A DNA stretch of 64,000 nt from Streptomyces sp. NBC_01445. GTDB lineage: Bacteria > Actinomycetota > Actinomycetes > Streptomycetales > Streptomycetaceae. The DNA lies in NCBI RefSeq assembly GCF_035918235.1, contig NZ_CP109485.1, forward strand, positions 2,046,001 to 2,110,000. Reading direction: 5' to 3'. The notes beneath the pieces are model-generated. The model made no database searches. It was not told the DNA's origin and saw only the letters and a list, made by a program, of their open reading frames with translations. A program made the translations under genes and the position numbers. The first letter of the stretch is position 1; the number at the start of each line of letters is the position of its first letter. Positions 1-64,000 of the stretch are shown piece after piece.

Positions 1-206
1 CCCAGCCCCATCGAATCCATGAAGGTGACAAAGCCCAGGTCCAGGACGAAATGGGAGTGTCCCTCATTGAGGAGCTTGATCACTCCTTCGCGGATCACGG
101 GGGCGGTGTGGGCGTCGACCTCACCGTCGACCTCGATGACCGTCCAGCCGTTGACCACGTCGTAGCTCACCATCATGTTCTCGTGCCGGATGATGTTGGT
201 TCGCAT
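1..206 (-). CDS. STAS-domain anti-sigma factor antagonist, 3' end cut by window edge
   Basis: The 68 visible N-terminal residues read as a STAS domain. A beta strand (GWTVIEVDGEVDAHTAPVIR) is followed by a helix, then by the strand leading to MDSMGLG. The serine of DSMG is the position phosphorylated by anti-sigma kinases in BldG/SpoIIAA/RsbV-type antagonists, which bind anti-sigma factors in the cytoplasm. The start ATG is preceded by GGAGG at about 7 bases. An in-frame ATG two codons upstream sits directly against that ribosome site and is less likely. The C-terminal half lies outside the window, so intactness cannot be judged. Confidence 0.8.
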   Translation of the reverse strand, partial: MRTNIIRHENMMVSYDVVNGWTVIEVDGEVDAHTAPVIREGVIKLLNEGHSHFVLDLGFVTFMDSMGL

Positions 207-527
207 TGCCATCCCTCCTCACGTCTCGAGGCGGCGTGGGATGCCCAGAAGCGTGCGGTGGAGACGGCCGGCCGGTGCCCGATCAAGGCCTCCGCAAGGG
301 GCCAGTTCGCGTGAACGGCAGTGATCGCCACCACTGGTCTCACGTACTGGTCACCGGCTCCTGGTCAGCCACTCGGCGAGAGCAGCTCCGGCTGTGATCC
401 ACATCCTCAGCGGCGTCCAAGACGATCTGTTCGGCCATAACGGTGCCCTTCCAGACCGGTCGGCCGCCCCGGCCTTGCGGGTGACCGGCTCCGCCCCCGC
501 TGCGAAGCGGTTGGTGCCGACCCTGTG
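207..527. other. No recognisable gene
   Basis: This stretch contains only short overlapping reading frames with no recognisable domain. A 32-codon minus-strand frame beginning near 441 (MAEQIVLDAAEDV...) has a purine-rich sequence upstream, but I do not recognise it. Together with the transposase fragments that follow, it looks like decayed sequence. Confidence 0.4.
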
Positions 528-725
528 CCGCTCGAACACCTCATCCTGCGCCTGGCCCGGGAGAACAGCAACTGGGGCCACCTCCGGATACAGGGCGAAC
601 TCGCCCACCTCAACTATCCGATCGCCCCGTCCATGGCCTGGGAGATCCTCCACGCAGCCGGCATCGACCGCGCAACGCAACGCAGCAGCACAAGTTCCCG
701 CAGGCAACCCTGGTCCCCGACAGAC
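528..725 (+). pseudogene. Transposase (integrase-type) internal fragment
   Basis: The translation LILRLARENSNWGHLRIQ...AWEILHAAGID matches the helix-turn-helix region that precedes the DDE core in actinomycete integrase-type (IS3-like) transposases, where the usual text is ILRLARENPxWGYRRIxGEL...VWxILxxAGIDPAP. Nothing upstream or downstream continues the protein in frame and no terminal repeats were seen, so this is a relic of one internal segment. Related text recurs at 30.6-30.8 kb on the plus strand and at 1.2-1.35 kb on the minus strand. Confidence 0.65.
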
Positions 726-940
726 CTTCCGCGCACCCGGCGGCCCTGCCCACCTCAGCCATTCGCGCCGGTCGCGGACCTGAGCCACCCGGCGATCACC
801 GCCCGGCGCACCCTCGTGTTCTCCGAGAACCGCGCGCCCGTCATTTACGGGCTCCCCTCGTCCCGCATCGCGGGTTCGGTGCCCCTCGGACCGTACGCAT
901 CGTGCGCCGTTCGGAAACTCATCGCCCCTGGTCAGGTGGC

Positions 941-1352
941 CTATTTGTACGCGTTGATCACGCCGCCGAGTATTCGGGTGCGTAGCACCGGGTGAGCGGA
1001 CGTGGCGACCATGGGTGTCGGGTGCTCCCGGGCGAGGGGAGGGAGCTGTCGGCGAGCCTGGCGGGGGCGATGACCGTGGTGATGCCGGGCGTACTCATCG
1101 AGGACGTGCCAGGCGTGGAACTCGTTCCAGATCAAGAGGTGGCCGAGGACCTCGGGCCGCAGGGTGCCGATGCCCCGTTCATGCGTAGCCGGCGTGTGCC
1201 GTGCTCGAGGAACACGAGCGCGTAGACCCGGCGCAGATCAACCAGGTCGATGTGGACGAAGTCGCAGGCGATGATGCCTTCGGCTTGCGCGGTCAGGAAC
1301 TCGCGCCACGTCGGGCCGCTACGGCGTGGAGCTGGATCAATGCCCGCCGCCA
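941..1352 (-). pseudogene. Transposase (integrase-type) 3' fragment, frameshifted
   Basis: Read leftwards, one frame gives AAGIDPAPRRSGPTWREFL, then ACDFVHIDLVDLRRVYALV and FLEHGTRRLR, which is the start of a DDE integrase core with its first Asp in ACDF. A different frame then gives EYARHHHGHRPRQARRQLPP and ends LGGVINAYK-stop, which is the usual C-terminus of this transposase family. The middle of the core, about 100 residues with the second catalytic Asp, is missing and the frame changes around 1135. The element is non-functional. Confidence 0.7.
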
Positions 1353-1418
1353 AGGGCGGCCGACGGGCGAATCGTCCTCGCGGTCGATGTGAGCAACTGG
1401 GTGCTTGCCCGACGCCCC

Positions 1419-1841
1419 TCAGGCGCCGGCGGACACCGGTGAGTCGGTCCGAGCGGCCACCGAGTTCTCGGTCGCGGATTTCGGGATAGGACGGTCGTCG
1501 CGCAGGGCCTGCCAGACCTGGTGGGACGCCTTGGTCAGTGGCAGGACGCAGCCGGCGTCCTGGGCGTCGTGGCTGACCGGCAGCGTGACCATGTTCATGT
1601 GGTCGGGGCTGATGCCCTACAGGTCCTTCGCCAGGCGGAGCAGTTTGTCCGCGGACGCGAGACCGGAGTCGGCGCTCACGGTCTTGGTCGCGGTGTCGGC
1701 GAGCTCGTACGCCCTGGCGGGGTCGCCGACCACGTCGATCGATTCGGCGCGGTTGATGTCCGTGCCCTTGAGATTCCCGTTCAGGTGCGACCATGCGTAG
1801 GCCACACCACCGCCGCCGACGAGGACGGCGCCGAGCGCGGG
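1419..1841 (-). pseudogene. LytR-CpsA-Psr (LCP) family protein relic
   Basis: One frame reads GAVLVGGGGVAYAWSHLNGN followed by LKGTDINRAE, which resembles the membrane anchor and linker of LCP cell-wall polymer ligases. It then jumps directly to the family's C-terminal part (RAYELADTATKTVSADSGL, ADKLLRLAKDL). After an in-frame TAG at 1617-1619 it continues GISPDHMNMVTLPVSHD to a TGA. The central catalytic domain with its conserved Arg residues is deleted. The in-frame stop and missing core indicate a dead gene that once attached glycopolymers to peptidoglycan. Its 3' end lies close to the transposase relic on the left. Confidence 0.6.
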
Positions 1842-1970
1842 TGTTCAAGGGCGTCGGCTGAGGGCGCGTGTCCTTCGGCTCCGCTGGTGTGCGGCATGGG
1901 CGCTGCCCTCCGTTCGAGGGTTGAGATGTGCCGTGGATCAGTTACGGCGTGTGCGTGTGGTGACGGCGAC

Positions 1971-2480
1971 TCAGTACGCGGAGTTGACGTTGTCGATGGA
2001 GCCGTAGCGGTCGGCGGCGTAGTTGGCGGCCGCGGTGATGTTGGCGACCGGGTCCGTCAGGCTCTTGGCGGTGCCGGCGACGTGGTAGGCGTCGAAGGTC
2101 GGCTGGATGACCTGGAGCAGGCCCTTGGACGGGGTGCCCTTGACCGCGTTCACGTCGTAGCCGTTCACGGCGTTCGGGTTGCCGGAGGACTCACGCATGA
2201 TGTTGCGCTTCAGACCCTCGTAGGAGCCGGGGATGCCCTTGGCCTTCATGACCTTGAGGGCTTCGTTGATCCAGCCGTCGACGTTGTTCCCGTCGGTGGC
2301 CTTCTTGGTCGACACCGAGTGAGCGGCCTTCGGCGTCGCGGCGGGCTCGGCGGCCTGCGCGGGCGACGGGGCGAAGGTCAGTGCTGCGCCCGCGAGACCG
2401 GCGGCGGCCAGGACCGTGACGGTGGCGCGCTTGAAGGTGGTGGGGCGGGCGGCAGCGGTGATCGGGGTGGAGAAGGTCAT
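1971..2480 (-). CDS. Secreted SLT-domain transglycosylase
   Basis: The 169-residue product has a Sec signal peptide (basic N-region, alanine-rich core, cleavage likely after AQA at residue 43). After a short linker comes a lysozyme-like SLT domain from about residue 66 to the end. The catalytic Glu is probably E97 in IMRESSGNP, followed by NGYDVNAVKGTPSKGLLQVI, the typical Streptomyces SLT text. It would cleave peptidoglycan glycan strands outside the membrane. The ATG follows AGAGG at about 8 bases. The gene is monocistronic and has a structured leader resembling the c-di-AMP riboswitches found upstream of other streptomycete wall hydrolase genes. Confidence 0.88.
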   Translation of the reverse strand: MTFSTPITAAARPTTFKRATVTVLAAAGLAGAALTFAPSPAQAAEPAATPKAAHSVSTKKATDGNNVDGWINEALKVMKAKGIPGSYEGLKRNIMRESSGNPNAVNGYDVNAVKGTPSKGLLQVIQPTFDAYHVAGTAKSLTDPVANITAAANYAADRYGSIDNVNSAY

Positions 2481-2530
2481 ACGGGATTACCTCTTCATGT
2501 TCGGGGACATCGTGCGGCGCCGGCCTGTGG

Positions 2531-2625
2531 TGGCGCCTGGAGCGGAGTCGGGATCCGCGTCCTGTCCCGGGAGTCCGGAGCGAGCGTCTTCGCTCGTGCT
2601 CCGACCCGTTCTCCGGGACGACAGC
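2531..2625 (-). promoter_or_regulatory. Candidate c-di-AMP (ydaO/yuaA-like) riboswitch in the SLT leader
   Basis: On the minus strand the leader folds into nested helices. GTCCCGG (2613-2619) pairs with CCGGGAC (2564-2570). This encloses a strong hairpin at 2573-2605 with CGAGCG/CGCTCG arms, a four-base loop and a two-base bulge. A GGAGAACGGG segment precedes the hairpin. Downstream, GGATCCCGACTCCGCTCCAG followed by GCG resembles the conserved CCGAACCCGxCAGCTxACC..GGCG end of the ydaO class. Streptomycete rpf and SLT genes commonly carry this class. The match is by eye only and some consensus bases differ. Confidence 0.4.
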
Positions 2626-2910
2626 CATAGTTAGCGATGCCCGAGAGGGGGCGCAAGGATGTGACGTACTACCCCACTACGGAGGAATGTCCGAAATGAC
2701 CGAATGAGGTGGCTTCTATGCACCCCAGAGTGGCCCCGCCAGCCACTACCGCCTTTAGTATGTGATCTGGCTCCTATGGGGTGCTTCACAGGCCCGACCC
2801 CCCTCCGCGTTACCCAGGTCACGCGTTCAGCCCGGTTCGGAGACCAGGACGATGCCCTCGGAGGGCCACTCCCATAGAGGGCAACTGATCTGCTTGCAGG
2901 ACCTCGGCGC

Positions 2911-3345
2911 CCTCATCGCAGTGACGTCTCTGATGCCCGTCGGGCGTTGATCAAGCCAGTGTTCGGAGCATGGCGGGCCGCTCGGACCGGCCCGGGAACC
3001 GCGGCACGGGCGCATGATCTACGGGACATCGTGAACGCCATCCTCTACGTCAGCCGCACGGGCATCCCGTGGGAGTACCTGCCGCACGACATTCCCTCCG
3101 TGCAAGACCGTGTACGACTACTACGCGAAGTGGGAAGTGGACGGCACCGCTCAAAAAGTTCACGATCTGCTGCGTGACAAGGCCCGCCGCACACAGGGCA
3201 CGCAAACGTCTCCGAGGCGAGCCAGGGCATCGACGCGGGCAAGAAGATCAAAGGGCGCAAGCGCCACGTGGCCACGGACACTGCGCCTGCCGAGAATGCC
3301 GTCCGTGCAGCTCAGGGGTCTGTGCGGTGCTGCGACAGGATGAGC
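2911..3345 (+). pseudogene. IS5-family transposase relic, frameshifted
   Basis: Successive frames give SDVSDARRALIKPVFGAWRA, then RDIVNAILYVSRTGIPWEYL, then (frame change near 3110) VYDYYAKWEVDGTAQKVHDL, and (second change) GIDAGKKIKGRKRHVATDT. This is the N-terminal half of an IS5/IS427-type transposase, ending soon after the first DDE motif region. Two frameshifts and loss of the C-terminal half make it inactive. No inverted repeats were identified. Confidence 0.8.
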
Positions 3346-3351
3346 GCTTGA

Positions 3352-3762
3352 GTTGCTTCGTCTCGTCTGCCGACCGTCACCAACGCGTTCGCCATGCTGC
3401 GACTGGTACCGATGAGCGACCGCGACAAGGACGCGGAGATCCTTGCCCTGCACCACCAGATCACGGTCCTCGAACGGCAACTCGGCGCGGACCGAGGGAA
3501 GTTCACTTCCCAAGACCGAGCCTTCCTCACCGCTCTGCTGATGCCGCTCCCGCGCCAGGCTCTGCGCCGGCTCCGGCTCCGGCTCCAGCTCCGGCTCCGG
3601 CTCCGGCTCCAGCTCCAGCTGCCGATCCAACCCGACACCGCGCTGTGCCGGCACCGCAACCTGACCAAGCAGCGCCACGCCCACACCTGCCGGCCGAAGA
3701 GACCAGGCCGCCCACCCACCGTTCGCTCGATCCGCACGCTGCTGACCCTGCGCCTGCAGTGA
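3352..3762 (+). pseudogene. Integrase-type transposase N-terminal relic
   Basis: The frame reads MLRLVPMSDRDKDAEILALH, HQITVLERQLG, then DRAFLTALLMPLPRQALRRL, and later RPKRPGRPPTVRSIRTL. This is the N-terminal region of an actinomycete integrase-type transposase that normally continues into a DDE core, which is absent. A hexanucleotide repeat has expanded inside it between ALRRL and the PDT...HRN segment. The start is frameshifted (TVTNAFA precedes in another register). The second copy of this family is at 34991-35562. Confidence 0.72.
3571..3618. repeat. Eight tandem CTCCRG hexamers
   Basis: Eight consecutive hexamers of CTCCGG or CTCCAG (GG, GG, AG, GG, GG, GG, AG, AG) lie inside the transposase relic. 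They encode alternating Leu-Arg and Leu-Gln residues not found in the intact family. On the opposite strand they create long spurious Gly-Ala or Glu-Pro frames. The array is probably slippage in sequence no longer under selection. Confidence 0.85.
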
Positions 3763-3882
3763 GGGCCGATTGCCACCACATCCAGCGCCGCAAGAGAGCG
3801 ATGAGTGCGGCTCCTCGGCCCCTCTGGAGGGGGAGGGCCCCTGAGGCGCCCGGAGCGGCCGATCGAATCCACACCGGGCAGG

Positions 3883-3923
3883 TCTAGACAGGTCGGCTTC
3901 TTCATGTCTACCTTCTAGACATG
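3883..3923. promoter_or_regulatory. Candidate GntR autoregulatory operators
   Basis: Two dyads lie directly ahead of the GntR gene: the perfect palindrome GTCTAGAC (3883-3890), and the inverted repeat CATGTCTA-CCTTC-TAGACATG (3903-3910 and 3916-3923), which runs into the start ATG at 3921. Both share the TCTAGAC core typical of HutC/PhnF-type GntR operators. No Shine-Dalgarno sequence precedes the ATG, so the transcript may be leaderless with repressor binding over the start site. Confidence 0.6.
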
Positions 3924-4640
3924 CCTGGACAGGTTCATAAGCATCATCGCGTCGCCCTGGCCCTCGCCGACGAGATTCGTGCGGGTGTGCACGCGGACGG
4001 CGCCAAGCTGCCCGGCGAGCACGCCCTGCGGGAGCGATTCGGGGTCAGCCGGACCACCGTGCGGCAGGCCCTCGGGGTCCTGGGCGAGCAAGGGCTCATC
4101 GAGACGCATGCCGGAATCGGTTCGATCGTCACCTTCGACGGCGCCCCGCTCGACCAGCGGCTCGGCTGGACCCGTGCCCTCGCCGATCAAGGCACCGAAC
4201 TCAGCACCCACGTCCTGCGGTTCGAGCGGATCAAGGACGCAGCCCTGGCCGCCGAACTCGGCCTGGAAAGCGACGAGTTCACCGCCCTTGACCGGGTGCG
4301 GCGACTGCCCGACGGACACGGTGTCTCCCTGGAGTTCAGCCGAGTGCCCGCCGTGGGCGCGCTCGCCGGTCTGGCCGAGCGCGGCCTGGACGGGGACTCG
4401 CTGAGCCGCACGCTCACCGCGGCGGGCCGGATCTCGGACTCCGCCGAGGCACAAATCGGCGTCGCGGGACTGGCGGACGCCGACGCCTCGGCCCTGCACC
4501 GCTCCCCCGGCGAGTCCTTCCTCCGCGTCTCCCAGGTGTTCCGCGACGCGGACGGGGGCGTGGTCGAGCAGGTGACGAGCCTGCTGGATCCCGCCCGGTT
4601 CCAACTACACGTACATACCGGCCGAGGAGGCCACCTGTGA
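3921..4640 (+). CDS. GntR-family regulator, HutC/UTRA type
   Basis: The 239-residue product has an N-terminal winged helix (about residues 10-75: LPGEHALRERFGVSRTTVRQ, then ALGVLGEQGLIETHAGIGSI). A UTRA ligand-binding domain follows from about 95 to 232. HutC-type regulators are usually repressors released by the pathway metabolite. It overlaps the next gene at GTGA, so regulator and salvage enzymes are one transcription unit. The TCTAGAC dyads at its start suggest autorepression of the whole operon. It corresponds in position and type to yegW of the E. coli yegTUVW group. Confidence 0.9.
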   Translation: MPGQVHKHHRVALALADEIRAGVHADGAKLPGEHALRERFGVSRTTVRQALGVLGEQGLIETHAGIGSIVTFDGAPLDQRLGWTRALADQGTELSTHVLRFERIKDAALAAELGLESDEFTALDRVRRLPDGHGVSLEFSRVPAVGALAGLAERGLDGDSLSRTLTAAGRISDSAEAQIGVAGLADADASALHRSPGESFLRVSQVFRDADGGVVEQVTSLLDPARFQLHVHTGRGGHL

Positions 4641-5641
4641 CCGACACCTCCCAGTTCGACCGCGCCCTCGGGGCCTTCTACGGTCTCGCGCTCGGCGACG
4701 CCCTGGGCATGCCGACGCAGGTCATGTCGCGCGCCGACGTCGTCCGCGTCTACGGCACACTGCGCGGCTTCGAATCCGCGCAGCCCGACAACCCGGTCAG
4801 CGCAGGGATGCCCGCCGGGTCCGTCACCGACGACACGGACCAGGCAGTCATCGTGGCGCGGCTGCTCGTCGAGGGCGGCGGGCACGTCGACCCGCTGCGG
4901 TTCGCCGAGGAACTCCTCGCCTGGGAGAAGGAGATGAAGGCCAAGGGGTCGTTCGACCTGCTCGGCCCGTCGACAAAGGCGGCGCTCGACTCCGTGGCCC
5001 GCGGCACCGACCCCAAGGAGGCCGGGAAGTACGGCACCACGAACGGTGCCGCGATGCGGGTCACCCCGGTCGGCATCGCCTTCGCCTGCGCTCCCGACAC
5101 CGAGCGGTTCCTCGACCGGGTCGTCGAGTCCTGCCAGGTCACGCACGACACCACCGTCGGCATCGCGGGCGCGGCGGCGGTCGCGGCCGCGGTCTCCACC
5201 TGCGTCGCGGGTGGCAGCCTCGACGACGCCTTCGACGCCGCGATCAGCCTGTCTGCGGCCGGTGCCCGGCGCGGGCACTGGATCGCGGGCGCCAGCATCT
5301 CCGCGCGGATCGGCTGGGCGCGCGACCTGGTCGTCGGCCTCGACGAGGACGCGGCGCTCGACCGGATCGACGCGCTCATCGGCACCAGCGTCGCCAGCCA
5401 GGAGTCGGTGCCCGCCGCCTTCGCGGTGCTCGCGCTGGCCGACGGCGACCCGTGGCGCTCCGCGCTCCTCGCGGCGAATCTCGGCGGCGACAGCGACACG
5501 ATCGGCGCGATCGCGGGCGCGATCGCCGGTTCCGTGCACGGCTTCGCCGCCCTGCCCGCCACCGAGGTACGCACCCTGCACGAGGTCAACGACCTCGAAC
5601 TGGAGCCTCTGACACGCCAGTTGCTCACCCACCGCCCCTGA
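4637..5641 (+). CDS. ADP-ribosylglycohydrolase family protein
   Basis: The 334-residue product is a single all-helical ADP-ribosylglycohydrolase (DraG-like) domain. Metal-site motifs are visible: TDDTD at residues 64-68, GAAMRVTPVG in the middle, and GGDSDTIGA at about 283-291. The family hydrolyses N-glycosidic bonds to ADP-ribose or related ribosides using two divalent metals. The GTG start overlaps the upstream stop and has GGAGG six bases ahead. In this operon, with a permease and a PfkB kinase, the likely role is cleaving a riboside, not reversing protein ADP-ribosylation. Counterpart: E. coli YegU. Confidence 0.88.
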   Translation: MTDTSQFDRALGAFYGLALGDALGMPTQVMSRADVVRVYGTLRGFESAQPDNPVSAGMPAGSVTDDTDQAVIVARLLVEGGGHVDPLRFAEELLAWEKEMKAKGSFDLLGPSTKAALDSVARGTDPKEAGKYGTTNGAAMRVTPVGIAFACAPDTERFLDRVVESCQVTHDTTVGIAGAAAVAAAVSTCVAGGSLDDAFDAAISLSAAGARRGHWIAGASISARIGWARDLVVGLDEDAALDRIDALIGTSVASQESVPAAFAVLALADGDPWRSALLAANLGGDSDTIGAIAGAIAGSVHGFAALPATEVRTLHEVNDLELEPLTRQLLTHRP

Positions 5642-5695
5642 CACCCACCGCTCCACACACCCACCCCACCGACAGCCCAGCAAGGAGGTTCCGCG

Positions 5696-7186
5696 ATGGC
5701 CGCTTCAACGGAGAACGATCGCGTCGGCACCGTGGAGACCCGGGGGATCGAGCCGGTCCCCGACACCGAGCGGCACGGCCACGCCGGCCAGATGTTCTGG
5801 ACGTGGTTCGCCGCGAACATATCGATCCTCGGGCTGCCGCTCGGCGCGACGCTCGTCGCCTTCCGCGGCCTGAACATCTGGCAGGCCGCGCTCGTCGCGG
5901 TCGTCGGCTCGGTCGGATCGTTCACCCTGGTGGGCGCGCTCAGCCTGGCCGGCAAGAAGGGCGGGGCGCCGGCCCTGACGCTGTCGCGGGCCGTGTTCGG
6001 GCAGCGCGGCAACCACGGCCCCACGCTGGTGACGTGGCTGAGCCGGGTCGGCTGGGAGACGATCACGACGACCACAGCGGCGTACGCCCTCCTCGCTCTC
6101 CTCAACACCCTGTTCGGGGTGGGCAAGGGCACCGTCCTCACCCTGGTCTGTCTGCTGGTCTTCATCCTCTGCACGCTGCTGATCAGCGGCCTCGGGCATG
6201 CCACGATCATGTGGATCAACAAGTGGGCGACGGTGGCCTTCGGCGTTCTCAACCTCGTCGTCATGGGCTTCCTCGTCGCAACCGTCGACTGGCAGAAGGT
6301 GCTCGACGCACCGGCGGGCCGGGCCAGCGCGGTCGTCGCGGGTATCGGGTTCATCGCTTCGGGCACCGGCATCGGCTGGGCCAACGCCGGTGCGGACTAC
6401 GCCCGTTACCTGCCGCGATCGATCCCCGGCGGGCGTCTCGTGCGCGCCTCGGCCTTCGGCGCCGGCATCCCGCTCGTGCTGCTGATCTCGCTGGGCTCGC
6501 TGCTCACGGCCGGCGACCCGGCCCTCGCCACCTCCGCCGATCCGGTCGCCGCGATCAACGCGATGCTCCCGTCGTGGATGGCGGTGCCGTATCTGATCGC
6601 GGCGTTCGGCGGGCTGCTGATGTCCAATCACCTGTCCACGTACTCGGCCGGCCTGACGATGATCACGCTCGGTCTGCGGGTGCCGCGCGCCTGGGCGGTC
6701 TGCGTCGACATCGTGCTGATGTTCCTCGGCGGCATCTACTTCATGCTGATCGCCGATGACTTCTACGGTCCGTTCAGTACGTTCCTCACGCTGCTCGCCG
6801 TGCCGATCTCGGCGTGGATCGGGGTGATCGCCGTCGACATGCTGCGCGGACGGGAGTACGACCCGTCGGCGCTGATGAACACGGGTCGGGGCAGCCGGTA
6901 CTGGTATCGCGGTGGCTTCCATCTGCCCGCCGTCACCGCCTGGCTGGCGGCGATCGTGGCCGGGCTGCTGTTCACGACGGCCGCGACGAGCGCGGACGAC
7001 GTGTGGTTCAAGGGGCCGCTCGCCGACTCCTGGCTCGGAGTGAACGGGCTCGGCTGGCTCGTCGCCATCGTCGTGGGCGGCGCACTGTACGCGCTGCTCG
7101 GGCGTCGCTCGCCGGTGACCCTCACCACCCCTGCCACTGACTCCGCTGCCGCTGACTCCACCACCCTTGAGGAGGCCACCCGATGA
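5696..7186 (+). CDS. NCS1-family nucleobase/nucleoside permease (cytosine permease-like)
   Basis: The 496-residue integral membrane protein has about 12 hydrophobic segments beginning at residue 32, and belongs to the purine-cytosine permease (NCS1) family. Typical text includes FWTWFAANISILGLPLGA near the first helix and SGTGIGWANAGADYARYLP in the middle. NCS1 proteins import nucleobases, allantoin, hydantoins or nucleosides with H+ or Na+. AAGGAGG lies seven bases before the ATG. It overlaps the downstream kinase by ATGA. It plays the transporter role that the MFS protein YegT plays in E. coli. Confidence 0.9.
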   Translation: MAASTENDRVGTVETRGIEPVPDTERHGHAGQMFWTWFAANISILGLPLGATLVAFRGLNIWQAALVAVVGSVGSFTLVGALSLAGKKGGAPALTLSRAVFGQRGNHGPTLVTWLSRVGWETITTTTAAYALLALLNTLFGVGKGTVLTLVCLLVFILCTLLISGLGHATIMWINKWATVAFGVLNLVVMGFLVATVDWQKVLDAPAGRASAVVAGIGFIASGTGIGWANAGADYARYLPRSIPGGRLVRASAFGAGIPLVLLISLGSLLTAGDPALATSADPVAAINAMLPSWMAVPYLIAAFGGLLMSNHLSTYSAGLTMITLGLRVPRAWAVCVDIVLMFLGGIYFMLIADDFYGPFSTFLTLLAVPISAWIGVIAVDMLRGREYDPSALMNTGRGSRYWYRGGFHLPAVTAWLAAIVAGLLFTTAATSADDVWFKGPLADSWLGVNGLGWLVAIVVGGALYALLGRRSPVTLTTPATDSAAADSTTLEEATR

Positions 7187-8142
7187 CCGCCCGCTCCCGT
7201 GTCGTGCTCGCCGGAAACGTCATCGCCGACCTGGTCATCGAGGTGCCTGCCCTGCCCGAGCGCGGTGGCGATGTCATCGGTACGCGTACGGAGTTGTACG
7301 CGGGCGGCGGCTTCAACACGCTGACCGCCGCGCGCCGCCTCGGCGCCGAGGCCGTGTACGCGGGGCTGCACGGCAGCGGCCCCTACGGCGACCTCGTACG
7401 CTCCTCGCTCGCGGCCGAGGACATCGGCACGGTGCTCAGGGCGCGCACGGACGGCGACACCGGTTTCTGTGTGGCGCTGGTCGACGGCGGCGGCGAGCGT
7501 ACGTTCGTGACGAGTTTCGGGGTCGACGCACGGATGACCCCCGAGGAGGCGCGGACGATCGCCGGGTCGGTGCGCGGCGGCGACCTCCTGCAGGTCTCTG
7601 GGTACGGCCTGGTGATGGAGGTCAACGGGCCGCTCCTGGCCGAGGTGGTGACGGGCCTCGCGGACGACGTACGGGTCTGCTTCGACCCGGCGCCGCTGGT
7701 GGCGGACATCCCGGCCGCGGTGCTCGACCCGGTGCTCGCCCGCACCGACTGGCTGAGCTGCAATGCGCGGGAGGCCGAGCTGATGACCTCGCTGGCCGAT
7801 CCGCGCGCGGCGGCCGAGGTGCTGCGCGGGCGGCTGCGGGCCGGGGCCGGTGTGCTGGTGCGGGCCGACAAGGACGGCTGCTGGCTGGCCGCGCCGGACG
7901 GCGGTGATGCGGTGCACGTGCCCGGGTTCCCGGTGGACGCCGTGGACAGCAACGGGGCCGGGGACGCCCACGTCGGCGCGTTCCTGGCACTCCTTGGCCG
8001 CGGGGTTCCCGCTGACGAGGCGGCCCGGGGCGCGAACGCGGCGGCCGCTCTCGCGGTCACCCGGCGCGGGCCGGCGACCGGCCCGACGGCGACCGAACTC
8101 GCGGCGTTCCTCGACGCACGCGGCGTGCGGCTCGACGGGTGA
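7183..8142 (+). CDS. PfkB-family (ribokinase-like) carbohydrate/nucleoside kinase
   Basis: The 319-residue product has the PfkB fold. The N-terminal substrate signature GGGFNTLTAARRLGA lies near residue 45, and the C-terminal DSNGAGDAHVGAF motif contains the anion hole (258-260) and catalytic base D261. It phosphorylates a sugar or nucleoside hydroxyl with ATP in the cytoplasm. Translation is coupled to the permease (ATGA). Family members include ribokinase, inosine-guanosine kinase and pseudouridine kinase; the exact acceptor cannot be read from sequence. It is the counterpart of E. coli YegV. Confidence 0.9.
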   Translation: MTARSRVVLAGNVIADLVIEVPALPERGGDVIGTRTELYAGGGFNTLTAARRLGAEAVYAGLHGSGPYGDLVRSSLAAEDIGTVLRARTDGDTGFCVALVDGGGERTFVTSFGVDARMTPEEARTIAGSVRGGDLLQVSGYGLVMEVNGPLLAEVVTGLADDVRVCFDPAPLVADIPAAVLDPVLARTDWLSCNAREAELMTSLADPRAAAEVLRGRLRAGAGVLVRADKDGCWLAAPDGGDAVHVPGFPVDAVDSNGAGDAHVGAFLALLGRGVPADEAARGANAAAALAVTRRGPATGPTATELAAFLDARGVRLDG

Positions 8143-8162
8143 CCACGGGGATGTGACCACAC

Positions 8163-8197
8163 GGCTGTGGCCCCGGACGAGGTCCGGGGCCACAGCC
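8163..8197. terminator. Bidirectional hairpin terminator
   Basis: A perfect 16-bp inverted repeat (GGCTGTGGCCCCGGAC and its complement) with a three-base GAG loop begins 20 bases after the kinase stop codon. It has no T-tract, as is usual in high-GC actinomycetes. It probably also ends the converging nicotinate operon. Confidence 0.85.
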
Positions 8198-8323
8198 ATG
8201 CGATCGACTCCACGTCGAGAGAGTGCTCGGCGGGCCGCGAGGCGGCACGGATGGCCTCGGCCTGCACATCGGGATTCGTGTCCGGGTCTCCGACGACCTC
8301 CATCGCGATCGTATCGCCGTGCC

Positions 8324-8446
8324 TCATCTCGTCGATCGCAGCGTGGTCGTCGCGGGCAGGACGAGGGCGCGGAAACTCCGGTCGCCGATGCGCAGGCCGC
8401 CGTCCTTCGCTTCCGCGGCGGCGAGGTCACGCTCGTCGATGAGGTG
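8324..8446 (-). pseudogene. Possible glycoside hydrolase fragment
   Basis: A short minus-strand frame reads LIDERDLAAAEAKDGGLRIG followed by DRSFRALVLPATTTL and a stop. The text resembles the segment of large actinomycete glycosidases (alpha-L-rhamnosidase type) where an Asp/Arg loop is followed by DGxLRVGxxSYxxLVLPxxxxL. Only about 40 residues remain, with no start or catalytic domain. Assignment is weak. Confidence 0.3.
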
Positions 8447-8542
8447 GGGGCGCCGATCTCGGCGGCGGTGGGGATCGACGCGGCCGCGCCGGCCCGGGAC
8501 ACCGCCGTCGAGCGTGGACGTGTCCCCGGCTCGGTTCCGGGT

Positions 8543-9313
8543 TCAGTGGGCGGCGAGTTCGGCGGAGCGTCCGCCGAGGAGACTTCCGGCTCCCGGCACG
8601 ATCGGAGGCAGACCGAGTTCCTGCAGGATGCGGTACGCCGTCGCCGTCGCGGCGGACAGCACCGGCAGCCCCGTCTCGTCCTCGACCGTCTGGATGGAGG
8701 CGAGGGACGGCATCTGCACGCAGGCCGAGAGCACCAGGGCGTCGGCCCGGCTCAGGTCGAGCCGGCGGTGGTGCTCGCGCAGATCCGCTGGGTGCAAACG
8801 GGCGACGGCCAGGTTGTCGGGGACTTCGAGGCTCAGGGCATCCACCACCTCGATCCCCGCGTCCTCGATATAGGCGACGACCTTGGCGGTGAGCGGCTTC
8901 ATGTACGGCGTGATGATCGCGACCCGCTGGGCGCCGAGCGCCTCGATGCCGCTGAGCAGTGCGCCCGCGCTGGAGACGACGGGGGCTTCGGCGCTCTCGG
9001 CCTGCAGGGCTGCGGTGATCTCTGCTTCGGCGGTGCAGTGATAGCCCGGTCCCTGGGCCATGATGGCGACCAGGCAGGCGGTGGCGACGACGTCGGGCCT
9101 GGCGTCGGCGAGCTCACTCGCGGCCCGCTCGGTCTGCGCGTTCATCCCCCGCAGTTCCTCGGGGGTGACGTGCTTCATCCGCATCCTGCTGCTGTGGAAC
9201 ACGAAGCGGTCGCCGGGCTCGACCGTCTCCCGGGCGTGGAGCATCCGGGGCAGTTCGGTCTCCATCGTCAGGTTGGAACTGGGCACGATGAGACCGATGT
9301 GATGGTCCGTCAT
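8543..9313 (-). CDS. nicE: Maleate cis-trans isomerase
   Basis: The 256-residue product belongs to the Asp/Glu racemase-like maleate isomerase family. It has the N-terminal GLIVPSSNLTMETELP signature and the two active-site cysteines, C80 in VATACLVAIM and C198 in VLSACVQMPS. It converts maleate to fumarate, the last step of aerobic nicotinate breakdown, feeding the TCA cycle. It is the 3'-most gene of the minus-strand nic operon, 62 bases beyond the MarR gene. The ATG follows GGAGGAC-type purines. Length and cysteine spacing match NicE/MaiA. Confidence 0.93.
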   Translation of the reverse strand: MTDHHIGLIVPSSNLTMETELPRMLHARETVEPGDRFVFHSSRMRMKHVTPEELRGMNAQTERAASELADARPDVVATACLVAIMAQGPGYHCTAEAEITAALQAESAEAPVVSSAGALLSGIEALGAQRVAIITPYMKPLTAKVVAYIEDAGIEVVDALSLEVPDNLAVARLHPADLREHHRRLDLSRADALVLSACVQMPSLASIQTVEDETGLPVLSAATATAYRILQELGLPPIVPGAGSLLGGRSAELAAH

Positions 9314-9375
9314 GGGTTGTCGTCCTCCGGTTGTGGCGGGGCGTTCACCTCCCCGCCCGGAGCACGGCGGACCGG

Positions 9376-9873
9376 CTATCGGGAGGGAGTCGGGTTCGGC
9401 CCCTCGGCCAGTCCCACCCAGTGATCGGCGAGGGACGTGAGCATGTGCAGATAGGTGGTGCGCTCGGTCTCGCTGAACGGCTCGAGGAGGAGCTTGTCCA
9501 GGGCCCGGGCGCGGCGTTCGGCCTCGCGGAGAACGTGTCCGCCGTCCTCAGTGAGGTAGAGCAGCTTGCGCCGCCCGTCGTCAGCTGCGGTCTGACGCGT
9601 GATCAGCCCACGGTTGTCGAGGCGCTTGGCGACGTCGGCCATCGTCGAGGTGTCAAGGGCTACCGCCGAGGCGAGGGAGCGCTGATCACGCCCGGGGTGT
9701 GCCTGGATCGTCTGGAGCACCGCGAACTGTGGTCCTGTGAGCACCGGGTCCACCTCCCTCAACCACACGGCGAGGTAGGCCTGGTAGAGGCGGCGAACCT
9801 GGTAGCCGGGGGCGGCGGTCAGCTCGGCGGGGGGCCTGGGGGTGGTCTCGGCAGCTGTGGTCTCATCAGGCAT
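9376..9873 (-). CDS. MarR-family regulator of the nicotinate operon (NicR-like)
   Basis: The 165-residue product has the MarR winged helix: LTGPQFAVLQTIQAHPGRDQ, then SLASAVALDTSTMADVAKRL and the wing DDGRRKLLYLTEDG. The chosen ATG overlaps the end of nicD (GACATGCCTGA). An upstream in-frame ATG would overlap nicD by a further 78 bases and adds low-complexity text. In Pseudomonas, the MarR-type NicR represses nic genes until 6-hydroxynicotinate binds. Location inside the operon supports the same role, with autoregulation. Confidence 0.85.
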   Translation of the reverse strand: MPDETTAAETTPRPPAELTAAPGYQVRRLYQAYLAVWLREVDPVLTGPQFAVLQTIQAHPGRDQRSLASAVALDTSTMADVAKRLDNRGLITRQTAADDGRRKLLYLTEDGGHVLREAERRARALDKLLLEPFSETERTTYLHMLTSLADHWVGLAEGPNPTPSR

Positions 9874-10753
9874 GTCCACACTTAACCACGGCGTCGGAGC
9901 CGGGTTCGCGGCCGGTGAGCATCCCGCGAAGGGCCGTGCGCAGTGCGGCAACTGCAGTCGTCGGCGCGTCCCAGAAGATCATGTGCCCGGCGTCGGGAAT
10001 CCGGTGTACAGAGGCGGCGGGGTTGGCCTCTGCGGCCTCAGCCGCGCCGGCGGACGTCACAACCGGGCTGTCCGCGCCGTGGAGCAGGGCGAGGGGGGCG
10101 GGCACCTGCGGCCACCAGGTGAAGAAGTCCTCGTTCTCGAAGCCGTGGTGAGTGCCCGTGACCGCTTCCCGTGTGCAGCTGGACAGCCAGCGCGCCCGCA
10201 GTTCCTGTTCGTGACGAGGCCAGGTGGGCCAATGGCCCGCGACCTCGTCGGCGTCGGTGCCGCGGTGGGCCTCGGCGAGCTGTCGGAGGAACGTGCAGAG
10301 GCTCGTCGGGTAGGCGTCTCGGCCGGGGCCGCTCATCGGCGGGTCGGCGAGGACGGCACCGCCCAGGGGAACCTTGGCCCGCACGGCGGTGACGGCCGCG
10401 ATGCGGGCGCCCATGGAGTGGCCGAACAGCAGCGGGTGTTCGAGACCGAGTCCGGTGATCAGGGCTTCGACGTCCTCGGCGTACGCCTCCAGGGTGTGTC
10501 CGGGGGCGTCGTCGGACAGACCGCGACCGCGCACGTCGAGGACCACCGGCCGGACCAGGTCGGTCAGTTCACGGGCGATGAAGTCCATGGTGATCGCGGG
10601 GCTGGTGATGCCGGGGAGGACGACGAGCGGGGGCAGGTCTCCCCCGTAGTCCAGCGCGTGCAGGCGTACGGAGCCGGACCAGATCCAGCGGCTGGTGGCG
10701 GGCACGTCGGCGAGGTCGGCGAGCGCGGATTGCAGGAGCGAGCGCTGTGTCAT
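9866..10753 (-). CDS. nicD: N-formylmaleamate deformylase, alpha/beta hydrolase
   Basis: The 295-residue alpha/beta-hydrolase has nucleophile S113 in GHSMGAR, acid D228 in LLHGADSP and base H257 in PDAGHMIFWD. It fits NicD, which removes formate from N-formylmaleamate to give maleamate. It is flanked by the maleamate amidohydrolase gene upstream and the regulator gene downstream, as expected for consecutive pathway steps. Assignment relies on fold plus context, because alpha/beta-hydrolases are functionally broad. Confidence 0.87.
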   Translation of the reverse strand: MTQRSLLQSALADLADVPATSRWIWSGSVRLHALDYGGDLPPLVVLPGITSPAITMDFIARELTDLVRPVVLDVRGRGLSDDAPGHTLEAYAEDVEALITGLGLEHPLLFGHSMGARIAAVTAVRAKVPLGGAVLADPPMSGPGRDAYPTSLCTFLRQLAEAHRGTDADEVAGHWPTWPRHEQELRARWLSSCTREAVTGTHHGFENEDFFTWWPQVPAPLALLHGADSPVVTSAGAAEAAEANPAASVHRIPDAGHMIFWDAPTTAVAALRTALRGMLTGREPGSDAVVKCGHA

Positions 10754-10802
10754 GGGGTTCGTCCTCAAGAGCTCAGGGATGGTCGCGCCGGAGAGCAGGC
10801 AG

Positions 10803-11477
10803 TCAGGGCGCAGGCAATCGGGATGTAGGCGGGGAGGCGAGGTAGCCGACTGCATCGTCGAGGCCGATGACGTCTCCGTACTTCGCCTGGATGTCGAAGA
10901 GCGCCGCCTGCGCGGGGCCGTCGGCCCGGTCGCCGACGCAGTCGCGCGGCACCAGGACCGGGAAGCCGGACTGGACCGCGTCCACCGCAGTGGCCCGAAC
11001 ACAGCCGCTCGTCGTCGCGCCGCACACGAGGACGGTGTCGCAGCCGAGGCCGGTCAAGGTGGCGGCGAGGCCGGTACCGAAGAAGGCGGAGGCGCCCTTC
11101 TTGACGACGAGGTGGTCCTGTCCGGGCTGCCAGGGCAATCGCGGGTCAAGGGCCACGGCATCGCTGCCGTCCACCAGGGAGCGCATCCCCGGTGCCTTGC
11201 GAAGCCACGTGACCGAGTCGGCGGCTGCTTCTGCCCGGGTGTAGGAGATGGCGGTGAAGACGACCGGGACGTCGGCGGGGCGGCCGGCCTCGATGAGTCG
11301 CGTGGTCGACTTGACCACGTCGGTGAGGTCGCTGCCCGTGGCGTACCCGTCCTCGGTGAAGCCGCGGGTGAGGTCGACGACCAGAATCACGGGACGATTG
11401 CCGCGTCGGACCGGTGCCCCGAACCCGGCCTGCTCGTAGGTGTCGTCGGTCGTACGGCCGTAGAGCCCGCTGCTCAT
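10803..11477 (-). CDS. nicF: Maleamate amidohydrolase, isochorismatase-like cysteine hydrolase
   Basis: The 224-residue product is an isochorismatase-like hydrolase with the catalytic triad visible: D35 in LVVDLTRGF, a Lys at 126-127 in VVKKGASAFFGT, and C159 in GATTSGCVRATAVDA. NicF deaminates maleamate to maleate plus ammonia. It overlaps the CoxG-like gene by ATGA, so translation is coupled to the hydroxylase genes. The TSGCVRATAVDAVQ text is close to maleamate and N-carbamoylsarcosine amidohydrolases; the cluster decides for maleamate. Confidence 0.9.
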   Translation of the reverse strand: MSSGLYGRTTDDTYEQAGFGAPVRRGNRPVILVVDLTRGFTEDGYATGSDLTDVVKSTTRLIEAGRPADVPVVFTAISYTRAEAAADSVTWLRKAPGMRSLVDGSDAVALDPRLPWQPGQDHLVVKKGASAFFGTGLAATLTGLGCDTVLVCGATTSGCVRATAVDAVQSGFPVLVPRDCVGDRADGPAQAALFDIQAKYGDVIGLDDAVGYLASPPTSRLPAP

Positions 11478-12148
11478 GCGGGCCTCCGGAGGTCGCGCAG
11501 CTGAGCGGACTGGGCCTTCAGCTTGCCTAGGAGCCAACCCTGGACGAGGCCGGCCGCGAAGGCGGCGGCGACCGGTCCGTACTTGTTCAGCAGCGGTCCG
11601 GCGACCAGGGACAGGCCGTCGAGTTCCGCGGGGGCGGGCGCAGAAACCGACGGAGTGACAGCAGGCTGCGCGGCGCTGGAGGATGCTGCCTCGCTTACGG
11701 CCGCGGGGGCGACCAGCAGGTTTCCCAGGTTCAGCGCGAACTGCTCCAGGATGCGCCCGGACACGGCGGCGATGGCGCCCTTGCCGAACTGGGCGATCTT
11801 CCCGCGGATGACCAGGTCGGTGTCGAGGTTGAGCTGTGCGCCACCGGGTGCTGCTGTCACCTCCAGGGCGACCTCGGCCTCGGCGTCGCCGCTGCCGTGG
11901 GTGTCGGCGCCAGTGGCGTGGACTCGCAGCCGTCGCCTGTCGCTGTCGACCTCCAGGAAGCGGACGGTCCCGGCGTAGGCGGCGGTGATCGGTCCCACCT
12001 TCACCTTGACCGCGCCACGCCACGCGTCGCCGTCCTGGCCTTCCAGGGCGGCACCGGGCATGCACGAGGCGACCCGCTGAACGTCGCTGATGAGGGCGAA
12101 CACCTCGTCGGGCGCAGCCTTCACCGCAACGGTGTTGGTCAGTTGCAT
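11474..12148 (-). CDS. CoxG-like SRPBCC protein, molybdenum hydroxylase accessory
   Basis: The 224-residue product has an N-terminal SRPBCC/CoxG domain (residues 1-150, APDEVFALISDVQRVASCMP early). A linker rich in Ala, Ser and Pro follows, then a hydrophobic C-terminus (AAFAAGLVQGWLLGKL) that could anchor it to the membrane. CoxG proteins accompany CO-dehydrogenase-like hydroxylases and are thought to help membrane recruitment or assembly. It starts ten bases inside the end of the [2Fe-2S] subunit gene, so the three hydroxylase subunits and CoxG are produced together. Confidence 0.85.
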   Translation of the reverse strand: MQLTNTVAVKAAPDEVFALISDVQRVASCMPGAALEGQDGDAWRGAVKVKVGPITAAYAGTVRFLEVDSDRRRLRVHATGADTHGSGDAEAEVALEVTAAPGGAQLNLDTDLVIRGKIAQFGKGAIAAVSGRILEQFALNLGNLLVAPAAVSEAASSSAAQPAVTPSVSAPAPAELDGLSLVAGPLLNKYGPVAAAFAAGLVQGWLLGKLKAQSAQLRDLRRPA

Positions 12149-12675
12149 CCTGTCGTCTCCTTGCGGCCCTGGGCGCACGCGGTGCGGCGGGCGGTCGCGC
12201 AGGCGTCGATGGCCTCGACAATGGTCTGGTAGCCGGTGCACCGGCAGAGGTTGGCGGCGACCACGTCTCTGATCTCTTCCTTGGTCGCCTCGGGGCGTTC
12301 GGTGAGGAACCCTTCGGCGAGCATCAGGAAGCCGGGGGTGCAGAACCCGCACTGCAGGGCGTGGTGGTCCCGGAATGCCTCTTGCAGGTCTGCGAGTTCG
12401 CCGCCACTGCCTCCCAGCGACTCCACGGTCCGGATCTCGGCACCTTCCGCCTGGGCCGCGAACATCAGGCAGGCGCGGGCGGGCCGGCCGTCGACCAGGA
12501 CGGTGCAGGCCCCGCAGATGCCGTGCTCGCAGCCCACGTGCGTGCCGGTGAGGTGCAGGTCGTGGCGGAGTACGTCGACGAGGGTGCGCCGGGACTCGGT
12601 GATCACCTCGTGGCGTTCGCCGTTGATGTCGAGGGTGAGCAGTTGCAGGTCCTGCGTGCTGCTGGGGTTGGTCAT
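12139..12675 (-). CDS. Molybdenum hydroxylase small subunit, two [2Fe-2S] clusters
   Basis: The 178-residue product has an N-terminal plant-type [2Fe-2S] domain with GCEHGICGACTVLVDGRPARAC, and a C-terminal helical [2Fe-2S] domain with QCGFCTPGFL and NLCRCTGYQTI. This is the electron-transfer subunit of xanthine dehydrogenase-type hydroxylases, passing electrons from the Mo site to FAD. It overlaps the large-subunit gene at ATGA and is followed by the CoxG-like gene. In context it belongs to the enzyme hydroxylating nicotinate at C6. Confidence 0.92.
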   Translation of the reverse strand: MTNPSSTQDLQLLTLDINGERHEVITESRRTLVDVLRHDLHLTGTHVGCEHGICGACTVLVDGRPARACLMFAAQAEGAEIRTVESLGGSGGELADLQEAFRDHHALQCGFCTPGFLMLAEGFLTERPEATKEEIRDVVAANLCRCTGYQTIVEAIDACATARRTACAQGRKETTGCN

Positions 12676-15041
12676 GCGGGGAGCTCCTGGTGGTTCAGGG
12701 CGCGGTGGACGGTCCGGGGTGTGATGGGGGTGTTGTCGAGCTCCACGCCGGTGGGACGCAGGGCGTCGTTGACCGCGTTGAGTACGGCGGCAGGGGCGCC
12801 GATGGTGCCGCCTTCGCCTGCCCCCTTGGCCCCGGTCTCGGTGAAGGCGCAGGGCGTTTCGAGGTGGCGGATCAGGACGTCGGGGATCTCGTGGGCGGTG
12901 GGCACCTTGTAGTCCATGAAGCCGGTCGCCGACGGTTCGCCCTGGGTGTCGTACGTGATCTGTTCGAAGAGGGCGCCGGCGATGCCCTGGGCGATGCCGC
13001 CGCGGCACTGTCCCTCGACGACTTGGGGGTTGATGGCGACGCCGCAGTCCTCGACACACACGTAGCGCAGGATCTCCACCTGTCCGGTGCCCTGGTGGAG
13101 TTCGACGACGACGCCGTGGGTGGCGTTGGAGAAGGTTCCGTCGTTGAGGACGTCAAAGGTGGCTGTCGCGCTCAGGCCGGGTTCGATGTCCTTGGGCAGC
13201 AGGTGTGCCTTCAGGTAGGCGATGTCGGCGAGTTCCTCGTAGGACAGGAAGTCCGCCTCCGGGCCGCGGCGCCTGGCTCCCCCGCCGGTCAGCTCGACAT
13301 CGCCGGGATCGGTGTTCCAGCGGGCGGCCGCGATGTGGCGCAGTTTGTCGCCGAGGCGCCCGGCGGCGATCCGCACCGCGCTGCCGCCGATGGCGATGGA
13401 GCGGCTGGCGAAGGTGCCCCAGCCGTAGGTGATGCGGTCGGTGTCGCCCTGGTGGAGTTTGACCTTGGCGAGGTCTAGGCCGAGTTCGTCGGCGACGATC
13501 TGAGCCATGGTCGTCTCGTGGCTCTGTCCGTGGCTGAGGGTGCCGGTGGTCACGGTGACGGCTCCGGTGGTGTCCATGCGGACCTCGGAGATGTCGAAGC
13601 CGGGCACGATCTGCATCTTGCGCTGGGCGAAGGCGGCGGAGCCGTAGCCGGTACGTTCGCTGAAACAGGAGTAGCCGATGCCGATGTGACGGCCGTGCTG
13701 TGCCGTCTCGGCCTGCTTCTCGTACCAGCCTTCGTCCCTGAGCTGTTGCTCGCACAGGTTGAGGGATTCCAGGTAGGAGCCCGGGTCGTAGGTGATGTTG
13801 TTGACGCCGGTGTACGGGAATTCGGTGATCACGTTGCGGCGCCTCACCTCGACCGGGTCCAGGCCGAGTTCGCGGGCGGCGCGCTCGAAGAGACGCTCGA
13901 CGACCATGACGTACTGCGGGCGGCTCACTCCGCGGTACGGGCCGGTGGGCGCCTTGTTCGTGGTGATAGCGCGGCCGCGTACCCGGTAGGCGGGGACCCG
14001 GTAGACGCCGGGCATCTCGGCGGAGGCCATGAGCGGCTCGATGCCGGCGGTGAACGGGTAGCAGGAGTATGCGCCCATGTCGCACACCACGTCGGCGTCG
14101 AGGGCCAGGATGTGGCCTTCGGCATCGAAGGCCGCGCGTGCCCTGTAGTGCTGTTCTCGGGCGAGGAAGGAAGCGGTCAGCGCGTCCTTGCGGTCCTCGA
14201 TCCACTTCACGGGGCGGCGCAGGCGCAGTGCGGCGGCCGCTGCCGCGATCTCTTCGCGGCCCACCACGCACTTCTGCCCGAAGCCGCCGCCCATGTCGGG
14301 GACGATGACCCGCACCGCCCGCTCGTCCAGGCGCAGACTGCGTGCGGCCACCGTCCTTACCTGGTGCGGTACTTGGGTGCAGGTGTGGACGACGAGCTGT
14401 TCCTCGCGCTCGTCCCAGTGCGCGACGACGCCGCGGGTCTCCAGAGGGAGGGCGTTCTGCCGGCCGGTGCGGGTCTCGACATCCACGACGCGGTATGCGC
14501 CGGCGAAGATGTCGTCGATGCCCTCCGTGGCGAAGAGCGACACATCGACGAGGGTGTTGTGCGCCGCCTCCTCGTGCAGGCGGGGCGCGTCCGGAGCCAG
14601 CGCGTCCTCCTCGCAGGTGACGGGCGCGAGTGTGGAGTAGCTGACCTTGGCGGCCTCCAGGCCGTCCTCGGCCGCGTAGGGGTCGCGCGCCACGACCACG
14701 GCGACGGGTTCGCCGACGTAACGGACGCGGTCGCGGGCGAGGATCGGCATCGCGGTCGGCACGTACTCGCTCAGTGGGCGCGCCAACTCGGCAACAATGT
14801 CGCCCAGTTGCAGGTCATCGGCGGTGAAGGCGGCCACCACGCCGGGAACTTGTCGTACGGCGGACAGATCCACGGACACGATCTCGCCGTGGGCGACGGT
14901 GCTGCGCACGAACTGGGCGTGGAGCATGCCGGGCAGTGCGATGTCGTCCACGAAGCGTCCGCGCCCGGTCAGCAGCCGGGGGTCTTCGCGCCGAGGGACT
15001 GAACGCCCCACCAACTGACGGGAGTTCGGTGTCGAGCTCAT
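12672..15041 (-). CDS. Molybdenum hydroxylase large subunit, probable nicotinate 6-hydroxylase
   Basis: The 789-residue product has the two-part aldehyde oxidase/xanthine dehydrogenase fold. Visible motifs are VGRSVPRREDPRLLTGRGRF at the N-terminus, DMGGGFGQK at the first cofactor loop, GPYRGVSRPQYVMVVERLFE, and the C-terminal GAGEGGTIGAP with the catalytic Glu. It binds molybdopterin cytosine dinucleotide and hydroxylates the substrate with water-derived oxygen. The start is set by the overlap with the FAD subunit gene (ATGA). It lacks the AYxCSFR loop of true CO dehydrogenases. Nicotinate specificity is inferred from neighbouring nicC and nicX. Confidence 0.9.
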   Translation of the reverse strand: MSSTPNSRQLVGRSVPRREDPRLLTGRGRFVDDIALPGMLHAQFVRSTVAHGEIVSVDLSAVRQVPGVVAAFTADDLQLGDIVAELARPLSEYVPTAMPILARDRVRYVGEPVAVVVARDPYAAEDGLEAAKVSYSTLAPVTCEEDALAPDAPRLHEEAAHNTLVDVSLFATEGIDDIFAGAYRVVDVETRTGRQNALPLETRGVVAHWDEREEQLVVHTCTQVPHQVRTVAARSLRLDERAVRVIVPDMGGGFGQKCVVGREEIAAAAAALRLRRPVKWIEDRKDALTASFLAREQHYRARAAFDAEGHILALDADVVCDMGAYSCYPFTAGIEPLMASAEMPGVYRVPAYRVRGRAITTNKAPTGPYRGVSRPQYVMVVERLFERAARELGLDPVEVRRRNVITEFPYTGVNNITYDPGSYLESLNLCEQQLRDEGWYEKQAETAQHGRHIGIGYSCFSERTGYGSAAFAQRKMQIVPGFDISEVRMDTTGAVTVTTGTLSHGQSHETTMAQIVADELGLDLAKVKLHQGDTDRITYGWGTFASRSIAIGGSAVRIAAGRLGDKLRHIAAARWNTDPGDVELTGGGARRRGPEADFLSYEELADIAYLKAHLLPKDIEPGLSATATFDVLNDGTFSNATHGVVVELHQGTGQVEILRYVCVEDCGVAINPQVVEGQCRGGIAQGIAGALFEQITYDTQGEPSATGFMDYKVPTAHEIPDVLIRHLETPCAFTETGAKGAGEGGTIGAPAAVLNAVNDALRPTGVELDNTPITPRTVHRALNHQELPA

Positions 15042-15874
15042 GCGGTGATGGCCTCCTCGCAGGCGCGCTGTACAAGGGTGCGGACAAGGCTCTTGCGGTA
15101 GGCGGTGTCTTCGGGCGGGTCGACGGCTGCGGCCGCTGCCGCGGCACAGTCGGCGAACGAGCCGCCCGCGGCCAGGACTTCCTCGGCCTCCGGTACGCGG
15201 ACGACGGCGGCTGCGACACCACCGAGCCCGACCCGGCCCCCGCGCACCGTCCCGTCGACCATGTCCAGGTCCACGGCAGCGGCGACCAGGGCGAAGTCTC
15301 CTCGTCGTTCGGCGAATTCGGTGAGCGCCGCGTGGGGTGCGGGGCGCGGGAAGACGACTTCTACGAGGAGTTCGTCCGGTGCCAGATCGCTGGTGTAGTA
15401 GCCGTGGAAGAAGTCCGAGGCGGGGACGGTGCGCTCGCCACGAGGACCTCGGACCACGAACTGGGCGCGCAGCACCACCGCGAGCAGGCACCACTCGGCG
15501 GTGGCGTCGGCGTGCGCGAGGCTTCCGCCGACCGTGCCGCGGGTCCTGATGGGCAGGTGTCCCACCCACTCCATGGCCCGGCTCAGCACGGCGAAGTCCC
15601 GCCCGAGCACTCCCTGCGGATCACGCTCCACGGTGTGGTGCGTGGTGAGCGCCCCGATACGCAGGGCGCCGGTGGAGTCACGCTCCATCCGGTCGAGTTC
15701 CCGCAGGCGCGCGATGTCGACCAGATGGCGCGGGCGCGCCAGTCGGTAGTTCATCATCGCGACGAGACTCTGTCCGCCGGCGACCACCTTGGCGTCGTCA
15801 CCGAGGTCGGCGAGCAGACGGAGTGCGCCGTCGACATCTCGCGCCCGGTGGTAGGCGAACGGGGCGGGCTTCAT
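15038..15874 (-). CDS. Molybdenum hydroxylase FAD-binding subunit
   Basis: The 278-residue product is a CoxM/CutM-type FAD subunit with the FAD motifs VVAGGQSLVAMMNYRLARP near residue 33 and TRGTVGGSLAHADATAEW near 110, plus a C-terminal CO_deh_flav_C domain. It passes electrons from the iron-sulfur subunit to an acceptor. The presence of this subunit distinguishes the enzyme from Pseudomonas NicAB, which has no FAD subunit and uses cytochromes. It is the first of the coupled hydroxylase genes and lies about 44 bases downstream of the transporter gene. Confidence 0.92.
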   Translation of the reverse strand: MKPAPFAYHRARDVDGALRLLADLGDDAKVVAGGQSLVAMMNYRLARPRHLVDIARLRELDRMERDSTGALRIGALTTHHTVERDPQGVLGRDFAVLSRAMEWVGHLPIRTRGTVGGSLAHADATAEWCLLAVVLRAQFVVRGPRGERTVPASDFFHGYYTSDLAPDELLVEVVFPRPAPHAALTEFAERRGDFALVAAAVDLDMVDGTVRGGRVGLGGVAAAVVRVPEAEEVLAAGGSFADCAAAAAAAVDPPEDTAYRKSLVRTLVQRACEEAITA

Positions 15875-15918
15875 CGGATTCCTCCGGTCTGGGTACGTAT
15901 CGGGGGCCCTGCGGCAGG

Positions 15919-17310
15919 TCAGGTTGCGGCGGCTTCCGGCACGGCACGGGTCTCCGGCGCCGGTTCGTCGGAGGCGTCCAGGACCGCTCCCTTGGTCTCG
16001 GGTGCGGCGATCGCCATCCAGACCACGGCGGCCAGCACCGCCGCCCCGAGCACCGCGAAGGTGACGGGCAGCCCCAGCAGCGGCCACATGACCGAGCCGA
16101 AGAGCAGCGGGGCGAATCCGGTCAGCGTGCGGCTGACCGATGAGGCCCAGCCGAAGCCGCTGGCCCGCAGATGGGTGGGGTAGAGCTCGGCGGCGTAGGC
16201 GTACAGGGCGGGGATGGCCAGTTGGGCGAGCAGGCCGAAAACGGCGATGGCGACAACGGACGGCGTCGCCATGTGCCGCACCACCGCGAAGGCGACCAGG
16301 GCTGCGGCGGCGAGCGGCGCCGAGACACCGATCAGCCACTTGCGGCCGACGATGTCGACGAGGGCAGTGGAGAGCAGGACACCGGCGATACCTACGGCGC
16401 TCATGATCGTGGTGCTCATGAAGGCGGCGGTGTCGCCCTGACCTTCCTCCTTGAGGATGGACGGCATCCAGCTGAGGGCCGCGTAGTACACCAGCATGAT
16501 CGTCGCGAAGAGCAGCCAGGCCACCGACGTGATGCGCGGATCGAACCGCCAGATACCGACGAGCTGTTGCACGGCGGCGGCGACGCCGCGCGGGCCGGTC
16601 TCCTGCTGCGGTGCGGGGATGCTGTAGGGCTCGACTGGTGCTCCCGTGCGGGCCACCAGGTCGTCGATGACCTCTCTGGCCTCCGCCTCGCGGCCCTTCT
16701 TGGTGAGGTAGACGGGCGACTCCGGGATGCCGCGACGCACCCAGAACAGCAGGAGCGCGGGCAACACCATCGTGGCGAGCATCCACCGCCAGTCCCCCGC
16801 CACCCCGACGAAGCCGGTGGCCACCAGACCGCACAGGGTGACGCCGATCGGCCACCACAGGTCGAGCGCGGTGAGGACCCGGCCCCGGTACTTGCGTGGC
16901 GAGAACTCGCCCACCAGCGCGTAGTCGACGGGAATGCAGCCGCCGAGTCCGACGCCCGCGAGGAAGCGCAGGAGCAGGAAGACGGAGTAGACCGGAGCGA
17001 GGGCGCCGAGGGCCGAGAACAAGGCGAAGATCAGCAGCGTGACGCTGAATGCTTGCTTGCGTCCGATCCGGTCGGCGACTGCTCCCCAGACGACGGCGCC
17101 GACGGCCATGCCGACCAGGTTCGCGGTCGCGACCAGACCGCGCTCGGCGAGGGTGAGATCGAAGTGGTCGCCGAGCAGTGGCATGAGGAAGCCGTTGAGG
17201 GCGATGTCGTAGGCATCGAAGAGGTAGCCGAGGCCGCCGATGATGAAGATTCTTCCCTGGACCGACCATCTCCAGGGCAGGTCCTGCACGATCTGATCGC
17301 CTGTTTTCAC
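15919..17310 (-). CDS. MFS transporter, aromatic acid:H+ symporter type, probable nicotinate importer
   Basis: The 463-residue product has 12 predicted membrane helices. The AAHS-type features are GYLFDAYDIALNGFLMPLLG in helix 1 and the loop DRIGRKQ after helix 2. AAHS members take up benzoate-like acids, and NicT of Pseudomonas belongs to the MFS as well. Its position between nicC and the hydroxylase genes supports nicotinate or 6-hydroxynicotinate uptake. The ATG lies 93 bases after the nicC stop. Confidence 0.86.
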   Translation of the reverse strand: MKTGDQIVQDLPWRWSVQGRIFIIGGLGYLFDAYDIALNGFLMPLLGDHFDLTLAERGLVATANLVGMAVGAVVWGAVADRIGRKQAFSVTLLIFALFSALGALAPVYSVFLLLRFLAGVGLGGCIPVDYALVGEFSPRKYRGRVLTALDLWWPIGVTLCGLVATGFVGVAGDWRWMLATMVLPALLLFWVRRGIPESPVYLTKKGREAEAREVIDDLVARTGAPVEPYSIPAPQQETGPRGVAAAVQQLVGIWRFDPRITSVAWLLFATIMLVYYAALSWMPSILKEEGQGDTAAFMSTTIMSAVGIAGVLLSTALVDIVGRKWLIGVSAPLAAAALVAFAVVRHMATPSVVAIAVFGLLAQLAIPALYAYAAELYPTHLRASGFGWASSVSRTLTGFAPLLFGSVMWPLLGLPVTFAVLGAAVLAAVVWMAIAAPETKGAVLDASDEPAPETRAVPEAAAT

Positions 17311-17403
17311 GTTCGCTCCATAGGGGGCGTCGGGGACGGTGAGTGGGCGGTGCGGGTGCGGCTCAGCGGTTGTGGTGGGACGGATTCGGTCGGCCGCCGG
17401 CGG

Positions 17404-18675
17404 TCAGCGCGCGAACGGGTAGGTGATCGCCTCCAGGTCAGGGTCGTTGAGGGGTGTCCCGCCCCAGAGCCACTGGTAGGAGACGTCCGACTCGCCGTCG
17501 AAGGAACGCCCCAACTCGGCGTCCCTGGACTGCTGCAGAGGGCCGTCGGGGAAGTGGTAGAAGGTCTTGTTCCGCAGCGACGCGTCCTGGACCATCCCGG
17601 CGTGCTTGGCGCGGCGGTCGGTGTAGCGGCGCAGGGCTCCCGCAATGTCGTCGGCGTTGACCCTGCCCAGCTCCTCGGCGAGGACGGCGGCGTCCTCCAT
17701 CGCCTGCGAGGCACCCTGCGCCTGGTAGGGCAGCATGGCGTGGCAGGCGTCGCCGAGCAGCGACAGGTGACCATCGGTCCAGACCGGGTCGCGACGCCTC
17801 CGGTAGAGGGCGAAGCAGGAGACGTCCTCCTTCGCCTTGGACAGCATCGCGGCGACGCGGTCGTCCCAGCCGGGGAAGGCGTCCACGAGCGCGTCGGCGT
17901 CGGAGGAGACGGTCCACTTCTCGGCGACCTCGTCGGTGCACGGGACGCAGGCCACGATGTTCAGGTACTCGCCGCCTCGGATCATGTAGTGGACGAGGTG
18001 GCGGTCGGGGCCGTACCAGATGGTGCTCTGGAAGCGGTCGACGAGGAAGCGGGTGGCCGGGTCTGCGGCGATGAGGTCGCCGGGGATCAACGCCCGGAAT
18101 GCCATCTCGCCCGAGAACTCAAGGGTGTCGGGCAGCCCCATGAGGTCACGGACCCGTGAACGTATGCCATCGGCGCCGATCACGACGTCACCCTCGAAGC
18201 GCCGGTCGTCTTCGGTGATGGCCGCCGGACGGCGCGGGTTGCTCCGGTCCAAGCCGTCCACGCGGCTGTCGGTGTGCAGTTCGACGACGGGTCCGGGGCC
18301 GTTCGGGTCCACGCAGGCGTCCAGGATGACGCGGTGCAGATCGGCACGGTGGTAGTGCCAGTACGGGGCGTTGAATTCCCGCTTGCAGCGCTCGCCGAGC
18401 TGGGTGAGCCCGACGACGCTGCCGTCCTTCCACCTGCGCCGCACCTGATCCTGAGGCTCGGTGTGGATGGCTTCGAGCTGCTTGCGCAGGCCGAGGCCGA
18501 GCAGGACGCGACTGGCGTTGGGGGCCGTCTGGATGCCCGCCCCGATCTCGCCGAACTGTGCCGCCTGTTCCAGAACGGTGACCCTGATGCCTCGGTGCCG
18601 CAAGGCCAGTGCTGCGGTGACCCCGCCGAGTCCGCCACCGGCGATGACGACTTCGAACGATTGGGAAGGTGCCAT
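17404..18675 (-). CDS. nicC: 6-hydroxynicotinate 3-monooxygenase, FAD-dependent
   Basis: The 423-residue group A flavin monooxygenase has VIAGGGLGGVTAALALRHRG for FAD ADP binding, the mid-protein VVIGADGIRSRVRD (DG motif) and GDACHAMLPYQAQGASQAME (GD motif). The NicC-like segment YWHYHRADLHRVI is also present. It decarboxylates and hydroxylates 6-hydroxynicotinate to 2,5-dihydroxypyridine with NADH and O2. It is somewhat longer at the C-terminus than Pseudomonas NicC. It sits next to nicX, which uses its product. Confidence 0.9.
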   Translation of the reverse strand: MAPSQSFEVVIAGGGLGGVTAALALRHRGIRVTVLEQAAQFGEIGAGIQTAPNASRVLLGLGLRKQLEAIHTEPQDQVRRRWKDGSVVGLTQLGERCKREFNAPYWHYHRADLHRVILDACVDPNGPGPVVELHTDSRVDGLDRSNPRRPAAITEDDRRFEGDVVIGADGIRSRVRDLMGLPDTLEFSGEMAFRALIPGDLIAADPATRFLVDRFQSTIWYGPDRHLVHYMIRGGEYLNIVACVPCTDEVAEKWTVSSDADALVDAFPGWDDRVAAMLSKAKEDVSCFALYRRRRDPVWTDGHLSLLGDACHAMLPYQAQGASQAMEDAAVLAEELGRVNADDIAGALRRYTDRRAKHAGMVQDASLRNKTFYHFPDGPLQQSRDAELGRSFDGESDVSYQWLWGGTPLNDPDLEAITYPFAR

Positions 18676-18731
18676 GAGTTCTCCAGACGAGGGATGCGGC
18701 GCGTGGTGGCGGGGCGGACCTGGGCGGGGTG

Positions 18732-19763
18732 TCAGGCTTCGACGAGCCGTCCGGCGGTGACGACGTCCGTGCTGTCGACGGAGACGGTGCAGCCCCGCAT
18801 GGCGACGTCGATGTGGGCGTACGACTCACGGCCGAGTACCGGGTGAGGGCCGGTGGACCACAGGAAGTTGCCGGCGAAGGCCCGGGCGTCCATGCCCATC
18901 AGCTCTTCCTTGCCGTATAGGGCTGTGGCGAACCAGTCGGCGGTCTTCATGAGGCCCCAGCCCATGTGGGAAAGGCTGCGAGCCCACTGGTCGTCGGCGT
19001 CCTCGAAGTAGGTGTTGAGCAGCTGTGCCTCGGCGCCGCCGGACACCTTCTCGATGTTGCCACCGGCGATCTCCAGCGTGACCGGCCGGCGCACGTACTC
19101 CTTGAACGGCAGGAGGATGTCGCCCTCCGTCAGCACGATCCGGCCGTCGGAAAGCTGCGGCCAGCACAGCACCATGGTGCTCGGCCAGTGGTCCCAGCGG
19201 CCCGGGTCGTCGGCAAAGCCCACCTGGAACTCCGGCTTGGAGCCTGGCAGTTCGACGGTGAGATCGGTGCCTGCCTCGGACGTCACCCGCATCAGCGAGG
19301 CGGACTTGAGCAGCTCGACGCCCTTGAGCACGCGGACCTTGTCGTCCTCCTTCGGCAGGTTGCGAATGAGGACGTCCGGGGCGTCACAGACGAAGATGAT
19401 GCGCGTGCCTGCGCGCAGGATCTCCTGCTGGAGGGGCGCGTGGATGAAGCCCTCACGGGTCAGATCGACGACCAGGTCGGCAGCCTTGAGCATCTCCTGG
19501 GCGGTGGTGTCGTTCAGCACCGAGGTCAGCCCCGGACCCGCGCCGGTGCGAGTGCTGTCGGCGGGGGCCGGGTTGCCGCCGGGCACGGTGGCGGAGATGA
19601 CGTGGGCGTCGCAGGCCTTCGCCGCTCCGAAGGCCGCCGCGATGTAGTCGCCGCGACTCGTCGGCTCGGACAGGACGACCACATGCTCCCCCGGCTGGAG
19701 CTTGCACAGCCTGAGTTCACGGGTGAACGCGTCGAGCAGGTCTACGGATGCGAGATCGTGCAT
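18732..19763 (-). CDS. nicX: 2,5-dihydroxypyridine 5,6-dioxygenase
   Basis: The 343-residue product fits NicX, an Fe(II) dioxygenase built on an aminopeptidase M29-like fold. Probable iron ligands are visible: the His of SLSHMGWGL and the H317-x-D319 pair in YAHIDVAMRG, matching the His/His/Asp set of NicX. It opens 2,5-dihydroxypyridine to N-formylmaleamate. The chosen ATG has GGAGC seven bases ahead; a longer upstream frame has no ribosome site. It is the promoter-proximal gene of the nic operon. Confidence 0.92.
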   Translation of the reverse strand: MHDLASVDLLDAFTRELRLCKLQPGEHVVVLSEPTSRGDYIAAAFGAAKACDAHVISATVPGGNPAPADSTRTGAGPGLTSVLNDTTAQEMLKAADLVVDLTREGFIHAPLQQEILRAGTRIIFVCDAPDVLIRNLPKEDDKVRVLKGVELLKSASLMRVTSEAGTDLTVELPGSKPEFQVGFADDPGRWDHWPSTMVLCWPQLSDGRIVLTEGDILLPFKEYVRRPVTLEIAGGNIEKVSGGAEAQLLNTYFEDADDQWARSLSHMGWGLMKTADWFATALYGKEELMGMDARAFAGNFLWSTGPHPVLGRESYAHIDVAMRGCTVSVDSTDVVTAGRLVEA

Positions 19764-19889
19764 GTCTCTGCTCCAAAGAAAGAGGGTGGTGGGAGACGTC
19801 CGCCGCCTGGAACGGCGATGAAAGAGGGCGCGCATCGGACCACGGCGCGAGGCCGGCGCGTCAGAACCGATGACGCGGAGCCCTGCCGA

Positions 19890-19948
19890 CGGAATTAATC
19901 CGAACACGTACTATCTCTGCCTGGCAAGAGGCCGTCATGAAATTATGA
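19890..19948. promoter_or_regulatory. Candidate nic operon promoter and operator
   Basis: This AT-richer island upstream of nicX holds two dyads: CGGAATTAATCCG (19890-19902), with CGGA/TCCG arms, and TCATGAAATTATGA (19935-19948), with TCAT/ATGA arms. A minus-strand -35-like TTGCCA (19927-19922) lies between them, which would put the -10 over the first dyad. MarR proteins often cover such sites. Assignment is by inspection only. Confidence 0.4.
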
Positions 19949-20200
19949 GAGGTTTACTTCAAGGAACCACGGTCGAAATCCACACGACTCCGCACCCGAC
20001 GGAAGCGCGAGCCTGGCGTCGATCAGAGCCTGGCCAACTGCGCCCGCCGACCCAGGGGTTGCAACCGCTGCATGCAGCGACCGTCGGCTGGACGTCTCGG
20101 CGAGTGCGATCGAGACCCGTGCGGATGACAGTGCCGGCGTCGAGGACATGGTGCTGACGCCGCGCCATGTGACACACCCGCGCCGCCGCGCCGACCGGGC

Positions 20201-20530
20201 ACGGCTTCGCCCGCTACGTCGAAGCCATCTGCGCCGTGCAGGCCTCCGACCGCGGCTTCGCCGGCTGCCCATCCCGCGCGTCCGGCCGCTGGGTCGCGCG
20301 GGACGACATCATCCAGTACCTGGAGAAGTACGCCGACTTCCACGGCATCGAGGTCACGACGGGTGTCGAGGTCACCCGCGTCGAGCGGGGCCCTACCGAG
20401 GGCGGCGGCTGGCTGCTGCGGATCGCGGACGGTCGCGAGCCGGCCCTCGCGCGGTCGTCGCGACCCGGTCGCAACCCCACCGCGCGCCTGCCCGGCCGGG
20501 AGGGCTTCACCGGTGAGAGCTGCTGCGCGC
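20201..20530 (+). pseudogene. Flavin-containing monooxygenase fragment
   Basis: The frame reads GRWVARDDIIQYLEKYADFH then GIEVTTGVEVTRVERG, followed by NPTARLPGREGFTGE. This is the region between the N-terminal FAD motif and the NADPH motif of FMO/BVMO-type enzymes (usual text WVxRDxIIxYLExYAxxHGLEVxxGVEVxRV... PRLPxWPGRxxFTGE). The FAD Rossmann motif and everything after FTGE are missing, and the VVVATG-equivalent stretch is frameshifted. It lies between the nic promoter and the next operon's terminator. Confidence 0.65.
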
Positions 20531-20632
20531 TGTCGCGCCGACGGCGCACAGCGCGACCAGGGCGCTGTTGCGGAGCACGGCCCTGCGCAAGTGTCTCAGT
20601 GCAGGGGTGACCCCTCCCGAGCAATGTGCGAG

Positions 20633-20685
20633 CTCCTCGGGCCCGCCCCATGACAGCGGGGACGCGGTGGGACGGGCCCGAGGAG
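20633..20685 (-). terminator. Hairpin terminator of the mannosidase operon
   Basis: Inverted 13-bp arms CTCCTCGGGCCCG (20633-20645) and CGGGCCCGAGGAG (20673-20685) begin two bases beyond the glycoside hydrolase stop codon. Partially paired GC-rich sequence lies between them. Confidence 0.8.
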
Positions 20686-20687
20686 TT

Positions 20688-23099
20688 TCAGTCGGGCGCC
20701 GTAGCCTCGTTCACGCAGCGCAGGACAGGTCGGCTCTTGAGCGCCGATGGATCGTCGAGCCGGGCGCCGGTGACCTCGAAGGTCGCCTGCTCGCCGGGCA
20801 GAAGGGTGACCAGCGCCCGGTCGGCCTCGGCTGCCGGGTCGAGCCGGTCGGGGAACAGCGCGAGATCCCGTACGAGGGTGTGCGCGTTGACTGTGACGCG
20901 GTAGCCGTCGGCCTCGCCCGGACCGAGCGGGTCGACGTGGGCGGTAAGGTCCGCGAAGGGGAAGGCCACCTCGGTGTCTTCGGCGTAGAACTCGACCACG
21001 CGCTGCCCTCCGAGCTCGGCGACCAGCAGCTCGCGGGTCTTGTCGTCCGGCTCGGTCAGCTCGACCGGGAGCTCGACGCGTGTCACCGACCGGGGCGCGC
21101 AGTCGACCGGCAGCTCCGTCTCGGCGAGCATGATGCCGGAAAGGGCGCGTCGGGCCACGCGCAGGGGGCCCGCCCAGATCTGTGGACCGTCGTTGACCGC
21201 GTACACCGCTCCGTCACGCACGACGAGGATCCGGTCGGCGTATGCCTCGCGCAGCGCGTACCAGAGGGGTTTGCGCCGGCCGTCGACGTCGACGGCCGAC
21301 CAGGAGACGACCGGCCAGCAGTCGTTGAGCTGCCAGACGACCGTGCCCATGCAGTACGGGGCGTGCGAACGGAAGTGGCGGATACCGAAGGCGACGGCGC
21401 GGGCCTGGTTCAGCTGGGTGAGCCAGTGCCAGTCGTCGAAGTCACGAGGCTGCGGAAGGTGGTCACCCAGGCCCCGCAGGAGCTTGCCCTGGCCGTCGTC
21501 GGCCTTCTGATGTGCCGACAGGAGTGGGGAGTCCAGGGAGAGTTCACCGCTGATGGCCTTGCGCAGGGTGGCGTAAGGGGGCGGTCCTTGGAAGCCGAAC
21601 TCGGCGACGAACCGGGGCACGTGCTCCGCGTAGGTGCGGTAGTCGACACGGTTCCACACGTCCCACAGGTGGACCGTTCCGCGAGTCGGGTCCTGCGGGG
21701 GCCGGCCGGGGGCGCCGGAGTAGGGCGAGCCGGGCCAGTAGGGGCGGGTGGGATCGAGTTCCGCGACAAGGTCCGGGAGGAGGCGGTGGTAGTAGCCGTG
21801 ACCCCAGGTGCGGCCCTTGAGACGGTCCTGCCAGCCCCAGTCGGCGTGCCCCTCAAGGTTCTCGTTGTTGCCGCACCACAGCACCAGCGAGGGGTGCGGG
21901 GCCAGCCGGACGATGTTCTCGCGGGCCTCGGCCGCGACCTCGTCGTACAGCGGCTGCTCTTCGGGATACGCGGCGCAGGCGAAGGGAAAGTCCTGCCAGA
22001 CCAACAGGCCTTTCTCGTCGGCGAGTTCGTAGAAGTCGTCACTCTCGTACAGGCCGCCGCCCCAGATCCGTACGAGGTTGACTCCGGCCTCGGCGGCCTG
22101 GTCGAGGCGGGCGGCGATGCGCTCGCGGGTGAGGCGGGTGGGGAAGCAGTCGTCGGGGATCCAGTTGACGCCGCGTACGAAGACCGGTTCGCCGTTGACG
22201 GCGATACGGAAGGCCTCGCGCTCCAGCTCGATGCCCCGGAATCCGGTCCGGGCGCGCCATTCCTGCTCGCCCAGGCGCACGGTGACCTCGTACAGCGGTT
22301 GCTTGCCGTAGCCGCGGGGCCACCACAGTTCGGCGTCCGGGACCGGCAGGCTGACCTGGCCGCACGAGCGGCCCTCGGGAACGTTGAGCCGGGCCCGTTC
22401 GCCTGCGACCTCCACCTCGGCCGTCAACTCGCCGGTGCCGCCGAGCCGGTCGACATCGAGCGCCACCGTCAGGCGCGGCACGCCGTCGGTGCCCGCGTCA
22501 GCGAGCAGGCGTACCTGGGCGATGCGGTCCCCGCTGTACGACTCCAGGGTGACGGGCCGCCAGATTCCTGAGGTGACGAGCGTGGGCCCCCAGTCCCAGC
22601 CGAAGTTGCAGGCCATCTTGCGGATGAAGGGGTACGGCTCGGTGTAGGCGCCCGGGCGTTCGCCGAGCCGGTCGCGCAGGTCCTCGGCATAGGTGTAGGG
22701 CGCGGTGAAGCGGACTTCGAGGGTGTTGTCGCCCTCGTGCAGCAGGTGGCGGACCGGGAAGCGGTAGCTGCGGTGCTGGTTGGCGGTCTCGGCGAGGACC
22801 GTGCCGTTGAGTCGGACGGTGGCGACGGTGTCCAGGCCGGCGAAGAGCAGATCGGTGCGGTCGTGTCCGTCGCGCCGCCAGGTGAAGGTGGTGCGGTACG
22901 TCCAGTCGGTGCGGCCGATCCAGGTCAGTCGCGTCTCGTTGTCGTCGAGGTAGGGGTCCTCGATGAGGTCGGCGGAGAGCAGGTCGGTGTGGACGCAGCC
23001 GGGGACGGTCGCCGGCAGGCCCTTGGGGGGCAGCGTCACCGGGATGTCGCCGTGTGCGCTCAGCCTCCAGCCGTCGTGGAGGTGGAGGCGTGTGATCAC
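20688..23099 (-). CDS. Glycoside hydrolase family 2 protein, beta-mannosidase type
   Basis: The 803-residue product has the GH2 layout: an N-terminal jelly-roll sandwich (residues 1-180, with KMACNFGWDWGPTLVTSGIW), an immunoglobulin-like domain, and a TIM barrel from about 290 to 620. The general acid/base Glu is in LWCGNNENLEG and the nucleophile Glu in FVAEFGFQ. The FGWDWGP and WQDFPFACAAYP text is characteristic of beta-mannosidases. No signal peptide is present, so it should hydrolyse imported beta-mannosides in the cytoplasm. It overlaps the ATPase gene by ATGA. Confidence 0.9.
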   Translation of the reverse strand: MITRLHLHDGWRLSAHGDIPVTLPPKGLPATVPGCVHTDLLSADLIEDPYLDDNETRLTWIGRTDWTYRTTFTWRRDGHDRTDLLFAGLDTVATVRLNGTVLAETANQHRSYRFPVRHLLHEGDNTLEVRFTAPYTYAEDLRDRLGERPGAYTEPYPFIRKMACNFGWDWGPTLVTSGIWRPVTLESYSGDRIAQVRLLADAGTDGVPRLTVALDVDRLGGTGELTAEVEVAGERARLNVPEGRSCGQVSLPVPDAELWWPRGYGKQPLYEVTVRLGEQEWRARTGFRGIELEREAFRIAVNGEPVFVRGVNWIPDDCFPTRLTRERIAARLDQAAEAGVNLVRIWGGGLYESDDFYELADEKGLLVWQDFPFACAAYPEEQPLYDEVAAEARENIVRLAPHPSLVLWCGNNENLEGHADWGWQDRLKGRTWGHGYYHRLLPDLVAELDPTRPYWPGSPYSGAPGRPPQDPTRGTVHLWDVWNRVDYRTYAEHVPRFVAEFGFQGPPPYATLRKAISGELSLDSPLLSAHQKADDGQGKLLRGLGDHLPQPRDFDDWHWLTQLNQARAVAFGIRHFRSHAPYCMGTVVWQLNDCWPVVSWSAVDVDGRRKPLWYALREAYADRILVVRDGAVYAVNDGPQIWAGPLRVARRALSGIMLAETELPVDCAPRSVTRVELPVELTEPDDKTRELLVAELGGQRVVEFYAEDTEVAFPFADLTAHVDPLGPGEADGYRVTVNAHTLVRDLALFPDRLDPAAEADRALVTLLPGEQATFEVTGARLDDPSALKSRPVLRCVNEATAPD

Positions 23100-23986
23100 T
23101 TCTGGGTCCTTCCGCAGTCCGGGAGTTGAGCGCAGGCGACGTAGTGATCGGGCTCCAGTTCGTACACGTCCCCGGTTGCTTCCGCCGCGTGATAGAGGCA
23201 GATCTCGACGGGTTCCGCGTCACTCCAGTCGACGCCCAGGCGGGGTACGGCAGCCAGCAGGTGGCGGGTGTAGGGGTGCTGGGGGTTGCCGAACACCATC
23301 TCCGTGGCGCCGCGCTCGACGACGCGGCCGTGACGCAGGACGACCGTCCGTTCGGCGAGGTAGGTGCCCAGGGACAGGTCGTGGGTGATGTAGAGGACCC
23401 CGAGACCGCGCTCGCGCAGGTCGCCGAGGAGGTTGAGGACGTCGATGCGGGTCGAGGCGTCGAGCATGCTGGTGATCTCGTCGGCGACGAGGAACTCCAG
23501 GTCGAGCAGGAGGGTGCGGGCGATGAGGAGCCGCTGGAGCTGACCGCCGCTGAGCTGGTGCGGGTACTTGCCGAGCACCTGCGCGGGGTCCAGGCGCACA
23601 TCGCGTACGACTTTCTCCACGCGTGTACGCCAGTCGGCGGCCGGCACGTGGGGATGGTAGGCGTCCTTGATCATCGCGAAGACGCGGTCCGCCTTGAAGA
23701 CCGGGTTGAAGCAGCTGAACGGGTCCTGGAACACGCCCTGGACGCGGCGGTGGTATTCCTTGCCGGAGCGCACCGGCTCACCGTCGAGGGTCAGCGATCC
23801 CGCACTGACCCGGGTGAGACCGAGGATCATGCGGCCGATGGTGGACTTGCCGCTGCCGCTCTCACCGATCAGGGTGACGACCTCACCAGGATCGATACCG
23901 AAGGAGACCCGGTCTACGGCGGTGACGCCCTGTCCGGAGAAGGTCCCGGTGCGAAACGTCTTGGTGACGCGGTCGAGTGTCAGCAT
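23096..23986 (-). CDS. Oligopeptide/oligosaccharide ABC transporter ATP-binding protein (DppF type)
   Basis: The 296-residue ABC ATPase has Walker A GESGSGKST near residue 41, signature LSGGQLQR, Walker B EFLVADEITSMLD and the H-loop YITHDLS. The tail ends in the Opp/Dpp C-terminal extension, with cysteines in CAQLPDCGR. The D-loop reads TSMLD, not the usual TSALD, as is common in sugar-specific members. The ATG at the TGATG junction with the previous ATPase is preferred to a longer frame from 24052. Confidence 0.9.
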   Translation of the reverse strand: MLTLDRVTKTFRTGTFSGQGVTAVDRVSFGIDPGEVVTLIGESGSGKSTIGRMILGLTRVSAGSLTLDGEPVRSGKEYHRRVQGVFQDPFSCFNPVFKADRVFAMIKDAYHPHVPAADWRTRVEKVVRDVRLDPAQVLGKYPHQLSGGQLQRLLIARTLLLDLEFLVADEITSMLDASTRIDVLNLLGDLRERGLGVLYITHDLSLGTYLAERTVVLRHGRVVERGATEMVFGNPQHPYTRHLLAAVPRLGVDWSDAEPVEICLYHAAEATGDVYELEPDHYVACAQLPDCGRTQK

Positions 23987-24927
23987 CAGGCCTTCCAGCA
24001 CGCTACGTAGTGACGGGGGGCGACCTCCACGACCGGCGGCTGGGCGGCGCACTGGTCGTCGGCCAGCGGGCAGCGGTCGCGGAACCGGCAGCCGGTGGGC
24101 GGATTGAGCAGGGAGGGCGGGCTGCCCTCAATTCCCGTGAGGTGGTCCTCGGAGCGGCGCACACCCACCTTGGGCAGCGCGGCGAGCAGTCGGCGGCTGT
24201 AGGGGTGCCGGGGTTCGGTGGTGAGGATCTCGGTGGGCGCCTTCTCGGCGAGCAGTCCCGCGTACATGACCATGATGGTGTCCGAGATGTGCGAGGTGAG
24301 CGCGAGGTCGTGGGTGATGAACAGCATGCTGGTGACCAGGCCCTTGTCACGCAATCCGACGAGCGCTCCGGCGACCGCCTTCTGGTTGGAGACGTCGAGT
24401 GCGGACGTCACCTCGTCGGCGATGAGGAGGGAGGGGTCGAGCAGCGTGGAGATCACCATGACGGTGCGCTGCTTCATGCCACCGGACAACTCGATCGGAT
24501 AGCGGTCCAGGACGTCGGGTTCCAGGCCGACGAGGGCGAGGCGGCGGTGGAGTTCGGGGGTGTCGACGTCAGCGCCGCGCGCGGCGAGCAGTTCGCGGAT
24601 CATCCGGCCGATGCGGCGGGTCGGGTTCATCGCGCTCATCGAGTACTGCGGCACGAGTGAGATGCGGCGGAAGCGGAAGGCGTTCATCGCCCGGTCGTCG
24701 GCGATGGGTACGTCGTCGCCGTCGAGGGTCATGGAGCCGCCGACGTGGCGCATCCGGCCGTCGAGGCGGATGAGGGACTTGCCCAGCGTGGTCTTGCCGC
24801 AGCCGGACTCGCCGACCAGGCCGAGTATCTCGCCGTCGGCGATGTCGAAGCTCACGCCGTCCAGAGCGCGGACCTCACCGCGCAGCGTGCGGTAGTGGAC
24901 GCGGAGGTCGTTGACGGTCAGGGTCAT
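23986..24927 (-). CDS. Oligopeptide/oligosaccharide ABC transporter ATP-binding protein (DppD type)
   Basis: The 313-residue ABC ATPase has Walker A GESGCGKT, signature LSGGMKQR, Walker B LLIADEVTSALD and H-loop FITHDLA. The C-terminal oligo_HPY extension carries TGCRFRDRCPLADDQC, the cysteine motif seen in Opp/Dpp ATPases that can hold an iron-sulfur cluster. It pairs with the following ATPase. Five bases separate it from the permease gene, so the transporter is co-transcribed. Confidence 0.9.
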   Translation of the reverse strand: MTLTVNDLRVHYRTLRGEVRALDGVSFDIADGEILGLVGESGCGKTTLGKSLIRLDGRMRHVGGSMTLDGDDVPIADDRAMNAFRFRRISLVPQYSMSAMNPTRRIGRMIRELLAARGADVDTPELHRRLALVGLEPDVLDRYPIELSGGMKQRTVMVISTLLDPSLLIADEVTSALDVSNQKAVAGALVGLRDKGLVTSMLFITHDLALTSHISDTIMVMYAGLLAEKAPTEILTTEPRHPYSRRLLAALPKVGVRRSEDHLTGIEGSPPSLLNPPTGCRFRDRCPLADDQCAAQPPVVEVAPRHYVACWKA

Positions 24928-24932
24928 GCGGT

Positions 24933-25874
24933 CTACGACTCCCTCAGCTTCGGGTTGAACACCTCGTCCAGACCCACATTGGCGACATACAGCGCACCGA
25001 CTACGGCGGTGATGCCGATCCCCGGGGGCACGAACCACCACCACATGCCGAGTTGGAGGGCGCTCCACTGCTGGGCGCTCTGCAGCATCAGGCCGAGCGA
25101 GACGCCCTCGGTGGGGCCGAGGCCGATGAAGTCGAGCGAGGAGGCGATGAGGATCGAGCCGCCGAACAGCAGGATGAACGTCATGAACAGGTAGGAGCTC
25201 ATGTTCGGCGCGATCTCGCGGAAGATGATCCGCCAGGTGCGGCTGCCGCTGAGCCGCGCCAGGTCCACGAACTCGCGCGAGCGCAGGCTGAAGGTCTGCG
25301 CCCGGATCGCACGCGCCGCCCACGGCCAGGACGTGAGGCCGATGAACAGCCCCTGCACACCGACGCTGCGCACACCCAGGTAGGCGTTGACGATGAGCAG
25401 GACGGCCAGGGACGGGATCACCAGGACGATGTTGGTGAGCATGTTGAGGATCTCGTCGACGATGCCGCCGCGATATCCGGCGAGGAAGCCGACCAGCATC
25501 GCGACGATCGCGGCGATACCGCCCCCGATCACGCCGACCAGGAAGGTGGAGCGCAGGCCGTACACGAACTGGGTGTAGATGTCCTGCCCGAACGTGGTCG
25601 TGCCCAGCCAGTACTTGCCGTCGGGTGCGGCGGCCTGCGGGCCGACGTAGGCGTTGGGGTCCGAGGAGTCGAGGATCAGTGGTCCCAGCACTCCGGCGAA
25701 CAGGAGGACCAGCACGATCGCGAGCCCGATGAGGAGTTTCGGATTGCGGACCGCGTAGTGCAGGCTCTCGCGGCCGGGGGTGAGCGGCGGCGCGGCGGCC
25801 GCGGAGGGACCCGCGGTCTCGGCCACTGCGTCCGGCGCCGGAGTGCCCGAGGGCTGGGGTGGCAGTGTGCTCAC
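24933..25874 (-). CDS. ABC transporter permease (DppC/OppC type)
   Basis: The 313-residue product has a Pro/Ala-rich N-terminal tail, a first helix at about 45-70 (LLIGLAIVLVLLFAGVLGPL), and the OppC domain with the coupling-helix segment (RSREFVDLARLSGSRTWRII). The GTG start overlaps the previous permease stop (GTGA). The family 5 transporter type handles peptides but in several bacteria moves cello-, manno- or xylo-oligosaccharides. Confidence 0.9.
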   Translation of the reverse strand: MSTLPPQPSGTPAPDAVAETAGPSAAAAPPLTPGRESLHYAVRNPKLLIGLAIVLVLLFAGVLGPLILDSSDPNAYVGPQAAAPDGKYWLGTTTFGQDIYTQFVYGLRSTFLVGVIGGGIAAIVAMLVGFLAGYRGGIVDEILNMLTNIVLVIPSLAVLLIVNAYLGVRSVGVQGLFIGLTSWPWAARAIRAQTFSLRSREFVDLARLSGSRTWRIIFREIAPNMSSYLFMTFILLFGGSILIASSLDFIGLGPTEGVSLGLMLQSAQQWSALQLGMWWWFVPPGIGITAVVGALYVANVGLDEVFNPKLRES

Positions 25875-26866
25875 GACTGTCCTCCCGCCATGCCGGTTCG
25901 GGTGCGAGGGTCGACGACGACGTATGCGAGGTCGATGAGGAAATTGGCGATCAGGACCCCGAGCACGATGAACAGAAACGCGCCCTGCAGCAGGAAGAAG
26001 TCCCGGTTCTGAATGGCCGCCAGGATCAGGTTGCCCAGGCCCGGATAGTTGAAGACGATCTCGGTGACCAGCGCGCCGGCGACGAGGACGCCCAACTGGA
26101 GTGCCAGCCCGGTGATCTGAGGCAGGACGGCGTTGCGGAAGGCGTATCGGCGGATGAGGCGGTGGGGTGCGCCGAGCGCGGCCAGGTAGGAGGAGTAGTC
26201 CGACTCCAGCTCGTAAATGATCATGTTGCGCATGCCGATCGCCCAGCCTCCCAGGGCCACCAGGAAGAGGGAGAGGAAGGGCAGCACCCAGTGGTGCAGG
26301 GCGTCGAGGAAGAAGTCGACGCTCATGCTGGGCTGGATGTCGAGGCTGTAGCCGCCCGAGATGGGGAACCATCCGGCCTTGGCGCTGAACAGCCAGGCGA
26401 GGATCACGGCGATCCACATGTACGGCATCGCGGTCAGCACGTAGCCGGCGGGCAGCACGGTGTTGTCGAGGATCTTGCGCCGGGCGGCGAGCGCGCCGAG
26501 CCAGTTGCCGACGAACCAGCTGAGCAGGATCGCCGGAATCATCAGGGCCAGGGTGTAGGGAAGTGCGTCGAGGATGACCTCGCTGACGGGCTTGGGGAAC
26601 ACCCAGATGGACAGGCCGAAGTCACCGTGCATCAGTGACGCCCAGAAGTGCAGGTACTGCTGCCACATGGGCTGGTCGAAACCGAACAGGTTGTTGTAGT
26701 AGGCGCGCATCGCGTCCACGGCCTCGGGCTGCGAGACCCGGGCGCGGGAGATCATCGCGGACACGGGGTCGCCCGGCATGAAGCGCGGGATCATCCAGTT
26801 CACGGTGACGGCGACGACGAACGTCAGCGCGTAGACGAGGAGCTTTCGGGCGAAGTAGCGGAGCAA
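25871..26866 (-). CDS. ABC transporter permease (DppB/OppB type)
   Basis: The 331-residue OppB-like permease has an N-terminal helix (LLVYALTFVVAVTVNWMIPR), the periplasmic loop FMPGDPVSAMI, and a coupling region ELESDYSSYLAALGAPHRLI. The TTG start is chosen because GGGAGA lies six bases upstream and the sequence MLRYFARK matches the usual OppB beginning. A large hairpin separates it from the binding-protein gene. Confidence 0.88.
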   Translation of the reverse strand: MLRYFARKLLVYALTFVVAVTVNWMIPRFMPGDPVSAMISRARVSQPEAVDAMRAYYNNLFGFDQPMWQQYLHFWASLMHGDFGLSIWVFPKPVSEVILDALPYTLALMIPAILLSWFVGNWLGALAARRKILDNTVLPAGYVLTAMPYMWIAVILAWLFSAKAGWFPISGGYSLDIQPSMSVDFFLDALHHWVLPFLSLFLVALGGWAIGMRNMIIYELESDYSSYLAALGAPHRLIRRYAFRNAVLPQITGLALQLGVLVAGALVTEIVFNYPGLGNLILAAIQNRDFFLLQGAFLFIVLGVLIANFLIDLAYVVVDPRTRTGMAGGQS

Positions 26867-26977
26867 GGGAGATCTCCCGGATCGGCGCGGCGGCAGGAGG
26901 TGGGAGGGGAAGCGGGCGGGGTGCGGGCCCGGCCCGCGACCGCTGTCAGGGAGGCGTCGCGAGCCGGGTGCTGCGCG

Positions 26978-27073
26978 CCCTTTCGGGGTTCCGCCCCGGG
27001 GGCCCGGGGCGGAACCCCGGACTCGTCACCCCCACGCGATGACGGGTCCGGGGCTGCTCGTGAGCCGAAAGGG
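26978..27073. terminator. Nested hairpins between binding-protein and permease genes
   Basis: CCCTTTCGG (26978-26986) pairs with CCGAAAGGG (27065-27073), which abuts the binding-protein stop codon. Inside lies a 15-16-bp perfect repeat, GGGGTTCCGCCCCGG with its complement (26985-27018). Such structures after a binding-protein gene usually attenuate readthrough and stabilise the upstream mRNA, giving more binding protein than permease. Confidence 0.75.
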
Positions 27074-28801
27074 TCAATGGGCAGGCTTGATCTTGGTCAG
27101 CATCTCGAAGCCGCCCATTTCCAGCCAGTTGCGCCACAGGGCGGGCGCGTAGTGTGAATCGCCCTTGTCCGAGGGCCAGTTGGTCCACGCACCGGTGGTG
27201 GCCTGCGACCACAGGCCGTTGTACCAGAGCGGGATGACGGGCATCTCCTTGAGCTGGATGTCCTGGATCTTGGAGATGGCCGCCTTCATCCCGGCCTCGT
27301 CGTCGGTCCTCACGCCGCCGAGCTGCTGGACGAGATTCCAGGCGTCCTTGTTCTCGTAGCGGCCGAAGTTGACCGTGTTCTGCTGCTTCTGGATCGGCAG
27401 CTGGAACATGTACTCGTAGTACGTCCAGGGGGTGTTGGACAGCTGGCGCTCGTTGTTGATGACGAGGTCGAAGTTCCCCTTGCCGCGCAGGTTGTTGAGC
27501 GCGTTCTGGTCGGGGAAGTCCGTGGTGACCCGGATGCCCGCGGCCTTCGCGCTGGCGGCGATGACCTTCGCGGCCTCCATCCAGTCGGTCCAGCCGGTCG
27601 GCACCTGCAACTTCAGCTTGATCGCCGAGCCGTCCTTGTTCTCGACGTAGCCGTCGCCGTCGGTGTCCTTGTAACCGGCATCCGCCAGTGTCTTCTTGGC
27701 CGCGGCCGTGTCGAAGGAGAAACCCTCCTTCGACGTCAGGGACTTGTCGATGTACTTGTCCCATTGCGGCAGCAGTCCGGTCGGGTCCGCGGGCTTGACC
27801 AGGTTGCCGTAGACCCCCTTGACGATCTTGCCCACGTCCACGGAGTACGCGAGTGCCTTGCGGAAGGCGGCGTCGTTCATCGGCTTCTTCGTGGTGTTGG
27901 GCACCAGCCAGGCTGTGTTGGCCGACTGCATGTACGGCGCCTGGTCGTAGTACGAGACGGCCTTGTGGGCCTTGATCATGGAGGCGGCGCCGGGCAGGAA
28001 GTTGTTGCTCAGGTCGAGTTGCCCCTGGTTGAGCTGGCCGATGACGATCTCGTTGCTGGGGTTGGAGATGTCGACGATGTACTTGGGAGCGGGCTTCATG
28101 TTGAGCGCCTTCACGCCCCACCAGTCGTCGCGCCGCTGCCAGATCACCCGGTCCTGAGAGTGGCTCTTGAGGGTGTACGCGCCGGAGACCACCGGCTTGT
28201 CGTTGACGCCGTTGAGTACCTGCTCGTCGGAGCGCTTGCTCCACACGTGCTCGGGCACGATGGGCTGCCCGTAGAGGGTGTAGTCCCACTCCTGGTAACG
28301 CGCCTGCTTGAAGGTGAAGCGGACGGTGTGGTCATCGACCGCCTCCGCCTTGGACAGCCAGCCCCACAGCGTGTGGAAGCTCGACGCCTCGATCTTGCCG
28401 ATCTCGTACGAGTAGACGACGTCCTTGGCGGTCATCGGCTTGCCGTCCGACCACATGATCCCGGAGCGCAGCTTCAACTCGTACGTCTTGTCGCCGGTCC
28501 AGGAGCCGGACTCGGCGAGCCACGGTGTCAACTTCCCCGAGTTCGGGTCGAAGTGGAACAGGGTCTCGTAGGCCAGGCCCTTGGTGCCCGTCGCGTGGTC
28601 CCAGTTGTGCAGGGGGTTGTAGTTGGCGGGAGGGCCCCACTGAGTGCCCGTCGTGTACAGGGTTTCGTTGCGGGCCATCGCACCACCGCCGGAGGTGCCG
28701 CCGCTCTTGTCGCCGTCGGTCGACGAGCCACCGCTCGTGCATGCCGTGGCGATGAGCCCGCCGACGGCCAACAAGGTGAACCACCGCGCCCGGATGCGCA
28801 T
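27074..28801 (-). CDS. Family 5 extracellular solute-binding lipoprotein
   Basis: The 575-residue product has a lipoprotein signal with lipobox IATAC (Cys21) and a Gly/Ser linker, then an SBP_bac_5 domain (PLHNWDHATGTKGLAYETLF and SGIMWSDGKPMTAKDVVYSY are typical). Members bind oligopeptides or oligosaccharides. The permeases, ATPases and beta-mannosidase downstream favour a manno-oligosaccharide ligand. GGGAGGGAG precedes the ATG. Upstream lies a CebR-like palindrome shared with the divergent lacI-type gene. Confidence 0.9.
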   Translation of the reverse strand: MRIRARWFTLLAVGGLIATACTSGGSSTDGDKSGGTSGGGAMARNETLYTTGTQWGPPANYNPLHNWDHATGTKGLAYETLFHFDPNSGKLTPWLAESGSWTGDKTYELKLRSGIMWSDGKPMTAKDVVYSYEIGKIEASSFHTLWGWLSKAEAVDDHTVRFTFKQARYQEWDYTLYGQPIVPEHVWSKRSDEQVLNGVNDKPVVSGAYTLKSHSQDRVIWQRRDDWWGVKALNMKPAPKYIVDISNPSNEIVIGQLNQGQLDLSNNFLPGAASMIKAHKAVSYYDQAPYMQSANTAWLVPNTTKKPMNDAAFRKALAYSVDVGKIVKGVYGNLVKPADPTGLLPQWDKYIDKSLTSKEGFSFDTAAAKKTLADAGYKDTDGDGYVENKDGSAIKLKLQVPTGWTDWMEAAKVIAASAKAAGIRVTTDFPDQNALNNLRGKGNFDLVINNERQLSNTPWTYYEYMFQLPIQKQQNTVNFGRYENKDAWNLVQQLGGVRTDDEAGMKAAISKIQDIQLKEMPVIPLWYNGLWSQATTGAWTNWPSDKGDSHYAPALWRNWLEMGGFEMLTKIKPAH

Positions 28802-28883
28802 CGGATTACTCCCTCCCCGCTCGTCCCTGAGCGGAGCAACTGAACCGGGTAAGTGCGGGAAGTCTCGATCCGCATCGGGTTCG

Positions 28884-28919
28884 TGTCAATACATGCGGGA
28901 GCGCTCCCACCCCAGTCAA
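28884..28919 (-). promoter_or_regulatory. CebR-like operator with promoter elements
   Basis: The 14-base CGGGAGCGCTCCCA (28896-28909) differs at one position from the streptomycete CebR box TGGGAGCGCTCCCA. Two possible minus-strand -35 hexamers flank it: TTGACT at 28919-28914, which would place the operator in the spacer, and TTGACA at 28889-28884, followed 17 bases later by GAGACT. Either arrangement lets the divergent LacI protein repress the transport operon. Confidence 0.75.
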
Positions 28920-29023
28920 TTCCCTGAATCCTGGGGGCTCTTGATCGACGGACGGGGTATCCCCAGGTGAAGCGGTCCGCGCTAGGATGCTGCTCTCGTC
29001 ACGAAACGGTTAAGTGAGGATGC

Positions 29024-30079
29024 ATGACCAAGCGGCGCCCCACGATCGCCGACATCGCGCGTCGTGCCGGAGTCTCCAAAGGAGCGGTGTCCTACGCGCT
29101 CAACGACCGGCCGGGCGTCTCCCCCGTCACCCGGGCCGAGATCAAGAAGATCGCGCATGAGATCGGCTGGCGGCCCAACAGCGCCGCGCGCGCACTGACC
29201 CGCGCGCGTGCCGACGCCGTCGGGCTGGTGCTCCCGCGGCCCGCACAAGTCCTTGGTTCCGAACCGTTCTTCATGGAGCTCATCAGTGGCATGGAGGACG
29301 AACTGGCCGCTCGGGACAAGGCGCTGACCCTCCAAGTGGTCGCCGATCCCGCCCAGGAGATCGAGATCTACAGCCGCTGGTGGGGCGAGGGACGGGTGGA
29401 CGGCGTCTTCCTGACCGATCTTCGCGCGCACGACCCGCGGATCGAGCTGACGAAGGAGCTCGGCCTGCCGGCGGTGGTCGTCGGACACCCCAGCGGCGCC
29501 GGCGATCTGCCTGCCGTGTGGTCGGACGACGCCGCCGCTCTCGGCGAGACCCTGCGCTACCTCAGCGCGCTCGGGCACCGCGCTATCGCCCGTGTAGCGG
29601 GCCTTCCCGAGCTCGACCACACAGGGCGGCGCGACCGGGCTCATCTGCGCATCTGCGCCGAACTCGGTCTGGAAGAACCGTTGTTGGTGCACACCGACTA
29701 CTCCGGCGAGGCAGGGTCACAGGCGGTTCGCAGGCTTCTGATCGGCTCGCGACGCCCCACGGCGATCGTCTTCGACAACGACATCATGGCGGTGGCCGGG
29801 CTCTCGGTCGCCCACGAGCTGGGCCTCGATGTGCCGGGCGAACTCTCCCTCGTCGCCTGGGACGACTCACAGCTGACGCAGGTGGTACGGCCGGCGCTCA
29901 CCGCGCTCAACCGGGACATCCCCGCGTACGGAACACACGCTGCACGCACGCTGCTCACGCTGATCGAGGAGGGCTGGGCCGAGGGCGTCGAGGACACCCC
30001 TGCCCGGCTCATCCCGCGAGGCAGCACGGCACGGGCCCGCGTATCCTCCGCACCGCCTTTCGGGACGGACGGGCCCTGA
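29024..30079 (+). CDS. LacI-family transcriptional regulator
   Basis: The 351-residue product has the N-terminal HTH and hinge (TIADIARRAGVSKGAVSYAL, then RPNSAARALTRARA) followed by a periplasmic-binding-protein-like effector domain (YFxx-type text FFMELISGMEDELAARDKAL; SLVAWDDSQLTQVVRPALTA). It is divergent from the binding-protein operon with a shared palindrome between them, so it is the probable local repressor, released by a mannoside or cello-oligosaccharide-like sugar. GTGAGGA lies six bases before the ATG. An out-of-frame ATG four bases upstream was rejected. Confidence 0.9.
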   Translation: MTKRRPTIADIARRAGVSKGAVSYALNDRPGVSPVTRAEIKKIAHEIGWRPNSAARALTRARADAVGLVLPRPAQVLGSEPFFMELISGMEDELAARDKALTLQVVADPAQEIEIYSRWWGEGRVDGVFLTDLRAHDPRIELTKELGLPAVVVGHPSGAGDLPAVWSDDAAALGETLRYLSALGHRAIARVAGLPELDHTGRRDRAHLRICAELGLEEPLLVHTDYSGEAGSQAVRRLLIGSRRPTAIVFDNDIMAVAGLSVAHELGLDVPGELSLVAWDDSQLTQVVRPALTALNRDIPAYGTHAARTLLTLIEEGWAEGVEDTPARLIPRGSTARARVSSAPPFGTDGP

Positions 30080-30248
30080 CACGCGCGCCGCGGGCGCCGA
30101 GGACACGGGCCCCGTGGGGGCTACGGACTGCCGGAACCTCAGGGACCACAGAGCTCCGAACTGTCCCGCTCGGAACTACGATTCTGGGTCTGGCCTGCAG
30201 CTTCCCCGCGCGCGGAAACGGCCTCCGCGGCGCCTGGAATGATCCTTC

Positions 30249-30782
30249 GATGCTGTTGTCGATCGTCACCACGCTGGTCCGGATCTGATCACCGTGCCCA
30301 CTGCCGTGCGCCGCAGCCGCGTGGCCGAGGACGCGGAGGTGTTGGCGTGCGACACGAGAACGCCGTGCTGCACCGCCAGATCGCCCGGGTCCGCCGACCG
30401 AGTCTGGCGCGCCGTACTCTCGCGGCCGATCCTCGCAACCGCTGGCTCCAGGTCTTCGCGGTCACCCCCACTACGCTGCTGCGCTGGCACCGTGAACTCA
30501 TCGCTTGGAAATGGACGTTCGCACCGAGAAGCCGCCCCGGCAGACCATCCACCACGCCCACCATCAAACAGCTCATCCTGCGCCTGGACCGGGAGAACAG
30601 CAGCTGGGGCCACCGCCGGATACAGGCGGATCGCCCGCCTCGGCCACCCGATCGCCCGGCCCACAGTCTGGGAGATCCTGCACGCCGCCGGCATCAACCC
30701 CGCCCCGCAACGCTCCGGCCCGACCTGGCACCAGTTCCTCATCGCCCAGGGACTCGCGGATCCCTACTCCCCATCTCGATGA
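30249..30782 (+). pseudogene. Integrase-type transposase relic with several frameshifts
   Basis: Frame 1 begins MLLSIVTTLVRI and stops; another gives RVAEDAEVL; a third gives VRHENAVLHRQIARVRRPSL, AVTPTTLLRWHRELIAWKW and LILRLDRENSSWGHRRIQ. A fourth ends TVWEILHAAGINPAPQRSGP and TWHQFLIAQG. The order matches the N-terminal half of an actinomycete integrase-type transposase up to the DDE core, which is lost. Segments match the fragments at 0.5-0.7 kb and 1.2-1.35 kb. Confidence 0.78.
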
Positions 30783-30810
30783 CGTAGGGAAACCGAGCAC
30801 CTCGCGGGAG

Positions 30811-31299
30811 TCACCGTCCGGGCAGTCGCACCTGGACCTCTTGCAGCAACCACCCATTGCCGTCCGGATCACTGAACGAGGCGTATGAGGCGTAGCTGCG
30901 ACGCTCTGGATCGGGGCCGTCCACCGACTCCTGGACGCCGTTGTCGTAGACATTGTGGAAGACATCGCTCACGTCAACGCCCCTGCCAACCAGGTCGGTG
31001 CGAGCTCGGTCGATGTCGAAGACCACGAGGTAGAGCCCCTGCGCGGAGCCCGGTGCCACAGGGGTGACCCCGCGGCCGAAGATGACCGAGCCCACGGACC
31101 CCGGTGGCGTCACCTGCACGATCCGGAACTCCGGGCCGGCTTCGTAGTCCGCGTCGAGCCGCCATCCCAGGCTCCTGTAGAAGCGCAGGGCACGATCGAC
31201 ATCAGCCACCGGGATGACGATGACCTCGAGGCTCATATTGATGGTCGGATCTTTTACGACGTCCGTTGCGCCGTCCTGATGTGCTTGCAGGGTGCTCAC
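30811..31299 (-). CDS. VOC (glyoxalase/bleomycin-resistance) family protein
   Basis: The 162-residue product contains one VOC domain from about residue 20: SLEVIVIPVADVDRALRFYR at the start and SFSDPDGNGWLLQEV at the end. Such proteins are metal-dependent lyases, dioxygenases or drug-binding proteins. The segment FHNVYDNGVQ before the last strand is typical of a streptomycete subgroup of unknown substrate. The GTG start has GGGAGG about six bases upstream; an internal ATG 19 codons later is an alternative. It is surrounded by decayed transposase DNA, so it may be part of a small acquired segment. Confidence 0.82.
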   Translation of the reverse strand: MSTLQAHQDGATDVVKDPTINMSLEVIVIPVADVDRALRFYRSLGWRLDADYEAGPEFRIVQVTPPGSVGSVIFGRGVTPVAPGSAQGLYLVVFDIDRARTDLVGRGVDVSDVFHNVYDNGVQESVDGPDPERRSYASYASFSDPDGNGWLLQEVQVRLPGR

Positions 31300-32178
31300 A
31301 TCGACCTCCCGTGGCGGATGCCGGTTATGACCCCTGATAAGCCGCCAGCGGCGGGAACCCCAGCGCCGACTCCAGGCCATCCATGGACCGGCTGATACCA
31401 CAATTGTCGCTTACTGGACAAAGTGCGGCGCTGCGAGCTCATCCTCCCCGGCGTGAAGGTCGGTTCAGTGACGGATGGCCCCCGGCAACTCGCCTCGCGT
31501 AAGGCCGCCTGAATGCCCGGCGAAGACCCGGGAGATCAGCGCCGGACCAGGCGCGTCATGTCGAGCACAAAGTGCAGGCCCAAAGCCCAGCGTTCGCTGG
31601 TGGAAAAGCCGCCCGAGTTACTTCGGGTCGAATACGTCGTGACGGCAGACTCTGACGGCAACGTCAGCAGACTGGATCGGTTTTGGGCGCCTCCCGGGGC
31701 ACTCACCATGGCCTGTCGCAGGCTCGGTACCCAGGCAGGAGGTTCAGCTGATCGAACTTGAAAAGCGAAGCTCGCCTGTTCGAATCCGATAGGGGCTCCA
31801 TGGACTACCAGGCACAGCGCCCCCGCGATCATGGACCGTGGGGGGCGTTGACGGCAAGTACCGGATGAGGGAAGGCTCGTCCTCACTTGCGTGGCCCCGT
31901 CGCGCGCAGCGAAGGGCGCCGTCAGGTGCACGACGGCGACCAACGCTGACAACTGAATCGCAGGTCACAGCGTTGAGCGCCAACTAGGCTCCAGGCCAAG
32001 CAACCACCGTGCCACTTCCAGAAGAACTGATTGCCCACCATGGCGCCCACGCAGTGCCGCCCCAATAGGAGCGGGGCCGTTTGTGGCGCTGAGGCCTGGC
32101 TCAGTGCGCGTCGTGGTCGACGCGGCGGGCGTATTTCGCGATCCGGGACACCGCGCGGTGGGCCGCCGCCTGCCGCGC
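31300..32178. other. About 880 bases without a recognisable gene
   Basis: Reading frames here are short on both strands and match nothing I recognise. One 27-base stretch near 31774-31800 resembles the T-arm and acceptor end of a tRNA but has no partner stems. The stretch lies beyond the 3' end of the minus-strand PP2C/HATPase gene and could contain its terminator, but no strong hairpin was found. Confidence 0.5.
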
Positions 32179-34506
32179 TCACGAAGCGCGCCCGGCACCG
32201 TTTCGGCGCTCCGCTGACATTCCTGTCGGTTGCTCTGCCCAAACGGTCTTTCCGTGGGTTTGATAGCGGGTGCCCCACTGTTCCGCGACGCTCGCGATGA
32301 TGAACAGTCCTCGGCCTGTCTCGTCGATGGTGCGGGCATGTTTCACCTGCGGAGCGCTGGTCGCGGTGTCGCTGACCTCGCAGGTCAGCATCCGCTCGAA
32401 GATCAGGCGTAGCTGCAGCGGCGGAGCGCCGTAGCGGACCGCGTTGCCGACGAGCTCGCTGACGATGAGCTCGGTGGTGAACGCCGTTTCCTCGTCCATT
32501 CCCCAAGCTTCCAGTTGGCGGCGGGCCGCTGCGCGGGCGATCGGGGCGGCCTCGGGGTCCGCAGGCAGGGTGCGGGTCAGTACCCGATCTTGCGGCAGCG
32601 CCTTCGTCCGGGCGAGCAGCATCTGGGCCTCGCCGGTCGGGTGGCCGCCGATGAGCGCTTGCGCGACGTCGTCACGCAGATCCGGCAGGGGCCTTGTGCT
32701 GGCGCCGTCCAGGAGCGGGCGAAGCGGACCGGATGGCGCCAGGACCGCGTCCGCGAGCGCGGCCGTGCCCATCGCCAGAGTGCTTCCTTCGGGGAGGTCG
32801 ACGGTGGTCGCGGGGAATGGGGCGTTGCCTGTTTCGGCGAGTTGGGGGCCTGGGGGAACGGGCAGGCTGGCCGAGGTGTCGTCGGGAAAAACTGCGACCG
32901 GCTCGGGGAGGCCAGCGCGGGCGATGGTGCAGGTGAGTTCGACCGGGTCGTAGATCGCGATAATGCAGCCGGCGGTGAGCGGCTCGCGGTTCAGGGGATC
33001 CGTGGGAGGCAGCGTTGCGCGGGCGGCCACGAGACGGGCCACGGTGTCGCTGAGGCGGGCCAGCAGCTCGTCGGGCTGCAGGTCCAGGCCGGCGAGTGTA
33101 TGGACGGCCGTCCGCAGGAGTCCCATCGTGATGGCGGCGGCGATGCCTTGCCCTGCCACGTCGCCGACGATCAGCGCGGTCCGTGCGCCGGGCAGCGCGA
33201 TCGTGTCGGACCACGCGCCGCCACCCTCCGGAGCAGGAAGGTCCAGTTGGGAGATCTCCACGGTGGCATGTGTCGCCGGTTGGTGCGGGAGAAGTCTGCG
33301 CTGGACGGTTCGCGCGATAACCCACTCGCGCATGAACTGACGGGCGTTGTCGATGCAGAGCGCAGCGTGCGCACACACGGCGGACGCCACCGCGACGTCC
33401 TCCTCTTCGAAGGGGTCTTCTTGCCGGTGGCGGTAGAAGCTGACCACGCCCAGAGCATGACCGCGCAACGCCAGCGGTGCCACGATCAAGGAGTGGGCAT
33501 CGGATCGCCTGATGACGTCGGCTCGGGCCGGGTCGACGGCCAGCCACGAGCTGTCCTCCTCGATCGCCACGAGGCGCGGCCGAAGGTCGGACAGGACGTC
33601 CGAGAAGGGGGTGCCGGTTGGCAGGGGTCGCACAACTCCGAGCGGGTGACCCGCGATTCGGCCTTGGAAGGCTGCTCGGCGCAGTGGAACGTCCCGGTGG
33701 ACGGGTACCGGGGGAGGGTCCTCTCCGCGGACGACGTCTTCGATCACCGAGACGTCGGCGATGCCGGCGAAGGCAGGCACTACTGCCTCCACCAGCTCCC
33801 GGCAGACATCCATCACGTTCAGCCGGTGCCCGACTCGTGTGCGGACCGTGTCCAGGACGGCCAGGCGGTTCTGTGCGTTCTCTCGCTCGGTGACGTCGAC
33901 CGTGGATGCCACCAGTCCGATCACATTGCCGACGGAGTCCTCCAAGCGGAAGTAGGAGACGGAGTGGATACGGTGCGTGGGCTGGCCTGGTGCCTTGATG
34001 CGCCGGACGAGCCGGTTCACGACCGGTTCTCCGCTCTCCAGGACCCTTTGCGCCACAGCGGCTTCTTCCTCGGGGTCTTCGAGTTCACACGCCTCGGTGA
34101 AATGCCTGCCCAGCAGGTGCCTCACTGGTGTGTCATGGGGCCCGCCGGTGGCGGTGCTCATGCGGACCACGCGAAGCTGATTGTCGAGGACGTGCAGTCC
34201 CACTGGGGATTGAGTGAACGCAGCCTTCAAGATTGCCACGTCCCGTCCCGACATGGTGTCCCCCGCTGCGAGCATCTGCCACAACACGGAAGTACCTCGA
34301 AGTACCGGCTTGACCAGCACCGCGGCCGCATCCGAGAAGCTCTCCCCCCACCGTTCGCCCTCAGCGGCGACCTCACGCATGAGCGCGGTCACGGACTGGC
34401 CGACGGCCTCTTCGGCGGACCAACCGAACAGCTCCTCGGCCGGACGCCCCCACTCGATCACCCGGCCGCTCTCATCGATGAGTACGAGCACGTCACCGCT
34501 GGGCAT
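32179..34506 (-). CDS. PAS-GAF-PP2C(SpoIIE)-HATPase regulatory protein, degenerate phosphatase site
   Basis: The 775-residue product has a PAS domain (1-100), a second PAS (about 85-215, ending SVDVTERENAQNRLAVLD), a GAF-like domain (220-385), a SpoIIE/PP2C domain (400-630) and a C-terminal HATPase (650-770; ELIVSELVGNAVRYG and DETGRGLFII). Such proteins control sigma factors through STAS and anti-sigma partners. The PP2C metal motifs are eroded: GGDWYD reads GGAWSD, the LYTDG motif reads AMGTAAL, and the C-terminal QDD is absent; only VGDVAGQG remains. The ATG with GGAGGTG seven bases upstream is preferred over a GTG 18 bases earlier. Confidence 0.85.
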   Translation of the reverse strand: MPSGDVLVLIDESGRVIEWGRPAEELFGWSAEEAVGQSVTALMREVAAEGERWGESFSDAAAVLVKPVLRGTSVLWQMLAAGDTMSGRDVAILKAAFTQSPVGLHVLDNQLRVVRMSTATGGPHDTPVRHLLGRHFTEACELEDPEEEAAVAQRVLESGEPVVNRLVRRIKAPGQPTHRIHSVSYFRLEDSVGNVIGLVASTVDVTERENAQNRLAVLDTVRTRVGHRLNVMDVCRELVEAVVPAFAGIADVSVIEDVVRGEDPPPVPVHRDVPLRRAAFQGRIAGHPLGVVRPLPTGTPFSDVLSDLRPRLVAIEEDSSWLAVDPARADVIRRSDAHSLIVAPLALRGHALGVVSFYRHRQEDPFEEEDVAVASAVCAHAALCIDNARQFMREWVIARTVQRRLLPHQPATHATVEISQLDLPAPEGGGAWSDTIALPGARTALIVGDVAGQGIAAAITMGLLRTAVHTLAGLDLQPDELLARLSDTVARLVAARATLPPTDPLNREPLTAGCIIAIYDPVELTCTIARAGLPEPVAVFPDDTSASLPVPPGPQLAETGNAPFPATTVDLPEGSTLAMGTAALADAVLAPSGPLRPLLDGASTRPLPDLRDDVAQALIGGHPTGEAQMLLARTKALPQDRVLTRTLPADPEAAPIARAAARRQLEAWGMDEETAFTTELIVSELVGNAVRYGAPPLQLRLIFERMLTCEVSDTATSAPQVKHARTIDETGRGLFIIASVAEQWGTRYQTHGKTVWAEQPTGMSAERRNGAGRAS

Positions 34507-34990
34507 TCGAAAACACCTCCACACCCATCGTTACGCCGATCGGCTCAGCCCGCCTCCCACCAGGACTATCCAGGATCTGCCGTCAAAGATCTGAGCATTC
34601 CCCGGGACTCAACCGCCCTCCGGAGCCGTTACTCTGCGCGCCGTCTCTCCGCGCGCAGCTCCCCGCCGGCCACGCTCGCGGGGATCCGGCTCGGCCAGAG
34701 CTACACAAAGCGGAGCCGCCTCTGGGCCGTCCGAGGGCGCCTAAGGCCAACCAACCACGGCTCCCTGGCCGGTCATCGGCATGCCTGATTACGGACCCCG
34801 AGGCAGCAGCTCGGCACATCAGTTGTACGTTATGTCGTGTGCCCTGTGTGGGAGAGAGCTGTGGACTCACCGAAGAACCGCACCAGCCCAGCTGGAGGCA
34901 CTGTTCCAGCACTGTGTGTGCCGATAATTACGTCCGAGCAGGTCACCGCAGTCATGGCGTCGATCGCACAGCGCGGCAGGATGGTCACTC
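34507..34990. other. About 480 bases without a recognisable gene
   Basis: This is the 5' flank of the minus-strand PP2C/HATPase gene. It should contain its promoter, but no clear -35/-10 pair was identified. Small frames match nothing known. The right end meets the GTG of a transposase relic. Confidence 0.45.
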
Positions 34991-35562
34991 GTGCTGTTCC
35001 GTCTCACATACCTGACCGCTGCTCACCTCTTCGCCTCCCTGCGCCTGCTGCGCACGAGTGACCACGCCAAGGCCGCCGAAATCCTCGCCCTACACCACCA
35101 GCTCGCTGTTCTCGAGCGCCAACTCGGCTCGTCAAAAGTGAAGTTCAGTGCCGCAGACCGGATCGCCTCGCCGCGCTCCTGGCCCCGCTGCCCCATGCGG
35201 TGCTGCGCCGGCTGCGGCTGCTCGTCCGTCCCGACACCATCTTGCGACGGCATCGCGACCTGCTCCGGCGGCGCCATGCGAGAGCCTCCTGCAACAAGCA
35301 GCCCGGGCGCCCGCGCACCGTCCGCTCCATCCGAGCCGGACCACCGTCACCTAGGCCGCCTTCCTCCGCTCCCAGGCCGACGTGCTCCTCGCCGTGGACT
35401 TCATCGAGACCATCACCCTGACCGGCCGGCGGCAGTACATCCTCGCCGCCGTCGAACACACCACGCGCCGGATCTGGATCCTCGGCACCACGGCGCACCC
35501 CACAGCCGACTGGGTCACCCAGACGATCAGGAACCTCGTGATGACCGCATACGGCTCCAGCA
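34991..35562 (+). pseudogene. Integrase-type transposase relic interrupting two PP2C genes
   Basis: Starting at GTG, the frame reads LFRLTYLTAAHLFASLRLLR, AEILALHHQLAVLERQLGSS, then shifts to LLAPLPHAVLRRLRLLVRPD and RPRTVRSIRAG. It shifts again to VLLAVDFIETITLTGRRQYI, then AAVEHTTRRIWILGTTAHPT and ADWVTQTIRNLVM, the start of the DDE core with its first Asp (VDF). The end is lost after NLVMT. The HTH segment between RSIRAG and VDF is deleted. It is the same family as the relic at 3352-3762. Confidence 0.78.
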
Positions 35563-36073
35563 TCGCAAGGCCGCGAGTACCAGCACGTACCTCTTCCGGC
35601 TCGGGTCAAGGTCACCATCGAGTGGTACATGGACGAGTACGGCAGCGTCGACGGAAACCTTCACCGCAATCCGCGAGACACCAGCAAGGCGTTCCCGCAC
35701 TGCTACCTCTCGAACCAGTGGAATCTGGGCTCACCGAACCACCCCCCCCCAGGGCATACAGGCAGGTAAGCCACCCCGGTGGTCTCGCTCAGACAATCGA
35801 CCTGGTCAACGGCCCGAACCGGAGTTTCCACGCTCGACAGGTTCCTCGGCGCCCAATGGCATCCAGAGAACACCGTAGCCAAGGCACCCGCCACCAGGCT
35901 GTTCTGCGCACTGATCACCGCGGTTCGCTGACTCGCAGGAGGCACGACTCGACGATAGAGTTGGATGCGGAATTGTCGGACCCGGCCAGCGAAATAACGC
36001 CCTCTATACGGCAGCGAAATTTCCTGAGGTGTGGCACAACCAAGTGGCGCGGGTCTCGGAGCGGGTGTGACAC
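35563..36073. other. About 510 bases of unassigned, probably decayed sequence
   Basis: No frame continues the transposase and no other family is recognisable. One plus-strand frame near 35600 (VKVTIEWYMDEYGSVDGNLH) is coding-like but has no start and ends soon after. A run of C near 35745 breaks frames. The last 100 bases should carry the promoter of the next gene; a TGA lies two codons before its ATG. Confidence 0.4.
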
Positions 36074-38527
36074 ATGCACGACGCCATGTTCCACGGCACC
36101 CTCGGCGATCTCCCCGAGCCGGGCGACAAGGGATACGCCACGGTCGATGGGCAGGGTGTGCTGACGGGCTGGAGCCCAGGTGCCCAGCGGCTGCTTGATT
36201 ACACCGCCGAGGAAGTCCGCGGGCGGCGCGGGGCAGACCTGCTGTATTTCCATGCCGACGCCGCCGGTCTCGTGGAGCGCTGCCGAGGGCGGGAGGCCAC
36301 CGCCCTCGGGGCGATAGCGCTGCGACACCGGGATGGCAGCCGAGTCGAGGTCGGTATGTGGGCCCATTCCCTCGTGTCCACCACCGGTGAGCCGTATTGG
36401 CTGGTCCAGGCGGAGAGCGCCGATGCCGTACGCCGAAAGAATCTCGGCCGCGCACTCCTGAAAGGCTTGTTCACCGAATCGCCTTTCCACATCGACGTAT
36501 TCGACACCCAGTTCCGCTTTGTCGCCCAAAATGCACGGCGCTTGAAAGGTTTCAGGAACCAGGATTCCCTGGGGCGCACCATGCGGGAGGTGGCCCCGGC
36601 CGGAGTGATGGACATGACGGCCTTCGAGAGCCGCCAGCGGCAGGTCCTGGCCACCGGTGAAGCGCTGGTCGCCACTGAGGTGCACGCCCGGGCTCCCGAT
36701 GACCCGGACCGGTACCAAGCCTTTTCGGAGACAATCGTTCCGCTGCGAAGCGACTCCGACGAGGTGATCGGACTGGCACACGTGGTGTTCGAAGTGACCG
36801 AGCGAGTCCGGGCACGGGAGCGGCTGGCCCTGGTCAACGACGCGAGCGCGAAGATCGGCAGCACACTTGACGTCCTGCACACCGCGCAGGAACTGACTGA
36901 CGTGGCCGTCCCCCTCCTGGCCGATCATTCCTATGTCAACCTACTGGACTCGGTGTTCGGGGGCGATGAGCCAGTTGCCGGTCCCGTCTCCGAGGCCATG
37001 CCACTGCGCCGTGCGGCAAGTTCGACTGTCCCTGAGGGTCCGCTGGAACCAGTGGTCGCGACGGGGGACGTCGACCCGTTCACCTCCGGGGCCAGGTCCT
37101 TGTTCACCCGTGCTTTGGCCAGTGGCGAACCCCTGCTACTGACGAGCGAAGAGGTGATAGCCGCCATCACCGCGGTTGCCCCTCAACGGGCCGCGTTGGT
37201 CCGCGAATACGGCGTCCACTCGTGGCTGCTGGTACCGATGTTCGCGCGAGGAGCCGCGCTCGGTGCGGCGGTCTTCCTACGCCACCGGGGGACGCATGCG
37301 TTCGAGGCGGACGACGTGCTGCTGGCCGAGGATTTTGTGGCGCGTGCCGCCGTGTGCATCGACAACGCGAGGCGGTACACCCGCGAGCGGACGACGGCAT
37401 TGGCGCTGCAACGCAGTCTGCTGCCGCAGCAGATACCGATGCTCGGTGCTGTGGAAGTGGCGTCACGCTATCTGCCGGCCTGCGGTCACGCGGTGCTGGG
37501 TGGTGCCTGGTTCGACGTGATTCCGCTGTCGGGCGCGCGGGTGGCCTTGGTGGTGGGAGATGTGGTCGGGCATGGCCTGCAGTCGGCGGTGACCATGGGA
37601 CGGCTGCGTACCGCGGTGCGCACCCTCGCGGATCTCGACCTGTCGCCTGAGGAGTTGCTCACCCATCTGGATGACCAGGTCAACCGGTTCCAGGAGGAAC
37701 ATCGGGAGGGACTCACAGGCGGGGCGGCCGGAACGACATGCGTGTACGCGGTGTTCGATCCCATCGCACGGCGATGCACGGTGGCGCGGGCGGGACATCC
37801 GCCACCTGCGCGGGTGACGGCGGACGGGAAGGTCGAGTTCATCGATCTGCCCGGCGATCCTCCGCTCGGTCGCGGCGGAGCCCCGTTCGAGAGCGGCGAG
37901 GTGATTCTGGCTGACGGGGAACTGCTCGTGTTGTACACCGACGGCCCGGCGCACGCACCGGAGCAGAGCGCGGAGACTGCTCTCGCACGGCTCCGCGAGG
38001 CACTGTCCGACACCCAGCTCACCCCTCCGCCTGGGCTCGACGGTGTCTGCGACGCGATGATCCGCCACTTGATGCCGGCCTGCCCGCAGGACGATGCGGC
38101 CCTGCTCGTAGCGCGGGTACACGGGCTTGCCCCGGACCGGCACGTCACCTGGGATCTGGCGGCCGAGCCCGAGGTCGTTGGCGAGGCACGCGCGCTCGCG
38201 AACCGGAAACTGGCCGAATGGGGCCTGGAGGAACTGGAGTTCACCACGGAACTCGTGGTCAGCGAACTGGTCACCAATGCCATCCGCTACGGCAGCCCGC
38301 CGATCCAGTTGCGGCTGATCCGCGACGGCAACCTGATCTGCGAGGTCACCGACGGCAGCAGCACCTCCCCCCACATCCGGCGCGCACTGGAGACCGACGA
38401 GGGAGGACGCGGGCTGTACATGGTCGCCCAGCTCACCCAGCTATGGGGCACCCGCTACCACCCCCGCGGCAAAACCATCTGGGCCGAGCAACCCCTCCCC
38501 AACAGCGCTGATGCCGTTGCCAGGTAG
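36074..38527 (+). CDS. PAS-GAF-PP2C(SpoIIE)-HATPase phosphatase/anti-sigma regulator
   Basis: The 817-residue product has two PAS-like domains (15-125 and 130-250, ending VVFEVTERVRARERLALVND), a GAF domain (260-430), a SpoIIE/PP2C domain (445-680) and an HATPase domain (700-810; ELVVSELVTNAIRYG and DEGGRGLYMV). It would dephosphorylate a STAS antagonist and may also act as an anti-sigma kinase. VGDVVGHG, LYTDG and CPQDDAALL are kept, but the usual GGDWFD is GGAWFD, losing one metal Asp. ATG is fixed by an in-frame TGA two codons upstream. It is homologous to the divergent gene at 32179-34506. Confidence 0.88.
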   Translation: MHDAMFHGTLGDLPEPGDKGYATVDGQGVLTGWSPGAQRLLDYTAEEVRGRRGADLLYFHADAAGLVERCRGREATALGAIALRHRDGSRVEVGMWAHSLVSTTGEPYWLVQAESADAVRRKNLGRALLKGLFTESPFHIDVFDTQFRFVAQNARRLKGFRNQDSLGRTMREVAPAGVMDMTAFESRQRQVLATGEALVATEVHARAPDDPDRYQAFSETIVPLRSDSDEVIGLAHVVFEVTERVRARERLALVNDASAKIGSTLDVLHTAQELTDVAVPLLADHSYVNLLDSVFGGDEPVAGPVSEAMPLRRAASSTVPEGPLEPVVATGDVDPFTSGARSLFTRALASGEPLLLTSEEVIAAITAVAPQRAALVREYGVHSWLLVPMFARGAALGAAVFLRHRGTHAFEADDVLLAEDFVARAAVCIDNARRYTRERTTALALQRSLLPQQIPMLGAVEVASRYLPACGHAVLGGAWFDVIPLSGARVALVVGDVVGHGLQSAVTMGRLRTAVRTLADLDLSPEELLTHLDDQVNRFQEEHREGLTGGAAGTTCVYAVFDPIARRCTVARAGHPPPARVTADGKVEFIDLPGDPPLGRGGAPFESGEVILADGELLVLYTDGPAHAPEQSAETALARLREALSDTQLTPPPGLDGVCDAMIRHLMPACPQDDAALLVARVHGLAPDRHVTWDLAAEPEVVGEARALANRKLAEWGLEELEFTTELVVSELVTNAIRYGSPPIQLRLIRDGNLICEVTDGSSTSPHIRRALETDEGGRGLYMVAQLTQLWGTRYHPRGKTIWAEQPLPNSADAVAR

Positions 38528-38879
38528 CTCCGGACCTCGGGGCCGCTTGCCCGGTGGACGCTCACGGTGGCCTCGGCTCCGGTGATGCGGGTGCTCGTGC
38601 TGACTGAGAACATGATCGCCGATCCGACGCCGGGCTGCCGAGACACCCTGGGCGGTATCCGCCACGCGGAAGCCGTACCAGGCTGGGCGAGGATTCTCAG
38701 TCGCTGAACCCCAAGTGGGCGAAGGCGACATCCCGTATCGTGGCCCGTCCCGCGAGGTGAAGACCCCATGCCTGCTGGGCCGTTTCGGCGAGCCACCGCG
38801 GGACAGTTCCGCCCTGATCCGCGGTGTCGCGCAGCTCCTCACCACCGATCCGTCCACAAGCAAGAGGGCAAGCGCCGCT
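38528..38879. other. About 350 bases without a recognisable gene
   Basis: This is the convergent gap between the PP2C/HATPase gene and the TetR gene. Frames on either strand carry no recognisable domain. A weak minus-strand frame (VADTAQGVSAARRR region) has no start signal. Confidence 0.45.
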
Positions 38880-39536
38880 TCAGCGCTGCTCAGCCACACC
38901 GACGATGCGTAGCGCGATGTCGCCGTACTGGTAGGCGAGTTGGTCGACGCTGAACTCGCCCACCTCGTGGAACCAGCTGGACACACCGATACCCATGTCC
39001 AGGATCGAGTACGAGGCGATCCTCGCCGACTGAACATGGAAGACGCCCTCGGCGGCGCCCCGCTCGATGAGTTCGCGGAAGCGGCGTTCGTAGGCGCTGC
39101 GGCGGCTGAGGACCCTGTCCTGGTCGGGCTGCTCCAGGCTGCCGATCTCACGGTTGCCGACGAACGCCTCCAGGCGATGGCGCGCGTGGTAGCGGATGTG
39201 CGCCTCCACGGAGCGGCGCAACTGCTCGTGGGCGTCGTCCACTCCGGCGACGGCCGCCGTGTTGTCGGCGATGAGCTGCTCCATCGTCCCGATCATGATC
39301 TCCACCAGCAGCTCGTGCTTGGACGCCACGTGTTTGTAGAGGCTCGGACCGCGGATGCCGACCGCGGCCCCGATGTCGGTCATGGTGGTGGACCGATAGC
39401 CCTGCGCGGCGAACAGTTGCAGCGCGGCCTGCCGGATCGCCGACCGGCGGTCGGACGGGGAGGAGCCCCCGGACTGCGCCGGTCGGTGCGGACGTTCGTA
39501 GGACCCGTCTTGGGTCGCACCTTGAGCTGCACGCAT
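38880..39536 (-). CDS. TetR-family regulator, local to the ACAD-kinase-SDR operon
   Basis: The 218-residue product has a disordered basic N-terminus, then the TetR HTH (IRQAALQLFAAQGYRSTTMT, DIGAAVGIRGPSLYKHVASK at about 33-78), and a TetR_C-type ligand domain with YSILDMGIGVSSWFHEVGEF near the end, as in KstR2/FadR-like regulators of acyl-CoA catabolism. It is divergent from the acyl-CoA dehydrogenase operon, and both sides of the gap carry GGCTAATG elements. The likely inducer is an acyl-CoA from that pathway. Confidence 0.87.
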   Translation of the reverse strand: MRAAQGATQDGSYERPHRPAQSGGSSPSDRRSAIRQAALQLFAAQGYRSTTMTDIGAAVGIRGPSLYKHVASKHELLVEIMIGTMEQLIADNTAAVAGVDDAHEQLRRSVEAHIRYHARHRLEAFVGNREIGSLEQPDQDRVLSRRSAYERRFRELIERGAAEGVFHVQSARIASYSILDMGIGVSSWFHEVGEFSVDQLAYQYGDIALRIVGVAEQR

Positions 39537-39555
39537 CCGAACCCCCCGAAGCTAT

Positions 39556-39667
39556 CCATCATTAGCCGCGCCTCCGGCCTCAAGCATCACACTATAGCCG
39601 CCGCTTTCGCCCGTGGCCTTGACACAGGACTCGCTTCAGCCCTCTCATGGCTAATGGTTAGTAGCCA
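39556..39667. promoter_or_regulatory. Divergent promoter region with TetR-type operators
   Basis: TGGCTAATGGTTAGTAGCCA (39648-39667) has 6-bp arms TGGCTA/TAGCCA and a nested CTAA-TGG-TTAG dyad. It lies 16 bases ahead of the dehydrogenase ATG. A second GGCTAATG-containing element lies on the minus strand near 39556-39567, facing the tetR gene. TTGACA at 39619-39624 is a candidate plus-strand -35. The sites fit autorepression plus repression of the operon. Confidence 0.6.
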
Positions 39668-39683
39668 AGATCAGAGGTGAAGC

Positions 39684-40886
39684 ATGACCATCGGGTTCGA
39701 GATCGACGACAGGGTCGCCGACATCGCGCGGCGCACCACCGACTTCGTTCGAGATGTGGTGATACCTGAGGAACAGGCATGCGACGGGAACGTCCATACG
39801 GGGCCGGAACCACTGCGCCGCCGATTGCAGGAGGCCGCCCGGACGGCCGGGGTGTTCGCCCCGCACGTGGGCACCGACTGGGGCGGGCTCGGGCTCGACC
39901 TGTGCGGGCAGGCGGTGGTGTTCGAGGCGGCCGGACACTCGCTGCTGGGACCGCTCGCCCTCAACTGCGCGGCGCCCGACGAGGGCAATATGCATCTGCT
40001 CGAAGTCGTCGCCACAGCGGAGCAGAAAGAGCGGTATCTGCGGCGTTTGGCCGCCGGTGAGGTGCGGTCCTGCTTCGCGATGACCGAACCGGCGCCGGGC
40101 GCGGGTTCCGACCCGCGCGCGCTCGCCACGACCGCGACGAGGATCGACGGCGGCTGGCGGATCGACGGCCGCAAGTGGTTCATCAGCGGTGCGGACGGCG
40201 CAGGCTTCGCCATCTGTATGGCCCGCACCAGCGGCGGCCCCGGCGACGCCGGCGGCGCGACGATGTTCCTCGTCGACGCCGACAACCCCGGCATGAAGAT
40301 CGTCCGGAACATCGACACCCTCGACCAGGGACTGTTCGGCGGACACAGCGAGGTCGTGTTCGAGAACTGCGAAGTGGGCGACGACGCCGTACTGGGCGAG
40401 GTGGACCAGGGATTCAAGTACGCGCAGGTGCGCCTGGGCCCCGCCCGGATGACGCACTGCATGCGCTGGCTCGGAGTGGCGCGCCGGGCACAGGACATCG
40501 CCCTGGAGCGCGCCGCCGAGCGCTCGGCCTTCGGTAGGCCGCTGGCCGAACTGGGCATGGTGCAACAGCTGTTGGCCGACTCCGAGATCGACATCGAGAC
40601 CAGCCGTGCGGTCCTGTGGCGGGCCTGCTGGGAGCTGGACCAGGGCCGCTCGGCCGCACAGCACACCTCCATCGCGAAGACGTACGTCTCCGAGGCCGTG
40701 AACCGGGTCGTCGACCGTGCGGTGCAGGTGTGCGGCGCACTCGGTATCTCGGGGGACGCCCCGCTGTCGCGGCTGTACCGCGAGGTGCGTCCGTTCCGGA
40801 TCTACGACGGCCCGTCCGAGACCCACCGCTGGGCGATCGCCAAGCGCGCGGTGCGGACGGCACGGGAGCGGAGGGCCGCGCGGTGA
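39684..40886 (+). CDS. Acyl-CoA dehydrogenase, ACAD10/11 (LvaC) type
   Basis: The 400-residue product has the three-part ACAD fold. It carries the ACAD10/11-type text LNCAAPDEGNMHLLEVV, SCFAMTEPAPGAGSD, QVRLGPARMTHCMRWLGVAR and RIYDGPSETHRWAIAKRAV. In ACAD10/11 and LvaC the ACAD works with a kinase of the APH family to remove a phosphorylated 4-hydroxyl from an acyl-CoA. That partner kinase follows immediately with a four-base overlap, and an SDR follows that. A plain alpha,beta-dehydrogenase role remains possible. FAD-bound, cytoplasmic. Confidence 0.88.
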   Translation: MTIGFEIDDRVADIARRTTDFVRDVVIPEEQACDGNVHTGPEPLRRRLQEAARTAGVFAPHVGTDWGGLGLDLCGQAVVFEAAGHSLLGPLALNCAAPDEGNMHLLEVVATAEQKERYLRRLAAGEVRSCFAMTEPAPGAGSDPRALATTATRIDGGWRIDGRKWFISGADGAGFAICMARTSGGPGDAGGATMFLVDADNPGMKIVRNIDTLDQGLFGGHSEVVFENCEVGDDAVLGEVDQGFKYAQVRLGPARMTHCMRWLGVARRAQDIALERAAERSAFGRPLAELGMVQQLLADSEIDIETSRAVLWRACWELDQGRSAAQHTSIAKTYVSEAVNRVVDRAVQVCGALGISGDAPLSRLYREVRPFRIYDGPSETHRWAIAKRAVRTARERRAAR

Positions 40887-41911
40887 CCACCTCCGAGGAG
40901 GCCGTGGTCGGCGTCGACGTGCCCGCCCTGCGGCGCTACTTCGAGCGCCATGTACCGGATTTCACGGGTGAGTTGCGGATCGCGCTGTTGCAGGGCGGGC
41001 GCTCCAATCTCACGTACGACGTCACCGATGGGACGCACCGGTGGGTGCTGCGCAGGCCGCCGCTGGGCGTGCTGACGCCGACCGCGCACGACATGGACCG
41101 CGAGTACCGCGTCGTCGCCGCGCTCGGCGGCACCGGGGTGCCGGTCGCCAGGGCAGTGCTGTCGTGCACGCACTCGGACGTGATCGGGGCGCCGTTCTGC
41201 GTCGTCGACTTCGTGGAGGGGCCGGTGCTGCGCGACGGCGACCGGGCCGCCGAGCTGCCGCCCGCCGACGCGCGAAGCGCCGCCGAGGCGCTCGTCGACG
41301 CGCTGGCGGCGCTGCACTCAGTCGATGCCGCCGCTGTCGGGCTCGGCGACTTCGGCCGCCCCGACGGCTATCTGGAGCGTCAGGTGCGCCGGTGGAGAGG
41401 CCAATGGGACAAGGTCGCCACCCGGACGCTGCCCGACGTCGACGAACTGCACGGCAGGCTCGCCCGCGCCCTGCCCGCGAGCGGCGCGCCGACGATCGTG
41501 CACGGCGACTACCGCCTCGACAACACCATCCTGGCCCCGGGCGACTTCGGCCGGATCGCCGCGATCGTCGACTGGGAGATGGCCACACTCGGCGATCCGC
41601 TCGCCGACCTCGGAATGCTCCTCATGTACTGGGACGCGACCTGCGAACCGGTCCTCGGGGCACGCCACGTCCCGACGGCCAACCCCGGTTTCCCTTCCGG
41701 GCAGGAGCTGGCCGAGCGCTACGCCGCCAAGTCCGGCCGTGATGTCCGATCCCTGCGCTACTACCAGGCGTTGGCCTGCTTCAAGCTCGCCGTCATCGCG
41801 GAGGGCATCCACGCCCGCTACGCGGCGGGGCAGACCGTCGGCACCGGTTTCGAGCGGGTCGGCTCCGCGGTGCCCGCGCTGCTGAACTCAGGACTGGAGC
41901 TGCTGTCGTGA
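40883..41911 (+). CDS. APH-family phosphotransferase, ACAD10/11 kinase (LvaA) type
   Basis: The 342-residue product has an aminoglycoside-phosphotransferase fold: N-lobe QGGRSNLTYDVTDG, catalytic loop IVHGDYRLDNTIL and metal Asp in AIVDWEMATLGDPLADLGML. This is the text of the kinase half of mammalian ACAD10/11 and of LvaA, which phosphorylate the hydroxyl of 4-hydroxyacyl-CoAs. The GTG start overlaps the dehydrogenase stop. Resistance to an antibiotic is unlikely given the operon. Confidence 0.88.
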   Translation: MTTSEEAVVGVDVPALRRYFERHVPDFTGELRIALLQGGRSNLTYDVTDGTHRWVLRRPPLGVLTPTAHDMDREYRVVAALGGTGVPVARAVLSCTHSDVIGAPFCVVDFVEGPVLRDGDRAAELPPADARSAAEALVDALAALHSVDAAAVGLGDFGRPDGYLERQVRRWRGQWDKVATRTLPDVDELHGRLARALPASGAPTIVHGDYRLDNTILAPGDFGRIAAIVDWEMATLGDPLADLGMLLMYWDATCEPVLGARHVPTANPGFPSGQELAERYAAKSGRDVRSLRYYQALACFKLAVIAEGIHARYAAGQTVGTGFERVGSAVPALLNSGLELLS

Positions 41912-41943
41912 CCGCGACCACACCGTCGTACGAAGGAGACACC

Positions 41944-42702
41944 GTGCGAGACCGCCTGTCCGGACAGATCGCCCTCGTCACCGGGGCCACCGGCGGCATC
42001 GGAGACGCCGTGTCACGGCGGCTGGCGGCGGAAGGCGCCACCGTCGTGGTCACCGACATCGACGCCGGCCGCTGCGAAGAGCTGGCGAAGGAGCTGACGG
42101 CCGGCGGGGCACGGGCGCTCGGCCTCGCCCTGGACGTCAGCGACGAGGACGCGTGGCGCGGCGCGGTCGACCGGGTGGTCGCCGAACTCGGCGGCCTGAC
42201 GGTGCTCGTCAACAACGCGGGCATCGCCGAGATGCGGACCGTGGAGACGGAGACCCAGGAGTCCTGGGACAAGGTCATCGCGGTGACGCAGGGCGGTGTC
42301 TGGCTCGGCATGAAACACGGCGGGCCCGCGATCGAGCGCTCCGGTGGCGGCTCGATCGTCAACATCGCCTCGATCTTCGGTACGGTCGGCGGCTTCGGCA
42401 GCCAGTTCTCGTACCACGCGGCCAAGGGCGCGGTCCGGCTGATGACCAAGAACGCGGCCCTGCACTGGGCCACCCGCGGAGTCCGTGTCAACTCCCTCCA
42501 CCCCGGCTTCATCGAGACGCCCCTGTCCCGCGAACTGTGGCGGGGCACACCCCGGCACACCGCGATGGTCGAGGGCACTCCGATGGCGCGGCTCGGCAGG
42601 CCCGACGAGGTCGCGGGGGCGGTCGCGTTCCTGGCCTCCGCGGACGCGAGCTTCGTCACCGGCTCCGAGCTGTACGTGGACGGCGGCTGGACAGCGCGCT
42701 GA
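41944..42702 (+). CDS. Short-chain dehydrogenase/reductase
   Basis: The 252-residue classical SDR has TGATGGIG for NAD(P) binding, NNAG, and the catalytic Ser in IASIFG with YHAAK; the end is SELYVDGGWTAR. The GTG at 41944 has GAAGGAG five bases upstream and starts close to the Rossmann fold. A GTG at 41908 overlapping the kinase stop is the alternative. In an Lva-like scheme it would interconvert the 4-oxo and 4-hydroxy acyl-CoA. It is the last gene before a strong terminator. Confidence 0.88.
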   Translation: MRDRLSGQIALVTGATGGIGDAVSRRLAAEGATVVVTDIDAGRCEELAKELTAGGARALGLALDVSDEDAWRGAVDRVVAELGGLTVLVNNAGIAEMRTVETETQESWDKVIAVTQGGVWLGMKHGGPAIERSGGGSIVNIASIFGTVGGFGSQFSYHAAKGAVRLMTKNAALHWATRGVRVNSLHPGFIETPLSRELWRGTPRHTAMVEGTPMARLGRPDEVAGAVAFLASADASFVTGSELYVDGGWTAR

Positions 42703-42710
42703 CGGACAAC

Positions 42711-42748
42711 GCGGAAGGGGGCGCGGCGGTTGCCGCGCCCCCTTCCGC
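42711..42748. terminator. Bidirectional hairpin terminator
   Basis: Perfect 17-bp arms GCGGAAGGGGGCGCGGC (42711-42727) and its complement (42732-42748) with a GGTT loop lie between the convergent SDR and MBL-fold genes, serving both. Confidence 0.9.
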
Positions 42749-42762
42749 CCGTACGTGCACTG

Positions 42763-43803
42763 TCAACGCACCCGCGTGTACTGGTTCACCCCGTCCCGGA
42801 ACGCCACCGTGGCCCGGCCCCGGAGCACGAGCACGTCCAGGTGCGCCGCCGTCTCGTTGACCGCGAGCATCTGGTTGAACTCGCTGAGCTCGCCGAAGGG
42901 CACCTCGCGGCGCGTCCAGCCCAGTTCGCGCGCCACCGCGTGGGCATCGAGCGTGCCGTCGCCCATCGCCACCAGACTCTTGGCCAGCCGGTCGTCGTGG
43001 TGCGTGAGCAGCTCGGCGACGCGGGTGTGGGCGCTGTCGGCGACCGGTCCGTGCGCAGGCAGCAGGCGTGTGTCCGCGTACTGGGTCATCAGACGCAGGG
43101 AGTCCAGATAGTCGGCGAGCGGCTTGCCTCCGGGCTCGGCCAGTTCGAAGCCGATGGACGGCGTGATGTGCGGCAGGACGTGGTCCCCGGAGAACAGGAG
43201 CCCGCGCTGTTCGTCCAGGAAGACCACATGTCCCTTGGTGTGTCCGGGGGTTGGCACGACCCGCAGTGCGTGGTCACCGAAGCTCAGGGTCTCCGCGCCG
43301 AGCCAACGGTCGGGGGCCTCCCACACGGTCGGGTCGTAGCCGCCGTGGTCCATGGCCTGGACGCGGTCGGCCAGGTCGCCGGCGCCCGCCCTGCGCAACG
43401 TCTCCAGCGAGCCCGCGGGCTCGTCGCTGCGCAGCCGGTCGAGCATCTCCAGGCCCGGACGCTCGCCCGCGCCCAGGTACACGCGCGAGCCGAGGAGCCG
43501 GCGCAGCTCGACGGCGTTCGTGTAGTGGTCGCGATGGATGTGCGTGACCAGGATGTGGCTGATGTCGCCGAGGTCGCGGCCTATGGCGGCCAGGGCCTCC
43601 TCGAGTGCCTTGCGCGCCTCGGGGATCGCCCAGCCGCCGTCGATCATGACGATGCCGTCATCGTCCGCCAGGTTCTCCAGCAGATAGACGTTGACGGCGT
43701 GCAGCCCGTCGTTCGGCAGCGGCAGGGGAACGCGGTGCACCCCGGGCTGCACGGTCTGGATTCCGGCTGCGGCCCATGGGCCCTGGTCGAACCGCGTGGT
43801 CAT
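42763..43803 (-). CDS. Metallo-beta-lactamase-fold hydrolase
   Basis: The 346-residue product has the MBL signature HIHRDH (H88, H90, D92, H93), with further ligands in PTPGHTKGH and SGDHVLP and a C-terminal helical domain. The length and C-terminal extension match MBL hydrolases found in acyl-CoA clusters, which may be thioesterases or lactonases. It is the last gene of the minus-strand operon headed by the LivK-type binding protein. A lactonase or thioesterase role would suit the adjacent CoA ligase, but the substrate is unknown. Confidence 0.87.
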   Translation of the reverse strand: MTTRFDQGPWAAAGIQTVQPGVHRVPLPLPNDGLHAVNVYLLENLADDDGIVMIDGGWAIPEARKALEEALAAIGRDLGDISHILVTHIHRDHYTNAVELRRLLGSRVYLGAGERPGLEMLDRLRSDEPAGSLETLRRAGAGDLADRVQAMDHGGYDPTVWEAPDRWLGAETLSFGDHALRVVPTPGHTKGHVVFLDEQRGLLFSGDHVLPHITPSIGFELAEPGGKPLADYLDSLRLMTQYADTRLLPAHGPVADSAHTRVAELLTHHDDRLAKSLVAMGDGTLDAHAVARELGWTRREVPFGELSEFNQMLAVNETAAHLDVLVLRGRATVAFRDGVNQYTRVR

Positions 43804-43861
43804 GATGCTCCCTTGCTGGCTGGTGCTGGTGTGTCTGTGTGGATCGTCCCGGCCTCGTGGA

Positions 43862-45388
43862 TCAGGCCGGGCCGGGAGTGTTCGTGCGCAGCCGGTGGGC
43901 CAGTTCGCGGGCCCCGGACCGGTCGAGCTTGCCGACCTTGGTCTGCGGCAGCTCCTCGATCCCGTAGACGAACTCGGGCCACTTGGTCCTGGACAGGCCG
44001 ACGCTGTCGAGGTGGCCGGTCACCTCCGCCAGGTCGATGCCGCCGCCGTCCTCGGTGACGACGAGCAGCGCGATGCGTTCGCCGAGCACCTCGTCCGGGA
44101 CGGCCGCGACGCAGGCCCGCGCGACCCGCGGATAGCTGGCGACGGCACGCTCGATCTCGGTGATGTCGATGTTCCGGCCACCGCGGATGATGATGTCCTT
44201 CTCGCGGCCCATGATGCTGATGGTGCCGTCGTCATGGGTCATCAGCAGGTCGCCGGTGGGGAAGTAGCCGTCCTCGGTCAGCGTCGGCGCCTCGACCTTG
44301 CCGTCGCGTGCGTAGCCGAGGAAGAGGGAAGGCCCGCGCACCTGCGCGCGGCCCGACACCCCGGGTCCCGCCGTGTCGCCTTCGGGGGTGAGTGCGCGCA
44401 GGTCCGTGCCGGGAAAGGGGCGGCCGTCCCTGCCGAGCCGGATCTCCTCGGGTTCGTCGGGGCGCGGCGAGGTGTGGCCGAGACACTCGGACATGCCGAA
44501 GACGCGCAGGATCCGCGTGCCCAGGGACTGTTCGGCGCGCGCGAGGGCGCCGCGGTCCATCGGACCGCCTCCCACGGTGATCGCGCGGACTCCCCCGAGG
44601 ATGCCGGAGCCGGCCGCCTCGGCTCCCATCTGCAGGGCCATCGTCGGCACGCACATGGTCCAGCGCACCTGTGCCTCTGCCATCCGCTGCAGAGCGACGG
44701 CCCGGTCCCACTTCGTCATCAGGACGAGCGGGCCGCCCAGGAGAAGTGCGAGGTAGACGCCGAAGCAGTACGCGGCCGTCGACGACAGCGGGACGATCGC
44801 GGCCACTGCGTCTCCGCGCGTCAGGCCGTTGATCTCGATGGTGCTCGTGCCCGCGTAGCGCAGGGCGTCCTCGGACTGGACGACGCCTTTGGGCCGCCCG
44901 GTCGAGCCGGAGGTCAGACCGATGAGGGCGCCGCCCGACCAGCGGCTCACGTCCCGCTGCCCGGGCGCGGCGTGACAGGTCCAGCCGTCGAGCACCGGGT
45001 CCGAGGTGAAGGCGGCTCCGGCCCCGCCCGTCATCAGCTCGGACACCCCCCATTCGTCCATCGCCGAGGGCTCGGCGACCACGGCGTCGGGGCGGATGTC
45101 CTCGAAGGCGGCCGCGAACTCGGCACGTGTGGTGTGCCGGTTGACCACCGCCAGGACCCCGTCGCCGAGTCCCACGGCCAGCGTGCCCGCGACGGTCCGC
45201 CATGAGTTGTCGGCCTGGAGCATGACGGTCCCGCCGGACCCGTCGCCTGCGCCGGCGGACATCGCCGAGGCGAGCCGGCCCGCCTCGGCGAGCAGCTCAC
45301 GCGCCGTGTGGCTGCCCGAGTCGTCGATGACGGCGACGAAGTCCGCCTGCTCGGCCCGTCGTTGGAACTCCTGCACTACCTGTCGCAT
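43862..45388 (-). CDS. AMP-dependent acyl-CoA synthetase/ligase
   Basis: The 508-residue ANL-superfamily enzyme has the P-loop GLTSGSTGRPKGVV (about 156-169), FGMSECLGHTSP as the A5 region, YFPTGDLLMTHDDG as the A7 motif, REKDIIIRGGRNIDITEIE as the A8 hinge and the catalytic Lys in LPQTKVGKLDR. It adenylates a carboxylic acid and transfers it to CoA, the entry step of the catabolic cluster. The family resembles cyclohexanecarboxylate or long-chain-like ligases. The specific acid cannot be predicted. Confidence 0.9.
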   Translation of the reverse strand: MRQVVQEFQRRAEQADFVAVIDDSGSHTARELLAEAGRLASAMSAGAGDGSGGTVMLQADNSWRTVAGTLAVGLGDGVLAVVNRHTTRAEFAAAFEDIRPDAVVAEPSAMDEWGVSELMTGGAGAAFTSDPVLDGWTCHAAPGQRDVSRWSGGALIGLTSGSTGRPKGVVQSEDALRYAGTSTIEINGLTRGDAVAAIVPLSSTAAYCFGVYLALLLGGPLVLMTKWDRAVALQRMAEAQVRWTMCVPTMALQMGAEAAGSGILGGVRAITVGGGPMDRGALARAEQSLGTRILRVFGMSECLGHTSPRPDEPEEIRLGRDGRPFPGTDLRALTPEGDTAGPGVSGRAQVRGPSLFLGYARDGKVEAPTLTEDGYFPTGDLLMTHDDGTISIMGREKDIIIRGGRNIDITEIERAVASYPRVARACVAAVPDEVLGERIALLVVTEDGGGIDLAEVTGHLDSVGLSRTKWPEFVYGIEELPQTKVGKLDRSGARELAHRLRTNTPGPA

Positions 45389-45498
45389 CCTGCTTCCTCG
45401 CTACGCTGTGCCGAACGCCGTGATGAACCCTGCTCTGTGCATGCCGTGCTGGATGTACTGGATGGTGTGGATGTAGTCATGCTGGATCTGTGGTGGCC

Positions 45499-45819
45499 TC
45501 AGCCGGTGAACATCTCCGCCTCGCGGCCCATCACCGCGATCCGGCGGCCCTTCATGTCACCCACCTGGGCCACCGCGTCCGCCCACTCCGGGCTCGCGAG
45601 GGCCTTCTTCAGAGCTTCCGGGGAATCGAAGCTGAGCACGGAGATGCCGTCCCAGCCCTCGGAGCGCGGCTCCAGAGCCTGGTCGATCTCGGTGTGCCGC
45701 CAGGCGCGCAGCCCGGGCAACCGGTAGGTCAGCTCCGCGTGGTCGCCGCGCCACCAGTCGATGAACCGCTCGTGGGTCCACTCCGGCGGACGGGCGGCCA
45801 ACAGGACGAGGTTGTACAT
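45499..45819 (-). CDS. EthD-domain protein (dimeric alpha/beta barrel)
   Basis: The 106-residue product fits the EthD/DABB family: YNLVLLAARPPEWTHERFID, then WWRGDHAELTYRLPGLRAWR, and a later strand with GWDGISVLSFDSPEALKKAL. EthD-type proteins include helpers of cytochrome P450 ether degradation, lyases and decarboxylases that act on unstable intermediates. It lies between two NTF2-like genes and the ligase gene in one operon. The function in the pathway is open. Confidence 0.8.
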   Translation of the reverse strand: MYNLVLLAARPPEWTHERFIDWWRGDHAELTYRLPGLRAWRHTEIDQALEPRSEGWDGISVLSFDSPEALKKALASPEWADAVAQVGDMKGRRIAVMGREAEMFTG

Positions 45820-45873
45820 GAGTTGCCTCCGAAAATGGTCCCTTGTGTGGTCCCGTACGTAGTCCTGTACAGG

Positions 45874-46266
45874 TCAGTCGAAGCGGATCTCGGACGACCG
45901 CCCGATCAGCAGCCGCTGCAGCCGACCGCCATCGTCCACCCGCCCGGCCGCGACGAAGGTCGCCTCTGGAACGCCCGCGCGCCGCACCTCGCCGAGGAAC
46001 AGCTCGTCCTGGCCCAGGGTGGTCGCGGACAGCCGGTGGTGGGTGCGGGTGCCGCGCTCGCGCTGTTCGAGATAGCCGACCAGAGCGGCCCGGTCACCTG
46101 CGAAGTCGCTCGCTTTCCCGTCACCGGTGGAGAACAGGATGGAGAGCGTGAAGTCGTCGCTGATCAGGTCGAGGATCCGGTTCGGCTCATCGGTGTCGAG
46201 GATCTCGAACCAGGCGGTGAGGAAAGGCGCGGAGGCCGTGTCGGTGGACGTGGTGGTGTCGCTCAT
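45874..46266 (-). CDS. NTF2-like (SnoaL-type) protein
   Basis: The 130-residue product has an N-terminal Thr/Ser tail and an NTF2-like cone fold (FLTAWFEILDTDEPNRILDL, ISDDFTLSILFSTGDGK; strands THHRLSATTLGQDELFLGEV). Family members include ketosteroid isomerase, dehydratases, hydrolases and SnoaL cyclases. It overlaps the partner NTF2-like gene by ATGA, suggesting a heteromeric pair. No catalytic residues can be assigned with certainty. Confidence 0.78.
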   Translation of the reverse strand: MSDTTTSTDTASAPFLTAWFEILDTDEPNRILDLISDDFTLSILFSTGDGKASDFAGDRAALVGYLEQRERGTRTHHRLSATTLGQDELFLGEVRRAGVPEATFVAAGRVDDGGRLQRLLIGRSSEIRFD

Positions 46267-46628
46267 GACTGCTCCGGAAACTCGATGAGGTCGTAGGTCG
46301 TGGTGAAGTACGACTGGTAGCGCGCCATCTGTCCGTCCGGTGTGATCACGGCGGCGGAGAGGAAGGATCCGACGGCCTTGCCGGACTCGGTGACCACTCC
46401 GTACACGGTCTCCAGGTCGCCGTCGGAGCTGTGCCGGAGGATCTCGTGCGTCCGCTCGACGGCGTTGCGGCCGGAGATGTAGGCCGCGAAGTCGTCCTTG
46501 GACCAGCCGGTCTCCTCACGGCCAGGAAGGGCGATGCGAAAGCGGAAGTCCGGTGCGAGGAGTTCGACAGCCGTCTCGGGACGGTCGCTGTCCATCCGTG
46601 CCATATAGGCGCGCAACACACTGGCCAT
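46263..46628 (-). CDS. NTF2-like (SnoaL-type) protein, partner
   Basis: The 121-residue product has the NTF2 fold: SVLRAYMARMDSDRPETAVE, LLAPDFRFRIALPGRE and strands ending in RYQSYFTTTYDL. It is coupled to the next NTF2-like gene and is preceded by the binding-protein gene. Paired small NTF2 proteins can form alpha-beta heterodimeric hydratases or isomerases in steroid and terpenoid pathways; here this is inference from gene order. Confidence 0.8.
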   Translation of the reverse strand: MASVLRAYMARMDSDRPETAVELLAPDFRFRIALPGREETGWSKDDFAAYISGRNAVERTHEILRHSSDGDLETVYGVVTESGKAVGSFLSAAVITPDGQMARYQSYFTTTYDLIEFPEQS

Positions 46629-46695
46629 GGGGTGGTCCTCTCACTGTTGGTCACTATGGGTCACTGCCGGGACGGGTGCCGGCGGCGGACGGATG

Positions 46696-47889
46696 TCAGT
46701 CGCGGGTCGGCGGGGTGAAGAAGTCGCCCTGCGACTCCCAGCGTCCGTTCCTGACGAGGACCTTCTGTACGTCGCGGGTGCCGAGGTGGTTGTCCGGGGA
46801 GAAGTTCAGGACCGGTCCGACCCCGGTGTCGACCGCTTTGGCTTTCTCGTACGCGGCGGTCAGGGCCTCGGAGGTGACCGGACCGTCGATGGTCTTGGCG
46901 ATCTCAACGAAGGCCTTGGCGGCTTCCCAGCCCCACAAGGTGATGAAGTCGGCCGGCTGCCCCTTCTCGTACTTCGCCATCGCCGTACGGAACTCCTCGA
47001 CCGCGGGGTCGTCGTCGTTCGGCGACTTGACCAGCTGCACCGCCCTGACCCCTTCGGCCGCCTTGCCCGCCAGCGTGAGCGTGGACTGGGCGGCCACCGG
47101 CGCGTATCCGTACACGGGCGTGGACAGGCCCTGCAGCTTCGCCTCCTTGAGGTACGAGGCGGCCTCGGCGGACGCGAGGATCAACACGACCGCGTCGGGC
47201 TTCTCGGCCTTCACCTTGCTGATGACCGGGCTGTAGTCGGAGGTCTGGAACTTGACCTTGAGCCGTTTCACACGGACCGACGGGTCGGCCTTGCGGGCGG
47301 CGGGGCCGATCTCCTTCGCGACGTTCACAAAGGCGGCCGGGTCGCTGTGCACGACCAGCACCTTCTTCGCTCCGTCACGCGCCACCCAGTCCCCTAGCGC
47401 GGCCGCCTGATCCTCGTAGAGGGTCTGCAGACCGAACAGTCCGTCCCTGGCCGGCCGGTACCACGTCGCGTCCCCGCCCAGCGGGTTCAGCACCGGCACC
47501 TTCTTCTGGTCCAGGACGAAGGGGAACGTGGCCTGAGACTGGGCCGTGCCGTTGGCCGCGACGATCGCCACGACTCCGTCCTGGTCCACGAGCCGGCGGG
47601 CCACCTGCACGGTCTGCTGCGGATCGAAGGCACTGTCCTTGACGACCCAGTCGATCTTGCGGCCGTTGATCCCGCCGCGGGCGTTGACGGACTTGAAATA
47701 CGCGTCGGCACCCGCCCGTTCAGGGATGCCGAAGGATGCGAGGGCACCGGTGAGCGGGTACCAGGCACCGATCTTGATGACCTTGTCGTCCCCTGCCGCC
47801 GAGGGGTTCTTGGTGCCGCAGGCGCTGGCCACCACGGCGAGCATGGCGGCGAGTGCGGCGATGAGCGCGCGTGTCGTGCGGCGTCGCAT
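46696..47889 (-). CDS. Branched-chain amino acid-type (LivK) ABC substrate-binding lipoprotein
   Basis: The 397-residue product has a lipoprotein signal with lipobox VASAC (Cys24) and a type I periplasmic-binding domain (KIGAWYPLTGALASFGIPER; VNARGGINGRKIDWVVKDSA). LivK-like proteins bind amino acids, short acids, aromatic compounds or amides. No Liv permease or ATPase gene is in the window, so it must share a transporter or act as a sensor. The ATG with GGAGGGG five bases ahead is preferred over an upstream TTG. It is the first gene of a six-gene operon. Confidence 0.9.
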   Translation of the reverse strand: MRRRTTRALIAALAAMLAVVASACGTKNPSAAGDDKVIKIGAWYPLTGALASFGIPERAGADAYFKSVNARGGINGRKIDWVVKDSAFDPQQTVQVARRLVDQDGVVAIVAANGTAQSQATFPFVLDQKKVPVLNPLGGDATWYRPARDGLFGLQTLYEDQAAALGDWVARDGAKKVLVVHSDPAAFVNVAKEIGPAARKADPSVRVKRLKVKFQTSDYSPVISKVKAEKPDAVVLILASAEAASYLKEAKLQGLSTPVYGYAPVAAQSTLTLAGKAAEGVRAVQLVKSPNDDDPAVEEFRTAMAKYEKGQPADFITLWGWEAAKAFVEIAKTIDGPVTSEALTAAYEKAKAVDTGVGPVLNFSPDNHLGTRDVQKVLVRNGRWESQGDFFTPPTRD

Positions 47890-47908
47890 GACCCCTCCAG
47901 GAATCAAC

Positions 47909-47965
47909 CTGAGTTCAGTTCAATTCACACGTCGGATCTTAATCCTGAGGAAACACGCCTGGCAA
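47909..47965 (-). promoter_or_regulatory. Promoter and operator of the LivK-ligase operon
   Basis: On the minus strand, -35 TTGCCA (47965-47960) and -10 TTAAGA (47942-47937) are separated by exactly 17 bases. Directly downstream, over the expected start site, lies CTGAGTTCAGTTCAATTCAC (47909-47928, plus-strand text). It contains the TTCAGTTCA core found at three other promoters nearby. Confidence 0.7.
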
Positions 47966-48023
47966 TGGCTGGTTACGTACGCGATCACCGCGTATGCGCG
48001 GCGGGGCACCGCCGGGACAGTAC

Positions 48024-48059
48024 TGCGGCCCCCTGACGGACATCCGTCGGGGGGCCGCA
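48024..48059 (-). terminator. Hairpin terminator of the tetR gene
   Basis: 17-base arms (TGCGGCCCCCTGACGGA, 48024-48040, and 48043-48059) pair with a single G-U wobble and a two-base loop, 24 bases beyond the regulator stop codon. Confidence 0.85.
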
Positions 48060-48082
48060 CGATCGCGGGAGCGCTCAGTGCG

Positions 48083-48703
48083 TCAGGCGGCGACCATCCG
48101 CACGCAGGCGCCCTCGATCAGCTCGCTGATCTCAGAAAGCGGCGTGGCTCCGGACGGCCGGTACCAGCGCCACACGCTGACGATCAGACCGAGCACGCCC
48201 GCGCCCAGCAACTGCGCGTCCCGCAGCGGGAACGCGCCCTGGGACATGCCCTTCACCAGCAGGTTCGTCCAGTCCCGCTCGACGACCTGGACGAGCTGGC
48301 GCGCCGCGACGCGCTCGGCCTCCTCGCGCTTGGACCTGCGCGAACCCGAGAGCAGATCCATGTGGTTCTGCAGGATGCGCATCTGCAGGACCTCGTGCGG
48401 GGAGACGTCGTACGCCGCCCGGACCGCGGCGCGCAGCGCCTCGACGGGGTCCTCGGTGTCCTTGGTGGCCGCCACGAACCGGTCGTGGGAGCGCTCCAGT
48501 TCGAGCCGCATGATGGTGAGCAGGCAGTGCGTCTTCGACTCGAAGTAGTGGTAGAGGGCGGTCTGTCCGATGCCGACCCGCTCCGCCACGGTGGACCACT
48601 TGGTGGCCTCGAAGCCGGCTTCGCCGAAGCAGTCCACCGCGGCCGTGAGAATGGCCGCGCGCTTGGACCTCGGTCCGGCCTCCGGTTCAACGATCCTTGT
48701 CAT
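48083..48703 (-). CDS. TetR-family regulator, probable controller of the acyl-CoA regulon
   Basis: The 206-residue product has the HTH region RAAILTAAVDCFGEAGFEAT followed by KWSTVAERVGIGQTALYHYF and ESK. The C-terminal domain (VLQMRILQNHMDLLSG; LLGAGVLGLIVSVWRWYRPS) resembles KstR2/FadR-type acyl-CoA sensing regulators. The ATG at 48703 has GGAGAGGGAG upstream; a longer frame to 48832 would run through the promoter. Its own promoter contains the operator shared with three neighbouring transcription units, making it the prime candidate repressor of that set. Confidence 0.87.
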   Translation of the reverse strand: MTRIVEPEAGPRSKRAAILTAAVDCFGEAGFEATKWSTVAERVGIGQTALYHYFESKTHCLLTIMRLELERSHDRFVAATKDTEDPVEALRAAVRAAYDVSPHEVLQMRILQNHMDLLSGSRRSKREEAERVAARQLVQVVERDWTNLLVKGMSQGAFPLRDAQLLGAGVLGLIVSVWRWYRPSGATPLSEISELIEGACVRMVAA

Positions 48704-48744
48704 GCTCCCTCTCCTGGCCGTCACCCACCGTGTCCGTACCCGAG

Positions 48745-48773
48745 AGTAAACCCAAGTTGAACTCAGTTGCCAA
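48745..48773 (-). promoter_or_regulatory. tetR promoter with operator in the spacer
   Basis: On the minus strand, TTGGCA (48773-48768), a 17-base spacer and TTTACT (48750-48745) form a sigma-70-type promoter. The spacer contains CTGAGTTCA, the same nine bases as in the LivK operon operator, so binding would block polymerase. This indicates autorepression. Confidence 0.65.
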
Positions 48774-48783
48774 CCGGATCCGG

Positions 48784-49932
48784 TCAGAGACGTTCGAGCA
48801 CGGTGGCGTTCGCCATGCCGCCGCCTTCGCACATCGTCTGCAGACCGTAGCGTCCGCCGGTCCTGCGCAGCTGGTGGACGAGTGTGGTCATGAGCCGGGC
48901 GCCCGTGGCGCCGAGCGGATGACCGAGCGCTATCGCCCCGCCGAACGCGTTGACCTGCTCGTGAGCGGCGCCGATCTCCTTCTGCCAGGCGAGGACGACG
49001 GAGGCGAACGCCTCATTGATCTCGACCAGGTCGATGTCGTCGATCGCCAGCCCCGCCCTGTCGAGGGCCTTTTCCGTGGCGGGGATCGGGCCGGTCAGCA
49101 TATGGATCGGGTCGGAGCCGACCACGGCCGTGGCGTGTACGCGGGCCAGCGGGATCAGGCCGTGGCGGCGTACCGCCTCCTCGGAGGCGATCAGCAGGGC
49201 GGCGGCGCCGTCGGAGATCTGGCTGGAGACGGCGGCGGTCAGCCGGCCGTCCTCCGTCAGGGTCTTCAGGCCTGCCATCTTCTCCAGGGTGGTGTCGACG
49301 CGTGGGCCCTCGTCGGCGCTCAGTCCGAATGCCGGGGTGATCTCGTCGTCGAAGTCGCCGGCCGCCTGGGAAGCGAGGGCCCGCTGGTGGCTGGCGAGCG
49401 CGAACCGTTCCATGTCCTCGCGGGTGACGCCCCACTTCTCGGCGATCAGCTCGGCACCGCGGAACTGCGAGACCTCCTGGTCCCCGAAGTGCTCGCGCCA
49501 TCCCTCGCCCGCGAACGGGCTGCCCATACCGGCCTGTTCTCCGACGACCATCGGGCTGGCGATGGGCACCAGGCTCATCACCTCCACCCCCCCGGCGACC
49601 ACCAGGTCGGCGGCGCCGGACCCGACCGCCTGCGCGGCGAAGTGCACGGCCTGCTGGGAGGAGCCGCACTGCCGGTCGATGGTGGTCCCGGGCACATGCT
49701 GGGGCAGGCCCGCCGACAGCCAGGCGGTGCGGGCGATGTTCCCGGTCTGGGCGCCGATCTGGCTGACGCACCCGAAGTACACGTCGTCGACCGCGCCCGG
49801 GTCGACGCCTGCGCGCTCGAGGAGCGCACGCAGCACATGCGCGCCGAGGTCCGCGGGGTGCACGCCGCTGAGCGTGCCCTTGCGGCGGCCGACCGGGGTG
49901 CGGACGGCTCCGACGATGAATGCTTCCGACAC
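48784..49932 (-). CDS. Acetyl-CoA acetyltransferase (thiolase)
   Basis: The 382-residue thiolase has nucleophile C89 in TIDRQCGSSQQAVHFAAQ, the His loop GGAIALGHPLGATGARL and the second Cys in MCEGGGMANATV. All catalytic residues of degradative thiolases are present. It cleaves 3-oxoacyl-CoA to acetyl-CoA and a shortened acyl-CoA. The GTG start follows AGGGAG by seven bases. It is the last gene of the ten-gene beta-oxidation-like operon. Confidence 0.92.
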   Translation of the reverse strand: MSEAFIVGAVRTPVGRRKGTLSGVHPADLGAHVLRALLERAGVDPGAVDDVYFGCVSQIGAQTGNIARTAWLSAGLPQHVPGTTIDRQCGSSQQAVHFAAQAVGSGAADLVVAGGVEVMSLVPIASPMVVGEQAGMGSPFAGEGWREHFGDQEVSQFRGAELIAEKWGVTREDMERFALASHQRALASQAAGDFDDEITPAFGLSADEGPRVDTTLEKMAGLKTLTEDGRLTAAVSSQISDGAAALLIASEEAVRRHGLIPLARVHATAVVGSDPIHMLTGPIPATEKALDRAGLAIDDIDLVEINEAFASVVLAWQKEIGAAHEQVNAFGGAIALGHPLGATGARLMTTLVHQLRRTGGRYGLQTMCEGGGMANATVLERL

Positions 49933-49967
49933 TGTGGGCTCCCTCTGATACGGGTACGGGTACGGGT

Positions 49968-50762
49968 TCAGCGGTTGGGGGTGATGCCGGTGAAGTCCGG
50001 CGCCCGCTTGCCGAGGAATGCGGCGACGCCTTCGCGGCCCGCGTCGGACGTGGCCGCGGCGGCGAGCGCGCGGGACTCGCGGTCGAGGTGTGGGTCGAGG
50101 TCCGAGGTCAGACCGGCGGCGACGAGCCGCCGGGTGACGCCGAAGGCTGCGGTGGGGCCGTCGCGCAGGGCCTCGGCAGTCCGCGCGGCCTCGGCTGCCA
50201 GCTGGTCCGCAGCCACGACCCGGCTCACGAGTCCGAGCGAGGCGGCTTCCGCCGCGGGGAGCCGCCGGTTCGTCAGCAGCAGGTCCAGGGCGCGCTTGGG
50301 CCCGATGAGGCGGGGCAGCGTCCAGCTCACTCCGGCGTCCGGTGCGTAGCCGATGCCGGTGTAGGCAGCGGTGAACGTGGCGTTGTCAGCGGCGAGGGTC
50401 ACGTCGGCGCCCGCGGCCAGGCCGATGCCCGCGCCCGCGACGGCTCCCTGGACGGCGGCCACCATGGGCGCGTCGAGCACGGCGAACACACGCAGCGCAT
50501 CGTGGAGTGCGCCGGTGACCGCGCCGAGGTGCTCCTCCAGCACCTCGCCGGAGAGCGGGGCGAATTCCCTGAGGTCGCCGCCGACGCAGAAGGACTTTCC
50601 CTCTCCGGTGAGCAGTACGACCCGGACGGCGGCGCGTTCGCAGGCGTGAGCCGCGTCGAGCAGGCCGCGGGCCGTGTCCAGGTCGATGGCGTTGCCGGCC
50701 TGGGGGCGGCGCAGGGTGACGCGGGCGAGGCCGTCGTCCTGTATCTCTACGCCGACACTCAT
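49968..50762 (-). CDS. Enoyl-CoA hydratase/isomerase, PaaG-like
   Basis: The 264-residue crotonase-fold protein has the oxyanion motif KSFCVGGDLREFAP and GAVAGAGIGLAAGADVTLAA. In place of the usual catalytic Glu it has YAPDAGVSWTLPRLIG, where Asp occupies the position used by PaaG-type isomerases. It may hydrate or isomerise a double bond in an acyl-CoA. It overlaps the SDR gene by ATGA. Confidence 0.88.
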   Translation of the reverse strand: MSVGVEIQDDGLARVTLRRPQAGNAIDLDTARGLLDAAHACERAAVRVVLLTGEGKSFCVGGDLREFAPLSGEVLEEHLGAVTGALHDALRVFAVLDAPMVAAVQGAVAGAGIGLAAGADVTLAADNATFTAAYTGIGYAPDAGVSWTLPRLIGPKRALDLLLTNRRLPAAEAASLGLVSRVVAADQLAAEAARTAEALRDGPTAAFGVTRRLVAAGLTSDLDPHLDRESRALAAAATSDAGREGVAAFLGKRAPDFTGITPNR

Positions 50763-51538
50763 CGCGCGGTCCATCCGCCGTCGACGGTCAGGACCTGCCC
50801 GGTGCAGTACGAGGACGCGTCCGAGGCCAGGAACAGCAGGGCGCCGTCGAGTTCGTGGCCGTCGCCGCCGCGCCGCAGCAGGGTATTGCGATCGACCCAG
50901 CGGCTGGAGCGCTCGTCCCCGAAGAGGTCCTCGGTCATCTCCGTACGGAACCAGCCGGGGGCGAGGGCGTTGACCCGTGTTCCGTCACGACCCCACTGGC
51001 CGGCCAACTCCCGTGTCAGGCCGATGAGTCCGGCCTTGGACGCCGAGTAGCTCGCGCCGCCGAGGGGCGCGGCGGAGACCAGGCCGAGGATGGAGGAGAC
51101 GTTGATGATGCTCCTGCCGCCCGTGCCTTCTCCGGCCGGTGCCTCGGCGGTGAGCCGGGCGAGGTGGAAGGGCGCGGTGAGGTTGACACCGAGGACGTCG
51201 GCGAAGGCGTCCGGGGTCTCGTCCTGTGCGCGCGTCTCGCCGGAGGTGGCCGCATTGTTGACCAGGACGTCGATGCGGCCGGTGGTGGTCAGCGCCGTGT
51301 CCACCAGCCTCGCACGGTCCGCCTCGACGGAGACGTCGCAGGCCACGGGGTGGATGCGCGCGTCGGAGTCGGCGAGTTCCTTCAGCCGGTCGATGCGGCG
51401 GGCGGCGGCGAAGACGGTGGCGCCCGCCTGTGCGAGGACGGTCGCGAACCGTGCGCCGAGTCCCGCGGAGGCGCCGGTGACGACGGCCGTCCGGCCCTCC
51501 AGGGAGAACAGTTCGGCTGCGGTCGGTGGCGCGTTCAC
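50759..51538 (-). CDS. Short-chain dehydrogenase/reductase
   Basis: The 259-residue classical SDR has TGASAGLGARFATVLAQAG at the cofactor site, NNAATSGETRAQ, the catalytic Ser in INVSSILG and YSASKAGLIGL, ending QVLTVDGGWTAR. The GTG start overlaps the preceding SDR (GTGA). It probably oxidises a hydroxyacyl-CoA or alcohol intermediate. Two consecutive SDRs imply two different oxidation steps. Confidence 0.88.
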   Translation of the reverse strand: MNAPPTAAELFSLEGRTAVVTGASAGLGARFATVLAQAGATVFAAARRIDRLKELADSDARIHPVACDVSVEADRARLVDTALTTTGRIDVLVNNAATSGETRAQDETPDAFADVLGVNLTAPFHLARLTAEAPAGEGTGGRSIINVSSILGLVSAAPLGGASYSASKAGLIGLTRELAGQWGRDGTRVNALAPGWFRTEMTEDLFGDERSSRWVDRNTLLRRGGDGHELDGALLFLASDASSYCTGQVLTVDGGWTAR

Positions 51539-52307
51539 TCGTCCACCCCGATGGGCAGGGCGGTGGCGCCACCGTCGAGGACCAGGGTCTGGCCGGTCAT
51601 CCAGGAGGAGGCGTCGGACGCGAGGAAGAGAGCCGCGTTCGCCACGTCCTCCACCGTGCCGAGGCGCCGCATCGGCAGCTTGGCGGTGAGGATGGGTTCG
51701 CGAACTTCCCATACGGCACGGGCCAGTTCGGTCTTGATGAGGCCGGGTGCGATGGCGTTGACCCGGGCCCGCGGGCCGAGTTCGTAGGCCAGCTGCCGGG
51801 TCATGTGGAGCATGGCGGCCTTGGTGGCGTTGTAGTAGCCGATGTGCGGGTCGACGATCAGGCCGCCCACGGAGGCGATGTTGACGACCGCTCCCCCGTG
51901 CTCGGCCATCCAAGCGCGCCAGGCACAGCGGGTCCAGGCGATCATTCCGTACTGGTTGACGCGGACGGTCTTCTCCGCGCGCGGCAGGTCCAGGTCGAGG
52001 AGGTCGCCGTGGTACGGGTTGGTCGCCGCGTTGTTGACGAGGATGTCGAGCCGGCCGAAGCGGGCCATGGTCTCCTCGACGCAGGCCTCGGCCTGGTCGG
52101 GTTCGCCCGCGTTGGCGACCACCGTGTGCAGGTCGCCGTCGCCCTTGACACGCAGCAACTCCTCGCGCGCCTCGGCGAGTCCGGCGGCCTTGCGGGCGGC
52201 GATCACCACGTGGGCGCCGGCCGCCCGGTAGGCGGTGGCGATGCCGAGGCCGATGCCACGGGATCCGCCGGTGATGACGGCCACCTTGCCGTCGAGGGTG
52301 TTGGCGC

Positions 52308-52311
<4 letters not shown>
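51535..52311 (-). CDS. Short-chain dehydrogenase/reductase
   Basis: The 258-residue classical SDR has TGGSRGIGLGIATAYRAAG, NNAATNPYHGDLLDLDL, Ser in VNIASVGGL, and YYNATKAAMLHMT with catalytic Tyr/Lys. The NPYxGxLLDLD text is shared with SDRs that accompany ACAD10/11-type modules. The GTG start overlaps the dehydrogenase stop. It likely interconverts oxo and hydroxy acyl-CoA in the kinase-dependent branch. Confidence 0.88.
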
Positions 52312-53549
<1,238 letters not shown>

Positions 53550-53586
53550 GATTGCTCCTGTACGGGGGTGGGGCGGCCGGTCCGGG

Positions 53587-54561
53587 TCAGCCGAGGATGT
53601 CGAGCGCGGTGCGGATCATCGCGGCGATGGTGGGCGGCAGCCGTTCCTGGTCCGGGTCGTGGTGCTTGCCCTCGCGGTGCCGGCGCAGGTTGTGGCCCAT
53701 GATCGCGGCCATCTTCATGCGGCCCAGGGCCCGGAACCAGTCCATGTCGGGAAGCCCGGGGCCCCCGTCGCCGTACGCGTCGAGGAGTTCGGCCTCGGCG
53801 GGCAGGCCGGGCACGGCGCGCCCCAGCTGCGGGAAGTTGCGGTGGTCGGCGAAGAGCAGGAACCAGCCGAGGTCGATGCGCGGGTCGCCGACGCTCCAGA
53901 TCTCCCAGTCGACGACCGCCACCGCCCGCTCGCCGACGCACAGCACGTTGCCGAGCCGGAAGTCGCCGTGCAGGAGGACCGGCGGGAGGCCGTCGGGCAC
54001 GTCGTCGGCGAGGCGCTTCAACAACTCCTGTCCACCTGGGCGCAGTTCTGCGGGGACGGCGTGCAGGGTGCGGCTCCAGCGCTCCAGCTCACCGACTGCG
54101 TCAAGTGGTTGGGGCGCGTCGAGACCGGGCGTGCGGATGTCGGTGGCGTGCAGCCGCCGCAGCACGGAGGCGATCTCCAGCATCCGCGCCCGCGCAAGTT
54201 CGGCGGACAGCTCCGGCTCGTCGAGTACGGGCTCGACGGCCTCGCCGGCGGCGAAGTCCATGGCGAACCAGGCGGGTCGGCTCTCGTCGACGGCGGCGAC
54301 ACCCGGTACTGGCACGCCAGATCCGGCGAGTGCACCCAACACCCGTGCCTGGCGCAGGACATCGTTGCGCCCGACGGGCCGCTGTCCGGGTGGCACCGCC
54401 TTGACGACGTACTTCGTGTCACCTACGGCGACGGAGTACGTCAGCCCGGAGTGGCCGCCCGGCAGCGTCCTCAACTCGCCGATGGATGCCCCCGGATGCC
54501 TGCGCGCCAGCTGGTCAGCGACCCGTACGGCCAGCTCCGCCAACTGCGTCGCCGTGCTCAT
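53587..54561 (-). CDS. APH-family phosphotransferase, ACAD10/11 kinase (LvaA) type
   Basis: The 324-residue APH-fold kinase has an N-lobe LPGGHSGLTYSVAVGDTKYV, catalytic loop VLLHGDFRLGNVLCVGE and metal Asp in VAVVDWEIWSVGDPRIDLGW. Relative to its paralogue at 40.9 kb the catalytic loop has Gly for Asp before the conserved Asn (RLGN, not RLDN). Overlap with the upstream dehydrogenase gene (ATGA) and closeness to the ACAD11-like gene indicate acyl-CoA hydroxyl phosphorylation. Confidence 0.86.
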   Translation of the reverse strand: MSTATQLAELAVRVADQLARRHPGASIGELRTLPGGHSGLTYSVAVGDTKYVVKAVPPGQRPVGRNDVLRQARVLGALAGSGVPVPGVAAVDESRPAWFAMDFAAGEAVEPVLDEPELSAELARARMLEIASVLRRLHATDIRTPGLDAPQPLDAVGELERWSRTLHAVPAELRPGGQELLKRLADDVPDGLPPVLLHGDFRLGNVLCVGERAVAVVDWEIWSVGDPRIDLGWFLLFADHRNFPQLGRAVPGLPAEAELLDAYGDGGPGLPDMDWFRALGRMKMAAIMGHNLRRHREGKHHDPDQERLPPTIAAMIRTALDILG

Positions 54562-55760
54562 CGGACCGGCTCCTTGGGCAGGCCGAGCACGCGCTCGGCG
54601 AGGATGTTGTGCTGGATCTCGTCGGTGCCGCCCGCGATGCTGTAGCCGGGCGCGCCCAGCAGATGCTCGGTCCAGGCGTACGTGCCCCACTCCCCCGTGT
54701 CCGCCACGAGGCTCGGCCCGAGCAGCTCCGTCACCAGATCGCTGGTGCGCCGCATCGTCTCGGTCGCGTACAGCTTGCCGACCGAGGCCTCCGCGCCGGG
54801 CTCGCGCCCTGCGACGAGGGCGCCGGTGATGCGCAGGCCGATGAGGCGTTGCACGAGGGCACGGACGTAGAGGTCGGTGGCCTGCTGCTGTTCGGCGCCG
54901 GTGAGCGGTCGGGGGAGATTTCGGGCCAGTTCAAGTGCACGGTCGGCGTTGTCCAGGCCGAGGTTGCCGGAGTCCAGGCGCTCGGCGGCCAGCACGCTGA
55001 GCGTGACCCGCCAGCCCTCGCCGACCGGTCCGAGCCGGTCGGTGTCGGGCACGACGACGCCGTCGAGATAGACCTCGTTGAAGCTGGCTCCGCCGGTCAT
55101 CTGCTGGATGGGGCGGACCGTCACGCCGGGCGCGTCCATGCGGACCAGGAAGACGGTGATGCCCGCGTGTTTGCGGACGTCCGGGTCGGTGCGGCAGACC
55201 GCGACACCCCACGTCGCCACCCGGGCCCCGGAAGTCCACACCTTGTGGCCGTCGAGGACCCAGTGGTCGTCGTCACGCACCGCCTTCGTGCGCACCGCGG
55301 CGAGGTCGGAGCCCGCCTCGGTCTCCGAGAAGAGCTGGCAGGCGAGTTCGTCGGTACGCAGCATGGGCCGCAGCCAGCGCGCCTTCTGCTCCTCGGTGCC
55401 CCAGATGCCGATCGCGGAGGCGACGAGCTGCTGGGTCACCGGGAAGATCTCGGTGCGGTGCGGCACGTCGAATGCCGCTTCTTCGGAACGGTAGAGCTGC
55501 TCGTAGTACGCCGGCAGGTCGCGCCCCCCGTACGCCGCCTGCCAGTTGAGCGCGCCCCACCCCAGGTCGTAGCGGGTTCGTTCCCACTTCTGGGTGCGGG
55601 CGGTGTGCTCGCGCTCCTGCTCCTCGGTCCAGTTCTCGAACACGGCGACCGAGTCGGAGCCGCTGCCCCACGCGCCGTCGGCGGCGCGCGGCCTGGCGAC
55701 CGTGGCGAGCCAGTGCCGGGCCTCGGCGCGGAACTCCTCGGGTTCCGGGATGCCGCTCAT
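54558..55760 (-). CDS. Acyl-CoA dehydrogenase (FadE type)
   Basis: The 400-residue ACAD has QLFSETEAGSDLAAVRTKAV in the FAD/substrate region, QQMTGGASFNEVYLDGVVVP in the middle, and YSIAGGTDEIQHNILAERVL, a typical FadE ending that differs from the ACAD11 group. It likely forms the alpha,beta double bond in a bulky acyl-CoA. The ATG at 55760 has GGAGG six bases upstream. It is preceded by the Ltp-type thiolase gene. Confidence 0.9.
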   Translation of the reverse strand: MSGIPEPEEFRAEARHWLATVARPRAADGAWGSGSDSVAVFENWTEEQEREHTARTQKWERTRYDLGWGALNWQAAYGGRDLPAYYEQLYRSEEAAFDVPHRTEIFPVTQQLVASAIGIWGTEEQKARWLRPMLRTDELACQLFSETEAGSDLAAVRTKAVRDDDHWVLDGHKVWTSGARVATWGVAVCRTDPDVRKHAGITVFLVRMDAPGVTVRPIQQMTGGASFNEVYLDGVVVPDTDRLGPVGEGWRVTLSVLAAERLDSGNLGLDNADRALELARNLPRPLTGAEQQQATDLYVRALVQRLIGLRITGALVAGREPGAEASVGKLYATETMRRTSDLVTELLGPSLVADTGEWGTYAWTEHLLGAPGYSIAGGTDEIQHNILAERVLGLPKEPVR

Positions 55761-55792
55761 CTCTTCCTCCACCTTGAATGTCAGTGGGGCAC

Positions 55793-56938
55793 TCACCGGG
55801 TCAGCACCGTGCATGCGCTCACGCCGGGGGCGCCGTACACATGGGTGAAACCGACCCTGGGTGTGCCAGGGACCTGGCGTTCGCCGGCCCGGCCGCGCAG
55901 TTGCTGGACGACCTCGTAGACCTGGCGCAGTCCGGAGGCGCCGATGGGTTCGCCGTTGGCGATGCAGCCGCCGTCGGTGTTGACCGGCAGCGAGCCGCCG
56001 ATCTCCGTTGCGCCGGAGGCGACCAGCCGCTCCTGCTCGCCGTCCTTGCAGAACCCGCACTCGGCCATGTGCATCACCTCGGCGCCGCTCTCCGTGTCCT
56101 GCAGCTGGCAGACGTCGACCTCGCCGGGTCCGATGCCCGCCTCCTCGAAGGCGGCGGCCGCGGCATCCCGGCTGACGCTGGTCAGTTCGCCCCCGGGGAT
56201 CGACGGGCTGAACACCTCGAACGAGCCGAAGCGCCGGGTCCGCAAGGCCGCCGAGCGCAGGGTGACCGAGGGGCCGTCCAGGGTGCGGGCGACCTCGGGC
56301 GAGCAGAGCACCAGCGCGGCGGCGCCCGCTCCCGGAGAGCAGAACATGAAGCGGGTGAGTGGATCGCTGACCATGCCGGAGTCCAGGATCTCCGCGGCGG
56401 ACACCGGCTTGCGGCGCCAGGCCTCGGGGGTGCGGGCTCCGTTGCGGTACGCCTTCTCGGCGACCAGCGCGAGGGTCTGCGGCGTGATGCCGTGCTCGTA
56501 CATGTAGCGCTGGATCTTCATGCCGAAGAACTGCGTGGTGACCATCAGCCCGTCGCTGCCGTACTCCGCGCCCAGGCCCCAGTCCTCGGGGCGCGGGTCG
56601 AAGGCGCCGCGCGGGTGTTTGTCGAAGCCGACGGCGAGGACGACGTCCGCCATGCCCGAGCGGATCGCGTTGACGGCGGAGATCAGCGCGCTGCCGCCGG
56701 TCGCGCAGCCGTTCTTGACGTTCACGAACGGCAGTCCGGTCAGGCCGAGTTGGGACACCAGGGTGTCGGCGAGTCCGGCGCTGTCACTGCCGCCGAACGC
56801 GGCCCGCACCCGGGACCACTCGATCCCGGCGTCCGCCAGCGCGGCGCCCACCGCGCTGACGGCCAGTTGCCGGCCGCTCGCCTCGGACCGGCCGAACGGG
56901 GTACGCCCGGCTCCGCAGATCAGGACGTCGGTGCTCAT
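55793..56938 (-). CDS. Thiolase-like lipid-transfer protein (Ltp/SCP2-thiolase type)
   Basis: The 381-residue product has the thiolase fold with C78 in VNVKNGCATGGSAL, a later CGFCKDGE segment, and NTDGGCIANGEPIGASGLRQ near the C-terminus. It has no usual CxG motif and resembles Ltp-type enzymes. Ltp2 with a DUF35 partner performs retro-aldol side-chain cleavage in steroid catabolism. Here the DUF35 gene is directly upstream with an ATGA overlap, so a two-component aldolase or thiolase is likely. Confidence 0.87.
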   Translation of the reverse strand: MSTDVLICGAGRTPFGRSEASGRQLAVSAVGAALADAGIEWSRVRAAFGGSDSAGLADTLVSQLGLTGLPFVNVKNGCATGGSALISAVNAIRSGMADVVLAVGFDKHPRGAFDPRPEDWGLGAEYGSDGLMVTTQFFGMKIQRYMYEHGITPQTLALVAEKAYRNGARTPEAWRRKPVSAAEILDSGMVSDPLTRFMFCSPGAGAAALVLCSPEVARTLDGPSVTLRSAALRTRRFGSFEVFSPSIPGGELTSVSRDAAAAAFEEAGIGPGEVDVCQLQDTESGAEVMHMAECGFCKDGEQERLVASGATEIGGSLPVNTDGGCIANGEPIGASGLRQVYEVVQQLRGRAGERQVPGTPRVGFTHVYGAPGVSACTVLTR

Positions 56939-57306
56939 GCTGCCTCCTGTGCGGGCCTGGCCCGGGGGACGCCGCCGCCCGCGGTCACGGTGAGCGGCAT
57001 CCCGATCCGGACGGTGTCGAGGTCGTCGACGTCGAGCACGGCGGCCACCCGGACGCCTTCGGCCAGCTCCACGTAGCCGACCGCGAACGGCGCGAACCCG
57101 CCGGGCGGTTCCTGGTACGGGGGCGACTTGGGGGCGTAGCGCTGCACCGTCCACGTCCACAGGGTGCCCGCGCCGGACAGGGCCGCCGACTCGGCCGGCC
57201 CCCCGCAGCGCGGGCACGTGTCGTCCGCGGGGTAGACGGCCACCGCGCAGCCGGAGCAGCGTGCGCCCTGGAGCCCGGTGGCCGGACTCCGCGGATCCGT
57301 GGTCAT
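56935..57306 (-). CDS. DUF35 OB-fold protein with rubredoxin-like zinc ribbon
   Basis: The 123-residue product has an N-terminal zinc ribbon with C17-x2-C20 and C31-x2-C34, then an OB fold (TLWTWTVQRYAPKSPPY; PFAVGYVELAEGVRVAAVLD). It resembles the DUF35 part of ChsH2, which binds acyl-CoA and supports Ltp2. The pair Ltp plus DUF35 is translationally coupled. It lies four bases after the hydratase gene. Confidence 0.9.
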   Translation of the reverse strand: MTTDPRSPATGLQGARCSGCAVAVYPADDTCPRCGGPAESAALSGAGTLWTWTVQRYAPKSPPYQEPPGGFAPFAVGYVELAEGVRVAAVLDVDDLDTVRIGMPLTVTAGGGVPRARPAQEAA

Positions 57307-57310
57307 GGGA

Positions 57311-58099
57311 TCAGCGCCCCTGCCACTTCGGCTCGCGCTTCTCCAGGAACGCCGAGACACCCTCGGCGGCGTCCTCGGAGTTGAGCGCCACACCCACGGC
57401 GAGGTGCTCCATGACCATCAGCGACTGTGTGTCGGCGTCCAGGCTGCGGTCGATGGTCATCTTGGTGAGCCACATGGTGAACGGGCTCTTGTCGGTGAGG
57501 TCGCCGATGAAGTCCTCGACCGTCGCGTCCAGTTCGTCCGCCGGTGCCGACTTGTTGATCAGGCCGAACTCTGCGGCCTCCGTGCCCGACAGGAGCTTGC
57601 CGGTGAGCATCAGCTCCTTGGTCTTGCGGATGCCGATCATGCGGGGCACCCGGTAGATCGGGCCTGCGCCGCCGAACAGCGAGCGGCGGATGTGGAAGTC
57701 GCCGATCTTGGCGTCGTCCGCGGCGATCGCGAAGTCGCAGGAGATCATGATCTCGAAGCCACCTGCGGTGACGTAGCCCTCCAGGACCGCGACCGAGGGG
57801 GTCTTCATCGAGTAGAGCCGGTCGCACACCTTCGCCGACTTGACCGCGACGTCGATCGCGTTCGACTTGCCGACGAAGTCCGCCTTCAGGCTGTCCAGGT
57901 CGAACCCGGAGCAGAAGGTGCCGCCGCGGCCGCGGAACACCAGGACCCGCAGCTCGGGGTCCTCGTCGACCTCGGTGATGATCTCGTCGAGCCGGTCCAG
58001 GATCGGCACCGTCACGCAGTTCTTCTTCCAGGGGCGGTTGAGCCAGACGCGGGCGACGTGGCCGTCACGCTCGAACTGGATCTCGTCTTCCACTGCCAT
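57311..58099 (-). CDS. Enoyl-CoA hydratase/isomerase family protein
   Basis: The 262-residue crotonase-fold protein has oxyanion motif GTFCSGFDLDSLKADF and VTAGGFEIMISCDFAIAADD. Around the first catalytic position it reads SLFGGAGPIYRVPRMIG, so the Glu residues of classical hydratases are not obvious, and a different reaction (isomerase, hydrolase or lyase) is possible. It is the first gene of the ten-gene operon, behind a TTGACA promoter with the shared operator. GGAGG precedes the ATG. Confidence 0.88.
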   Translation of the reverse strand: MAVEDEIQFERDGHVARVWLNRPWKKNCVTVPILDRLDEIITEVDEDPELRVLVFRGRGGTFCSGFDLDSLKADFVGKSNAIDVAVKSAKVCDRLYSMKTPSVAVLEGYVTAGGFEIMISCDFAIAADDAKIGDFHIRRSLFGGAGPIYRVPRMIGIRKTKELMLTGKLLSGTEAAEFGLINKSAPADELDATVEDFIGDLTDKSPFTMWLTKMTIDRSLDADTQSLMVMEHLAVGVALNSEDAAEGVSAFLEKREPKWQGR

Positions 58100-58117
58100 C
58101 TCTGATCCTCCGAGTCC

Positions 58118-58168
58118 AAACTGAACTGAATTCATTCCGAGTTTGCGGAGCCGGTGATCCACTGTCAA
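58118..58168 (-). promoter_or_regulatory. Promoter and operator of the ten-gene beta-oxidation operon
   Basis: On the minus strand, a consensus -35 TTGACA (58168-58163) and -10 CAAACT (58145-58140) are 17 bases apart. Two bases on lies AAACTGAACTGAATTCATTC (58118-58137, plus-strand text), whose complement contains TTCAGTTCA. The layout is the same as at the LivK operon promoter. Confidence 0.72.
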
Positions 58169-58187
58169 CCCCCGGATCGAAATTGGT

Positions 58188-59240
58188 TCAGGAGCTGGTC
58201 GACGGGATGTCGACGAGGACCTTGACGCACCGCCCGTCCCGGACGTCATGCAGCCCCGCGACGGCGTCGGCGAGCGGGATGTGGTCGAGCCAGCCGTCCG
58301 TCGGGTAGCGCCCGGCGGCCATGTGCTCGATGACCCGCTCGAAGACGCCGTCGGGATAGGCCTCGGCACCGAGCAGGGCCAGTTCGGCCAGGCGCACGAC
58401 GGAGGCGTCGACGGCGACCGGACCCGAATACAGGGCCACCATCACGACAGGCGCCTGGGCGGCCACCGACCGGATCGCGCCATCCAGCGCCTCCGGCCGC
58501 CCCGAGCACTCGACGGCCGCGTCCACGCCGCGGCCCCGGGTGTGCCGCATCACCTCCTCGACCACATCGACCGCGGCGGGATCGAACACGCGGGCGCCGT
58601 GCCGTTCGGCCGCGGCGCGCCGGGCCGGCGACGGCTCCACCACGGTCACGTCGTGGACGCCGTGCGCCTTCAGCGCGAACAGCACCCCCATGCCGACCGC
58701 ACCCGCACCAGTCACCAACGCACTGCCGCCCCACGGGACATGGGCCCGCTCGACCGCGTTCAGGCCCACCGCCATGGGCTCCACCAGAGCGCCCTGCTCC
58801 AGCGACAGACCGTCGGGCAGCGGGACCGCCGCGTCGGCCAGCACGACCACGTACTGAGCGAGTCCGCCGCCGGGAGCGGTCACCCCGATCGCCGCCAGCG
58901 CCGTGCACAGGTGGGACAGGCCCGCCGTGCAGCGCGGGCAGACACCGCAGGTGCGGATCGGTCGGACGCAGACGCGGTCGCCGGGCGCGACCCGGTCGAC
59001 CCCCGCACCGCGCTCCACGACCGTCCCGGCGAATTCGTGCCCCAAGGTCTGCGGCAGCGTGGCCCCGGTCAGCGGGTTGGGCTCGTGCGTGGCCCGCGGC
59101 GTCTCGAAGTACTCGTGCAGATCCGTGCCGCAGATCCCCGCGTGGGCCACGCGGATCTTCACCTCGCCGGGTCCCGGCTCGGGCTCGGGCGTCTCCTCGA
59201 TCCGCAGATCCTTGGTTCCGTACAGCCTGGCGGCCAGCAT
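58188..59240 (-). CDS. Zinc-dependent medium-chain alcohol dehydrogenase
   Basis: The 350-residue MDR enzyme has the catalytic-zinc region GICGTDLHEYF and GHEFAG, the structural zinc cysteines in CGVCPRCTAGLSHLC, and a Rossmann motif VTGAGAVGMGVLFALKAHG. It resembles 2,3-butanediol or sorbitol-type dehydrogenases and oxidises a secondary alcohol with NAD. It is divergent from icmF, with the shared operator in the gap. GGAGGA precedes the ATG. Confidence 0.9.
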   Translation of the reverse strand: MLAARLYGTKDLRIEETPEPEPGPGEVKIRVAHAGICGTDLHEYFETPRATHEPNPLTGATLPQTLGHEFAGTVVERGAGVDRVAPGDRVCVRPIRTCGVCPRCTAGLSHLCTALAAIGVTAPGGGLAQYVVVLADAAVPLPDGLSLEQGALVEPMAVGLNAVERAHVPWGGSALVTGAGAVGMGVLFALKAHGVHDVTVVEPSPARRAAAERHGARVFDPAAVDVVEEVMRHTRGRGVDAAVECSGRPEALDGAIRSVAAQAPVVMVALYSGPVAVDASVVRLAELALLGAEAYPDGVFERVIEHMAAGRYPTDGWLDHIPLADAVAGLHDVRDGRCVKVLVDIPSTSS

Positions 59241-59284
59241 CGTTCCTCCTGGGAATCACTCCGGTACGACCCTCTCGACACTGC

Positions 59285-59304
59285 CACTGAACTGAATTGA
59301 CTTC
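59285..59304. promoter_or_regulatory. Shared operator between alcohol dehydrogenase and icmF genes
   Basis: CACTGAACTGAATTGACTTC contains ACTGAACTGAATT, 13 bases identical to the site ahead of the ten-gene operon. It lies in the divergent gap 45 bases from the dehydrogenase start and 144 bases from the icmF start, so one regulator can act on both. Confidence 0.7.
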
Positions 59305-59447
59305 AACAGCTATGCTTGACGCCTGCACCTACTTTGATTCAGGTCCAGGAGAGGCTCAGGGAGCTCCATGCAGCGGCCCTCCGCCCCGACGGGCCCCACC
59401 CGTATCCGCCCCCTGTCGACGCGGGCAGAGGGCAGTCAGGAGTGCAT

Positions 59448-62400
59448 ATGTCCGCCGGTGACGCGGCGGCGCGGTCGTACCGCGCTCAGCATCCCGTCCG
59501 CTTCGTGACCGCTTCGAGCCTCTTCGACGGCCATGACGCGTCGATCAACATCATGCGGCGCATCCTGCAGGCCCAGGGCGCGGAGGTGATCCACCTCGGG
59601 CACAACCGCTCGGTGAGCGAGGTCGTGGACGCCGCCCTGGAGGAGGACGTCCAGGGGGTGGCCGTCAGCTCCTATCAGGGCGGCCACATCGAGTATTTCG
59701 AGTACCTCGTCGAGTCGTTGCGGGAGCACGGCGCCGGGCAGGTGCGCGTGTTCGGCGGGGGCGGTGGCGTGATCGTGCCGCAGGAGATCGAGCGTCTGTC
59801 GCGGGCGGGCGTACGGATCTTCTCGCCCGAGGACGGGCAGCGGCTCGGCCTCGTCGGCATGATCCAGGCGATGATCGAGGAGTGCGACACCGCACCGTGG
59901 GAGGAGGCGCCCGCCGAGATCGGCCGGGTGCTGGCCGGTGAGCGCCCGGCGCTCGCCCGGCTGCTGTCCGGGGCCGCGGCCGGGACGCTGCCCGCCGCGG
60001 ATCTGCGGGCGCTGGAGAAGGCAGCCGGGGCGCGGCCGGTCCCGGTGCTCGGCATCACCGGCACCGGCGGATCCGGCAAGTCCTCGCTCACCGACGAGCT
60101 CGTCCGCAGGCTCCGCACCGACCAGGGTGACGCGCTGCGGGTGGCGGTCCTCGCCGTGGATCCCACCCGGCGGCGCGGCGGCGGCGCCCTGCTGGGCGAC
60201 CGCATCCGTATGAACACCCTCGACGGCGACCGGGTCTTCTTCCGCTCGCTGGCAACCCGGGGCAGCGGCGAACTCCCTGAAGGTCTGGGCGAGTCGATCA
60301 CCGCCTGCAAGGCGGCCGGCTACGACCTGGTCGTCGTCGAGACGCCCGGCATCGGTCAGGGTGACGCGGCGATCGTTCCCTACGCGGATGTGTCGCTGTA
60401 CGTCATGACGCCCGAGTTCGGCGCGGCCTCGCAGCTCGAGAAGATCGACATGCTCGACTTCGCGGACGTCGTCGCCATCAACAAGTTCGAGCGGCGGGGC
60501 GCGGCGGACGCGATGCGTGACGTCGGGCGTCAGCTCGTCCGCAACCGAGAGGCGTTCGGCTCCCGCCCCGACGAGATGCCGGTCTTCGGCACCAGTGCCG
60601 CGACCTTCAACGACGACGGCGTCACCGCGCTCTACCAGCACCTGCGCACCCTCCTCGGCGAGCGGGGCATGCCGGTCCGTCCCGGCGCGCTGCCCGCGGT
60701 GCCGGTCCGACATTCCAGTGGCGCGGCGCAGATTGTGCCCCCGTCGCGGGCTCGCTATCTGGCCGACATCGCCGAGACGGTGCGTACGTACCATGCGCGC
60801 ACCGGCGACCAGGCCGATGTGGCCCGCAGGGTGCAGCAACTGACGGCGGTTCGCGACGAGTTGATCGTGGCGCAGGCATCGTCCTCCGACGTCGACCGGT
60901 TGCTGGGCGAGGCGCGGGAGCGGCTGGACAAGGACGCACTGGGCGCGCTGGAGCGGTGGCCGGAAACCGTACAGGCCTACAGCGGAGACGAGTTGGTGGT
61001 CACCGTGCGCGGCCGGGAGCTGCGGACCGGCCTGGTGCGCGAGTCACTGTCGGGCAGCCGGATACCCCGGGTGGCGCTGCCGCGGTACACCGACCACGGA
61101 GAGCTGCTGCGGTTTCTGCGGGAGGAGAACCTGCCGGGCTCGTTCCCGTTCACGGCCGGGGTGTTCCCCTTCAAGCGGGAGGGCGAGGACCCGGCGCGGA
61201 TGTTCGCCGGCGAAGGCGATCCGTTCCGCACCAACCGCCGCTTCAAGCTGCTCTCCGAGGGCGGCGAGGCGACCCGCCTGTCCACGGCCTTCGACTCCGT
61301 CACGCTGTACGGCCGCGATCCCGATCCGCGCCCCGACGTCTACGGCAAGGTGGGCACCTCGGGCGTCTCGGTGGCGACGCTGGACGACATGAAGGCGCTG
61401 TACGACGGGTTCGACCTGGTCGCGCCGGCCACCTCCGTCTCAATGACGATCAACGGCCCGGCGCCGACGATCCTCGCGTTCTTCCTCAACACCGCCATCG
61501 ACCAACGGCTCGACGCGTACGCCGCGGAACATGGCCACACGCCCACTCCGGAACAGGCGCTGGAGATCCGGGCCGAGGTCCTGCGCAGTGTCCGCGGCAC
61601 CGTACAGGCCGACATCCTCAAGGAGGACCAGGGCCAGAACACCTGCCTGTTCTCAACGGAGTTCAGCCTGCGCATGATGGGCGACATCCAGGAGTGGTTC
61701 ATCGCTCAGGACGTGCGCAACTTCTACTCGGTCTCCATCTCCGGCTACCACATCGCCGAGGCCGGGGCGAACCCGATCAGCCAGCTCGCCTTCACGCTCG
61801 CCAACGGGTTCACATACGTCGAGTCGTACCTGGCCCGCGGCATGGACATCGACGACTTCGCGCCGAACCTGTCGTTCTTCTTCTCCAACGGCATGGACCC
61901 GGAGTACTCGGTGCTCGGCCGGGTGGCCCGCCGCATCTGGGCCGTGGCGATGCGCGACCGGTACGGGGCGAACGAGCGCAGCCAGAAGCTCAAGTACCAC
62001 GTGCAGACCTCCGGCCGCTCCCTGCACGCCCAAGAGATGGACTTCAACGACATCCGCACCACGCTGCAGGCGCTCATCGCGATCTACGACAACTGCAACA
62101 GCCTGCACACCAACGCCTTCGACGAGGCCGTCACCACCCCCACCGAGGACTCGGTGCGCCGGGCACTCGCCATCCAGCTGATCATCAACCGTGAGTGGGG
62201 CCTTGCGATGAACGAGAACCCGCTGCAGGGCTCGTACATCATCAACGAGCTCACCGACCTCCTGGAGGAGGCGGTGCTCACGGAGTTCGAGCGGATCAGC
62301 GAGCGGGGCGGGGTACTCGGCGCCATGGAGACGGGCTACCAACGAGGCCGGATCCAGGACGAGTCGCTGCTCTACGAGGAGCGCAAGCACGACGGCACCC

Positions 62401-62699
62401 TGCCGATCATCGGCGTCAACACCTTCCGCAACCCCCGGGCCGAGGACGGGCAGGGCGCGCCCGTCGTCGAGCTGGCCCGCGCCACCGAGCAGGAGAAGCA
62501 GTCCCAGCTCGCCCGCGTCCATGACTTCCAGGCCCGCCACGAGGACGCGGCCCGGAACGCGCTGGCCGACCTCAGGCGGGCCGCGGCCGGCGGGGAGAAC
62601 GTCTTCGCCGTGCTGATGGACGCCGCGCGGGTCTGCTCGCTCCAGCAGATCACGGAGGCCTTCTTCGAGGTGGGAGGGGCGTACCGGCGCAACGTCTGA
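59448..62699 (+). CDS. icmF: Fused isobutyryl-CoA mutase (IcmF)
   Basis: The 1083-residue product fuses three parts: a B12-binding domain (1-145; H29 of FDGHDAS is the lower cobalt ligand), a MeaB-like G-protein chaperone (about 195-410; Walker A GTGGSGKS at 205-212, base motif NKFE), and the acyl-CoA mutase TIM barrel (about 520-1080; SVSISGYHIAEAGANPISQ). It interconverts isobutyryl-CoA and n-butyryl-CoA, and in some members isovaleryl- and pivalyl-CoA. The ATG with AGGAG seven bases ahead gives the family length; an upstream in-frame TTG adds 44 atypical residues. Confidence 0.94.
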   Translation: MSAGDAAARSYRAQHPVRFVTASSLFDGHDASINIMRRILQAQGAEVIHLGHNRSVSEVVDAALEEDVQGVAVSSYQGGHIEYFEYLVESLREHGAGQVRVFGGGGGVIVPQEIERLSRAGVRIFSPEDGQRLGLVGMIQAMIEECDTAPWEEAPAEIGRVLAGERPALARLLSGAAAGTLPAADLRALEKAAGARPVPVLGITGTGGSGKSSLTDELVRRLRTDQGDALRVAVLAVDPTRRRGGGALLGDRIRMNTLDGDRVFFRSLATRGSGELPEGLGESITACKAAGYDLVVVETPGIGQGDAAIVPYADVSLYVMTPEFGAASQLEKIDMLDFADVVAINKFERRGAADAMRDVGRQLVRNREAFGSRPDEMPVFGTSAATFNDDGVTALYQHLRTLLGERGMPVRPGALPAVPVRHSSGAAQIVPPSRARYLADIAETVRTYHARTGDQADVARRVQQLTAVRDELIVAQASSSDVDRLLGEARERLDKDALGALERWPETVQAYSGDELVVTVRGRELRTGLVRESLSGSRIPRVALPRYTDHGELLRFLREENLPGSFPFTAGVFPFKREGEDPARMFAGEGDPFRTNRRFKLLSEGGEATRLSTAFDSVTLYGRDPDPRPDVYGKVGTSGVSVATLDDMKALYDGFDLVAPATSVSMTINGPAPTILAFFLNTAIDQRLDAYAAEHGHTPTPEQALEIRAEVLRSVRGTVQADILKEDQGQNTCLFSTEFSLRMMGDIQEWFIAQDVRNFYSVSISGYHIAEAGANPISQLAFTLANGFTYVESYLARGMDIDDFAPNLSFFFSNGMDPEYSVLGRVARRIWAVAMRDRYGANERSQKLKYHVQTSGRSLHAQEMDFNDIRTTLQALIAIYDNCNSLHTNAFDEAVTTPTEDSVRRALAIQLIINREWGLAMNENPLQGSYIINELTDLLEEAVLTEFERISERGGVLGAMETGYQRGRIQDESLLYEERKHDGTLPIIGVNTFRNPRAEDGQGAPVVELARATEQEKQSQLARVHDFQARHEDAARNALADLRRAAAGGENVFAVLMDAARVCSLQQITEAFFEVGGAYRRNV

Positions 62700-62755
62700 T
62701 TACGCCCTTCCACATCATCGGCCCCCTTCAACTCCCCTACCAGGGAAGGACTTTC

Positions 62756-63619
62756 ATGACTCCGATCTCTCGCCTCGGCGTCGTCGGCTGCGGCCTCATG
62801 GGCTCCGGCATCGCCGAGGTCGCCGCGCTGCGCGGCCTCGACGTGACCGTCGCCGAATCGACCCCCGAGCTGGCCGCCGCCGGCCGCGCCCGCGTCTCCG
62901 CGTCCCTCGACCGCGGGCTGCGACGCGGCAAGCTCACCGAGGCCGATCGCGACCAGGCGCTCGCCGGGCTCTCCTTCACGCACGATCTGGGGGACCTGTC
63001 CGACCGGCAGTTCGTGGTCGAAGCCGTCGCCGAGAACCGGGAGGTGAAACTCGAGGTCTTCCGTCAGCTGGACAAGGTGGTGGCCGACCCGCAGGCCGTG
63101 CTCGCCACGAACACCTCGTCGCTCCCCGTCGTCGACCTCGCCGTCGCCACCGGCCGCGCCTCCCAGGTGGTGGGCCTGCACTTCTTCAACCCCGTGCCGG
63201 TACAGAAGCTCGTCGAGGTGATCCCCGCCCTCACCACCGGCGCCGACACCCTGGCCCGTGCCTGTGACTTCGCCGCCGAAGGGCTCGGCAAGGAGGTCGT
63301 GCGGGCGCCCGACCGGTCGGGCTTCGTGGTCAATGCCCTACTGGTGCCGTATCTGCTCGCCGCCGTCCGCATGGTCGAGTCCGGCGCGGCCCGTCCCGAG
63401 GACATCGACCGCGGGATGGAGCTGGGCTGCGCCCACCCGATGGGTCCGCTGCGACTGCTCGACCTGATCGGCCTGGACACCGCACAGGCCGTGGCCGAGT
63501 CGCTGTACGAGGAGTTCAAGGAGCCCCTGTACGCCGCTCCCCCGCTGCTGCAGCGGATGGTGGCCGCGGGGCATCTGGGCCGCAAGAGCGGCCGTGGGTT
63601 CTACGTGTACGACGCCTGA
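62756..63619 (+). CDS. 3-hydroxyacyl-CoA (3-hydroxybutyryl-CoA) dehydrogenase
   Basis: The 287-residue HAD has the NAD motif GVVGCGLMGSGIAEVAALRG, the catalytic His in GLHFFNPVPVQKLVEVI, and DRSGFVVNALLVPYLLAAVR before the C-terminal helical domain. It oxidises (S)-3-hydroxybutyryl-CoA-type esters to acetoacetyl-CoA. Being 56 bases after icmF, it fits the route isobutyryl-CoA, butyryl-CoA, crotonyl-CoA, 3-hydroxybutyryl-CoA. GGAAGGA precedes the ATG. Confidence 0.92.
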   Translation: MTPISRLGVVGCGLMGSGIAEVAALRGLDVTVAESTPELAAAGRARVSASLDRGLRRGKLTEADRDQALAGLSFTHDLGDLSDRQFVVEAVAENREVKLEVFRQLDKVVADPQAVLATNTSSLPVVDLAVATGRASQVVGLHFFNPVPVQKLVEVIPALTTGADTLARACDFAAEGLGKEVVRAPDRSGFVVNALLVPYLLAAVRMVESGAARPEDIDRGMELGCAHPMGPLRLLDLIGLDTAQAVAESLYEEFKEPLYAAPPLLQRMVAAGHLGRKSGRGFYVYDA

Positions 63620-63638
63620 CGACAACACATCACCACGT

Positions 63639-63678
63639 GTGCACGAGCCGGCCGCTGTCCAGCGGCCGGCTCGTGCAC
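63639..63678. terminator. Bidirectional hairpin terminator
   Basis: Perfect 18-bp arms GTGCACGAGCCGGCCGCT (63639-63656) and complement (63661-63678) with a GTCC loop lie between the hydroxyacyl-CoA dehydrogenase gene and the converging oxidoreductase gene. Confidence 0.9.
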
Positions 63679-63701
63679 AGCGGTACCAGGTCGTCCGGCG
63701 G

Positions 63702-64000
63702 TCAGCCGCCCACGCGCAGGTCGTCGGCGATCCGCTCGGCCAGCATCATGGTCGTCGTGTTGGTCGGCAGCGCCGGGATGTCCGGCATGATCGAGGCATC
63801 CACGACGTACAGGCCGTCCGTGCCATGTACCTTGCCGTGCTGGTCCACGACCGCGGTGGGCGTCCCCTCGCCGCCCATCGCACACGTACCGACGGCGTGG
63901 CAGCAGGTGTTCTTGCCCTGGAGGACGGCGCGGACCAGATCGGCGTCGGTGGTCACCGCGGGGCCCGGCCAGGTCTCGGCCTTGATGTATTTCCGCAGCG
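63702..64000 (-). CDS. GMC-family FAD oxidoreductase, C-terminal part only
   Basis: The visible 98 C-terminal residues match the GMC (choline/alcohol dehydrogenase) family: the active-site His in NTCCHAVGTCAMGG, then VDQHGKVHGTDGLYVVDASI and the second active-site residue Asn in PALPTNTTTMMLAERIADDL. GMC enzymes oxidise alcohols with FAD. The gene begins beyond the right edge of the window, so length and operon membership are unknown. Confidence 0.9.
   Translation of the reverse strand, partial: LRKYIKAETWPGPAVTTDADLVRAVLQGKNTCCHAVGTCAMGGEGTPTAVVDQHGKVHGTDGLYVVDASIMPDIPALPTNTTTMMLAERIADDLRVGG

Follow-up and report, generated by a model that had tools for sequence, protein, structure and literature searches.

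A Streptomyces operon that is very probably complete for nicotinate breakdown to fumarate, with first enzymes that appear to differ in lineage from those of Pseudomonas

Does Streptomyces sp. NBC_01445 carry a complete route for nicotinate, and do its enzymes share the lineages of the Pseudomonas pathway? The window analysed, a stretch of 64,000 nucleotides from this strain, contains 11 closely packed genes (Table 1), including all of those listed in the original prediction. As had been predicted, protein families and PDB matches gave a candidate gene for every step from nicotinate to fumarate, suggesting that the operon serves the uptake of nicotinate and its breakdown to fumarate as a source of carbon and nitrogen (probability about 0.86). 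Some soil actinobacteria thus very probably hold a complete gene set for converting nicotinate (vitamin B3) to fumarate, in which the later enzymes are familiar and the first two, judged by sequence comparison, are from lineages other than those of the Pseudomonas pathway.

Table 1. Features of the operon (8543–19763, minus strand) and of its upstream region, in window positions
Feature	Position	Strand	Basis
nicX, 2,5-dihydroxypyridine 5,6-dioxygenase (ring cleavage to N-formylmaleamate)	18732..19763	-	PDB match 7cn3
nicC-like FAD monooxygenase, putative 6-hydroxynicotinate 3-monooxygenase (decarboxylating)	17404..18675	-	scores with 8x38 and 8gsm
MFS transporter, aromatic acid:H+ symporter-like, probable nicotinate uptake	15919..17310	-	MFS_1; TIGR00895
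Mo hydroxylase medium (FAD) subunit M	15038..15874	-	FAD_binding_5 1e-43, CO_deh_flav_C
Mo hydroxylase large (Mo) subunit L, putative nicotinate 6-hydroxylase	12672..15041	-	MoCoBD_1/2
Mo hydroxylase small subunit S, two [2Fe-2S]	12139..12675	-	Fer2, Fer2_2; eight Cys
CoxG-like SRPBCC protein, probable membrane/quinone link of the hydroxylase	11474..12148	-	PF06240 2.6e-14
nicF, putative maleamate amidohydrolase	10803..11477	-	Isochorismatase 7e-35; best PDB 4l07
nicD, N-formylmaleamate deformylase	9866..10753	-	best PDB 4l0c
MarR-family regulator, probable operon repressor	9376..9873	-	PF01047 5e-11
nicE, maleate cis-trans isomerase	8543..9313	-	best PDB 4fq7
16 bp core of conserved operator/promoter-like element (candidate)	19896..19911	-	148 bp before nicX start

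Seven of the 11 genes passed a GC3 filter as mechanical frames. NicF, the CoxG-like protein, S and M failed it because their longest frames extend far upstream into neighbours, and these calls rest on domains and homology. A family scan found Amdase/Asp-Glu racemase, MarR, alpha/beta hydrolase, isochorismatase, COXG, Fer2 with Fer2_2, MoCoBD_1/2 with Ald_Xan_dh_C, FAD_binding_5 with CO_deh_flav_C, FAD_binding_3 and MFS_1 domains. As a point against the nicotinate reading, none of ten operon proteins reached an NCBIfam equivalog cut-off in the matches listed (for the monooxygenase, 25 of 69). The literature matches listed on nicotinate-nucleoside salvage contained nothing on the flanking genes of the operon.

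The nicotinate route is favoured because the lower steps match the solved enzymes 7cn3, 4l0c, 4l07 and 4fq7. The original prediction held that NicX keeps its H-x-D pair, NicE both cysteines, and NicF and NicD their triads, and the alignments bore this out. The sole PDB match of NicX was 7cn3, a 2,5-dihydroxypyridine 5,6-dioxygenase (1e-72); the domain scans assigned it no Pfam family, and it is 42% identical to NicX of a Pseudomonas-type cluster. Its H266 and H317-x-D319 align with residues 265, 318 and 320 of 7cn3, which we take to be the iron binders. For NicE the best PDB match was 4fq7, a maleate cis-trans isomerase (2e-75), and C80 and C198 were kept in all 23 full-length rows. NicF scored 198 bits with 4l07 and 182 bits with N-carbamoylsarcosine amidohydrolase, so that its specificity partly hangs on 4l07 being, as we assume, a maleamate amidase; the Asp, Lys and Cys motifs occurred in 51 of 51 rows. 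NicD scored 155 bits with 4l0c ('Deformylase') compared with 61 bits for the next entry, and its G-H-S-M/L-G motif was found in 49 of 50 rows, the Ser being absent from one row.

The NicC-like monooxygenase scored higher with the decarboxylative vanillate 1-hydroxylase 8x38 and the 4-hydroxybenzoate enzyme 8gsm, to which it is 36–39% identical, than with PpNicC. His211 and Tyr215 were kept in all 79 distinct homologues, as were Gln47 and Tyr302, which stand at the positions of His47 and His302 in Pseudomonas NicC. The same Gln47 and Tyr302 occur in 8x38 and 8gsm, whose substrates are benzenoid, whereas PpNicC (5eow) has His47, and His occupies both positions in the relatives used for the Pseudomonas putida KT2440-type cluster, namely plasmid L116 of Azospirillum ramasamyi, L117 of Pantoea At-9b and the partial L115 of Pseudomonas BYT-5. 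In the tree, the window-type monooxygenases and the Pseudomonas-type NicC formed separate clades (100/99 and 98/100); forcing them together gave a p-AU of 0.0415, which is weak, and the constraint was chosen after the tree was seen. These data indicate that the monooxygenase lies outside the Pseudomonas NicC lineage, a point that the original prediction had missed, and that the label 'NicC', given by similarity, masks a different lineage.

The lack of the two histidines of the Pseudomonas enzyme, together with best scores to benzenoid-acid enzymes, is a counterpoint to a role in nicotinate breakdown. However, His211 and Tyr215 are described as substrate-binding residues in Pseudomonas NicC, and fungal HxnX, likened here from its published description, keeps this His/Tyr pair and has Gln at 47 (PMC9304392). 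According to the same account, deletion of HxnX blocks the accumulation of 2,5-dihydroxypyridine, which gives genetic support for the 6-hydroxynicotinate step.

Breakdown of picolinate via 6-hydroxypicolinate and 3,6-dihydroxypicolinate appears very unlikely. This route, too, uses a Mo hydroxylase and joins at 2,5-dihydroxypyridine, but it needs a separate decarboxylase; the domain scans found no decarboxylase family among the eleven genes, and the monooxygenase resembles enzymes that couple hydroxylation with decarboxylation. Some other pyridine ending in 2,5-dihydroxypyridine, such as 3-succinoylpyridine or a nicotinate derivative, could also be hydroxylated by the Mo enzyme. The 3-succinoylpyridine monooxygenase Spm feeds the same lower pathway, and 4fq7, 4l07 and 4l0c are presumably enzymes of Pseudomonas putida S16. 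Spm of that strain is described in an excerpt of PMC4548258 as a Mo hydroxylase with the same cofactor set, and NicX-type enzymes are reported to serve also in the breakdown of 2-hydroxypyridine (HpdF; PMC7356986). Nevertheless, the transporter resembles aromatic-acid symporters, no succinyl-side-chain family was recognised among the eleven genes, and the best scores of the monooxygenase were with decarboxylative hydroxylases, and we consider a different pyridine improbable.

With regard to the first step in the nicotinate route, MoCoBD, FAD_binding_5 and Fer2/Fer2_2 domains in L, M and S place the hydroxylase in the three-subunit branch of the xanthine dehydrogenase family. The domains uphold the predicted three-subunit FAD, two [2Fe-2S] and Mo enzyme with a CoxG-like helper, and S has eight Cys (49, 54, 57, 69, 109, 112, 144 and 146) in the commonest patterns listed. 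In a search against characterised hydroxylases, which had been proposed as a check, the large subunit scored best with quinoline 2-oxidoreductase (1t3q, 552 bits), its other best solved homologue being CoxL, compared with 137 and 98 bits for the Eubacterium barkeri nicotinate dehydrogenase. In the tree it formed its own clade (100/100), apart from xanthine-dehydrogenase-like paralogues; a grouping with an aldehyde or purine oxidase, named beforehand as evidence against the prediction, was not found. The motif KG[AV]GEGG, which presumably holds the catalytic Glu, was present in 68 of 68 large-subunit rows, some of them from one genome. An Arg at what we take to be the position of xanthine dehydrogenase Arg880 was seen in the patterns listed and considered as a carboxylate binder, a candidate that was dropped as two outgroup rows also have Arg there.

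The best solved homologues would also fit a quinoline- or CO-dehydrogenase-like enzyme that is co-located with the pathway and unrelated to it. However, CoxL falls outside the clade (100/100). The active-site loop AYxCSFR defines form I CO dehydrogenase (AYRCSFR in 1n5w); it is absent from the window large subunit and from all patterns listed (45 of 68 rows), which have PYRGVSR instead. Linkage argues in the same direction, since NicX and NicC were present in all 12 of the Streptomyces genomes with a large-subunit orthologue, and in L015, where the operon is split, the separate hydroxylase operon MFS-M-L-S is preceded, at a distance of 136 bp, by a second copy of the conserved upstream element. 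Such an unrelated enzyme is therefore highly improbable.

The gene set exceeds what chance would give: it recurs across many actinobacterial genera, and its members occur together in genomes that were not selected for it. In a survey of 246 Streptomyces genomes not chosen for the operon, orthologues of the large subunit (at least 77% identity; next best 43%), NicX (at least 79%) and NicC (at least 71%) were found in 12, 13 and 14 genomes, respectively, with overlap p values of 1.7e-19 and 1.2e-18 that ignore kinship. Among 66 loci having at least 9 kb from nicX onward, 58 contained NicC, M, L, S and CoxG together. Counting against the nicotinate reading, L016 and L019 have a nicX-nicC-nicF-nicD operon but no large-subunit orthologue; this orthologue is also missing from the L064 and L066 genomes, whose NicX and NicC are more distant. 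L016 appears to come from the genome listed as G130, which is in 780 contigs.

Compared with the KT2440-type nic cluster, the operon has NicX, NicD, NicE and NicF types, MarR and MFS in common, and the route after 6-hydroxynicotinate is the same. The Mo subunit of L116, however, has three cytochrome c stretches and another domain order and is 25% identical to the window large subunit over 416 residues, and in L116 and L117 the annotation shows no FAD subunit next to the Mo subunit. The predicted difference from NicAB is thus real, but the FAD subunit is not the distinguishing novelty it had been taken for: the nicotinate dehydrogenases of Bacillus niacini (20/34/85 kDa) and E. barkeri are also described as having FeS, flavin and Mo subunits (PMC10331938). 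The B. niacini cluster holds nicF- and nicE-like genes (PMC4256190), and work cited there reports a 6-hydroxynicotinate dehydrogenase as well. In E. barkeri the Mo subunit is split, and its sequence is far removed from that of the window. Quinoline 2-oxidoreductase and nicotine dehydrogenase hydroxylate next to the ring nitrogen; 1t3q and NdhC (L111) share the L/M/S architecture, but they act on other substrates and group with Thermomicrobium (98/90) outside the window clade (100/100). The nearest sister of the large subunit is from Azospirillum (94/92, not starred), and in Azospirillum TSH58 about 15 kb separate it from a monooxygenase/NicE/NicD/NicX/NicF-type cluster.

The apparent novelty is one of lineage: the large subunit has its own clade, remote from the enzymes of E. 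barkeri and NicB type, and the monooxygenase has Gln/Tyr. At least three classes of nicotinate dehydrogenase are recognised in PMC5746545, and the window hydroxylase is a candidate for a fourth, the B. niacini class having been compared by description only. The section on sources in a 2023 review of these enzymes does not name Actinobacteria, which thereby gain a concrete, testable nicotinate operon.

In the proposed route, the MFS protein would take up nicotinate, and the quinoline/CO-dehydrogenase-like hydroxylase would add a water-derived oxygen at C6, passing electrons through FAD to the (mena)quinone pool. The CoxG-like helper may provide the membrane link. Its C-terminal, Ala-rich and weakly hydrophobic segment at 192–210 has a 19-residue hydropathy of 1.28, and 55 of 56 homologues exceed 1.2 within the last 80 residues; a proposed role of CoxG is to connect CO dehydrogenase with the membrane and the quinone pool (PMC4240915, PMC13240472). 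Decarboxylative hydroxylation by the monooxygenase would then yield 2,5-dihydroxypyridine, which NicX would open to N-formylmaleamate, and NicD, NicF and NicE would lead through maleamate and maleate to fumarate. The sequences themselves give the genes with their families and catalytic residues, the conserved linkage and the recurring element; the substrate and C6 position of the hydroxylase, its electron acceptor, and the binding and ligand of MarR are what we infer here, as the original prediction also did for the substrate.

The lower half appears to vary. In 11 Rhodococcus, Nocardia and Gordonia loci the upper half is kept, NicD, NicF and NicE are missing, and two CN-hydrolases and a flavin-reductase-fold protein stand in their place. 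One CN-hydrolase is a formamidase by score (two loci scanned), and reduction to succinamate as an alternative lower half was dropped on this result. These loci point to a possible formamide-releasing branch. Tentatively, Actinobacteria could have built their aerobic nicotinate route from swappable modules, in which a separately recruited fourth hydroxylase class feeding quinone via CoxG and a monooxygenase of another decarboxylative lineage are joined either to NicD-NicF-NicE or, in these genera, to an undescribed lower half, where a CN-hydrolase might convert N-formylmaleamate to maleate and formamide, followed by the formamidase, and the flavin-reductase-fold protein might replace NicE; we hold this somewhat less probable than its negation.

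The transporter's best NCBIfam match was TIGR00895, with 242 bits against a cut-off of 418.55 (best 25 of 50 matches), and, as a further point against the nicotinate reading, it is absent from six otherwise complete loci (L038, L042, L044, L047, L056 and L074). The MarR regulator, whose ligand is probably an intermediate, would repress from the conserved element upstream of nicX. This element was found via 10-mers common to nicX upstream sequences, and in 52 of 78 loci it lies 125–256 bp upstream of the gene. Its longer consensus, as seen in other strains, forms an imperfect palindrome; no perfect palindrome was shared upstream of nicX in 25 of 64 sequences listed. In the 11.47-Mb host genome the core matched exactly once and with 2 mismatches three times, and at up to 3 mismatches it gave 53 matches, not far above the 32 of a backward control. 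The window holds one site only at up to 2 mismatches, and the element may be used for mapping the regulon.

The prediction of a nicotinate operon was borne out: eleven genes lie on the minus strand of the window from 19763 down to 8543, and homology to solved enzymes, conserved motifs and linkage agree with it. Because the intergenic gaps are small (at most 93 bases) and several neighbouring genes overlap by a few bases, the set is likely transcribed as one unit. The cluster as found is real, and the pathway reading made from its sequence, from nicotinate through 6-hydroxynicotinate and 2,5-dihydroxypyridine to fumarate, is very likely right. The nearest named locus is that of Streptomyces sp. 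CB01635 (NicX 99%).

Features of the nic region, with positions in the window unless a locus is named
Feature	Position	Strand	Remark
GntR, ADP-ribosylglycohydrolase-family, NCS1-type permease and ribokinase-like PfkB genes	3921-8142	plus	tail to tail with nic operon
nicE	8543-9313	minus	
marR	9376-9873	minus	
nicD	9866-10753	minus	
nicF	10803-11477	minus	
CoxG-like protein	11474-12148	minus	
hydroxylase small subunit (S)	12139-12675	minus	
hydroxylase large subunit (L)	12672-15041	minus	
hydroxylase medium subunit (M)	15038-15874	minus	
MFS transporter	15919-17310	minus	
NicC-like monooxygenase	17404-18675	minus	
nicX	18732-19763	minus	
element core	19911-19896	minus	
CN-hydrolase, Flavin_Reduct protein and second CN-hydrolase before nicX	L052:7259-10023		homologues in L048-L051, L053-L055, L057, L060, L069

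A Pfam domain scan found no family for NicX; its one PDB match was 2,5-dihydroxypyridine 5,6-dioxygenase (7cn3, 1e-72), and it shares 42% identity with the NicX of a Pseudomonas-type cluster. NicD matched the deformylase 4l0c at 155 bits (next PDB match, 61), NicF matched 4l07 at 198 bits and then N-carbamoylsarcosine amidohydrolase at 182, and NicE matched the maleate isomerases 4fq7 and 2xec. The catalytic motifs of these lower-step enzymes are kept across homologues. Since no operon protein reached an NCBIfam equivalog cut-off among the matches listed, the gene names rest on solved-enzyme homology and context.

The hydroxylase has the domains of the three-subunit branch of the xanthine dehydrogenase family. 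When its large subunit was compared with characterised hydroxylases, as the original prediction had proposed, quinoline 2-oxidoreductase (Qor) scored highest (552 bits), followed by a CoxL (460) and 6-hydroxypseudooxynicotine dehydrogenase (400); the two molybdenum subunits of Eubacterium barkeri nicotinate dehydrogenase gave 137 and 98. In a 24-row tree, the actinobacterial large subunits formed a single clade (100/100), whose sister comprised Azospirillum sequences (94/92, not starred). Another group (98/90) united Qor, NdhC and a Thermomicrobium sequence, and CoxL, Kdh and xanthine-dehydrogenase-like paralogues were placed elsewhere; deep placements are unsure because several branches are long. 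In Azospirillum TSH58, a monooxygenase, an Asp/Glu racemase, an alpha/beta hydrolase, 2,5-dihydroxypyridine dioxygenase and an isochorismatase-family protein are encoded at a distance of about 15 kb from the sister gene. The predicted contrast with NicAB also stood: the molybdenum subunit of a Pseudomonas-type cluster has cytochrome c domains and a different domain order, and is 25% identical to the window's over 416 residues. A plasmid search with the large subunit gave one record at 80% identity (Embleya), the next being at 42.5%. In L049, L052, L053, L055 and L057 the next gene after the hydroxylase is an XdhC-like maturation gene (L052:18065-19315); in the window's genome such a gene lies near a different molybdenum enzyme (listed under L086).

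In the accessible text on Oligotropha, mutation of coxG slows growth on CO, and CoxG is proposed to take the CO enzyme to the membrane and hand electrons to quinone (PMC4240915, PMC13240472). At its C-terminus the CoxG-like protein of the window bears a weakly hydrophobic segment, a feature shared by 55 of 56 homologues. Our best guess is that quinone would be the electron acceptor of the hydroxylase.

The monooxygenase scored 256 bits against 8x38 (decarboxylative vanillate 1-hydroxylase), 252 against 8r2t (no function named), 239 against 8gsm (4-hydroxybenzoate), 214 against tropone 2-monooxygenase and 169 against Pseudomonas putida NicC (PpNicC). All 79 distinct homologues have His and Tyr where PpNicC has His211 and Tyr215, and Gln and Tyr in place of its His47 and His302, whereas natural Pseudomonas-type NicC (L115-L117) has His at both 47 and 302. 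Position 47 is His in PpNicC 5eow and Gln in 8uiq, evidently a variant. According to the part of PMC9304392 available, fungal HxnX has Gln at 47 and retains the His/Tyr pair, and its deletion stops 2,5-dihydroxypyridine accumulation; Gln at 47 is therefore no argument against 6-hydroxynicotinate activity. The actinobacterial and Pseudomonas-type monooxygenases formed distinct clades, and constraining them together gave p-AU 0.0415, a weak and post hoc result. In Rhodococcus opacus, a protein annotated as 6-hydroxynicotinate 3-monooxygenase (L121:2980-4128) adjoins hydroxyquinol dioxygenase and maleylacetate reductase genes; the annotation looks doubtful.

A NicX bait against genome contigs yielded 78 loci, all with NicX by construction. 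NicC, the three hydroxylase subunits and CoxG were present at 40% identity or more in 58 of the 66 loci whose sequence runs for 9 kb or more from nicX; 46 of these also held NicF and NicD, 11 held neither and one (L028) stops at a contig edge. The window's gene order is retained in 36 of the 46, and the transporter is absent from six otherwise complete loci. Among 246 Streptomyces genomes, the large subunit was found in 12, NicX in 13 and NicC in 14, the same 12 being common to all three; one genome (G092) has NicC at 72% and NicX at only 42% and 38%. Two loci, L016 (whose genome is apparently also G130) and L019, combine nicX-nicC-nicF-nicD with the absence of a large-subunit orthologue; the L064 and L066 genomes (NicX 63-67%, NicC 45-49%) likewise lack such an orthologue. 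L016 and L019 also have, on the minus strand, a divergent Rieske oxygenase gene of the VanA type, with an element copy at its 5' end (L016:4471-5679, L019:8451-9998); its product may supply 6-hydroxynicotinate from another precursor. A Caballeronia plasmid carries MFS-TetR-monooxygenase-NicE-NicD-NicX-NicF (L123:10724-17767), with no hydroxylase annotated in the 28 kb seen.

This element, a conserved operator-like sequence, has a 16-bp core inside a longer imperfect palindrome. Of the 78 loci, 52 have the core at 125-256 bp before nicX, and two others have it at 365 and 377 bp. Base counts alone (equal frequencies) would predict about 0.01 match per 20 kb at two mismatches. The window's own genome (11.47 Mb) holds one exact match, three at two mismatches and, at up to three mismatches, 53 versus 32 in a backward control. 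Second copies precede the split MFS-M-L-S operon in L015 and nicE in L013 and L043; in L024 and L034, which end short of nicE, one occupies the corresponding position beyond marR. None precedes nicE in the window. Nine loci (L002, L006-L012, L072) have an opposite-strand copy 331-337 bp before nicX, with a downstream frame seen in L002 only. Among the loci listed, the element was absent from L052, L057, L058, L060, L062, L064, L065, L066, L070 and L071. We infer that the MarR protein binds it.

The 11 loci without NicF and NicD belong to nine Rhodococcus, one Nocardia and one Gordonia. NicF-like proteins at 41% or more occur in four of these genomes, NicE-like proteins at 54-58% elsewhere in the genome in four and weak ones in two more, and NicD gave one weak partial match. 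Before nicX they carry a CN-hydrolase set whose first member exceeded the NCBIfam formamidase cut-off of 406 in both proteins scanned (499.5 and 475.8); relatives of parts of the set lie near NicX homologues in L064, L065, L066, L068, L070 and L071. Judged from sequence, a formamide-releasing lower branch is possible: the formamidase would make sense if N-formylmaleamate were split to give maleate and formamide. However, such genes are widespread in Rhodococcus, a survey of the genus tabulating formamidases for nine of ten strains (PMC10005059), and the proposal leaves the flavin-reductase-fold protein unexplained. The same survey, in its available portion, found formamidases and maleamate amidohydrolase, with 6-hydroxynicotinate 3-monooxygenase absent from its strains.

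FAD had been presented as setting this hydroxylase apart; however, flavin subunits are already described in the three-subunit Bacillus niacini and four-subunit E. barkeri enzymes in a 2023 review, whose accessible sections name Proteobacteria, Bacillus and Clostridium as sources of nicotinate dehydrogenases (PMC10331938). Excerpts of other papers recognise at least three classes of molybdenum nicotinate hydroxylase (PMC5746545) and several independent origins (PMC9304392). No title among the literature matches listed concerned an actinobacterial nicotinate operon, which is weak evidence of absence as subscription literature lay mostly outside the scope. What looks new here is the ancestry of the enzymes for the first two steps, together with the element that recurs and a lower half that can be swapped; the presence of FAD is not part of it.

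The plus-strand genes facing the operon may form a module for nicotinate-nucleoside salvage. In Rhodococcus (L049, L052-L055) their homologues keep this order at 4-8 kb before nicX, and a Pantoea nic cluster is followed by ADP-ribosylglycohydrolase and nucleoside permease genes. ADP-ribosylglycohydrolase occurs in 7 of the 12 Streptomyces carriers of the large subunit versus 10 of 234 other Streptomyces; it is close to the large-subunit gene in G000 and G161 only and elsewhere in the genome in the other five.
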